A program made the position numbers and the translations under genes. A stretch of 33,355 bases of DNA from Burkholderiales bacterium (GTDB lineage Bacteria > Pseudomonadota > Gammaproteobacteria > Burkholderiales > Burkholderiaceae_C): positions 1 through 33,355 of the forward strand of contig JAGWLR010000035.1 in NCBI GenBank assembly GCA_028864885.1, written 5' to 3'. Below are positions 1 to 33,355 of the stretch, one piece after another. A model generated the notes under the pieces. The model was not told the DNA's origin, did no database searches, and saw only the letters and a program-made list of their open reading frames with translations. Position 1 is the first letter of the stretch. Each line of letters begins with the position of its first letter.

Positions 1-1553
1 GTCACGAATGCCAGCGTGCCGTCATCCAGCGCGGCGATGCGATGGTCTCCATCAATGGCTAGCAAGACATAGTCCTTGCGCGCCGCGAACCAGCGCGCCA
101 GCTCATCAGCGTAGATCTTGACCAATTGGGTCAAGGTCTCGCGTGGCAGGATGGATTCGAGAAAGCCAAATCGATTCAAACGCAGGATCCAGACCGCCAC
201 CCCTGGCGCGGGAACATGCGGCAAACAAGTGCGAACCGCCTCTTCCAGCAAGGCCTGATTGGGCATGCCATAGCGAGGATGGTGCGACACGGCGTGGCGC
301 AACTGTTCTTCGTAAGCCACTCGCTGTTCGAGCTCGGCCATGTGACTGGACAAGGCCCGATCCCGTTCGATCTGATCTTGTCGCATGCGATAGGCCAATG
401 CCACTGTCAGCGCCCAGGCCTTGATGACGCTGGCGTACAGGCTTGCCAGTGCATAGCCTGGCTCAACATACCCGAGCACGCCGGCTGCGTTGATGAGAAG
501 CCCAATGAACTGGGCTGTCATCCCCACCGCGATGATTCGAGGCAAAGCCCCCTCATGCCAGTGCCGCACGCAAATCGAGATCATGATCAACGGTGCGATC
601 ACCGCCAGGTACTGCGTCACGGCACTGGTCTGAACCGAGAACACGCTGTAGCTCAGCGCCGGCACCAAGGTCAAGGCCGACGCCCCGATCAGCCCCTTGA
701 CGACTCGATCCTCGTTGAGGCCGAGGTAAATGATCCGCCTGAAAACCAGGGCCGCGGCGATGATGCCGATCAGGATCCAGGAAAACGGCGGCATATTGAA
801 CTGAGGCGCGTCGGGCCAGAGCAAGCCAAATCCGTCGCCTTCTCGCATGACGGTCGCCACGAGCACCGGCACCAACTCGACGATCAAGAGAATCGGCAAG
901 GGGTGCCGCTGCATGACGGCCAGTAGCACACCGCAGGTGATCGCAAAGATCAGGGCGCCATAGCAAAGCGCTCGCCCAAAGGCCAGCTCTCGCTCGGCAT
1001 GGACATAACGATCGGGCTCCCACACCTCAAAGGCAACGGTCAAGGCCCCGTTGTTACGGACGTAGCACTGAAACCGGGTCTCTCCACCCGCGGGCACCTG
1101 CAGGGGAATCACGAACCGCGGCAAGGGAATGGGCCGTGATTCATAAGGGCGCTGGTCACCGGTACGATACGTTTGCAGGCGCCCTGCACTGTCGCGCGTC
1201 TGGCAATCGACCTGATCCATGAAAGGCTCTGCCACCACCAGCCACCTCAGGGCATCATGGGCCCCTTCATTTTTGAGCCGGCCACGGGTCCACATGCCAT
1301 CTCTCGGGAAGCCCGCAGCGCGGATCCCGGATGGGGCCGCACGCCAACCCGCGTCATCTGGCGGTGGGCTCAATGGTGCAAGATCCATGGGGAGAGGTTG
1401 AGATACATCTCGCGTGTCAATGGACACTTGCTGCCCATCCATGGCCCCAGCCACGTCCAACGCGGGCGCCCATGCAGCGTGCCCAGGCGTCGCCCACAAG
1501 GCGCACCAGACCAGGCAAAAAATCACAACAATGGAACGGGACTGCAATTCCAA
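1..1553 (-). CDS. 7TM-DISM sensor protein with degenerate GGDEF domain (3' end cut off by window)
   Basis: I translated this open frame by hand; it runs off the window at base 1. It begins with a hydrophobic signal segment (SIVVIFCLVWCALWA, about residues 7-21). A 7TMR-DISM extracellular type-2 beta domain follows (about 100-178, beginning RWLVVAEPFMDQVDC). Then come seven hydrophobic spans (about 195-390), a short coiled stretch (MAELEQRVAYEEQL), and the start of a GGDEF-like fold (HHPRYGMPNQALLEE, then VAVWILRLNRFGFLE). The GGDEF signature region reads AALDDGTLAFV, so cyclase activity is unlikely; such domains often precede an EAL domain, which would lie outside the window. No ATG precedes the signal segment. 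I chose the third of three consecutive TTG codons because GGAG lies 6 nt upstream; the start is uncertain. The gene begins about 80 bp after rmuC on the same strand. Role inferred: membrane sensing linked to c-di-GMP. Confidence 0.75.
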   Translation of the reverse strand, partial: MELQSRSIVVIFCLVWCALWATPGHAAWAPALDVAGAMDGQQVSIDTRDVSQPLPMDLAPLSPPPDDAGWRAAPSGIRAAGFPRDGMWTRGRLKNEGAHDALRWLVVAEPFMDQVDCQTRDSAGRLQTYRTGDQRPYESRPIPLPRFVIPLQVPAGGETRFQCYVRNNGALTVAFEVWEPDRYVHAERELAFGRALCYGALIFAITCGVLLAVMQRHPLPILLIVELVPVLVATVMREGDGFGLLWPDAPQFNMPPFSWILIGIIAAALVFRRIIYLGLNEDRVVKGLIGASALTLVPALSYSVFSVQTSAVTQYLAVIAPLIMISICVRHWHEGALPRIIAVGMTAQFIGLLINAAGVLGYVEPGYALASLYASVIKAWALTVALAYRMRQDQIERDRALSSHMAELEQRVAYEEQLRHAVSHHPRYGMPNQALLEEAVRTCLPHVPAPGVAVWILRLNRFGFLESILPRETLTQLVKIYADELARWFAARKDYVLLAIDGDHRIAALDDGTLAFV

Positions 1554-1633
1554 CAACAACTCCGAACGAGCACGCCGGGGGCCTGCCCACTTTGTGGCCT
1601 TCGTTTTATCGGAGGAATATCCCAGTACTTGAG

Positions 1634-3091
1634 TCAGGCTAAACCATCGTCATCGGTGCCTGCCTCACCCGGCAGCAACGCCTGAGTTTGGGCGTCAGGC
1701 ATGGCCTCCACTTGCTTCAGCGCACGCCCCATCACGCGTGTGCGTGACTCAACCGATGAGATGACATTGCTGGCTTCATCCAGTTTCTTGCGTGTCTTGG
1801 CCAGCACATCACCGAACTTGGCGAACTCGGTCTTGACGGCACCCAGCACCTGCCAGACTTCTGAGGAACGCTTTTCAAGGGCCAGGGTTCTGAATCCCAT
1901 CTGCAGGCTGTTCAAGGTGGCCAGCAAGGTCGTGGGCCCGGCGAGCATCACCCGACACTCTCGCTGCAAGGACTCAACCAACCCCGGGCGGCGCAAGGCC
2001 TCGGCGTACAAGCCCTCGGTGGGCACAAACAAGATCGCAAAATCAGATGTATGCGGCGGCGCCAGGTATTTTTCTCGAATGGTTCGGGCTTCCAGCCTCA
2101 AACGCTGCTCAATCGACTTGGCTGCCACTTCGACAGCCGGGGCGTCCGCGCGGTCTTGAGCATCAAGCAGGCGCTCGTAATCTTCTCGGGGGAACTTCGC
2201 ATCGATGGGCAGCCACAAGGGGTGCTCCCGATCGCCCTGCCCGGGCAAGCGGATGGCAAATTCCACGCGTGCGCCGCTTCCCGGCACCGTTTCGACATTG
2301 AGGGCGTATTGCTCTGGCGTGAAGACCTGTTCCAGCAATCCGGCCAATTGCACCTCACCGAAGATGCCGCGCGACTTCACATTGCTCAAAACGCGATTCA
2401 ATGACCCGACATCGCTGGCCAGCCTCTGCATTTCACCCAGGCCACGGTGAACCAGCTCCAGCCTTTCGGCGACTTGCTTGAAGCTCTCGCCTAAACGGGC
2501 CTCAAGCGTGGCATGCAGCTTTTCGTCCACGGTCTGCCGCATCTGCTCCAGCTTCTTCTCATTGTCAGCCTGCAGGGCCTGCAGACGCGTCTCGACGGTG
2601 GATCGGACTTCGGTCAGGCGTCGATCGTTGGCCTCAGTCAACAAACGGAGTTGCTCGGTCAACACATCGGCCAGCCTGCGTAGCGCAGCCTCTTGCCCTT
2701 CCCGCAAGGCCTGTGCTTGCTGGCTTTGTTGATGGGTCGTGTCGCGCAGGGTGTCACCAAGACCTTGCTGCATCGCCGCCAGTTGCGTGCGAAAGCTGTC
2801 AAGTTGTTCGTTCTGGGTGCGCGTGGCATCGCCTAGCTGCGCCAGCAGCGTCTGCTGAAACAAGGCCAAGGTCGACCCCAGCTCCTGCCGGGTCCCGCCG
2901 GCACTGCGCGCCATCTCGTCGCGCAATTCGCGCTCCAGTTGTTCGGTGCGTTGGCGTAACTCGGTGCTGAGCATCTGCGCCACATGCGCAGCCCCGTTCA
3001 CGCTGTCGTCACCCTGGCGGGTAGAACGCAAGACCAACCAAAGCAACAAGAGCAGGTTGCCCACCAACAAAATCAGAATCATCCAGTTCAT
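1634..3091 (-). CDS. rmuC: DNA recombination protein RmuC family
   Basis: 485 residues. An N-terminal membrane anchor (about residues 3-21, MILILLVGNLLLLLWLVL) is followed by a long coiled coil rich in Q, E, R and L (about 25-220) and then the conserved RmuC nuclease-like core (about 230-440: FGEVQLAGLLEQV, LPIDAKFPREDYERLL, FAILFVPTEGLYAEAL). In E. coli, RmuC limits recombination at inverted repeats; the core is related to restriction-endonuclease-fold proteins. The length and architecture are normal for the family. Start ATG at 3091. It lies just downstream of the CoA-transferase terminator, so it is probably transcribed on its own, possibly together with the sensor gene that follows. The function of the family is only partly understood; the family call itself is secure. 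Confidence 0.93.
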   Translation of the reverse strand: MNWMILILLVGNLLLLLWLVLRSTRQGDDSVNGAAHVAQMLSTELRQRTEQLERELRDEMARSAGGTRQELGSTLALFQQTLLAQLGDATRTQNEQLDSFRTQLAAMQQGLGDTLRDTTHQQSQQAQALREGQEAALRRLADVLTEQLRLLTEANDRRLTEVRSTVETRLQALQADNEKKLEQMRQTVDEKLHATLEARLGESFKQVAERLELVHRGLGEMQRLASDVGSLNRVLSNVKSRGIFGEVQLAGLLEQVFTPEQYALNVETVPGSGARVEFAIRLPGQGDREHPLWLPIDAKFPREDYERLLDAQDRADAPAVEVAAKSIEQRLRLEARTIREKYLAPPHTSDFAILFVPTEGLYAEALRRPGLVESLQRECRVMLAGPTTLLATLNSLQMGFRTLALEKRSSEVWQVLGAVKTEFAKFGDVLAKTRKKLDEASNVISSVESRTRVMGRALKQVEAMPDAQTQALLPGEAGTDDDGLA

Positions 3092-3117
3092 GCCGAGATT
3101 GTCTCAGAGCCCCCCAA

Positions 3118-3142
3118 CAAAAAAGCCACCCGAAGGTGGCTT
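3118..3142 (-). terminator. Rho-independent terminator after scoB
   Basis: Read on the minus strand: stem AAGCCACC, loop TTCG, stem GGTGGCTT, then a run of six T. It lies 28 bases after the scoB stop codon and just before rmuC. Confidence 0.88.
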
Positions 3143-3169
3143 GAGCCATGCGATTCAGAGCGCAGCCGA

Positions 3170-3814
3170 TCAGCCTGCGAGATGAGACAACTGAACGTGT
3201 GCCCCGGTTTTGACGCGAACCTCTTCAGCGGTCACGCCAGGCGCCAGCTCAATGCACTTGAAGCCTTGCGGCGTCACGTCGAGCACGCACAACTCGGTGA
3301 TGATCCGATCGACCACACCCACGCCGGTCAACGGCAGCGTGCACTTCTGCAGCAGCTTGTGTTCGCCGTTCTTGGCAGCATGCTCCATGAGCACCACCAC
3401 GCGGCCCACACCCGCCACCAGATCCATGGCGCCGCCCATGCCCTTGACCATCTTGCCCGGAATCATCCAATTGGCCAGATCGCCTTTTTCAGACACTTGC
3501 ATCGCGCCCAGGATGGACAAGTTGATCTTGCCTCCACGGATCATGGCAAAGCTCTCGTGCGAGCCGAAGATCGACGAACCAGGCAGACAGGTCACCGTTT
3601 GCTTGCCGGCATTGATGATGTCGGCGTCAACCTCGTCTTCGGTGGGAAATGGGCCGATGCCCAGCATGCCGTTTTCAGATTGCAGCCAAACCTCGATGTC
3701 TTCGCGAACATGGTTGGCCACCAAGGTGGGCAAGCCAATACCCAGGTTCACATAGAAACCGTCTTGCAATTCTTGCGCGGCACGTGCCGCCATTTGCTCA
3801 TGTGTCCAGGCCAT
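3170..3814 (-). CDS. scoB: 3-oxoacid CoA-transferase subunit B
   Basis: 214 residues, the usual length of the beta subunit of succinyl-CoA:3-ketoacid (or acetoacetyl-) CoA-transferase. The SENG motif with the catalytic glutamate (E47), which forms the glutamyl-CoA thioester, is present, as are GIGLPTLV near residue 25 and the AGKQTVT segment. With subunit A it should move CoA between a donor such as succinyl-CoA and a 3-oxoacid such as acetoacetate in the cytoplasm. It begins 2 bp after the subunit A stop, so translation is probably coupled. The exact acid cannot be read from the sequence: acetoacetate is likeliest, and 3-oxoadipate (PcaIJ-like) is the alternative, but no beta-ketoadipate genes are near. 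Confidence 0.93.
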
Positions 3815-3816
3815 CG

Positions 3817-4524
3817 TCAGGCTCCTGCTTTTTCAGTGATGGTGCGCTTTTCGATGCGCTTTTCCGGGTTCGGGTTGTGCACGATGCGGTGCACATAGAT
3901 GCCCGGCAAGTGCACTGAATCGGGATCCATCGAACCAGTTTCCACAATCTCTTCCACCTCAACTACGGTGATCTTGCCAGCCATGGCCGCCGCTGGATTG
4001 AAGTTGCGCGCAGTGCGGCGGAAGATCAGGTTGCCCGATTTGTCGGCCTTGTAGGCCTTGACCAGCGCCACTTCAGGCAACAGTGCGCGCTCCATGACGT
4101 AGGTTTCGCCATCGAACTCACGGGTTTCCTTGCCCTCGGCCACGATTGTGCCCACACCCGTCTTGGTGAAGAACGCCGGAATGCCGGCTCCCCCAGCGCG
4201 CAGCTTTTCAGCCAGCGTGCCTTGAGGGGTGAATTCAAGCTCGAGTTCCCCCGCCAGATACTGGCGCTCAAACTCTTTGTTCTCGCCCACGTAGCTGGAG
4301 ATCATCTTCTTGATCTGACGCGTATTGAGCAGCTTGCCCAGGCCAAAGCCATCGACGCCAGCGTTGTTGGAAATCACCGTGAGGTTCTTGACGCCTGAAG
4401 CCTGCAGGGCATCAATCAGGGCCTCGGGGATCCCGCACAGGCCGAAGCCCCCTACTGCGAGCAATTGCCCGTCTTTCACAATCCCAGCCAGCGCACTGGC
4501 CGCATCGGGATAGACCTTGTTCAT
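3817..4524 (-). CDS. scoA: 3-oxoacid CoA-transferase subunit A
   Basis: 235 residues from the chosen ATG at 4524 ([14 protein letters not shown]). AGGAGT lies 6 nt upstream and the homologous family starts here. The frame stays open for another 31 codons upstream, but that stretch is not family-like. Typical CoA-transferase alpha features are the glycine-rich [13 protein letters not shown] near residue 25, the VISNNAG segment and the [15 protein letters not shown] segment near the C-terminus. It forms the heteromer with subunit B, encoded 2 bp downstream. It should activate or deactivate acetoacetate-type 3-oxoacids. The 184-bp gap upstream also holds the terminator of the preceding thioesterase gene, so scoAB probably has its own promoter; I could not identify a convincing one. 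Confidence 0.93.
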
Positions 4525-4650
4525 CCGTTCACTCCTAGCTCGGTTTGTTTTGACAATGAAGCAAGACTCTGGCCCACGGCCAAAAGTTCGCTGCACTGCA
4601 ACATAGAAAGCGTACACCGGCTAGCGTGCAAAAAGCCAGAGAACAGCATG

Positions 4651-4688
4651 AAAAAAGGGCCGTCATTTGCGCGAAGCAAACGCGGCCC
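4651..4688 (-). terminator. Rho-independent terminator after the thioesterase gene
   Basis: On the minus strand: GGGCCG, then CG, an inner stem TTTGC / GCAAA around TTCGC, TGA, CGGCCC, then six T. It lies about 20 bases past the thioesterase stop and separates that gene from scoAB. Confidence 0.85.
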
Positions 4689-4708
4689 CATGCGTAGTCC
4701 CTATTGAC

Positions 4709-5176
4709 TCAGGCAGGCAAGGCGGGAGGAGTATCGCCTCCAGGTAAGGCGGGTGCAGCCGCTCCGAGCTTGCGAATGGCATCTGGCAGCGGCGCTGGGC
4801 GTCCGTCTTTCAGGCTCACCCAAACCAGCGTTGCGCCACCGGCCGCATACACCGCACCCGGCTCGTCAGTGCGCTCGATGGTGACAAAGGTGTCGATACT
4901 GGTACGCCCGGGGTTGGCTACAAACAACTTGATCTTCATCGCCCCCGGAAACACCAGCGGCCGATAGAAGTTGCAGAACGTGTTGGCGATGACCGGGCCG
5001 TCGTCGGCTCCATTGAGGCTGCCGTTGATAGCCGTGATCCAGGAGACCCGGGCTTGCTCCATGTAGCGGAAATACACCGTGTTGTTGACGTGCCCCAAGG
5101 CATCCATTTCGCCCCAGGCGATGGGATGGGTCAGCTCGTAAACCAGAATCTTGTGCTCAGGGATTTCCAGACGCAT
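4709..5176 (-). CDS. Acyl-CoA thioesterase, hotdog fold (4-hydroxybenzoyl-CoA thioesterase-like)
   Basis: 155 residues, single hotdog domain. The N-terminal part carries HPIAWGEMDALGHVNNTVYFRYMEQAR (residues 17-43), the D-x-x-G-H-V-N-N-x-x-Y-x-x-Y/F-x-E pattern of FcbC/YbgC-type thioesterases; the Asp of the pattern is the expected catalytic residue. It should hydrolyse an acyl-CoA in the cytoplasm; chain preference is not readable. It lies between an SDR gene (83 bp upstream, separated by a hairpin) and scoAB. Its place in a block of acyl-CoA genes fits release of CoA from stalled intermediates. The C-terminal 20 residues are rich in Ala and Pro and probably disordered. Confidence 0.88.
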   Translation of the reverse strand: MRLEIPEHKILVYELTHPIAWGEMDALGHVNNTVYFRYMEQARVSWITAINGSLNGADDGPVIANTFCNFYRPLVFPGAMKIKLFVANPGRTSIDTFVTIERTDEPGAVYAAGGATLVWVSLKDGRPAPLPDAIRKLGAAAPALPGGDTPPALPA

Positions 5177-5203
5177 GGTTGAAACTCATCGAGAAAACAA
5201 AAG

Positions 5204-5238
5204 GAAAAGCGCTGCCTCATGAGATGAGGACAGCGCTT
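5204..5238 (-). terminator. Hairpin / probable terminator after the SDR gene
   Basis: Near-perfect stem AAGCGCTG-CCTCAT / ATGAGG-A-CAGCGCTT around GAG, about 20 bases past the SDR stop. On the minus strand it ends in TTTTCCTTTT, an imperfect U-tract. It may only attenuate transcription into the thioesterase gene. Confidence 0.7.
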
Positions 5239-5259
5239 GAAAAATCAACCGGGGTTGGA

Positions 5260-6045
5260 TCAGGCTGCCGTGACGCCGTCGTCTGCAGAGATGATGGCGC
5301 CGTTGATGAAGTCACTTTCAGGCGAGCACAAAGTCACCAGCAAGGCGTCCAAATCCTTGGGTTGCCCCACACGCTTGCGGGGCAACATGTTGATCAACTT
5401 CTGGCCCGCGTCGGTACTCCAGTGGTGGTGATTGATCTCGGTATCGATGTAGCCCGGGCAAATGGCGTTGGTGGTGATGCCTGCGCGGCCCCACTCGGCG
5501 GCCATGACCTTGGTCATGTGGATCACGGCGGCCTTGCTCATGCAGTACACGCCGATCTGGGGCATGGTGCGCAAACCCGCTGCCGACGCGATGTTGACGA
5601 TGCGCCCGCCAGTGAATGTGCCCGGCGCTGCGCCTTTGGCCCGGGCCAGCATGCGCTTGGCCACTTCCTGCGCCATGAAGAATGCCCCACGGGTGTTGGT
5701 GTTGAAAACGTAGTCGTAGCCGTCTTCCGTGACGTCCACCAAGCGCTCGGTGGTGCTAACACCCGAGTTGTTGACAAGGATGTCGATCGCACCGACTTCC
5801 GTCTCGGCGTGTGCCACGGCGGCCCGGATGCTGCCAAGATCGGTCACGTCCAACCCCACGACATGGGCATCGCCCCCGGCGGCTTCGATTTCAGAGCGCA
5901 GGTCCTTGAGTCGCTCCACGCGACGGCCCGCCAGAACCACGGCAGCCCCTGCCTTGGCCAAAGTGCGTGCAAATTGTTGGCCCAGTCCACTGGATGCGCC
6001 CGTGATCAAGGCGACACGGCCAGACAGGTCAATCGTGTAACTCAT
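5260..6045 (-). CDS. SDR family NAD(P)-dependent oxidoreductase
   Basis: 261 residues, a classical short-chain dehydrogenase. Cofactor loop TGASSGLG (15-22), LDVTD (65-69), NNSG (92-95), catalytic Ser154 in NIASAAG, and Tyr167/Lys171 in YCMSK are all intact, so it should be active. A 3-hydroxyacyl-CoA or alcohol dehydrogenase role is inferred from neighbours (thioesterase, CoA-transferase, divergent etfQO). An acidic residue at the end of the second beta strand is lacking (AGRRVERL), which leans to NADP(H), but this is a weak rule. It may share the 260-bp divergent control region with etfQO. The substrate is unknown; an AtuG-like role in the terpenoid pathway is possible but unsupported by linkage. 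Confidence 0.9.
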   Translation of the reverse strand: MSYTIDLSGRVALITGASSGLGQQFARTLAKAGAAVVLAGRRVERLKDLRSEIEAAGGDAHVVGLDVTDLGSIRAAVAHAETEVGAIDILVNNSGVSTTERLVDVTEDGYDYVFNTNTRGAFFMAQEVAKRMLARAKGAAPGTFTGGRIVNIASAAGLRTMPQIGVYCMSKAAVIHMTKVMAAEWGRAGITTNAICPGYIDTEINHHHWSTDAGQKLINMLPRKRVGQPKDLDALLVTLCSPESDFINGAIISADDGVTAA

Positions 6046-6198
6046 GAATGTTGCTCCTCAAGCACTCAAAGCACTGTCTTTTCGACAGCTGAAACCTCGG
6101 AAACCATATCACGCAGCCCCTCACCTGATCCAGATGAGTACGGTCAATGCCACATGCATTTCGTCGGTGAAAATTTGACAAGACATCTTGCCAGAATT

Positions 6199-6242
6199 TT
6201 GCGAACGATCGTGCTATTTCGTGTGGAAATATTTGTTCGCAA
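6199..6242. promoter_or_regulatory. Inverted repeat in the SDR / etfQO divergent region
   Basis: TTGCGAAC (6199-6206) and GTTCGCAA (6235-6242) form an 8-bp perfect inverted repeat with 28 bases between. The left arm overlaps an 8-bp palindrome, ACGATCGT (6205-6212). A possible etfQO -10, TAGAAT, lies at 6248-6253. The arrangement fits an operator for a dimeric regulator (TetR-type fatty-acid regulators are known on such genes), but the regulator is not identified. Confidence 0.4.
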
Positions 6243-6306
6243 GCCCTTAGAATTGCGCACCTACGAAAATCAACAGACAAACACAAGTCACACATAAGGA
6301 ACCACG

Positions 6307-7992
6307 ATGACGCCCCAGGAAATCCTTGAACAGTTTGGTCCTCGCGAATCGATGGAGTATGACGTCGTCATCGTGGGCGCTGGCCCCGCTGGGCTGTCGA
6401 CCGCCATCCGCCTGAAGCAACTGGCTGAAAAGGCTGGCAAGGAAATTTCGGTCGTCGTTCTGGAAAAGGGTTCGGAGCCTGGCGCGCACATCTTGTCGGG
6501 CGCCGTGATGGACCCGATCGCCATGAACGAACTCTTCCCCAACTGGAAGGAACTGGGCGCGCCGCTGACCCAACCTGTCACCAAGGACGAGGCCTTATTC
6601 CTGACGGAAACCGGTTGCCACCCCACGCCAGCGTTCCTGATGCCCGAGAATTTCCACAACGAAGGCAACTACGTCATCAGTCTGGGCAATGTGGTACGTT
6701 GGTTGGCGCAACAGGCCGAAGGCCTGGGCGTTGAAATCTTCCCCGGCTTCGCAGCTGCTGAAGTGCTCTACAACGACGATGGCTCCGTCAAGGGCGTGGC
6801 CACCGGAAACATGGGCATCGACAAGAATGGCGAGCCTACCGGCGACTTCCAGCTCGGCATGGAACTGCACGGCAAGTACACCGTGTTCGCAGAAGGCGCA
6901 CGCGGCCACCTGGGCAAGCAACTGATCGCCAAGTTCAAACTTGACCAAGGCAAGGACCCACAAAGCTATGCCATTGGCATCAAGGAAATGTGGGAAGTCT
7001 CGCCCGAACAGGCACAGCCTGGCCTGGTGATTCATGCAGCCGGCTGGCCCCTCAAGCCTGACACCTACGGTGGCGGCTTCCTGTATCACATGGAAGACAA
7101 CAAAGTCGTGCTGGGCTTCATCGTCGGCCTGAACTACACCAACCCCTGGCTGAGCCCCTTCGAAGAACTGCAACGCTGGAAGACCCACCCTGCCATCCGC
7201 AAGCACATTGAAGGCGGCAAGCGCCTGAGCTACGGCGCTCGTGCCATCACGGCTGGCGGCCTGCTGGCCTTGCCCAAGACCGTGTTCCCGGGTGGTGCCC
7301 TCGTCGGCTGTGACGCTGGTTTCCTCAATGGCCCACGCATCAAGGGTAGCCACGCTGCCATCAAGACTGGCATGCTGGCTGCTGAAGCTGCTTTCGAGGC
7401 CGTCACCACCAACCGCCAGCACGACGAGCTGAGTGCCTATCCCAAGGCATTCGACAACAGCTGGCTGCAAAAAGAACTGCATCAGGCCCGCAACTGGAAG
7501 CGTTGGTTTAAGTGGGGCATCGTCGGTGGCTCCATCGGTACTGGGATCGAATATTGGCTGCTGCCCAAGCTGGGCATCAAGTCCCCCCCCTGGACACTGG
7601 CCCCGACCAAGGCAGACCACCTCTACCTGAAGCCCGCTTCCGAGTGCGCCAAGATCGATTATCCGAAGCCCGATGGCAAGCTGACGTTTGACCGTTTGAG
7701 CTCGGTGTTCATCTCCAACACCAACCACAACGAGCACCAACCCGCTCACCTGACGCTGAAGAACGCTTCGGTGCCCGTGCAGGTCAACCTGGCCAAGTAT
7801 GCGGGCCCCGAGTCGCGCTACTGCCCGGCAGGCGTGTATGAGTTCGTGAAGAACGAAGACAACACCGATCGTCTGCAGATCAACGCCCAGAACTGCGTGC
7901 ACTGCAAGACCTGCGACATCAAAGACCCCACCCAAAACATCGTGTGGATCACGCCTGAAGGCGGTGGCGGCCCGAACTACGCCGGCATGTGA
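6307..7992 (+). CDS. etfQO: Electron transfer flavoprotein-ubiquinone oxidoreductase
   Basis: 561 residues, full length. It takes electrons from reduced ETF, itself loaded by acyl-CoA dehydrogenases, and passes them to ubiquinone at the inner membrane. FAD-binding VGAGPAG lies at 23-29; GARAITAGG and the membrane/quinone-binding middle are typical; the C-terminal [4Fe-4S] ligands are Cys506, Cys530, Cys533 and Cys536 (CPAGVYE ... NCVHCKTCDIKDP). AAGGA lies 6 nt before the ATG. It is monocistronic, ends in a strong terminator and is divergent from the SDR gene. It is the obvious electron sink for the acyl-CoA dehydrogenase encoded at 25382-26536. The ETF subunits are not in the window. Confidence 0.96.
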   Translation: MTPQEILEQFGPRESMEYDVVIVGAGPAGLSTAIRLKQLAEKAGKEISVVVLEKGSEPGAHILSGAVMDPIAMNELFPNWKELGAPLTQPVTKDEALFLTETGCHPTPAFLMPENFHNEGNYVISLGNVVRWLAQQAEGLGVEIFPGFAAAEVLYNDDGSVKGVATGNMGIDKNGEPTGDFQLGMELHGKYTVFAEGARGHLGKQLIAKFKLDQGKDPQSYAIGIKEMWEVSPEQAQPGLVIHAAGWPLKPDTYGGGFLYHMEDNKVVLGFIVGLNYTNPWLSPFEELQRWKTHPAIRKHIEGGKRLSYGARAITAGGLLALPKTVFPGGALVGCDAGFLNGPRIKGSHAAIKTGMLAAEAAFEAVTTNRQHDELSAYPKAFDNSWLQKELHQARNWKRWFKWGIVGGSIGTGIEYWLLPKLGIKSPPWTLAPTKADHLYLKPASECAKIDYPKPDGKLTFDRLSSVFISNTNHNEHQPAHLTLKNASVPVQVNLAKYAGPESRYCPAGVYEFVKNEDNTDRLQINAQNCVHCKTCDIKDPTQNIVWITPEGGGGPNYAGM

Positions 7993-7995
7993 TGC

Positions 7996-8024
7996 AAAAC
8001 GGGAGCCTCAGGCTCCCGTTTTTT
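7996..8024. terminator. Bidirectional Rho-independent terminator
   Basis: AAAACGGGAGCC-TCA-GGCTCCCGTTTTTT: a 9-bp GC-rich stem flanked by A-run and T-run. It serves the convergent etfQO (+) and tadA (-) transcripts. Confidence 0.95.
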
Positions 8025-8043
8025 GTTTGGCTTGCCCGATTCG

Positions 8044-8640
8044 TCAGCCTAATTCATCCGGCGGCAACTCTTGTACGTCGGCAATCGGTAAGACATCGTC
8101 CTCGATCACATCCAGCCCCCGCAAGTCTCGACGCGACGCCATGGCACGCCGAGCATCGCGTTCGGCCTTGATCTGCGCGCGTCGCTCGGCAAAGAACTCC
8201 TTGAGGAGTTGGCTAGACGCCTCAGCCATCACCCCCCCGATGACCTGGGTGTGATGGTTCAGTTGCCGATTGGCAAAGAGATCCAGAACCGACCCCGCCA
8301 CACCCGTTTTGGGATCGGTGGCAGCGAACACCACGCGCTTGAATCGGGCATGCATGAGCGCCATCGCGCACATGGCACAGGGCTCAAGGGTCACGAACAA
8401 CTCGCACTCAGGCAGCCGGTAGTTCTCTAACAGCGACGCGGCATGGCGCAAGGCCACGATCTCGGCATGGGCGGTCGGATCGTGGGTGGTGATGGGGCGG
8501 TTGTAGCCTGTGGCGATCACCTGCCCCTGTCGCATGATCACGGCCCCCACCGGCACCTCGCCTGCCAGCCAGGCGTTTTGTGCCTGATCCAGGGCGATTT
8601 TCATGGCAAACTCATCGCCCGGAAGAATCAGGGCGCTCAA
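8044..8640 (-). CDS. tadA: tRNA-specific adenosine deaminase
   Basis: 198 residues. It deaminates A34 to inosine in tRNA-Arg(ACG). Zinc and catalytic residues are present: His58 and Glu60 in HAE, Cys88 and Cys91 in PCAMC; EVPVGAV and the DPKTGVAGS loop are family marks. The likely start is TTG at 8640 (TTG-AGC-GCC-CTG), with GGAGG 6 nt upstream; it overlaps the TGA of the ABC ATPase gene (TTGA overlap), so translation is probably coupled. An internal ATG (residue 13) would remove the start of helix 1. The C-terminal 40 residues (RRAQIKAERDARR, then an acidic tail) extend beyond the compact E. coli form. It is the last gene of the transporter operon, probably by position rather than function. 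Confidence 0.95.
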   Translation of the reverse strand: MSALILPGDEFAMKIALDQAQNAWLAGEVPVGAVIMRQGQVIATGYNRPITTHDPTAHAEIVALRHAASLLENYRLPECELFVTLEPCAMCAMALMHARFKRVVFAATDPKTGVAGSVLDLFANRQLNHHTQVIGGVMAEASSQLLKEFFAERRAQIKAERDARRAMASRRDLRGLDVIEDDVLPIADVQELPPDELG

Positions 8641-10514
8641 GCCTGGCCTCCGGATTGACTGAAGCGAAGTGGGTTGGCGGGCACTGCCGCCAGCAAGGTG
8701 CGCGTGTACTCGTGTGCGGGGCGATCCAGAACTTGCTCAGCAGATCCCTGCTCGACAATCTGCCCTTGGCGCATCACCGCCACGTCATCGGCCAGATAGG
8801 CCACCACGCCCATGTTATGCGTGATGAACAGCAGCCCCAGACCCAACTGGTCCTGCAACTCGCGCAACAAGTTCAGAATCTGGGCCTGAACCGACACATC
8901 CAAGGCCGAGGTCGGCTCGTCGCACACCAAGACTTTGGGTTCAACCGCCAAGGCCCGCGCGATCGCAAGCCGCTGGCGTTGTCCGCCTGAAAACTCGTGC
9001 GGGAAGCGATTCAGGGCATCGGGCCTCAAACCCACCCGCTCGATCAGCTCGTTGACCTTGCGCTGCCGTTGCTCGGGTGTCCAGTCAGTGCGCAAGGCCA
9101 GCAGGCCTTCTTGCAGGATGTCGACCACGCGCATGCGCGGGTTCAATGACGCGAAGGGATCCTGAAACACCATTTGAACCGAGCGCCGTGCGACCACCAG
9201 ATCACGCCCTTGCAGGCCGAAGAGATCACGCACGCCGACCTCGGTCTCCAGCCGCGCCAGCCCTTCGACTTGTACATGCGGCTGGCCTCTGAGCAACTGC
9301 ACGATCGCGCGACCGGTGGTGGTCTTGCCGCAGCCAGACTCTCCCACCAAGGCCAAGGTTTGACCAGCCCGGATCTGGAAGCTGACGTTCTGCACCGCGT
9401 CGACCACGTGATCGGGTTTGAACCACGCGCGCTTCGACCGGAACGACACCCTCAGACCTTGCACATCCAACAAGACGGGCGCTTCATCTTGACCGGATCC
9501 CTTGACCGCAGATTTCAGTTCGGGCACCAATGACACAGGATCGGGCGTGTCGGCATACCAGCAACGAACTTTGCGTTGATCTCCTACGAGCTTCGGTTCG
9601 TTGGAGGCACAGCGCGGCTGCGCCATGTGGCACCGAGGCGCAAAACGGCAGCCCTCGAATGATTGCCACAAGGGCGGCACTGTGCCCTTGATCGACACCA
9701 GCTCATGCCCCTTGTTGAGGGCGTCAGGCAAAGCCTTCAGCAACAGGCGCGCATAGGGGTGACGCGGTTGAGCAAAGAACTGCTGCGCCGGCGCTTCTTC
9801 AACGATCTGCCCTGCGTACATCAGGGCCACACGGTGGGCCATGTCGGCCACGACGCCCAGATCATGCGTGATCAGCAACAGACCCAGTTGCCGCTCGCGC
9901 TGCAAGTCTTTCAGCAAATCGAGCACTTGCTTCTGGATGGTCACATCCAGCGCGGTGGTCGGTTCGTCGGCAATCAGATACTCCGGCTCTGCCGCCAAGG
10001 TCACGGCGATCATGACGCGCTGTTTCTGGCCCCCGCTCATCTCGAACGGATAACTGTCGATGCGGCGCTCAGGCTCGGGGATCCCCACGCGGCGCAGCCA
10101 GTCGATGGCCTTGTGCCGGGCTGCCTCGCCGCGCAGCGTGGTGTGGGCCTCAATGGCCTCGACGATCTGATCCCCTACCCGCATGACCGGGTTCAGGCTG
10201 GTAGCAGGCTCCTGGAAGATGATCCCCACACGCCCGCCGCGGATGCGGCGCATCACCACCTCAGGCAGACGAAGCAAATCGGTCGGCTTGGCATCGGGCA
10301 CTGATTCGCCCAAGGCGATCCGGCCCCGCTGAACATGCCCGTTGTCGGGCAGCAAACGCATCAAGGCCAAGGCCGTCATGCTCTTGCCGCAGCCAGACTC
10401 GCCCACCAAGGCGTAGGTTTCACCTCGGTACAAGGTCAACGACAAGCCATCGAGGGCCCGAACCAGTCCGGCCTCGGCATCCAGCGCCACGTGCACATTT
10501 TCGAGCTGCAGCAT
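8637..10514 (-). CDS. Peptide ABC transporter, fused double ATP-binding protein (DppDF/YejF type)
   Basis: 625 residues carrying two complete nucleotide-binding domains in one chain. Domain 1: Walker A GESGCGKS (38-45), signature MSGGQKQRVMIA, Walker B YLIADEPTTALD, and an oligopeptide C-terminal motif GCRFAPRCHMAQPRC. Domain 2: Walker A GESGCGKTT, signature FSGGQRQRLAIARAL, Walker B VLVCDEPTSALD. It powers the importer formed with the two permeases upstream. Start ATG at 10514 (MLQLENVHVALDAE) follows AGGAG by 6-7 nt and lies 1 nt after the permease stop; the longer open frame upstream overlaps the permease and is not used. The fused ATPase plus the order binding protein, permease, permease, ATPase matches yejABEF. 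Both domains look catalytically intact. Confidence 0.94.
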   Translation of the reverse strand: MLQLENVHVALDAEAGLVRALDGLSLTLYRGETYALVGESGCGKSMTALALMRLLPDNGHVQRGRIALGESVPDAKPTDLLRLPEVVMRRIRGGRVGIIFQEPATSLNPVMRVGDQIVEAIEAHTTLRGEAARHKAIDWLRRVGIPEPERRIDSYPFEMSGGQKQRVMIAVTLAAEPEYLIADEPTTALDVTIQKQVLDLLKDLQRERQLGLLLITHDLGVVADMAHRVALMYAGQIVEEAPAQQFFAQPRHPYARLLLKALPDALNKGHELVSIKGTVPPLWQSFEGCRFAPRCHMAQPRCASNEPKLVGDQRKVRCWYADTPDPVSLVPELKSAVKGSGQDEAPVLLDVQGLRVSFRSKRAWFKPDHVVDAVQNVSFQIRAGQTLALVGESGCGKTTTGRAIVQLLRGQPHVQVEGLARLETEVGVRDLFGLQGRDLVVARRSVQMVFQDPFASLNPRMRVVDILQEGLLALRTDWTPEQRQRKVNELIERVGLRPDALNRFPHEFSGGQRQRLAIARALAVEPKVLVCDEPTSALDVSVQAQILNLLRELQDQLGLGLLFITHNMGVVAYLADDVAVMRQGQIVEQGSAEQVLDRPAHEYTRTLLAAVPANPLRFSQSGGQA

Positions 10515-10515
10515 G

Positions 10516-11970
10516 TCAAGCTCCTGCCTTGCCAGACAAAGACTGGGCCGAATGCATCCGCGTCGGCCGGTGCACCCTCGCGCGCGGATCGAACGCATCG
10601 CGCACGGCATCGGCAAACAGATTGGCCGACAACACCAAGGCCACCATGAAGAAGAAGGCAGACGCAAACGACCACCACACCACCGGCTCGCGCGACATTT
10701 CGGTGCGCGCCTGGTTGATCATGCCGCCGAAGCTGCTCATGGAAGGATCGACCCCGACACCGACATAAGACAACACGGCCTCATAGAGGATCAGGCTGGA
10801 AAACTCGATCACGGTGGTGATCAAGACCAGATGCATGACGTTGGGCAGGATGTGGCGCCGCATGATGCGCCAGGGGCTCACACCAAAGGCGGTGGCGGCC
10901 TGCACGTAATCCAGCTCACGCAACTTGAGCGTTTCAGCGCGCAGCAGTCTGCACAAGCCTGCCCAGCCGGTCACCCCCAGGATCACGCACAGCAGAAAGA
11001 TCTTCAAATCGGCACGCTCCAGGCCAGTTTCGAACAACTCGGGGTGCTTGTCGAGAAACACCTGCACCATCAACACACAGGCGGCAATCAACAGAATGTT
11101 CGGAACCGAAGACAACACGGTGTAGATGTATTGAATGACATCGTCAACCCAGCCCTTGAAATAGCCCGCAGCGATGCCGAAGCTCAAGGCGAGAGGCAGG
11201 GTGGCAAGGGTCGCCAGGCTCCCGATCACAAACGCGGTTCGGATGCTTTTGAGCGAGATGTACAGGATGTCGTTGCCCGTTCGGTCCGTGCCCAGAACGT
11301 GATAGCCCTGCCCCCATGACAGCGCCATCGCCAGCGAGGTGATCATCAGCAGCGCAGCCGCCGCCCAATAAGCGGCCGACCAGGCCATATCGGGCTCACG
11401 CAGGCGCCGAGTGCGTCCCCATCGACGCAAGGTTGTCGCAGCCACAGCCCCCACCGCGACGCCACCCAACACCCGCAGCAGTACATCGCCAGCCCAGTCG
11501 GCTGCGGGGTCCTTCAGCCCCGCCCCTCCATGCTGAAGACGCGGGAAAGCCCGTTTAGGTAATTCGGGAACGCCTGAGGCATCCAGGCGCGCGCGAGCGC
11601 CGGGCTGAGGGGGAACGGTTTCTTTGACAAAGCCGTGCGTGGCCAGGGGGCTGGAGTAGCTGTTTTCGCGGCTGTCGATCAATGGCTTGAGGAGCACATC
11701 GAGGACGGACTCGGTGCGGGTGTCAAATGCCGCGACACCGCCCGCGACGGCCGGCAGACCGCGCCGGAAATGGATGCTATCCAACATGGTCACCATCAAC
11801 ATTGCGGCCAAGATGACGCAAGAGGCCATCGCGGCACCGGTTCGGAAAACCCGCCGCCAGGTGCCGCGCAATGCCGGGTCGCGCCGCACGCCCCAGATGT
11901 AGCCGAGCAGCCCAGCCAGCAAGATCCACAGCACCACATCGGTCCAGAGAAATACCAGTTTGAAAGACAT
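10516..11970 (-). CDS. Peptide ABC transporter permease, DppC/YejE type, with extended N-terminus
   Basis: 484 residues, far longer than a usual DppC (about 300). The C-terminal half is canonical: HVLGTDRTGNDILYISLKSIRTAFVIG opens the permease domain at about residue 230, and the ATPase-contact loop reads DYVQAATAFGVSPWRIMRRHILPN. The N-terminal 220 residues hold about three extra hydrophobic spans and a soluble segment rich in Arg and Pro (about 75-165). I chose ATG at 11970 (MSFKLVFLW). A GTG at 11988 that overlaps the previous gene's TGA is the alternative; neither has an ideal ribosome site. It forms the membrane channel with the DppB-type permease. The extra N-terminal part is described as a finding. 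Confidence 0.9.
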   Translation of the reverse strand: MSFKLVFLWTDVVLWILLAGLLGYIWGVRRDPALRGTWRRVFRTGAAMASCVILAAMLMVTMLDSIHFRRGLPAVAGGVAAFDTRTESVLDVLLKPLIDSRENSYSSPLATHGFVKETVPPQPGARARLDASGVPELPKRAFPRLQHGGAGLKDPAADWAGDVLLRVLGGVAVGAVAATTLRRWGRTRRLREPDMAWSAAYWAAAALLMITSLAMALSWGQGYHVLGTDRTGNDILYISLKSIRTAFVIGSLATLATLPLALSFGIAAGYFKGWVDDVIQYIYTVLSSVPNILLIAACVLMVQVFLDKHPELFETGLERADLKIFLLCVILGVTGWAGLCRLLRAETLKLRELDYVQAATAFGVSPWRIMRRHILPNVMHLVLITTVIEFSSLILYEAVLSYVGVGVDPSMSSFGGMINQARTEMSREPVVWWSFASAFFFMVALVLSANLFADAVRDAFDPRARVHRPTRMHSAQSLSGKAGA

Positions 11971-11984
11971 GATGTGCACCGTCC

Positions 11985-12968
11985 TCACTGCATGCGAACA
12001 CGAGGATCGGCCCAGGTGTAGGCCACGTCCACGAGGATGTTGGACAAAATGTAGAGCACCGCCCCCAGAAACACCATCGTGCGGACGATGGCGAAATCTT
12101 GGCTGGCGATTGCATCGATCGTGTAGGCGCCCAAACCAGGGATCCCGAAGAAGCTCTCGGTCACCAGGCCACCCATGAACAGATAAGGCAAGGCCCCGCC
12201 TGCGCTGGTGATGATCGGCAGCAATGCATTGCGCAGCACATGCCGCCCCATCACCGCCGCCTCACCAAGCCCTTTGGCGCGCGCGGTGCGAACGTAGTCC
12301 TTGCCCGCTTCTTCCAGAAACAGCGTACGGTAAAAGCGCGCCTGCCCGGCCAGACTGGCCACCAGCATCAAGCCGATGGGCAGAACCAGGAATCGGATGG
12401 CATCCAGCCCATGGGCGTAGCCGGATATGGGGGCCAGCTTGGCCCATCGCGAGAAGATGTACTGCCCGATGATGATGTAGAACAGGCTGGAGATCGACAT
12501 CATCACCACGCACAGCACCACGCCCCAGAAGTCGACCGCCGTACCGCGGAACATCACCAACCACAAGGCAAACGTGATGCTGGCCAGCAGCCCGAGGACG
12601 AACAACGGCACCGTGAGTTGCAGACTGACCCCCATGCGTTGCCGGATCTGATAGCCGATGTCGCCAGCGCTGTCGTTGTCTGCGCGGCCAAAGTCGAACA
12701 GGAACAAGGACACGGACCGTTCCCAGAACACGGTGCGGGTTACTTTGGCCACACCTTGCTCTTGGTCGTTGAACAGCATGGGCTTGTTGTAGCCCCGCGC
12801 AGCCTTCCATTTTTCAATCTGTTCGGGGGTGACCCGCTTGCCGCCAATGTTCAAGCGGGCCATGTCATCGGGTGTGTTGACAGTGAAGAACAGGACGAAG
12901 GTGATCAGGTTGACCCCAATCAGGATGACCAGGCCATATCCCAATCGGCGCAGAATGTAATTCAACAT
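11985..12968 (-). CDS. Peptide ABC transporter permease, DppB/YejB type
   Basis: 327 residues. The N-terminal MLNYILRRLGYGLVILIGVNLITFVLFF is the standard first helix of DppB/OppB proteins. The permease contact loop DYVRTARAKGLGEAAVMGRHVLRNALLPI is present near residue 245, followed by GGLVTESFFGIPGLG. A soluble loop of about 90 residues after helix 1 (including NIGGKRVTPEQIEKWKAARGYNKP) is YejB-like. Start ATG at 12968 shares its A with the TGA of the binding-protein gene (TGATG), so the two are translationally coupled; GGGAGGG lies just upstream. The open frame continues upstream inside the binding-protein gene but is a shadow there. Confidence 0.94.
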   Translation of the reverse strand: MLNYILRRLGYGLVILIGVNLITFVLFFTVNTPDDMARLNIGGKRVTPEQIEKWKAARGYNKPMLFNDQEQGVAKVTRTVFWERSVSLFLFDFGRADNDSAGDIGYQIRQRMGVSLQLTVPLFVLGLLASITFALWLVMFRGTAVDFWGVVLCVVMMSISSLFYIIIGQYIFSRWAKLAPISGYAHGLDAIRFLVLPIGLMLVASLAGQARFYRTLFLEEAGKDYVRTARAKGLGEAAVMGRHVLRNALLPIITSAGGALPYLFMGGLVTESFFGIPGLGAYTIDAIASQDFAIVRTMVFLGAVLYILSNILVDVAYTWADPRVRMQ

Positions 12969-15208
12969 CACAGCCCTCCCCGACCGTTGTCTGCCACGGC
13001 CGTCTGCTGTTCGCGCAGCCGCAGCAGGCGAGCCGCCCCCCAACCCATGGCAACCACCAACACCACCAGCAATGCGATAGGCCAGTAGTTGGGGCGATTC
13101 CATTGTTTGAGGCTGCGCTCGCGGTCTTTCACATCCAGGCGATAGTACTGAGCCTGATCGCGAACCATGATGCTGGGCTTGCCGTTGTGCACCCAATGTT
13201 GATAGGCGCCGGAGGCATAGGGGAAATAGCCGAACGACCAGGGCGCGTCTTCTTGCAGGATGTGGACCATCTTGTCGATGACGGCTTGCTTGGCCGGGCC
13301 ATCGTCCATGAAGCGCAACTGGCTGTAGAGCTTGTCGTACTCGGGGTTCGAGTAGTTGGCCGCGTTCTCGCCATCGTGTTCGGATTTGGCGTTCGGCCCA
13401 TACAGCAGGAAGAGGAAGTTTTCGGCGTCCGGGTAATCGGCGAGCCAGCCCCACGAGAAGATCTGGTGCTTGCCGCGACGCACCTTGTCCTGGAATTGGT
13501 TGTAATCGGTGGCCCGAATTTCGAGCTGGATGCCCAGTTTGGCGAACTGCTTGGTGGTCCAGTCCAAAGTGGCCTTGGCCTCAGGGGTGGCCGGCCGGCC
13601 GTAGTCGTAGTTCAACACCAGGGGCTTGCCTGTTTTGGCGTCTCGACCATCCGGGTAGCCTGCCTCGGCCAACAGCCGCTTGGCATCATCGATGGGCCGA
13701 CGCACGGCTACGCCATTGACCCAGCGGTGCGTCACAGGATTGAGCCCTTCACGGGTGCCATGACGAGAGCCGAACACCCCCGCCGGCAAGGGGCCTTGCG
13801 CCACTTCCCCTGCCGCTTTCGGGAAGATGCGATTGAACTCATCCCAGTCGATGGCGATCGACAGCGCCTGGCGCAGCTTGCGGTTGCGGACCTGCTGTTC
13901 GGGCGTGTCCCCCTTGCCCACCACCGGGTCCAGCCAATTGAACCCCATGTAGCTGATGGACAGATCGACCGTGCGAGCCAGGACGATGCCCTTCTCGGTG
14001 AACTCCTTGTTCACCTTGTCGGAGTCTTCCATCTGGATCTTGTAGGCGTTGCCATAGCTCATCTGATCAAACTCGGGTACGTCCAAGTACCCTTGCCGGA
14101 ACTTGGTGTCTTGCGGCACAGCCTCTTTCTCCATGTTGAAGACAATGGTGTCGACAAACGGAGTTTTCTTGCCACAGTCGGCCAGCAGGCCGTCCGCCTT
14201 GTCCTTGTCGGTGCCTTCACAGGGATAAGGGACGCCTCGATAGTTCGGGTTGCGCTTGAGCACGTGGCGCCGATCCTGAATGGACTCCCACATCATGTAG
14301 GGGCCTGTCCCCACTGGCCAGGTGTTGAGCGACAGACCATTGCCAGCCATGCCGGGTTGGGAATAGAAGGCATCGGCCTCCCAGGGGACCGGGGCCAGGA
14401 ACGACATCGCCATCCAGTACTTCCACTGCGGATACTTGCCTTTGATGCGGATACGCAGGGTGTACTTGTCCAGCGCCTGAGCACCCGGCAGAGGCCACTT
14501 GCGAAAATCCAGAAACGGTTTGTCGATGGCACTGGCGGGCAAGCCGGCGCGCAGTTTTTTGTCTTCCGCACGAATCAACTTGCCGTATTCGGCCAAGCCT
14601 TCAATGTACTCACTGAATACGCCGAACACCGGGGCCGCTGTGCGTGTGGTGGCATGCCGCTTGATGGCATACACATAGTCATCGGCTGTCAACTCCCGGG
14701 TGCCGGTTTGGGCAAATTGCCAGGGCGACCGTTTATCCCCCACCTGATCACGAGTCAGATGGTGATACAGGTAGTGCCCCTGGGCATCCTTGGCAAAGGC
14801 GGGATGGGGGGCAAACAAAATCCCGGGCTTGATCTTGATGGTGTAGATGCTTTCGGCAATCTGCTCAGCCGGGGCATCGGGCGGCAAAGGCTTGCCGTTG
14901 CGGTCGAGGTATTGGGGTTGGACCACGGACTCGGCCGTCTTGGGCACCAGGGTGTAGGGCCGCTTCAGGTAGTGGTAGCCGTACAGGGGCTCGTAGATCT
15001 GGTAGGTGAACGGCGTCTCGTTGCTGCTATAGGACGAGGTGGGATCCAGATACCGCGGGGAGCGCTCGCTGAACGCGGTGAACAGCGTGTTTTCGGCTTC
15101 GGCGCCCTTCGGGTAAGGATTGTTGTTGCAGCCGGCCACCAGTGCCAGCATCCAAACCGACAGCAGCCCCAGACAAAAACGAACCCAGAAATTCAAGTGA
15201 CGTTGCAT
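12968..15208 (-). CDS. Peptide ABC transporter substrate-binding lipoprotein (SBP_bac_5)
   Basis: 746 residues. Lipobox LVAGC places the lipidated cysteine at residue 27. The body is a cluster C/family-5 solute-binding protein (ERSPRYLDPT, YTIKIKPGILFAPHPAFAKD, LNTWPVGTGPYMMWE, RKLRQALSIAIDWDEFNRIF, IFSWGWLADYPDAENFLFLLYG). Such proteins bind oligopeptides or muropeptides in the periplasm. It is longer than DppA/OppA (about 535). Unusually, the C-terminus carries a hydrophobic span (WPIALLVVLVVAMGWGAARLL, about 706-726) and a charged tail, so the protein may be held at the membrane at both ends. It is second in the operon, 45 bp after the LD-carboxypeptidase gene. The substrate is not readable; murein peptide is inferred from context. 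Confidence 0.92.
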   Translation of the reverse strand: MQRHLNFWVRFCLGLLSVWMLALVAGCNNNPYPKGAEAENTLFTAFSERSPRYLDPTSSYSSNETPFTYQIYEPLYGYHYLKRPYTLVPKTAESVVQPQYLDRNGKPLPPDAPAEQIAESIYTIKIKPGILFAPHPAFAKDAQGHYLYHHLTRDQVGDKRSPWQFAQTGTRELTADDYVYAIKRHATTRTAAPVFGVFSEYIEGLAEYGKLIRAEDKKLRAGLPASAIDKPFLDFRKWPLPGAQALDKYTLRIRIKGKYPQWKYWMAMSFLAPVPWEADAFYSQPGMAGNGLSLNTWPVGTGPYMMWESIQDRRHVLKRNPNYRGVPYPCEGTDKDKADGLLADCGKKTPFVDTIVFNMEKEAVPQDTKFRQGYLDVPEFDQMSYGNAYKIQMEDSDKVNKEFTEKGIVLARTVDLSISYMGFNWLDPVVGKGDTPEQQVRNRKLRQALSIAIDWDEFNRIFPKAAGEVAQGPLPAGVFGSRHGTREGLNPVTHRWVNGVAVRRPIDDAKRLLAEAGYPDGRDAKTGKPLVLNYDYGRPATPEAKATLDWTTKQFAKLGIQLEIRATDYNQFQDKVRRGKHQIFSWGWLADYPDAENFLFLLYGPNAKSEHDGENAANYSNPEYDKLYSQLRFMDDGPAKQAVIDKMVHILQEDAPWSFGYFPYASGAYQHWVHNGKPSIMVRDQAQYYRLDVKDRERSLKQWNRPNYWPIALLVVLVVAMGWGAARLLRLREQQTAVADNGRGGL

Positions 15209-15253
15209 GGGGCTATTGTCACCTGCCTGAAAGCGCCTCCTCCCTGGGGAAGA

Positions 15254-16189
15254 TCACCACATGACGAAGGCGTCGCGTCCCTGCACCACGAGATTCACCT
15301 GCCGCCCAATTGGCAGAGACAGCTTCACCGGCACGTGGCCGAACGGCAAGCCAGTCAAGATGGGCACCGAGGTCAAGGAACGCAGGTAAGAGATGACCGT
15401 TTTGAGCGTATAGCCACGATCGAGCGGCGAGCGGCGGTATTCGGTGAAGGCACCCAGCACAATGGCTTTCTGCCGCTCGAGTACGCCGGCCTGATGCATT
15501 TGCAGCAAGGCGCGCTCGATTCGATAGGGATGCTCGTTGACGTCTTCCAGAAACAGAACCCCATTGCGGATGTTCGGAAAGTGGGGGGTGCCAAGCATCG
15601 CCTGGGTGATCGCCAGATTGCCGCCCCACAGGCGTCCGACCACATCCAAGCCATCGAATCCGGTTTCGGTGCGAAACCCGACGGCTTCCAGCTCGCCGGT
15701 CATGGCCTCGACAAAGCAATCCTGGGTGACGTCATCGCCACCGCCAGGGATGTCTTTGCGGCCAAAGTCATCACAGGCCATCGGCCCGGCCCAAAAGCCG
15801 GCTGAGACCCCCTCACCCGGTTTGGCTGGGCCGGTCGCCTTGTGCGCCAATGCCGCCAACTGCAAGGCGGTCACGTCGCTGTAGCCAACCCATCCGGTGC
15901 CATTGTCGACACTGCGCGCCAGCAGCTTGAAGTCGATGCTGTCGAGCAGCCGCATGAGGCCGTAGCCACCACGCGTGGCCAGAGCCACGGCCGGTGAGGC
16001 CTGCGCCACCCGGTGGATGGCGGCCAACCGCGTGGCGTCGTCGCCGGCAAAACGCTGATGCTTGGTCAAGGCAGAAGCATCAACCGAAGGCTCGAAGCCC
16101 AAGGCGGCCAAGCGCTTGGCGGCCTGACGAACCGGTGCCGCAGCGGCCACAATGCCGGCGGGACTGTAAATGATCAATGAACGCGACAC
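15254..16189 (-). CDS. ldcA: LD-carboxypeptidase (muramoyltetrapeptide carboxypeptidase, peptidase S66)
   Basis: 311 residues. It removes the terminal D-Ala from murein tetrapeptides in the cytoplasm during cell-wall recycling. The Ser-Glu-His triad of family S66 is visible: Ser104 in VGYSDVTAL, Glu215 in FLEDVNEH and His285 in PFGHVPVKLSLPIG. The N-terminal TRGGYGLMRLLD segment is also typical. There is no signal peptide, as expected. The start is GTG at 16189 with GAGG 5 nt upstream. As first gene of an operon with a peptide ABC importer it gives a functional hint: imported muropeptides would be trimmed at once. A bulged hairpin (16222-16250) lies just upstream of the gene. Confidence 0.94.
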   Translation of the reverse strand: MSRSLIIYSPAGIVAAAAPVRQAAKRLAALGFEPSVDASALTKHQRFAGDDATRLAAIHRVAQASPAVALATRGGYGLMRLLDSIDFKLLARSVDNGTGWVGYSDVTALQLAALAHKATGPAKPGEGVSAGFWAGPMACDDFGRKDIPGGGDDVTQDCFVEAMTGELEAVGFRTETGFDGLDVVGRLWGGNLAITQAMLGTPHFPNIRNGVLFLEDVNEHPYRIERALLQMHQAGVLERQKAIVLGAFTEYRRSPLDRGYTLKTVISYLRSLTSVPILTGLPFGHVPVKLSLPIGRQVNLVVQGRDAFVMW

Positions 16190-16258
16190 GATGACCTCAC
16201 GCTAAGCTGCCTGATCGCAGCGAACGTCAGTCTACGTGCAAGACACGTTCAAATCACA

Positions 16259-16678
16259 TCAGCTGCCCGAACTTTGAGGTTTAGCCAAGGTTCTGACCTG
16301 GAAAGTGCCGTCGCTGTCGAACAACCAGGCCTCGACAATGCCGTTGCGAGACAACTCGCTTCGCACTTGATCGGGCACGGCCTTCACGTGGGCGTGGTTG
16401 ACGGTCTCGATCGCCCGCGCGAGCATCTCAGGCTGCTGGTCGTTGGTGCGCAGCACGTCGGTCACGAAGTGCCCGTCATCGGCCAACTTGATATTCAGCA
16501 CCACCACCGCCCTCAACAAAGGCTGTGGGTTGCGGTTGTGAACATACTGAGGCGAGCCGTCGTAGACCGCATGAGCAAAGTCCTTGCGGAAGTCATCCAG
16601 TGGGGTGGCAAAGGCGGGCTTGGCGGCTGCCAGCAGGCAAGCCGTCAGCAAACTGAAACAGACTGTTTTGGTCATCAT
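16259..16678 (-). CDS. Small exported protein of unknown function (TonB C-terminal-like)
   Basis: 139 residues from ATG at 16678 (MMTKTVCFSLLT), which has GGAG 6 nt upstream; a longer reading frame start is less likely. A clear signal peptide (CFSLLTACLLAAAKPAFA, cleavage near residue 24) is followed by a mature domain with HNRNPQPLLRAVVVLNIKLADDGHFVTDVLRTN and ending GIVEAWLFDSDGTFQVRTL. The pattern of an RA-V-v-x-f-x-l-x-x-D-G strand followed by a substrate-like helix resembles the TonB C-terminal fold seen in small periplasmic proteins of betaproteobacteria. No catalytic residues are evident. It is next to, but has its own ribosome site from, the ldcA operon. Function unknown. Confidence 0.75.
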   Translation of the reverse strand: MMTKTVCFSLLTACLLAAAKPAFATPLDDFRKDFAHAVYDGSPQYVHNRNPQPLLRAVVVLNIKLADDGHFVTDVLRTNDQQPEMLARAIETVNHAHVKAVPDQVRSELSRNGIVEAWLFDSDGTFQVRTLAKPQSSGS

Positions 16679-16931
16679 GAGGGGCTCCTGATGGAGGGGA
16701 CACCTCATTCAGGCTAGTGAGCCTGCCGCGTCGTGTGGGCACGATTTATGTGAAAAAGCTGCGTTGCTTCGTGCGCAAATGCACGGATTCTTGGGGAACT
16801 TTCGGCGCGCCAGGTCCGCATCCTCGCCCCATCCCGGTTTGATGGGCTGCCGACGAGCCCGCAGGCGCCCTCAACAAGACATCGGGCAGATACAAGTCGT
16901 GACAAAAAGGGGCTTCAGTTAGACTCGTTGC

Positions 16932-17354
16932 ATGCTCATCCGCCCCTATTGCCCTGCCGACGAAGCTGCCGTGATCGATCTCTGGCAGCGTTGCGAACTG
17001 ACTCGCCCTTGGAACGACCCGCGCAAAGACATCGCGCGCAAACTGTCAGTGCAGCCCGAATTGTTCTTTGTGGGGGAGGCCAACGGGCAGATCGTGGCTT
17101 CTGCCATGGCCGGATTTGACGGACACCGCGGCTGGGTCAACTACCTGGCCGTTGCACCGGAGTGCCAGGGGCAGGGATTGGGCCGGCAATTGATGACCCA
17201 TGTCGAGCAGGCCTTGCGCTCCATCGGGTGTCCCAAACTGAATTTGCAGGTTCGCGCGGGCAACGTAAGGGCGCAGAGCTTTTATGAAGCGATCGGCTAT
17301 GGTCAAGATGAAGTGATCAGCCTAGGCAAGAGATTGATCTCTGACCAGCACTGA
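16932..17354 (+). CDS. ypeA: GNAT family acetyltransferase, YpeA type
   Basis: 140 residues, a single GNAT domain. The acetyl-CoA pyrophosphate loop lies in VAPECQGQGLGRQLM (74-88), and the C-terminal ARAGNVRAQSFYEAIGY-type strand-helix (QVRAGNVRAQSFYEAIGYGQDE) is typical. CELTRPWNDPRKDIARKL near the N-terminus is characteristic of the YpeA subgroup. The acceptor is unknown for the subgroup. Start ATG at 16932 fits the domain start, though the ribosome site is weak. Its stop lies 6 bp from the convergent stop of the YeeE/YedE gene. The 253 bp upstream (16679-16931) hold no gene and no repeat that I can support. Confidence 0.92.
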   Translation: MLIRPYCPADEAAVIDLWQRCELTRPWNDPRKDIARKLSVQPELFFVGEANGQIVASAMAGFDGHRGWVNYLAVAPECQGQGLGRQLMTHVEQALRSIGCPKLNLQVRAGNVRAQSFYEAIGYGQDEVISLGKRLISDQH

Positions 17355-17360
17355 CGTTCA

Positions 17361-17780
17361 TCACTTGTGACGCGGATTGAAAGTTCGGTCCAACCAGCCA
17401 CCCAACAGCATCGCGGGAACAAACAACCAGACTTCTGAGTTGCCCGACAACATCGAAGCAATAGCGGGCCCTGGGCAATAGCCGGTCAGGCCCCAGCCTA
17501 CGCCGAAGATGCCAGCCCCCAGCAAGAGCTTGCGATCGACCACCACCGCGCTAGGCAAAAAGAAGCGCCCGGTCAGCCAGGGCTTGCGCATCTTGGGTAC
17601 CCACGCGAAAGCAGCCAGTGAAACAAGCACGGCGCTGCCCATCACAAAAGCCAGGGTCGGATCCCAGTGCCCCAGGATGTCCAGGAAATCTTGGACCCGA
17701 ACAGGATTGGTCATACCCGCCAAGGCGAGCCCTGCGCCAAAAAGCGCGCCCGCGATCAGGCAAACGAATAGCTTGAGCAT
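17361..17780 (-). CDS. YeeE/YedE family sulfur-transport protein, C-terminal half type (DUF6691)
   Basis: 139 residues and about four membrane spans (LFVCLIAGALFGAGLALAG at the start; FVMGSAVLVSLAAFAW; LLLGAGIFGVGWGLTGYCPG). The GWGLTGYCPGPA motif with its cysteine is the signature of the second half of YeeE-type thiosulfate/sulfur carriers. It is encoded with its partner half 10 bp upstream. In related bacteria such paired half-proteins (PmpA/PmpB type) move sulfur compounds for sulfide or thiosulfate handling. I prefer ATG at 17780 (MLKLFVCL) because AAGAGG lies 6 nt upstream; TTG at 17786 is possible. The last gene of the run that starts with the GMC oxidoreductase. Confidence 0.88.
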   Translation of the reverse strand: MLKLFVCLIAGALFGAGLALAGMTNPVRVQDFLDILGHWDPTLAFVMGSAVLVSLAAFAWVPKMRKPWLTGRFFLPSAVVVDRKLLLGAGIFGVGWGLTGYCPGPAIASMLSGNSEVWLFVPAMLLGGWLDRTFNPRHK

Positions 17781-17790
17781 CTTCAACCTC

Positions 17791-18240
17791 TTAACTGGCG
17801 ATGAGGTGGCGAACCACCCAGACCGTCAGGCCTCCGGTCACCATGAACGTGGCCGTGGCCACCAACGAACGCAGGGAACGACGCCCCAAGCCGCAAACGC
17901 CATGACCACTGGTGCAGCCATTGCCCATGGACGTGCCATACCCCACCAGCAAGCCGCCCACGACGAACACCCAAGGGTGAACTGCGCGAGGAGAAAACTG
18001 CCCATAGCCCAACTGAAAGCAAACGGTGGCGCCGATCACCATGCCGCCCAGAAACACCGCCCGCCATGCGGCTTCTTGCATCAAGCCTGCTCGAACGCTG
18101 GACAACATGCCATGCGCCATGTTGCTGATACCGGCGATGCGGCCCATCGCAAAAAGAAGGATCGCTGCAGACAAGCCGATCAGCAGTCCCCCCGCCAGCG
18201 CCTGCAGCACAGAGGTCAAAGTCAACACAAAACTACCCAA
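17791..18240 (-). CDS. YeeE/YedE family sulfur-transport protein, N-terminal half type
   Basis: 149 residues, four hydrophobic spans. The conserved GNGCTSGHGVCGLGRRSLRS segment (about residues 106-125) with two cysteines is the YeeE/YedE sulfur-relay motif, and FAMGRIAGISNM near residue 30 is also family-typical. It pairs with the downstream half-protein to make a complete carrier. The start is uncertain: TTG at 18240 opens the frame (TTG-GGT-AGT-TTT); a GTG four codons later is an alternative; no strong ribosome site is visible for either. It follows the GMC oxidoreductase gene by 42 bp on the same strand, but the functions do not obviously connect. Confidence 0.86.
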   Translation of the reverse strand: MGSFVLTLTSVLQALAGGLLIGLSAAILLFAMGRIAGISNMAHGMLSSVRAGLMQEAAWRAVFLGGMVIGATVCFQLGYGQFSPRAVHPWVFVVGGLLVGYGTSMGNGCTSGHGVCGLGRRSLRSLVATATFMVTGGLTVWVVRHLIAS

Positions 18241-18282
18241 TCACGTGTTGGAAAACCCTCAATGATGACACGTCTGGCGAAA

Positions 18283-19812
18283 TCAAAAAAACTGCATGGC
18301 GCGCTCGGCCATGGCCGTGATCGTCAGGCTGGGGTTGACGCCCACGTTGGCGGGAATCGCCGACGCATCAATGACATACAGACCCGGGTAGCCAAAGACC
18401 TCGTGCCGCTCGTCGATCACGCCGTGCTCAGGCGTCGAGGCCATCACGGCGCCGCCAAGAACATGCGCTGTCACAGACATGTTGCCGATCGACTCGAGCA
18501 AGGTGTTACCTGCAACCCCACCGCTGACTGACGCGTAGGTTTGAATCACGGTTTGCGCCTGTTCCAAATACGCGGGGGGACGCCGGCCCCCTTTGGGCAC
18601 ATGCGATTGCAAAACCCAGCCACCAAGTTTCCATGCGGAACGTCGGTAACTCATCGAGAGCTGGCTGTCGTCCGGCTTCATGGCCAGCAGCACGGTGGTT
18701 CGGTCTGCCCAAGCGCGCCCTGTTCGCATGGAGGCAGTAGACCGGGCGGGATGACTCAAGAACCTCGATACCGACTTGAAAGCCCGCCGCCAGGGAACCG
18801 GATCGCTCACAAAATCGCCTACCTGCCAACGCAGCACACGATGCACGGGCGAGAAGCGGTTTTGGTGAACGTGCAGATCATCCAGATAGAAGTGCGAGGA
18901 GATGGTGGTGCCGTGGCGCAAACCTTGCACCGACGGGGGATGAGTCACCGCAGCGATCGTTTCGCAATTGGTGCGAACGTGTTGGCCCAATGCACCCGAC
19001 AAACGCGGCAAGGTGCGATGGCGGTCTCGACAGGCCATGAGCAACTCAAGCGTGCCCACCACCCCGGCTGACACAATGACCTTGTGAGCACTCAGCGACT
19101 CCTGCGTGCCACGGCGCCCTGGTGCGTGCAGACTCAAACGGTAACCGCCCGATGGAATCGGCGCGATCATGGCCACCCGCCGCTCGCTCAGAATCTTCAC
19201 CCCCAACTGCTGCGCCTGATGCAAATAGTTTTTGTCGAGCGAATTCTTGGCCCCAACCGCACAGCCACTGGTGCAATTGCCGCAAAAGGTGCAACCCGGT
19301 CTTGTCCCGTCCGAATCGCCAAAGTGGATGGCCTGGGGTACGGGGCCAAAGCGCTCGGGTACGCCCAGTTTGCCCGCCGTTTGCTGCAACCAGGTATCTT
19401 GCAGGCCATGGTGGGGATTCACGGTCATGCCCAGCATGTTCTGGGCTGTCCGCAGATGTGGGGCCAGTTCGACACGCCAATCACGTGGCGCCAGGTGCTG
19501 CCAGGCCGGATCCCTATAAAAGCCCTCCTGAGGCTCAAGCAGCACAGCGGCAAAGACGATGCTGCCCCCTCCGACCCCAATGCCTCGCACCAGGCTGACA
19601 TGCCGAAAGAAGTCCTGCGCGAAGAAACCTTTCAGACCCAGACCAGGCTGCCACAAGAAGCGCGTTGGCTGGTGCGCTGCCGCCTGCATCTCCTCGGGTT
19701 GGATCCAACGCCCCTGCTCAATCACGGCCACGCGATGGCCCTTTTGCGCTGCACGCAAAGCCGCGACCGAACCACCAAATCCGCTGCCAATGACCAGAAC
19801 ATCGAAATCCAC
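18283..19812 (-). CDS. GMC-family FAD-dependent oxidoreductase (cholesterol-oxidase-like) with Cys-rich motif
   Basis: 509 residues. FAD loop IGSGFGGSVAA (8-18), a second flavin motif GIGVGGGSIVFAAV (77-90), and the C-terminal GMC signature region VIDASAIPANVGVNPSLTITAMAERAM. The family oxidises alcohols, including sterols and terpenoid or long-chain alcohols. Four cysteines at 174, 177, 180 and 184 (C-x2-C-x2-C-x3-C in CTFCGNCTSGCAVGAKN) form a ferredoxin-like pattern. The start is GTG at 19812 with AGAGGG upstream; there is no signal peptide. It lies 18 bp after the acyl-CoA ligase, so it is probably the last pathway gene of the atu-like operon. A role in the first oxidation of an alcohol substrate is an inference from position. 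Confidence 0.88.
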   Translation of the reverse strand: MDFDVLVIGSGFGGSVAALRAAQKGHRVAVIEQGRWIQPEEMQAAAHQPTRFLWQPGLGLKGFFAQDFFRHVSLVRGIGVGGGSIVFAAVLLEPQEGFYRDPAWQHLAPRDWRVELAPHLRTAQNMLGMTVNPHHGLQDTWLQQTAGKLGVPERFGPVPQAIHFGDSDGTRPGCTFCGNCTSGCAVGAKNSLDKNYLHQAQQLGVKILSERRVAMIAPIPSGGYRLSLHAPGRRGTQESLSAHKVIVSAGVVGTLELLMACRDRHRTLPRLSGALGQHVRTNCETIAAVTHPPSVQGLRHGTTISSHFYLDDLHVHQNRFSPVHRVLRWQVGDFVSDPVPWRRAFKSVSRFLSHPARSTASMRTGRAWADRTTVLLAMKPDDSQLSMSYRRSAWKLGGWVLQSHVPKGGRRPPAYLEQAQTVIQTYASVSGGVAGNTLLESIGNMSVTAHVLGGAVMASTPEHGVIDERHEVFGYPGLYVIDASAIPANVGVNPSLTITAMAERAMQFF

Positions 19813-19830
19813 GGCAGCCCTCTCGCTTGA

Positions 19831-21684
19831 TCAGTCTTGGTACAGGCTGTCGACCACGTCTTTGTAGCGTTCCAACACCACCTTGCGCTTGACCTTCATC
19901 GTCGGCGTCAACTCGCCCGATTCGATCGACAAGGACTTGGGCAGCACGGTGAACTTGCGAATGTTGGCCACACGAGCATGCCGACTGTTGACGTGATCCA
20001 CTCCCTTTTGCAACTCAGCCAACACCGTGGGATGTTGGTGCAGGTTGTCGCCGCTGAGTTGATGCTGCCGTGCGAAGTCAGCGAGCGCATCTGGCATCAA
20101 GGTGAGCATGGCGGTGAGGTAATGGCGTCCGTCGCCGCACACCACTGCGTGCTCTACCAGATGGGTGTTCATCAAATCGGCTTCGATGTTGGCCGGCGAG
20201 ATGTTCTTGCCACCCGAGGTGATCAACAAATCCTTTTTGCGACCGGTGATGTAGAGGTAGCCGTCTTCATCCATGTGCCCCAGGTCACCCGAGGCCAGCC
20301 AGCCATTGATCAAGGCCTCGGCCGTGCCGGCGGGATTGCCTGCGTAGCCTTTGAAGACATGCGGGCCGCGAACGAAAATCTCTCCGTCGTCGGCGATCCG
20401 AATCTCAGCGCCCTCGACGGGGCGCCCCACTGAGCCTAGGCGGGTTGCGCCAGGAACGCTCAAGGTCGTCGCACCGCAGCTTTCAGACTGGCCGTACACC
20501 TCGCGGATGACCATGTCCAGCCCCGTGAAGAACTTGAGCATTTCGGCTGAAATGGGGGCTGCACCGGTGGCCAGCATATGAGCCTGATCCAGACCAATGG
20601 CCGCCTTGACCTTTCGCAGAATCAAGGTATCCGCTACCGTCTTCTTCAAACTGGACCAGGCGCCCGGCATCTCGCCGCTGAGCTTGGCATCATGCCAATC
20701 ACGCGCGGTACCCAGCGCCCACTTTGCCAGGTTCGCTTTGGGGCCTGTGGCGGATTCGAGTTTGGCCTCGATTGCGGCATGCATCTTTTCCCAGACGCGG
20801 GGCACGCCGAAGAAAATCGTGGGCCGCACCTCTTTCAGATGCTCGCTGAGTTCTTCCAGAGAGCGAGCGAAATACACAGGGAATCCGGCGAGCGCCGGAT
20901 TGTGAACACTGATCATCTGCTCGGCCACGTGGGCCAAGGGCAGATAGGAAATGACGCGTTGATCGGCATTGGCTCCGAGCGATCCACACAGTGATTGGGC
21001 GCTCCAGGACAAATTGGCATGGGTCAGCTCCACCGCTTTCGATGGCCCCGTGGTGCCCGATGTGTAGATGTAGGTGCCCGGATGCTCTGGCTGGATGCCC
21101 TGCAAGCGTTCGTCAACTCTCTTTTGTAAAGAGTGATCGCCCATCGCAAGGAAGTCATCCCAACTGATGGTGTCGCCAACCGAGCGTTTGCCGTCCTTCA
21201 TGCGGACCACGTGCTTGAGATGGGTCAGCCCCGGACGCAGCGCTGCCAGCTTGGCATACCGATCTTCGTTTTCGATCAGCAACACCGGGCTTTGCGAGTG
21301 ATTGAGGATGTACTCGACCTCCTGGGTCGAGCTGGTCCAGTAGATCCCGGCGGGCACGGCCCCGATCACCATGGCTGCCATGTCCATGACTGACCACTCT
21401 GGGCGATTGAAGCCCAGGATGCAAACGATCTGACCCGGCTGCACGCCCAGTGCCACCAAGGCACGGGCAGCCGTCAACACCTGATCGGCGTAGTCGCCCC
21501 AAGTGGTGGGCTGCCAGCCAGATTCCGTGCGAACGAAATAGCCCGGACGATCGGCATACCGCGCTGCGGTGCGCAAAAAGCGGGCTGGGGTCGACATGAA
21601 CCCCGCCGCTGACGCAGGCGTTTCATTGAAACGCTGCCGGTCTTGCTCAGGCGGCAAGGCCTTCAACAACGCTGGTTGCGCCAT
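19831..21684 (-). CDS. AMP-dependent acyl-CoA synthetase (long-chain/bubblegum type, AtuH-like position)
   Basis: 617 residues. ANL-superfamily enzyme that adenylates a carboxylic acid and makes its CoA thioester. P-loop YTSGTTGPSK (207-216), EVYGQSESCG (A5), GEIFVRGPHVFKGY, ASGDLGHMDEDGYLYITGRKKDLLITSGGKNISP (A7-A8) and PTMKVKRK (A10 with the catalytic Lys) are all present. Length and motifs match the ACSBG/FadD15 group that acts on long-chain or branched acids. Start ATG at 21684 lies inside the end of the BKACE gene (38-nt overlap), with GGAGAC upstream. In the atu cluster of Pseudomonas an acyl-CoA synthetase (AtuH) is the last gene, so citronellate/geranate-like acids are plausible substrates here. 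Confidence 0.92.
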   Translation of the reverse strand: MAQPALLKALPPEQDRQRFNETPASAAGFMSTPARFLRTAARYADRPGYFVRTESGWQPTTWGDYADQVLTAARALVALGVQPGQIVCILGFNRPEWSVMDMAAMVIGAVPAGIYWTSSTQEVEYILNHSQSPVLLIENEDRYAKLAALRPGLTHLKHVVRMKDGKRSVGDTISWDDFLAMGDHSLQKRVDERLQGIQPEHPGTYIYTSGTTGPSKAVELTHANLSWSAQSLCGSLGANADQRVISYLPLAHVAEQMISVHNPALAGFPVYFARSLEELSEHLKEVRPTIFFGVPRVWEKMHAAIEAKLESATGPKANLAKWALGTARDWHDAKLSGEMPGAWSSLKKTVADTLILRKVKAAIGLDQAHMLATGAAPISAEMLKFFTGLDMVIREVYGQSESCGATTLSVPGATRLGSVGRPVEGAEIRIADDGEIFVRGPHVFKGYAGNPAGTAEALINGWLASGDLGHMDEDGYLYITGRKKDLLITSGGKNISPANIEADLMNTHLVEHAVVCGDGRHYLTAMLTLMPDALADFARQHQLSGDNLHQHPTVLAELQKGVDHVNSRHARVANIRKFTVLPKSLSIESGELTPTMKVKRKVVLERYKDVVDSLYQD

Positions 21685-22567
21685 GCTTGTCTCCTGCTTG
21701 TAGACCGAGGATCTCGCGAGCTTCTGCGGGAGAAGCGATCTCGCGACCGGCGTTGCGGGCGCACTGAGCCAGCGCTTCGATCAGTTGGCCGTTGCCGCTG
21801 GTGCGCTCGCCATTGGGCAGGTAGAAGGTGTCTTCCACCCCAGTGCGCAGCATGCCGCCCAAATCAGCGGTAGCTTGATGCACTGGCCAGATTTCCTGGC
21901 GGCCAATCAGCGTGGTTTGCCACACTGCACCGGGTTCACGGTACTTGATGAGCAGCTTGAGCAAATCGGCATCGACTGGCATGCCGGAGGCGACCCCCAT
22001 CACGAAGTTGTACTCGAGGTGATCGGTCATGCCGTTCTTTTTGTACATACCGACCGACCGAACGATGCCGACGTCAAAGCATTCGAACTCCGGGTTGGTG
22101 CCAACTTCCTTCATGACATCGAGCATGGCCTTGACCTTGTCGACCTGGTTGTCGAACAGCATGGGCGGCCACGCCCAGTTGCCATCGTCCTTGATCTTCA
22201 GATAGTTGAGGCTGCCGGCATTGCAGGCCGCGATTTCAGGGCGAACGCGACGAATGCAGGCAACAGGCCCAGAGATGTCTTTGCCGATCACGCCGGTGGT
22301 GAGGTTGATGATCACACCGGGGCAGGCTTCGCGGATCGCGATGTCAACCTCAGCCGCAACCTGGGGATCCCAGCTGGGCAAATGCCCCATGCCGTCGATC
22401 TGCTGGCGCAGGTGAACGTGCATGATCGAGGCGCCAGCGTCATACGCCTCGCGAGCCGCCGCGGCCATTTCCTTGGGCGTAACCGGGACGGGGTGCTGCT
22501 TGGGATTCGTCAGCACGCCGGTCAGGGCGCACGTCAAGATCGCCTTTTCTTTCAGGTTGTTGCTCAT
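21647..22567 (-). CDS. DUF849 beta-keto acid cleavage enzyme (BKACE)
   Basis: 306 residues. The family (prototype Kce, 3-keto-5-aminohexanoate cleavage enzyme) reacts a beta-keto acid with acetyl-CoA to give acetoacetate and a new acyl-CoA. Metal ligands are recognisable: His50 and His52 in IMHVHLR, and Glu245 in RTGVEDTFYLPNG. Arg54 of the motif is kept, but the residue after it is Gln where Asp is usual. The C-terminus GREIASPAEAREILGL is the family hallmark. Start ATG at 22567 shares its A with the TGA of the carboxylase alpha gene; AAGGAG lies 5 nt upstream (an ATG 3 nt earlier is possible). Its place inside an atu-like operon, where a lyase would be expected, is unusual; the substrate is unknown. 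Confidence 0.92.
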   Translation of the reverse strand: MSNNLKEKAILTCALTGVLTNPKQHPVPVTPKEMAAAAREAYDAGASIMHVHLRQQIDGMGHLPSWDPQVAAEVDIAIREACPGVIINLTTGVIGKDISGPVACIRRVRPEIAACNAGSLNYLKIKDDGNWAWPPMLFDNQVDKVKAMLDVMKEVGTNPEFECFDVGIVRSVGMYKKNGMTDHLEYNFVMGVASGMPVDADLLKLLIKYREPGAVWQTTLIGRQEIWPVHQATADLGGMLRTGVEDTFYLPNGERTSGNGQLIEALAQCARNAGREIASPAEAREILGLQAGDKHGATSVVEGLAA

Positions 22568-24561
22568 CATGACTCCTTCGCTTCCGTTTCGATCAGTTCC
22601 AACTCGACGATCAAGGCTTGTGCTTGCACCTGATCGCCCGGCGAGCCGGACACTGCTTTCACCACGCCCGGCGCTTGCGCACAGAGCCACATTTCCATCT
22701 TCATCGCTTCCACACTGACCAACTGCTGACCAGCTTCGACGCGATCGCCCTCCTTCACCAGAACCTGCGCGATCACCCCTGCAACAGGCGACACCGCCCG
22801 ACGTGGATCGTTGGCCTGGTCCAGTGAAGGCCAAGGCGACACTTCATTGAACACAAAGGTGGCGGCGTTCATCACCAGATGCAGGTGTTCCCCAGCCCAA
22901 ACAGCCAGCACCTTCTTTCGCACGCCATCCAGCTCGTAACGCAGCGTGCCGCCGGTCTGGTGATCTTCGTGATTCAGGATGCGCAAGAGGCTCACTGCCG
23001 CATCGCCCTTGAGCTCAACTCGAACCGAGCCGTCCGCGGCAGGCGTCACACGGGTGGCGTGAATCTCACCGTCCACACACAACTTCAAATCGTAGGCAGC
23101 CACGCTGGCCGAGCGAACTTGATCTGCAGAGCCCGCTCGGCGCGTCGCAAATGCGGCTGCGGCAACCAGAATCGCCTCACGCGGCGCAACGGGGCGCTGC
23201 ATGATCGGCTGAGACTCTTCGAGCCACTGATCGATCAGCGTGGTGGTCATCTGCCCCTTGCGGAAGGCTTCGTGGTCGACCAGATCACGCAGGAATCGGG
23301 CATTGTTCTTCAAGCCCAACAAAGGCGCGTCATCCAGCACCGCCATCAGGCGGCGGATCGCATCATCCCGGTCGCGGCCATGCACGATGAGCTTGGCCAC
23401 CATGGCGTCGTAGAATGGGGTGACCTCTCCGCCCTCACGGATGCCATCGTCGATGCGCACGCCTTCGTACAAAGCCCGCTCTGGACGCCACCACACGATG
23501 GGCCCCGTTTGTGGCGCAAAGCCACTGTAGGGATCCTCGGCATACAAGCGCGCCTCGATGGCGTGGCCACTGAGGGTGATGTCCGATTGCTTGACAGGCA
23601 AGGGTTGCCCTGCTGCCACGCGCAACTGCCATTCGACCAGATCGAATCCCGAGATCAGCTCGGTCACAGGGTGCTCCACCTGCAACCGGGTGTTCATTTC
23701 CAGGAAGTAGTAGTTGAGCTTGTCGTCAACGATGAACTCGATCGTGCCCGCGCCTCGGTACCCCACCGCCAAAGCCGCGGCCACGGCATCCTTGCCCATG
23801 CTGGCGCGCATCTCAGGGCTCACCACGGGGGACGGCGCTTCTTCGATCACCTTTTGCCGACGCCGCTGGGCGGTGCAATCGCGCTCACCAACATAGACCG
23901 CGTTGCCGTGCGCATCCGCAAACACCTGGATTTCGATGTGGCGCCCATTGAGAATCAGGCGCTCTAGCATCAAGGTGCCATCACCAAAGGCGCTTTGCGC
24001 TTCACGTCTGGCGCTGACAATGGCCTGCGCCAGATCGGCATGCTTATGCACCAGGCGCATGCCGCGGCCGCCGCCACCACTCACGGCCTTCACCAGCAAG
24101 GGGTAGCCCAAACGCTCGGCCTCGGCCATCAGTCGCTCGTCGCTTTGATCTTCGCCCAAGTAGCCAGGCGCGGTCGGCACCTTGGCCTCGATCATGCGCG
24201 CCTTGGCCCCTGCCTTGTCGCCCATGACACGAATCGCCTCGGGCGGCGGGCCGATAAAAATCAAGCCTGCGTCTGCACAGGCTTGCGCAAAGCCGGCGTT
24301 TTCCGACAGGAAGCCGTAACCCGGGTGAATGGCATTCGCCCCGGTCTGCTTGGCCACCTCGATGAGGCGGTCTGCGCGCAAATACGACTCGGACGCTGGC
24401 GCCGGGCCAATACAAGCAGCTTCGTCTGCCAGATCGACATGGGGCGCACGAGCGTCGGCCTCGGAATAGACGGCAACGGTTCGATACCCAAGCTTGCGAG
24501 CGGTGCGAATGACACGGCAAGCGATCTCGCCGCGGTTGGCGATCAGAATCTTCTTGATCAC
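22567..24561 (-). CDS. Acyl-CoA carboxylase alpha subunit (biotin carboxylase + biotinyl domain), AtuF/LiuD-like
   Basis: 664 residues. Biotin carboxylase N-domain (KKILIANRGEIACRVIRTA), ATP-grasp core with the glycine-rich loop AVSGGGGRGMRLV and FLEMNTRLQVEHPVTE, and a C-terminal biotinyl domain with VEAMKME; Lys621 would carry biotin. It carboxylates biotin with bicarbonate and ATP, and the beta subunit passes the carboxyl to the acyl-CoA. Length and layout suit methylcrotonyl-CoA or geranyl-CoA carboxylase alpha chains. I chose GTG at 24561, with CAGGAG 8 nt upstream and 2 bp after the hydratase stop, because the family begins exactly here; the open frame upstream lies in the hydratase gene. 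In the atu cluster this is the atuF position. Confidence 0.93.
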   Translation of the reverse strand: MIKKILIANRGEIACRVIRTARKLGYRTVAVYSEADARAPHVDLADEAACIGPAPASESYLRADRLIEVAKQTGANAIHPGYGFLSENAGFAQACADAGLIFIGPPPEAIRVMGDKAGAKARMIEAKVPTAPGYLGEDQSDERLMAEAERLGYPLLVKAVSGGGGRGMRLVHKHADLAQAIVSARREAQSAFGDGTLMLERLILNGRHIEIQVFADAHGNAVYVGERDCTAQRRRQKVIEEAPSPVVSPEMRASMGKDAVAAALAVGYRGAGTIEFIVDDKLNYYFLEMNTRLQVEHPVTELISGFDLVEWQLRVAAGQPLPVKQSDITLSGHAIEARLYAEDPYSGFAPQTGPIVWWRPERALYEGVRIDDGIREGGEVTPFYDAMVAKLIVHGRDRDDAIRRLMAVLDDAPLLGLKNNARFLRDLVDHEAFRKGQMTTTLIDQWLEESQPIMQRPVAPREAILVAAAAFATRRAGSADQVRSASVAAYDLKLCVDGEIHATRVTPAADGSVRVELKGDAAVSLLRILNHEDHQTGGTLRYELDGVRKKVLAVWAGEHLHLVMNAATFVFNEVSPWPSLDQANDPRRAVSPVAGVIAQVLVKEGDRVEAGQQLVSVEAMKMEMWLCAQAPGVVKAVSGSPGDQVQAQALIVELELIETEAKES

Positions 24562-24563
24562 GT

Positions 24564-25379
24564 TCAGGACTCCTGGGGGACCCAGTTGGGCTTGCGCTTT
24601 TGCATGAAGGCGGCTGTGCCCTCCTGCCCTTCGGCGCTTTGAATGGCTTGAGAGAACAACTGAGCTGCGTCGTCGATCAGCCCTTGAGGGGCCTCCAGCC
24701 GAGCCCGAGCGAGCAGCTTCTTGGTGGTGGCAATGGCCCCCGGGGCGCAAGCCAGCATCCGATCAATCACTTGTTTGATGGCCGTGTTCAGTGATTCGGC
24801 GTCCGCATGCACTTCGTGCACCAAGCGAATGGCCAAGGCTTCCGCCGCCTCGACCTTGCCACCCGTCACCGCCAGCCGCTTGGCCTCGGCATACCCGATT
24901 CGTTCAACCAGGAAGGGGGCAATCTGTGCGGGCACCACACCCAGAGACGTTTCTGGCAAACGGAAGACCACGTTGTTCATGGCCAGGGTCACATCCGACA
25001 CACAGGCCAGGCCGAAGCCACCGCCCATGACCGAGCCTTCCAGCACCGTGATGATGGGCAAGGGCGAGCGTGCATAAGCCAGACACAGGCGACCGAATTT
25101 GGCATTGACCTCGGCCATGGCGTCTTTGTCGCCAGCAGCCATCTTCATGCGGGCTTGAGCCATGTCGCCGATGTCACCACCGGCACAAAAATGGCCACCC
25201 TGCCCGCGAACCACCACCACACGCACCGACGCGTCGGCTTCCGCGCCGCCCAGTACATCAGTCAGCTCGCCGACCATGTCCAGCGACATGGCATTGCGAA
25301 CCTCCGGGCGATTCAGCGTGATGGTCAACACCCCTGCGGTGTGATCCAGCAGCAGAGTTTTGAGCTGCGTCTGGGCCAT
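24564..25379 (-). CDS. Enoyl-CoA hydratase/isomerase family protein, AtuE/LiuC-like
   Basis: 271 residues, a crotonase. Oxyanion-hole segments HFCAGGDIGDM and GSVMGGGFGLACVSD are clear. The usual first acidic catalytic residue of GGGxEL is Gly here (GGGFGL), while the second Glu (RLPETSLGVVP) is kept. The expected role, from the atu/liu gene order, is hydration of a 3-substituted glutaconyl-CoA made by the carboxylase. I prefer ATG at 25379 (MAQTQLKTLLL); a GTG at 25385 overlapping the dehydrogenase stop is the alternative and has GAAGG closer. The gene is sandwiched with almost no spacing between the dehydrogenase and carboxylase alpha genes, a sign of a single transcript. Confidence 0.91.
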   Translation of the reverse strand: MAQTQLKTLLLDHTAGVLTITLNRPEVRNAMSLDMVGELTDVLGGAEADASVRVVVVRGQGGHFCAGGDIGDMAQARMKMAAGDKDAMAEVNAKFGRLCLAYARSPLPIITVLEGSVMGGGFGLACVSDVTLAMNNVVFRLPETSLGVVPAQIAPFLVERIGYAEAKRLAVTGGKVEAAEALAIRLVHEVHADAESLNTAIKQVIDRMLACAPGAIATTKKLLARARLEAPQGLIDDAAQLFSQAIQSAEGQEGTAAFMQKRKPNWVPQES

Positions 25380-25381
25380 GA

Positions 25382-26536
25382 TCACTTCGCCTTCTTGGGC
25401 AGCGTGCCCTCAAGCTTGCAGATGATGCCCAGCATGATTTCGTCGGCACCACCACCGATCGAAACCAGTCGGCCATCACGGTAGGCACGAGAAATCGGGT
25501 TGTCCCAGGTGAAGCCCATGCCCCCCCAGTACTGCAGGCAGGCATCGGCCGTTTCACGGATCAGGCGGCCGCACTTGAGCTTGGCCATCGAGGCCAATCG
25601 GGTCACGTCCTTGCCACCCACGTACTCTTCCACGGCGCGATAGACCAGCGAGCGCAGCGATTCCACCTCAGTGCGCAACTCAGCCATGCGGAAGTGGATG
25701 ACCTGGTTGTTGATCAAAGGCTGACCGAAGGTGTGACGCTCGCGGGTGTACTCAATGGTCTGATCAATCAGGCGATCGAGCATCTTCAAGGAATTGGCTG
25801 CCCCATACAGGCGCTCTTCCTGGAACTGCAGCATCTGCATCATGAAGCCCATGCCTTCGGATCCGATCAAATTGCGCTTGGGCACCCGAACGTTGTCGAA
25901 AAACAGCTGCGCGGTGTCTGACGAGTTCATCCCGATCTTCTTGATTTTTTGGCGCGTGATGCCCTTGGCATCCATCGGCACGATGATCAGAGACTTGTTC
26001 GAATGAACCGGGCCATCGGATGTGTTGGCCAGCAAGCAGCACCAGTCGGCTTGCATGCCGTTGGTGATCCACATCTTCGAGCCGTTGATCACGTAGTCAT
26101 CGCCATCGCTGCGAGCAGAGGTCTTCAGGGCCGCCACGTCCGAACCGCCCCCCACTTCGCTGACGCCAATGCAGCCAACCATGTCGCCCGCAATCGCCGG
26201 AGCCAGATACTCTTTGCGCAGAGCATCCGAGCCAAAACGAGCCAGGGCCGGTGTGCACATGTCTGTCTGTACCCCGATGGCCATGGGCACGCCGCCACAA
26301 TCTGCGGCACCCAGCGCTTCCGACACCACCATGGAGTACGAAAAATCAAGCCCCAAGCCGCCGTATTCGGTGGGGTACTTCACGCCCAGCAGCCCCAGGT
26401 TGGCCATCTTCTTGAAGACCTCGTGCGCCGGGAAAATCTCGGCAGCCTCCCACTCGTTGATGTAAGGGTTGAGTTCGTTCTCAACAAAGCGCTTGACGGT
26501 TTCAGCAAGAGCCAGATGTTCAGGGGTGAATTGCAT
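25382..26536 (-). CDS. Acyl-CoA dehydrogenase, citronellyl-CoA dehydrogenase (AtuD)-like
   Basis: 384 residues, a complete ACAD: N-terminal helices, FAD/substrate beta domain with GCIGVSEVGGGSDVAALKT and KMWITNG, C-terminal helices with RHTFGQPL and the YWGGMGF segment. No Glu follows YWGGMGF, so the catalytic base should be the Glu in helix G (QFQEERL region), as in isovaleryl-CoA dehydrogenase. Stretches such as VPMAIGVQTDMCTPALARFG and RLASMAKLKCGRL recall AtuD to me (memory, not a search). It should introduce the 2,3-double bond of a branched acyl-CoA and pass electrons to ETF, hence ETF-QO. Start ATG at 26536, AGGAG 7 nt upstream; 41 bp after the carboxylase beta gene. Confidence 0.92.
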   Translation of the reverse strand: MQFTPEHLALAETVKRFVENELNPYINEWEAAEIFPAHEVFKKMANLGLLGVKYPTEYGGLGLDFSYSMVVSEALGAADCGGVPMAIGVQTDMCTPALARFGSDALRKEYLAPAIAGDMVGCIGVSEVGGGSDVAALKTSARSDGDDYVINGSKMWITNGMQADWCCLLANTSDGPVHSNKSLIIVPMDAKGITRQKIKKIGMNSSDTAQLFFDNVRVPKRNLIGSEGMGFMMQMLQFQEERLYGAANSLKMLDRLIDQTIEYTRERHTFGQPLINNQVIHFRMAELRTEVESLRSLVYRAVEEYVGGKDVTRLASMAKLKCGRLIRETADACLQYWGGMGFTWDNPISRAYRDGRLVSIGGGADEIMLGIICKLEGTLPKKAK

Positions 26537-26577
26537 GGTTGTCTCCTCGATCGAGATTCGTGAATGGCGTGCCGCGT

Positions 26578-28188
26578 TTACATGCGGGCCACGCCGAAAG
26601 CGTTGGGGTGTAGCGTGCGTTGATCGGCTTCGACAGCCATGTCCAGACACATGGCCAGCACGCGGCGGGTGTCTCTGGGGTCGATGATTCCGTCATCCCA
26701 CAGTCGAGCGGTGCCAAACAGCACGTTCGATTCGGCGTCGAGGCGCTTGCGGATCTCGGCCGACATGCCTTCCAGCATGGCGTCATTCACCGGCATCCCT
26801 GCGCGTTCCATCTTGCCGCGGGTCACGATTTCCATCACCTTGGCCGCCTGGGCGCCACCCATCACGGCGGTGCGAGCCGAAGGCCAGGAGAAAATGAAGC
26901 GCGGATCGAACCCGCGGCCGCACATCCCATAGTTGCCTGCACCAAACGAACCATTGAGCACCACGGTGAACTTGGGCACACGCGCATTGGCCACGGCCTG
27001 GATCATCTTGGACCCATGTTTGATGGCGCCGCCCTTTTCCGCAGCGGACCCCACCATGTAGCCTGTCGTGTTTTGCAGGAAGACCAAGGGCGTCCCGCTT
27101 TGATCGCACAACTGGATGAACTGCGCAGCCTTGACCGAACCATTCGGCTGAATGGGCCCGTTGTTGCCCAGGATGCCGACCAGATGACCATTGATGCGAG
27201 CGTGCCCGCACAGCGTTTCAGGCGCGTAGTTGGCCTTGAACTCCAAAAAGTCAGAACCATCGACGATGCGGGCGATCACCTCGCGGGTGTCAAACGGCTC
27301 ACGATCATCCGCAGACACACAGCCCAGCAGCTCTTCTTGCGAATAAAGCGGCGCCCGCGCGTCGCGCTGACCTTGCGTTGATTCCCACTGCAGTTTGTCG
27401 ATCACCTCGCGCGCCATGGCAATCGCGTGCGCATCGTCCTCACACAAATACTCACCCAGGCCGGTCGTCTGGGCGTGCATCTCGGCACCCCCGAGTTCCT
27501 CGTCGGTGGTGTCCTCGCCGATGGCGGCTTTCACCAAGGGGGGGCCGGCCAGATAGATCGACGAACGATCACGCACCAGGATCACGTAGTCAGACAAGCC
27601 GGGCAAATAGGCCCCGCCCGCTGTCGATGAACCGTGAACCACAGCGATCTGCGGCAAGCCTGCAGCAGACAACCGGGCCTGGTTCGCGAAGCTGCGCCCG
27701 CCCTCCACGAAGATCTCGCTTTGGTACATCAGGTTTGCGCCGCCGCTCTCAACCAGATACACCAGCGGCAGCTTGTTTTCTCGCGCGATTTCCTGAGCAC
27801 GCAATCCTTTACGCAAGCCCATGGGCGACACCGTGCCGCCTTTGAGGGAGCTGTCGCTGGCGCTGATCATCACGCGCTTACCAGCCACCACCCCGATGCC
27901 GACGATCGAGCCGCCCCCGAGCACCGAGCGCTTGCCATCGTCATCGTGCATGCCCAGGCCCGCCAGGGTGCTCAGCTCTAGAAACGGCGAATCACGATCC
28001 AGCAAACGTGCCACGCGCTCGCGCGGCAGCAACTGACCGCGCTTTTCAAACTTGTCGCGCTTGCTGGCAGACTCATCCCGAACTTGCTGTTCGAGCGAGC
28101 GCACCTGCGCCAGGCGCTCCGACATCTTGTCCACATTGGCGCGGAACGAATCGGACTTGGTATTCAATGAAGAACGCAATACCGGCAT
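26578..28188 (-). CDS. Acyl-CoA carboxylase beta subunit (carboxyltransferase), AtuC-like
   Basis: 536 residues. The two crotonase-like halves each keep their oxyanion-hole loop: HGSSTAGGAYLPGLSD (185-200) and GSFGAGNYGMCGRGFDP (413-429); LVFLQNTTGYMVG binds the acyl-CoA/biotin pair. It carboxylates the gamma-methyl of a 3-methyl-2-enoyl-CoA in methylcrotonyl- and geranyl-CoA carboxylases. The stretch GGRSFANQARLSAAG (164-177) lacks the bulky aromatic seen in the GRIFYNQA stretch of methylcrotonyl-CoA carboxylases, and GGAEMHAQ replaces the GGADLHC of those enzymes. Both lean to a geranyl-CoA-type enzyme with a larger pocket. Start ATG at 28188 with AAGGA 8 nt upstream, 18 bp after the SDR gene. 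Confidence 0.92.
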   Translation of the reverse strand: MPVLRSSLNTKSDSFRANVDKMSERLAQVRSLEQQVRDESASKRDKFEKRGQLLPRERVARLLDRDSPFLELSTLAGLGMHDDDGKRSVLGGGSIVGIGVVAGKRVMISASDSSLKGGTVSPMGLRKGLRAQEIARENKLPLVYLVESGGANLMYQSEIFVEGGRSFANQARLSAAGLPQIAVVHGSSTAGGAYLPGLSDYVILVRDRSSIYLAGPPLVKAAIGEDTTDEELGGAEMHAQTTGLGEYLCEDDAHAIAMAREVIDKLQWESTQGQRDARAPLYSQEELLGCVSADDREPFDTREVIARIVDGSDFLEFKANYAPETLCGHARINGHLVGILGNNGPIQPNGSVKAAQFIQLCDQSGTPLVFLQNTTGYMVGSAAEKGGAIKHGSKMIQAVANARVPKFTVVLNGSFGAGNYGMCGRGFDPRFIFSWPSARTAVMGGAQAAKVMEIVTRGKMERAGMPVNDAMLEGMSAEIRKRLDAESNVLFGTARLWDDGIIDPRDTRRVLAMCLDMAVEADQRTLHPNAFGVARM

Positions 28189-28206
28189 GAAAATGATCCT
28201 TCAGTG

Positions 28207-29088
28207 TCAGCCTTGCAGCACCTTGGGCAAGGCGGCGCGGTGGAAACCTTCAAAAGCGGGTGATGGCGGGTGATCCATGCTCGGGAACACCGCGCTGTGC
28301 AGCGGAGACCCTCCATCAATGGCCAGGGTCACCCCGGTAATGAACGCCGCCCCCGGACTGAGCAAGAAGCAGATGGCGGAACTCACTTCGGCCTCCAAAC
28401 CCAGGCGACGCATCGGCACCTTGTTCTTGAGGTCATGGATGATCGGCGCCATCGCCGGGCCATACGAATCCATGCCAGAAGAGGCAATCCAACCCGGGGC
28501 CACCGCATTCACACGAACGCCGGCCACAGCCCATTCGAAGGCAGCGGTCTTGGTGAGGTTGACCATCCCCGCCCGAGCTGCACCTGAGTGCCCCATACCC
28601 GGCATGCCATTCCACATGTCAGCGGTCATGTTCACCATGGCACCGCCATGCTTTTGCATCGACTGGTTGAACACTTCGCGGGCCATCAAAAAGCCGCCAG
28701 TGAGGTTATTGGCGACCACGGCATCAAAGCCGCGCTTCGAGATGGCCTGCAAGGGTGAGGGGAACTGCCCTCCAGCGTTATTGACCAGCCCATGGATGCG
28801 CCCATGCTTGGCCACCATCGCCGCCACCGCAGCCTTGACCTGATCCTCGTCGCGGATATCAAAGGCAGCGGTATCGACCTTGCCGCCGTCTTCGGTGATT
28901 TCAGCAGCGACCTTGTCGAGCTTTTCTTGCGTACGCCCAGTCAGGATCACCGTCGCCCCCAACGAGGACAACTCATGGGCCACGCAACGGCCGATGCCGC
29001 TGCCCCCTCCCGTGACGACATGCACTTGCCCTGCAAACAAGCCTGGCGCCAAAACGCTGCTGTACTTCGATTGACCCGAATTGCTCAT
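28207..29088 (-). CDS. SDR-fold protein with altered active site, AtuB-like / dienoyl-CoA reductase-like
   Basis: 293 residues, first gene of the operon. Cofactor loop TGGGSGIG (26-33) and NNAGG (103-107) are intact, so NAD(P) should bind; TGRTQEKL after beta 2 suggests NADP(H). The Tyr-x-x-x-Lys active site is absent: the segment reads GHSGAARAGM, with Ser168 at the Tyr position and Arg172 at the Lys position. This recalls 2,4-dienoyl-CoA reductases, which also lack the Tyr, but those keep Lys. An additional C-terminal tail (about residues 258-293) goes beyond the standard SDR end. The start ATG at 29088 lies about 38 nt after a predicted transcription start. In the Pseudomonas atu cluster the equivalent position is AtuB, also an SDR of uncertain role. 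Confidence 0.9.
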   Translation of the reverse strand: MSNSGQSKYSSVLAPGLFAGQVHVVTGGGSGIGRCVAHELSSLGATVILTGRTQEKLDKVAAEITEDGGKVDTAAFDIRDEDQVKAAVAAMVAKHGRIHGLVNNAGGQFPSPLQAISKRGFDAVVANNLTGGFLMAREVFNQSMQKHGGAMVNMTADMWNGMPGMGHSGAARAGMVNLTKTAAFEWAVAGVRVNAVAPGWIASSGMDSYGPAMAPIIHDLKNKVPMRRLGLEAEVSSAICFLLSPGAAFITGVTLAIDGGSPLHSAVFPSMDHPPSPAFEGFHRAALPKVLQG

Positions 29089-29132
29089 AGCTCAACCGAC
29101 CCGAACGGGTCGCATCATTGATTCGATGAGCT

Positions 29133-29162
29133 ACTGTAGGATTCGTTAACGTTAACGTCAAC
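29133..29162 (-). promoter_or_regulatory. Promoter of the atu-like operon with MerR/LiuR-type operator
   Basis: On the minus strand, -35 TTGACG (29161-29156), a 17-bp spacer and -10 TACAGT (29138-29133). The -35 and spacer are made of three tandem hexamers TTGACG-TTAACG-TTAACG. On either strand, 29144-29157 is a perfect 14-bp palindrome. A palindrome between -35 and -10 is the standard place for MerR-family control, and the sequence recalls LiuR boxes. Confidence 0.7.
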
Positions 29163-29264
29163 CAAATTCCTCTTAGGTTAAACACTTATACAATACGGCA
29201 ACCTGATCTTCTACGCTCGGCGAAACCGCCCTGAGCGAGCGGTTTCAAGGAACACAAGGTTGAG

Positions 29265-29783
29265 ATGAAAATGAACCAGATGCAGCACGCAACGCTGGAC
29301 GCCATCGATCCAGACACGATGGACGACGACTCTGACAACTGGGCTGACGAAATGACCGCCAGCGCCAGCGCGCGCTTGAAAAACAGCGACGAGTTGATTG
29401 GGATTGCCGAGATGTGCGATGCGTTCCAGGTGTCCCCACGCACCCTGCGCTTTTACGAAGAAAAAGGGTTGCTCACCCCCCGGCGCATCAATGGCACACG
29501 GGTCTACTCGCGACAAGACCGCGCCCGCCTCGCCCGCATCCTGCGCGCCAAGGCACTCGGCACCCCCCTGTCAGAGATCAAAAATTACCTCGACATGTAC
29601 GGCCAACATGGTGAGGGTCGCATTCAGCAATTGATCTACGCCATCGAAAAAACCGATGCCGCGATCAAGGAACTCGAAGCCAAACGCGCGCAGATCGACG
29701 CGTCACTGGCCGAAATGCGCCTGATCAACGCCACCAGCCGCAAAGCCCTTGCAAAGAAGCGGGGTGAGGACTTCCAAGACTGA
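29265..29783 (+). CDS. MerR-family transcriptional regulator, LiuR-like
   Basis: 172 residues. A 40-residue acidic N-terminal tail (DPDTMDDDSDNWADE) precedes a MerR winged helix-turn-helix (about 44-112: LIGIAEMCDAFQVSPRTLRFYEEKGLLTP, then RRINGTRVYSRQDRARLARILRAKALG). A coiled dimerisation helix follows (about 118-160). No cysteines suited to metal sensing are seen in the C-terminal part, so an organic effector, probably an acyl-CoA, is expected. LiuR controls branched-chain amino-acid and related acyl-CoA catabolism in proteobacteria. Divergent from the atu-like operon, with the palindromic operator between them, so it very probably regulates that operon and itself. AAGG lies 5 nt before the ATG. 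Confidence 0.9.
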   Translation: MKMNQMQHATLDAIDPDTMDDDSDNWADEMTASASARLKNSDELIGIAEMCDAFQVSPRTLRFYEEKGLLTPRRINGTRVYSRQDRARLARILRAKALGTPLSEIKNYLDMYGQHGEGRIQQLIYAIEKTDAAIKELEAKRAQIDASLAEMRLINATSRKALAKKRGEDFQD

Positions 29784-29793
29784 GCACGAGATA

Positions 29794-29824
29794 ATGGCCT
29801 GACGCCACTCCACCGTCAGGCCAT
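29794..29824. repeat. 11-bp perfect inverted repeat spanning the HiPIP start codon
   Basis: ATGGCCTGACG (29794-29804) and CGTCAGGCCAT (29814-29824) with a 9-base loop. The ATG of the HiPIP gene (29823-29825) and its only SD-like bases (AGG) lie in the right arm. No T-run follows, so it is not a standard terminator. Confidence 0.85.
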
Positions 29825-30140
29825 GCATCGCAAACCACCCCTTTCGCCCATCTCGCGGCGACAACTTCTCGCCCTCGCCTGCCTGTCACCATTGCCGTTG
29901 ACCGCCAGCGCAGACCCCTTGCTGAAGGACTCCGACTCGGAAGCCAAGGCAATGGGATACCACGAGAACGCCTCGACCGTTCAAGCCTCTCGCTACCCAC
30001 AATACAAACCCGGCCAGACCTGCGCCAACTGCTCGCTTTACTCGGGCGCGCCCGATGCCCCATCAGGTGCCTGCTCAGTGTTCATGGACAAAGACGTTGC
30101 GGCAGGCGGATGGTGCACCGTTTGGGAAGCCAAATCCTGA
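29823..30140 (+). CDS. hip: High-potential iron-sulfur protein (HiPIP)
   Basis: 105-residue precursor of a small periplasmic electron carrier with one [4Fe-4S] cluster at high redox potential. The ligands are Cys67, Cys70, Cys84 and Cys98 (CANCSLYSG, GACSVF, GGWCTVW). The N-terminus has a twin-arginine signal (SRRQLLALACLSPLPLTASA, cleavage near residue 30), as expected for a protein exported folded with its cluster. In betaproteobacteria HiPIPs carry electrons between the bc1 complex and an oxidase or reaction centre. The gene starts 40 bp after the merR stop. The ATG is buried in an 11-bp inverted repeat. It may be translated from the merR transcript. Confidence 0.95.
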   Translation: MHRKPPLSPISRRQLLALACLSPLPLTASADPLLKDSDSEAKAMGYHENASTVQASRYPQYKPGQTCANCSLYSGAPDAPSGACSVFMDKDVAAGGWCTVWEAKS

Positions 30141-30261
30141 GTCATCCAAGCTGGCGGCAGCGATCGCTTGGCATCATGGGCGCGCAGATTGCCAACTTTT
30201 GCAGGATCACCGTGTTCAGTGATGCGGATGCTGCGCCCGCACATGAAAATCCAGGCGCACA

Positions 30262-30489
30262 GTGAAGCTGAGACAACGACCGGTTTCAGCCATGGATGCC
30301 GTAGAACTGATCTCTCGAGCAGATCTTGAGATACTCGCCCAACACAGAAACGGAACGCCTTTCCACGGCACACCCCGATGCCGACAGCGACTGCAGCAAA
30401 ACAACCTCGTGTGGTCAAAGGACGGCGGTCAAACTTGGGACATCACTTCCGATGGCGCCATCACCCTGGCTGAAGTAGGGCTGCGCTAG
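30262..30489 (+). CDS. Small hypothetical protein, possible winged-helix fold
   Basis: 75 residues from a GTG, or 65 from an ATG at 30292 (MDAVELISRADLEI). The run of a short helix, HRNGTPFHGTPRCRQRL, then NNLVWSKDGGQTWDITSDGAITLAEVG looks like a helix, a recognition helix and a beta wing; such an L-x-W-x-x-x-x-W-x-I-T-x-x-G ending is common in winged-helix-like proteins. I see no good ribosome site for either start. It is the only coding candidate in the 441 bp between the HiPIP and lipase-like genes (30141-30581). The rest of that gap shows nothing I can name. Function unknown; it could be a chance frame. Confidence 0.5.
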   Translation: MKLRQRPVSAMDAVELISRADLEILAQHRNGTPFHGTPRCRQRLQQNNLVWSKDGGQTWDITSDGAITLAEVGLR

Positions 30490-30581
30490 CCGCACAGCCA
30501 TCGAGTCCCCCCATGGTTAGGGATTGTTGAAGCACCCCGAATAGCCAGACCCTCTCAGTCAGAGCCCAACCGGGAGATGAC

Positions 30582-31547
30582 ATGAGCTTCAGCTGGCTTG
30601 TTGACATTGCCAAGACCTTTCCCGGGCTGCACGCCAGTTGGCAAAAGAGCACCGAAGTTGCCATCCGGCAAGCAGGCAACCGTTGCCTTGACCCGCCAGA
30701 GCCTGCTGCCCCTCAAGCCATTCGCGATGTGGATTACGCGTGGCTTGCTGAGGCCGCATACAGCGCCACCTACTACGCCAGATCAGTCAGACGCCAAACG
30801 GGCCGAGCGCCCAGCACACTGGCTTACACGATCCTGGAGCAAACCGGGTGGACAAGATGGACAGACTTCCCCGACAGGGATCTGCTTTATCGGATTGAGG
30901 ATTCCCATTTGCGGATTGAGGTTTGGGAGCGTGCCACCGCCACCACATCCACCGTTGTCATCACCTTTGGCGGCACCGTCGCGAAAGTGTGGGCCGACTG
31001 GGAAGCCAACCTGCGATGGTTCATTCCCTTCCACCACGATGAATACACCGAGTTAGTTCGAGACCTGGCCCCGGCCTTTGTGGACGCCTACAAAAGGCGG
31101 TTCATGGATCCGCAGTCTCGCATCAACCGCGACACCGCATTGCATGCCACCGGCCACTCTCTGGGCGGCGGCCTGGCGCAGCAATTTGCGTACGCCCTGC
31201 CCGTCGATCCCCTGGTTCCCCGGGTCTCCAGGGTCTTGGCCTTTGACCCCTCACCAGTGACGGGCTTTTTCAGCGTCGCCGCCAAATTGCGGGACTACAA
31301 CACCCAGGGGCTCGACATCGATCGCATCTACGCCCGAGGTGAAGTGCTGGCTATTCTTCGCTCACTGCTCTCGGTCTTCATTCCGCCGAGTCAAATCGAT
31401 CCGGCCATTCGAGGCATCCGGTATCAGTTGACACGCACGCTCGACCCGATATCGGATCACGCGATGCTCAGGTTGGCCAAGCATATCCAGACCGAGTCTG
31501 GCCGCATGCCGATGAGATACGAAGAAATGGTGGCAAGCGCGGCCTGA
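30582..31547 (+). CDS. Class-3-lipase-like alpha/beta hydrolase
   Basis: 321 residues. The nucleophile elbow GHSLGGG places Ser193 in ATGHSLGGGLAQQFAYA; the strand TVVITFGGT (124-132) gives the oxyanion residue; FDPSPVTG (221-228) and SDHAMLRL (291-298, His293) fit the remaining class-3 lipase elements. The catalytic Asp is probably Asp222 or one near 245. There is no signal peptide or lipobox. A first segment of 50 residues is helical and without known motif. GGGAG lies 5 nt before the ATG, and a strong terminator follows. The neighbours (small ORF, tRNA) say nothing about its role. Phospholipase, esterase or secreted effector are all possible; substrate unknown. Confidence 0.85.
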   Translation: MSFSWLVDIAKTFPGLHASWQKSTEVAIRQAGNRCLDPPEPAAPQAIRDVDYAWLAEAAYSATYYARSVRRQTGRAPSTLAYTILEQTGWTRWTDFPDRDLLYRIEDSHLRIEVWERATATTSTVVITFGGTVAKVWADWEANLRWFIPFHHDEYTELVRDLAPAFVDAYKRRFMDPQSRINRDTALHATGHSLGGGLAQQFAYALPVDPLVPRVSRVLAFDPSPVTGFFSVAAKLRDYNTQGLDIDRIYARGEVLAILRSLLSVFIPPSQIDPAIRGIRYQLTRTLDPISDHAMLRLAKHIQTESGRMPMRYEEMVASAA

Positions 31548-31553
31548 AAGAAG

Positions 31554-31585
31554 AAAACCCAAGTGACCGAAATCACTTGGGTTTT
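31554..31585. terminator. Bidirectional Rho-independent terminator
   Basis: AAAACCCAAGTGA-CCGAAA-TCACTTGGGTTTT, a 13-bp perfect stem with A/T ends. It ends the lipase-like gene (+) and the tRNA-Ser transcript (-). Confidence 0.93.
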
Positions 31586-31590
31586 GCATC

Positions 31591-31683
31591 TGGCGGAGAC
31601 GGAGGGATTCGAACCCTCGATGCAGCTCATCACCGCATACTCCCTTAGCAGGGGAGCACCTTCGGCCTCTCGGTCACGTCTCC
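31591..31683 (-). tRNA. tRNA-Ser(GCU)
   Basis: 93 nt on the minus strand including an encoded CCA. Acceptor stem GGAGACG / CGTCTCC, anticodon arm CTCCC-CTGCTAA-GGGAG with anticodon GCT, a long variable arm typical of serine tRNA, and T-arm GAGGGTTCGAATCCCTC. It reads AGC and AGU codons. It is flanked by a promoter 14 bases upstream and a terminator. Confidence 0.97.
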
Positions 31684-31696
31684 AGCTCAAGCGAGC

Positions 31697-31725
31697 ATTA
31701 TAGCCAGGAAACAGCATCCCTATCG
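31697..31725 (-). promoter_or_regulatory. tRNA-Ser promoter
   Basis: Consensus -10 TATAAT on the minus strand at 31702-31697, 14 bases before the tRNA 5' end. The -35 at 17-bp spacing (CGATAG) is weak. The tRNA could also be reached by lysC read-through, as no terminator lies between. Confidence 0.7.
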
Positions 31726-31753
31726 GTTCGCTGTCTCCAAAACAACGCACCGA

Positions 31754-33013
31754 TCAAACGGCAGCGTTGCCTTCCAGGCCGAATGCTTTGTGCAGGGCAC
31801 GCACTGCCAACTCCATGTACTTCTCGTCGATGACGACAGAAGTCTTGATTTCACTGGTGGTGATCATCTGGATGTTGATGCTCTCGTCAGACAAGGTCTT
31901 GAACATCGTGGCAGCAATGCCGGCGTGGCTACGCATGCCGATGCCAACGATCGAGACTTTGCAGATCTTGGTGTCACCAACCACTTTGGCCGCACCCAAG
32001 GCTGGCAGCACTTGCTTTTCCAGCAACTCCATGGTCTTGGCATAGTCGTTGCGGTGCACGGTGAACGAGAAATCCGTCTTGCCATCGTGAGACACGTTCT
32101 GAATGATCACGTCCACATCGATATTGGCTTCGGCGACCTTACCCAGAATCTGATAGGCGATGCCGGGGGTGTCGGGCACGCCGACCACGGTGATCTTGGC
32201 TTCGTCGCGGTTGAACGCGATGCCGGAAACAACGGCTTGTTCCATGTTTTCGTCTTCCTCAAAACTGATGAGCGTGCCAGACTTGGCCTCTTCTTCCAGG
32301 TCGATGTCCCAGGGCGTGAAGCTCGACAACACGCGAGTGGGCACGCGGTACTTGCCAGCGAACTCCACCGAGCGAATCTGCAGAACCTTCGAACCCAGCG
32401 ATGCCATTTCCAGCATCTCTTCAAAGCTGATGGCCGTCAAACGGCGAGCCTCAGGCACCACGCGGGGGTCCGTCGTGTACACGCCGTCCACGTCGGTGTA
32501 GATCAAACATTCATCGGCCTTCAAGGCAGCGGCAATCGCCACGGCAGAGGTGTCCGATCCTCCACGACCCAGCGTGGTGATATGGCCTTCGGGGTCGACG
32601 CCCTGGAAGCCCGTGATCACGACCACTTTGCCGGCAGCCAGATCGGCACGCACGCGCTTGTCGTCGATGCTCTCGATCCGCGCCTTGGTGAAGGACGAAT
32701 CGGTTTTCACTGGCACTTGCCAGCCAGCGTAGCTGACCGCATCCATGCCTTCAGCCTGCAGGGCAATCGACAGCAAGCCAACGGACACTTGCTCACCCGT
32801 AGAGGCGATCATGTCCAGCTCGCGCGGATTGGCGCGGTCAGAGAGCTCTTTGGCCAGGCCCAGCAAGCGGTTGGTTTCACCGCTCATGGCCGAAGGCACG
32901 ACCACGATTTGGTGACCCGCACGCACCCACTTAGCCACGCGCTTGGCCACGTTACGGATGCGCTCGGTCGAGCCCATCGACGTGCCGCCGTATTTGTGAA
33001 CGATCAGTGCCAT
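31754..33013 (-). CDS. lysC: Aspartate kinase
   Basis: 419 residues from ATG at 33013 (MALIVHKYGGTSMGS), the family start; the open frame continues 13 codons upstream without family likeness. It phosphorylates aspartate in the first step of lysine, threonine and methionine synthesis. The kinase domain has VHKYGGTSMGSTERI, TLGRGGSDTSAVA and YTDVDGVYTTDPR. Two C-terminal ACT domains (about 265-335 and 345-415, including VGVPDTPGIAYQILGKVAEANIDVD and GIGMRSHAGIAATMFKTLSDESINIQMITTSEIKTSVVI) bind lysine or threonine for feedback inhibition. No classical SD is visible, and the 73-bp gap to tilS is too short for a lysine riboswitch. Confidence 0.96.
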   Translation of the reverse strand: MALIVHKYGGTSMGSTERIRNVAKRVAKWVRAGHQIVVVPSAMSGETNRLLGLAKELSDRANPRELDMIASTGEQVSVGLLSIALQAEGMDAVSYAGWQVPVKTDSSFTKARIESIDDKRVRADLAAGKVVVITGFQGVDPEGHITTLGRGGSDTSAVAIAAALKADECLIYTDVDGVYTTDPRVVPEARRLTAISFEEMLEMASLGSKVLQIRSVEFAGKYRVPTRVLSSFTPWDIDLEEEAKSGTLISFEEDENMEQAVVSGIAFNRDEAKITVVGVPDTPGIAYQILGKVAEANIDVDVIIQNVSHDGKTDFSFTVHRNDYAKTMELLEKQVLPALGAAKVVGDTKICKVSIVGIGMRSHAGIAATMFKTLSDESINIQMITTSEIKTSVVIDEKYMELAVRALHKAFGLEGNAAV

Positions 33014-33086
33014 GTTTTTGTCAGGGGAAGTACGACCGCGCGCAAAAAACACATTTCAAACCCATCGCGCGATCAAACCCGGCATT

Positions 33087-33355
33087 TTAGCCTTTGCCGC
33101 CACTGCTCGGCAACGAAAGCCAGGACAAACGGGCCCGACTTTGCGCTGGATCGAGCACCACGACCCGCGCATCCATGCCCAACCCCGGAACGAACGCGAG
33201 CTGCTCACCCGCGAAAAACAAGGGACTGTGCCTCAGCCAGACAGGCACTGCGGCCGATTGAAACTGCTTTTTGAGGCTGCGCGCCGGCCTATTTGCCGCC
33301 ATCTGGAAATCTTCTCCTCCGATGCGCCCTCGCACCGACACTTGAGCGAGTTGAG
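33087..33355 (-). CDS. tilS: tRNA(Ile)-lysidine synthase, C-terminal part (5' end outside window)
   Basis: The last 88 residues of a gene that begins beyond base 33355. The segment reads FQMAANRPARSLKKQFQ, then VPVWLRHSPLFFAGEQL and AFVPGLGMDARVV, the substrate-binding C-terminal domain of TilS (the S-L-K-K-x-F ... P-x-W-x-R-x-x-x-P-L ... V-x-G-L-G pattern). TilS adds lysine to C34 of the CAU tRNA-Ile so that it reads AUA. tilS directly before lysC is a common betaproteobacterial order and supports the call. The catalytic N-terminal PP-loop domain is not in the window. Confidence 0.88.
   Translation of the reverse strand, partial: QLAQVSVRGRIGGEDFQMAANRPARSLKKQFQSAAVPVWLRHSPLFFAGEQLAFVPGLGMDARVVVLDPAQSRARLSWLSLPSSGGKG

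Follow-up and report, generated by a model that had tools for sequence, protein, structure and literature searches.

A BKACE gene in a candidate branched-acid degradation operon with a predicted geranyl-CoA-type carboxylase in Burkholderiales

Results

The window, by which we mean the whole 33,355-nt stretch of DNA that was analyzed, contains a genuine operon, seemingly for the degradation of methyl-branched, isoprenoid-like acids. Genes for a short-chain dehydrogenase (SDR), an acyl-CoA carboxylase beta subunit, an acyl-CoA dehydrogenase, an enoyl-CoA hydratase, a carboxylase alpha subunit, a beta-keto acid cleavage enzyme (BKACE), an acyl-CoA ligase, and a GMC oxidoreductase follow one another in this order on the minus strand, with a merR gene divergent from them. 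The predicted MerR-family regulator (positions 29265 to 29783, plus strand; PF13411/PF00376) is separated by a palindromic candidate operator, TTAACGTTAACGTCAA (29146 to 29161), from the gene of the AtuB-like SDR (28207 to 29088, minus strand, as are all those below; PF13561/PF00106), which was 62% identical to the SDR at the atuB position of a Marinobacter locus, L080. Next come the AtuC-like carboxylase beta subunit of predicted geranyl-CoA type (26578 to 28188; PF01039, Carboxyl_trans), the AtuD-like acyl-CoA dehydrogenase (25382 to 26536; PF00441/PF02771), with a conserved ATG start at 26536, and the AtuE-like enoyl-CoA hydratase (24564 to 25385; PF00378), whose second best PDB match was 4zu2, a putative isohexenylglutaconyl-CoA hydratase (1.9e-75). 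The AtuF-like alpha subunit (22567 to 24567, start approximate; PF02786, PF00289, PF02785, and PF00364) has biotin carboxylase and biotinyl domains and an AMKM biotin site. It is followed by BKACE (21647 to 22570, with an ATG at 22570; PF05853, E = 1.2e-80), by an AMP-forming acyl-CoA ligase of long-chain type with a presumed AtuH-like role (19831 to 21684; PF00501 and PF23562), and, after a gap of 18 bp on the same strand, by a cholesterol-oxidase-like GMC oxidoreductase (18283 to 19812), which is probably the last gene of the operon; a relative was found 3' of BKACE in only 1/80 related loci (L030). All genes named in the initial annotation, including the divergent merR, were found in their places with clear family matches; its span (21647 to 29783) omitted the GMC oxidoreductase. 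The contig also carries a 3-oxoacid CoA-transferase pair (3170 to 3814 and 3817 to 4617), which fits acetoacetate disposal, and an ETF-QO gene (6307 to 7992), which fits disposal of electrons from the dehydrogenase.

Comparisons were made in a family sample of 120 genomes, a phylum sample of 396 genomes, and a set of related loci (n = 80). A merR relative stood divergent and upstream of the beta gene in 43/80 related loci; among the 67 whose upstream sequence reaches 3 kb or more, the count was 40. With at most one mismatch, the TTAACGTTAACGTCAA motif was present 35 to 140 bp before the first recognized gene in 47 of 75 scannable loci, compared with a background of 0.007 per 1,500 bp elsewhere in these loci. 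The copy at the merR-SDR junction is the only exact match in the genome of the window, and a pattern allowing 1 mismatch gave 1 forward and 2 reverse matches versus 3 and 4 for a reversed control; a wider regulon was therefore discarded. AtuR of the Pseudomonas atu cluster is a TetR-type protein, and the different regulator proposed in the initial annotation is borne out insofar as a MerR gene, not an atuR gene, accompanies the cluster. A regulator of this family is nevertheless unsurprising, since in many Proteobacteria the MerR-family LiuR governs the use of branched-chain amino acids (PMC5343134), and the gny cluster is cited for MerR control of isoprenoid degradation (PMC5045206).

Judged by its sequence, the window carboxylase is of the geranyl-CoA (GCC) type and not of the methylcrotonyl-CoA (MCC) type. 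The beta subunit was 60.5% identical to Pseudomonas GCC beta versus 49.7% to MCC beta, and its best PDB match was GCC beta 5ikl (718 bits, versus 542 bits for MCC 3u9r). GCC beta subunits are recognized by a Gly where MCC has a Phe (PMC4673880); the window subunit has Gly at this selector and lacks the 3-residue MCC insertion that precedes it, and by both published sequence criteria it, as well as the beta subunits of 80/80 related loci and of 23/23 further loci, is GCC type, whereas the second beta subunit of the same genome (L002) has the MCC Phe and the insertion. The phylogeny of beta subunits proposed in the initial annotation placed the window subunit outside the MCC clade (support, 100/100). 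Likewise, the window acyl-CoA dehydrogenase was 71% identical to the atuD-position protein of the atu-order cluster L080 and only 32% identical to the isovaleryl-CoA dehydrogenase (IVD) of its own genome, so that neither protein groups with its leucine pathway counterpart. Together with the order atuB-C-D-E-F, matched against L080, these results uphold the assignment to the atu and not the liu type. The genome has a separate liu locus on another contig (C49), with an alpha-like frame, the only HMG-CoA lyase of the genome, and an IVD whose best PDB matches were isovaleryl-CoA dehydrogenases; leucine is therefore probably handled outside the window operon.

The predicted model of BKACE (pLDDT, 85) had 3lot, Kce (2y7f), and Paracoccus BKACE (9hnf) as its closest folds, with 25 to 31% identity to the solved members in the fold search, which confirmed the family and gained little further. 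H50, H52, R241, and E245 were invariant in 34/34 BKACE sequences; from work on Kce, we take H50, H52, and E245 to be metal ligands (His-x-His and Glu) and R241 to be the active-site Arg. The window protein thus is predicted to retain its metal and active-site residues. Its Pfam PF05853 score was far above the cut-off, but it passed no NCBIfam equivalog cut-off (180.6 bits versus 382 for Kce). Since it differs from Kce and 3no5, two solved members, by substitutions and by an insertion around LKxKxDGxWAWPP, its substrate could be unusual.

We found that the carboxylase-BKACE order is beyond chance. When the neighborhoods of relatives were searched, as the initial annotation had suggested, a BKACE orthologue lay no more than about 8 kb from a GCC-like beta gene in 18/19 genomes holding one in the family sample (5 of the 19 BKACE rows show 1 or 2 TGA codons within the matched stretch) and beside such a gene in 17/18 in the phylum sample (ten of them one genus). 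Among the related loci, BKACE was 3' of the carboxylase in 53/80. Of the 48 loci whose sequence extends 7 kb or more beyond beta, 38 had BKACE there and 10 lacked it; the alpha and BKACE matches lay at most 59 bp apart, end to end, in 48/52. The pairing is kept through several gene orders and in two phyla. In one genome (G412, locus L119), BKACE comes first, at the atuA position, before SDR-beta-ACAD (acyl-CoA dehydrogenase)-hydratase-alpha-SDR; the beta subunit groups in the clade of GCC 5ikl, and the genome has an HMG-CoA lyase beside MCC and no AtuA. One genome (G283) has BKACE with no carboxylase within 9 kb. The combination, of which the initial annotation knew no description, is widespread and not peculiar to this genome, although no description of a BKACE paired with a GCC-type carboxylase was found in the literature searched.

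As initially annotated, AtuA, the lyase of the textbook pathway, is missing: PF07287 had 0 matches in the genome of the window. AtuA and BKACE occurred together at none of 52 carboxylases after AtuA matches below 100 bits had been dropped, with 18 having BKACE and 17 having AtuA within 40 kb; the Gly was checked in the window beta and 12 others of these 52 beta subunits, the rest being GCC-like by score. This exclusivity is partly phylogenetic, the chance of zero overlap within clade B alone being 0.058. In G159, AtuA is found beside a carboxylase other than the BKACE-linked one. A thiolase gene lies 3' of alpha in L059, where no BKACE was seen, and L055 has both BKACE and a related thiolase; BKACE is therefore not the sole solution, and a clean exchange of thiolase for BKACE was dropped as an explanation.

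Discussion

That the key carboxylase is paired with a BKACE here and in other bacteria, whereas the textbook pathway relies on another splitting enzyme, suggests a finish to degradation that has not been described. In our preferred reading, to which we assign a probability of about 58%, the operon is catabolic and serves 3-methyl-branched isoprenoid-like acids (citronellate/geranate type, perhaps longer), with BKACE acting after a step of the HMG-CoA lyase type. We infer the substrates, the order of the last two steps, the BKACE substrate, and the regulation as follows. The ligase would convert the acid to its CoA ester, from which the dehydrogenase would form the 2,3-enoyl-CoA. The 3-methyl group would be carboxylated by the alpha/beta carboxylase of GCC type, and addition of water by the hydratase would give 3-hydroxy-3-alkylglutaryl-CoA. 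The HMG-CoA lyase of the liu locus would then act in trans, its retro-aldol cleavage yielding a 3-oxo acid in free form along with acetyl-CoA. From these two products BKACE would make acetoacetate and a shorter acyl-CoA that can enter beta-oxidation, taking the place of the AtuA route, in which acetate is released and a thiolase acts next. MerR may control the operon via the palindrome that lies between merR and the SDR gene. Because BKACE chemistry requires a 3-oxo acid and acetyl-CoA, action after the lyase is the simplest reading. The title of the initial annotation had put BKACE in place of the lyase, which its position does not bear out; as the text of that annotation stated, BKACE occupies the atuG place, between alpha and ligase, with no AtuG SDR there. 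A different final cleavage chemistry, also proposed there, is likely, but with BKACE probably following a lyase encoded elsewhere (L088) and not replacing it.

HMG-CoA lyase relatives were detected in 44/50 genomes behind the loci and in 44/48 of those with BKACE in the locus (9 of the 44 relatives, not named one by one, were only 36 to 52% identical). None lay within any of the 80 related loci, and none was detected at E = 1e-30 in 6/50 genomes; the trans step is therefore not universal. Alternatively, BKACE alone might replace the lyase, converting 3-hydroxy-3-alkylglutaryl-CoA to acyl-CoA and acetoacetate in one active site, by a retro-aldol step and then, with both products still bound, the acyl exchange typical of BKACE, a net reaction that would need no external acetyl-CoA. 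Two genomes listed as 100% complete with 0 contamination (G173 and G227) have genes for ligase, acyl-CoA dehydrogenase, alpha, beta, hydratase, and BKACE side by side (L127 and L128) and neither AtuA nor HMG-CoA lyase, their only PF00682 proteins being one citramalate synthase and one 2-isopropylmalate synthase each; BKACE may therefore do both steps. HMG-CoA lyase was also lacking among the PF00682 matches of three other genomes with the BKACE cluster (G159, G160, and G167), which were citramalate or 2-isopropylmalate synthase, pyruvate carboxylase, and, in G167, a match in a histidine kinase frame that fell short of the cut-off. The lack of a linked lyase in all related loci points the same way. 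However, G173 and G227 belong to one genus and retain IVD-MCC beta-MCC alpha (L145 and L146), so that some other lyase may serve both of their pathways, G159 has its AtuA, and an HMG-CoA lyase relative is present in most genomes that carry the BKACE cluster. The proteins encoded after MCC alpha in L145 were considered as such a lyase and rejected: one, of 211 aa, is without a Pfam family, and the next is ketopantoate-reductase-like. To our knowledge, no BKACE has been reported to carry out a retro-aldol reaction on a hydroxyacyl-CoA. Plain lyase replacement is not our main reading because the genome of the window has an HMG-CoA lyase, and it stays the first rival, unlikely but worth keeping in sight, because of G173 and G227. 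The broader proposition that a BKACE subfamily, by cleaving 3-hydroxy-3-alkylglutaryl-CoA itself, replaces the thiolase together with either the HMG-CoA-type lyase or AtuA in a widespread pathway is a similarly long shot.

The same carboxylase logic might serve a different class of substrate, for example the side chain of a sterol, the tail of a prenyl-quinone, or some other branched acid. The cholesterol-oxidase-like GMC protein and the long-chain type of the ligase would fit such a substrate, as would the GCC pocket, described as large (PMC4673880). The GMC protein, however, scored 379 bits against a cholesterol oxidase cut-off of 850 (NF058674) and has a counterpart next to the operon in just 1/80 related loci; we regard this possibility as decidedly unlikely. 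Neither "carboxylase" nor "BKACE" appears in the main text of a paper on stigmasterol (PMC11061730). It is very unlikely that BKACE catalyzes some unrelated reaction and lies in the operon for regulation only: BKACE enzymes are promiscuous (PMC4922564) and the substrate of this one is known by inference only, but its pairing with the carboxylase survives changes of gene order and spans two phyla, and it excludes AtuA at the carboxylase. A second leucine/isovalerate pathway with an MCC was rejected as scarcely credible, since, although GCC is a homologue of MCC and many Proteobacteria likewise regulate liu genes through a MerR protein (PMC5343134), the beta subunit has the GCC Gly, no MCC insertion, and a separate clade, the dehydrogenase is not an IVD, and the genome has a distinct liu locus.

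The step after hydration in the acyclic terpene pathway has been assigned both to AtuA (PMC4847356) and to LiuE (PMC4097962), and a conserved partner of GCC-type carboxylases that excludes AtuA would be a testable third route. Proteins annotated as 3-keto-5-aminohexanoate cleavage enzymes beside GCC-type carboxylases probably act in such a pathway, which would offer the BKACE family a new substrate class and, if BKACE indeed needs no separate lyase, its fold a new C-C bond-cleaving activity.

With the BKACE/3-keto-5-aminohexanoate cleavage enzyme family (PF05853), the window BKACE has the fold, the metal ligands, and the active-site Arg in common; it differs by its score below the Kce equivalog cut-off, its low identity to solved members, and the WAWPP-region insertion. 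The liu/gny cluster (IVD, MCC, hydratase, HMG-CoA lyase, and MerR-type regulator) shares the chain of chemistry and the regulator family with the window, which differs in gene order, in its GCC-type beta subunit, and in having no linked HMG-CoA lyase; its genome has a separate liu locus besides. The linalool cluster of Thauera linaloolentis (atuC, F, E, A, H, lis, and geoAB) is, like the window, a rearranged betaproteobacterial GCC route; unlike the window, it includes AtuA, and its gene table has no BKACE (PMC4847356). L080, from Marinobacter aromaticivorans, keeps the atu order: an SDR occupies the atuG place, and the 607-aa frame that follows is taken to be the ligase from its location and length. 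With Pseudomonas atuABCDEFGH, the window shares SDR-beta-ACAD-hydratase-alpha-(x)-ligase, a GCC-type carboxylase, and AtuD- and AtuE-like enzymes, but its genome is without AtuA, and the operon has BKACE at the atuG place, a MerR regulator, and an extra GMC gene.

Composition of the operon and its genome

The window corresponds to contig C37 (33,355 bases) of a 3.54-Mb genome with a listed completeness of 99.99%; by beta subunit, its closest relatives among the matches listed were Aquabacterium records (at most 86% identical). The operon, on the minus strand and divergent from merR, comprises genes for an SDR, carboxylase beta, an acyl-CoA dehydrogenase (ACAD), an enoyl-CoA hydratase (ECH), carboxylase alpha, a beta-keto acid cleavage enzyme (BKACE), an AMP ligase and a GMC oxidoreductase. 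The initial annotation described this gene content and order correctly but overlooked the GMC gene, and its heading, according to which BKACE stands in place of the lyase, is not retained. The GMC oxidoreductase at the operon's end (18283-19812) is cholesterol-oxidase-like, with a score under the cut-off, and might oxidize a terpenoid alcohol. The genome also carries a leucine/isovalerate (liu) locus on contig C49 (L088; alpha-like frame, HMG-CoA lyase and isovaleryl-CoA dehydrogenase [IVD]) and a second BKACE on C192, and a PF07287 search of it revealed no AtuA protein. Elsewhere on the window contig, a 3-oxoacid CoA-transferase pair (3170-3814 and 3817-4617) and an ETF-ubiquinone oxidoreductase (6307-7992) fit acetoacetate use and ACAD electrons. 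Oligopeptide-type ABC transporter genes and an LD-carboxypeptidase (8637-16189) may form a cluster for peptidoglycan recycling or for the uptake of peptides, and a tRNA-Ser (GCT) gene at 31591-31683 adjoins an aspartate kinase gene.

Class of the carboxylase, dehydrogenase and hydratase

Among solved structures, the window beta matched geranyl-CoA carboxylase (GCC) 5ikl best (718 bits, 60.5% aligned identity), compared with 542 bits and 49.7% for methylcrotonyl-CoA carboxylase (MCC) 3u9r. According to the GCC structure paper (PMC4673880), GCC is distinguished by Gly versus Phe in MCC, which has a 3-residue insertion before that Phe. Gly without the insertion was found in alignments of the window beta, all 80 related loci (the best 80 of at least 570 relatives in a scan of genome contigs) and all 23 further loci, Gly standing opposite Phe in the second beta alignment (which included the 23 further loci) and the first (80 loci) having the gap shifted by one residue from its published position. 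Both Phe and the insertion were present in the second beta of the window's own genome (L002). Eight MCC rows formed a separate clade (support, 100/100) in a beta tree of 71 rows. The window ACAD shared 71% identity with the atuD-place protein of Marinobacter cluster L080 and 32% with the IVD of its own genome, for which the best solved relatives were isovaleryl-CoA dehydrogenases. The second best solved relative of the hydratase was 4zu2, a putative isohexenylglutaconyl-CoA hydratase. By tree for beta and by identity for ACAD, these comparisons therefore do not place the two proteins within the MCC and IVD clades, membership of which the initial annotation had named as evidence against a variant pathway.

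Linkage of BKACE with GCC-like carboxylase

BKACE at 60% identity or more followed the carboxylase in 53 of these best 80 of at least 570 relatives and in 38 of the 48 loci in which 7 kb or more of sequence follows beta (those lacking it being L050, L059, L065, L067, L072, L075, L077, L078, L080 and L082). Matched ends of alpha and BKACE were no more than 59 bp apart in 48 of 52 loci. A BKACE orthologue (E ≤ 1e-60) was present in 19 of 120 family genomes, with a GCC-like beta at most 8.1 kb away in 18 and on a separate contig in genome G103. Orthologues were likewise found in 18 of 396 phylum genomes, 17 of which had a GCC-like beta nearby (11 of 12 fetched loci and, by coordinates, G475, G510, G275, G000, G082 and G047); in G283, GCC-like beta was absent within ~9 kb of BKACE and located on another contig. 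The samples overlap and are not independent: of the 18 phylum genomes, ten belong to one genus and two to another, three recur in the family set, and genomes of either sample supplied some of the 80 related loci.

Gene order varied between lineages, from the window type, SDR-beta-ACAD-ECH-alpha-BKACE, to BKACE-SDR-beta-ACAD-ECH-alpha-SDR (L119), BKACE-beta-alpha (L122 to L125, L129 and L130), BKACE-ligase-beta-alpha (L126), ECH-alpha-beta-ligase-BKACE with ACAD divergent (L127 and L128) and beta-alpha-ECH-ECH-ACAD-GST-BKACE on a named plasmid of Haematobacter massiliensis. With many loci ending early, SDR (at least 55% over most of its length) was detected in 52 of 80 and the window's ligase type (at least 45%) in 5 of 80; both are outside the constant core of the operon. 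A thiolase lies immediately 3' of carboxylase alpha in a Nitratireductor locus (L059:14912-16258), and a 78% relative of it follows BKACE and ligase in a Mesorhizobium MAG (L055:18520-19788).

AtuA versus BKACE

AtuA (PF07287), the textbook lyase of the Pseudomonas atu cluster, was present in 63 of 120 family genomes. Among 52 betas scoring at least 550 bits against the window beta (a line of our own, Gly having been checked for the window's beta and 12 fetched ones), 18 had BKACE within 10 kb, 17 had AtuA within 40 kb, 10 of these having it within 10 kb (AtuA rows below 100 bits left out), and none had both. The hypergeometric chance of zero overlap was 1e-4 over all 52 betas, the rows being related, and 0.058 when only clade B was counted (35 betas, of which 4 had BKACE). 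AtuA occurred in 8 of 46 genomes behind the loci or in the phylum sample (two matches weak and partial) and in 7 of the 45 of those with BKACE; its distance from the BKACE cluster was ~65 kb in G159 and more than 0.5 Mb in G336 and G429, and it was on another contig in G275 and G283 (G132 and G135 left out). The most telling case is G412, in which beta groups with 5ikl in the beta tree, BKACE occupies the atuA place of an atuB-C-D-E-F-G order, HMG-CoA lyase adjoins MCC and no PF07287 protein was found in a search of the genome. In G159, a genome without HMG-CoA lyase, AtuA adjoins an MCC-like beta/alpha pair (L152; C66:135788-141154) and may serve a leucine-type pathway.

HMG-CoA lyase and the proposed cleavage

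HMG-CoA lyase relatives were absent from all 80 related loci (tblastn, E 1e-8) and present at E ≤ 1e-30 in 44 of 50 genomes behind them (at least 62% identity in 35, 36 to 52% in 9); at this threshold none was found in the genomes behind L004, L035, L055, L056, L074 and L059. The locus held BKACE for 48 of the 50 genomes, the L004 contig ending too early to show it and L059 having a thiolase instead. A PF00682 search of 30 genomes detected no HMG-CoA lyase in G173 and G227 (both of 100% listed completeness), G159, G160, G167 and G169, whose 16 matches were citramalate or 2-isopropylmalate synthases (12), pyruvate carboxylases (3) and a histidine kinase frame (1, under the family cut-off). Because IVD and MCC genes are retained in G173 (L145) and G227 (L146) and an MCC-clade beta in G159, G167 and G169, a different lyase may exist in these genomes. 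Directly 3' of MCC alpha in the liu locus L145 is a 211-aa protein of no Pfam family (11868-12503), and a same-length frame occupies the matching place in L146.

HMG-CoA lyase cleaves 3-hydroxy-3-methylglutaryl-CoA to acetyl-CoA and acetoacetate, a free 3-oxo acid, and in the BKACE reaction a free 3-oxo acid reacts with acetyl-CoA, yielding acetoacetate and a new acyl-CoA. Were the C3 substituent a long alkyl group, the products of the lyase would be exactly the substrates of BKACE, and the pair would therefore turn 3-hydroxy-3-alkylglutaryl-CoA into acyl-CoA and acetoacetate without thiolase or CoA-transferase. H50, H52, R241 and E245 are kept in the BKACE subfamily, whose own invariant features include W131-A132-W133-P134-P135 and N88. 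The model of the window BKACE (pLDDT 85, pTM 0.87; pLDDT below 50 at residues 119-121 and 134-138, at or beside an insertion) matches 3-keto-5-aminohexanoate cleavage enzyme (Kce) and a Paracoccus BKACE. The published BKACE groups include a hydrophobic-substrate group (PMC4922564, Table 7).

Regulation and relation to known pathways

The merR-SDR gap contains the palindrome TTAACGTTAACGTCAA (29146-29161), and the genome has no other exact match. In 47 of 75 loci with sequence to scan, TTNACGTTNACGTNAA (one mismatch allowed) was found 35 to 140 bp upstream of the first recognised gene; many of these loci are close kin, with Phyllobacteriaceae and Sneathiellaceae also represented. Beyond the 1500-bp upstream windows, these loci had 6 matches among 1.25 million positions, or 0.007 per 1500 bp. 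A literature search at the level of listings (the top entries where a list was long), with subscription journals mostly outside it, found no listed paper in which BKACE is joined with a geranyl-CoA-type carboxylase, which does not prove absence. LiuR, of the MerR family, governs the use of branched-chain amino acids across many Proteobacteria (PMC5343134), and the gny cluster is cited for MerR-family control of isoprenoid degradation (PMC5045206); a MerR regulator is therefore of a known kind for such chemistry. The parts of the operon look ordinary; their composition is a new form of the Atu pathway, widespread and internally consistent, and offers a testable, possibly new, cleavage step.
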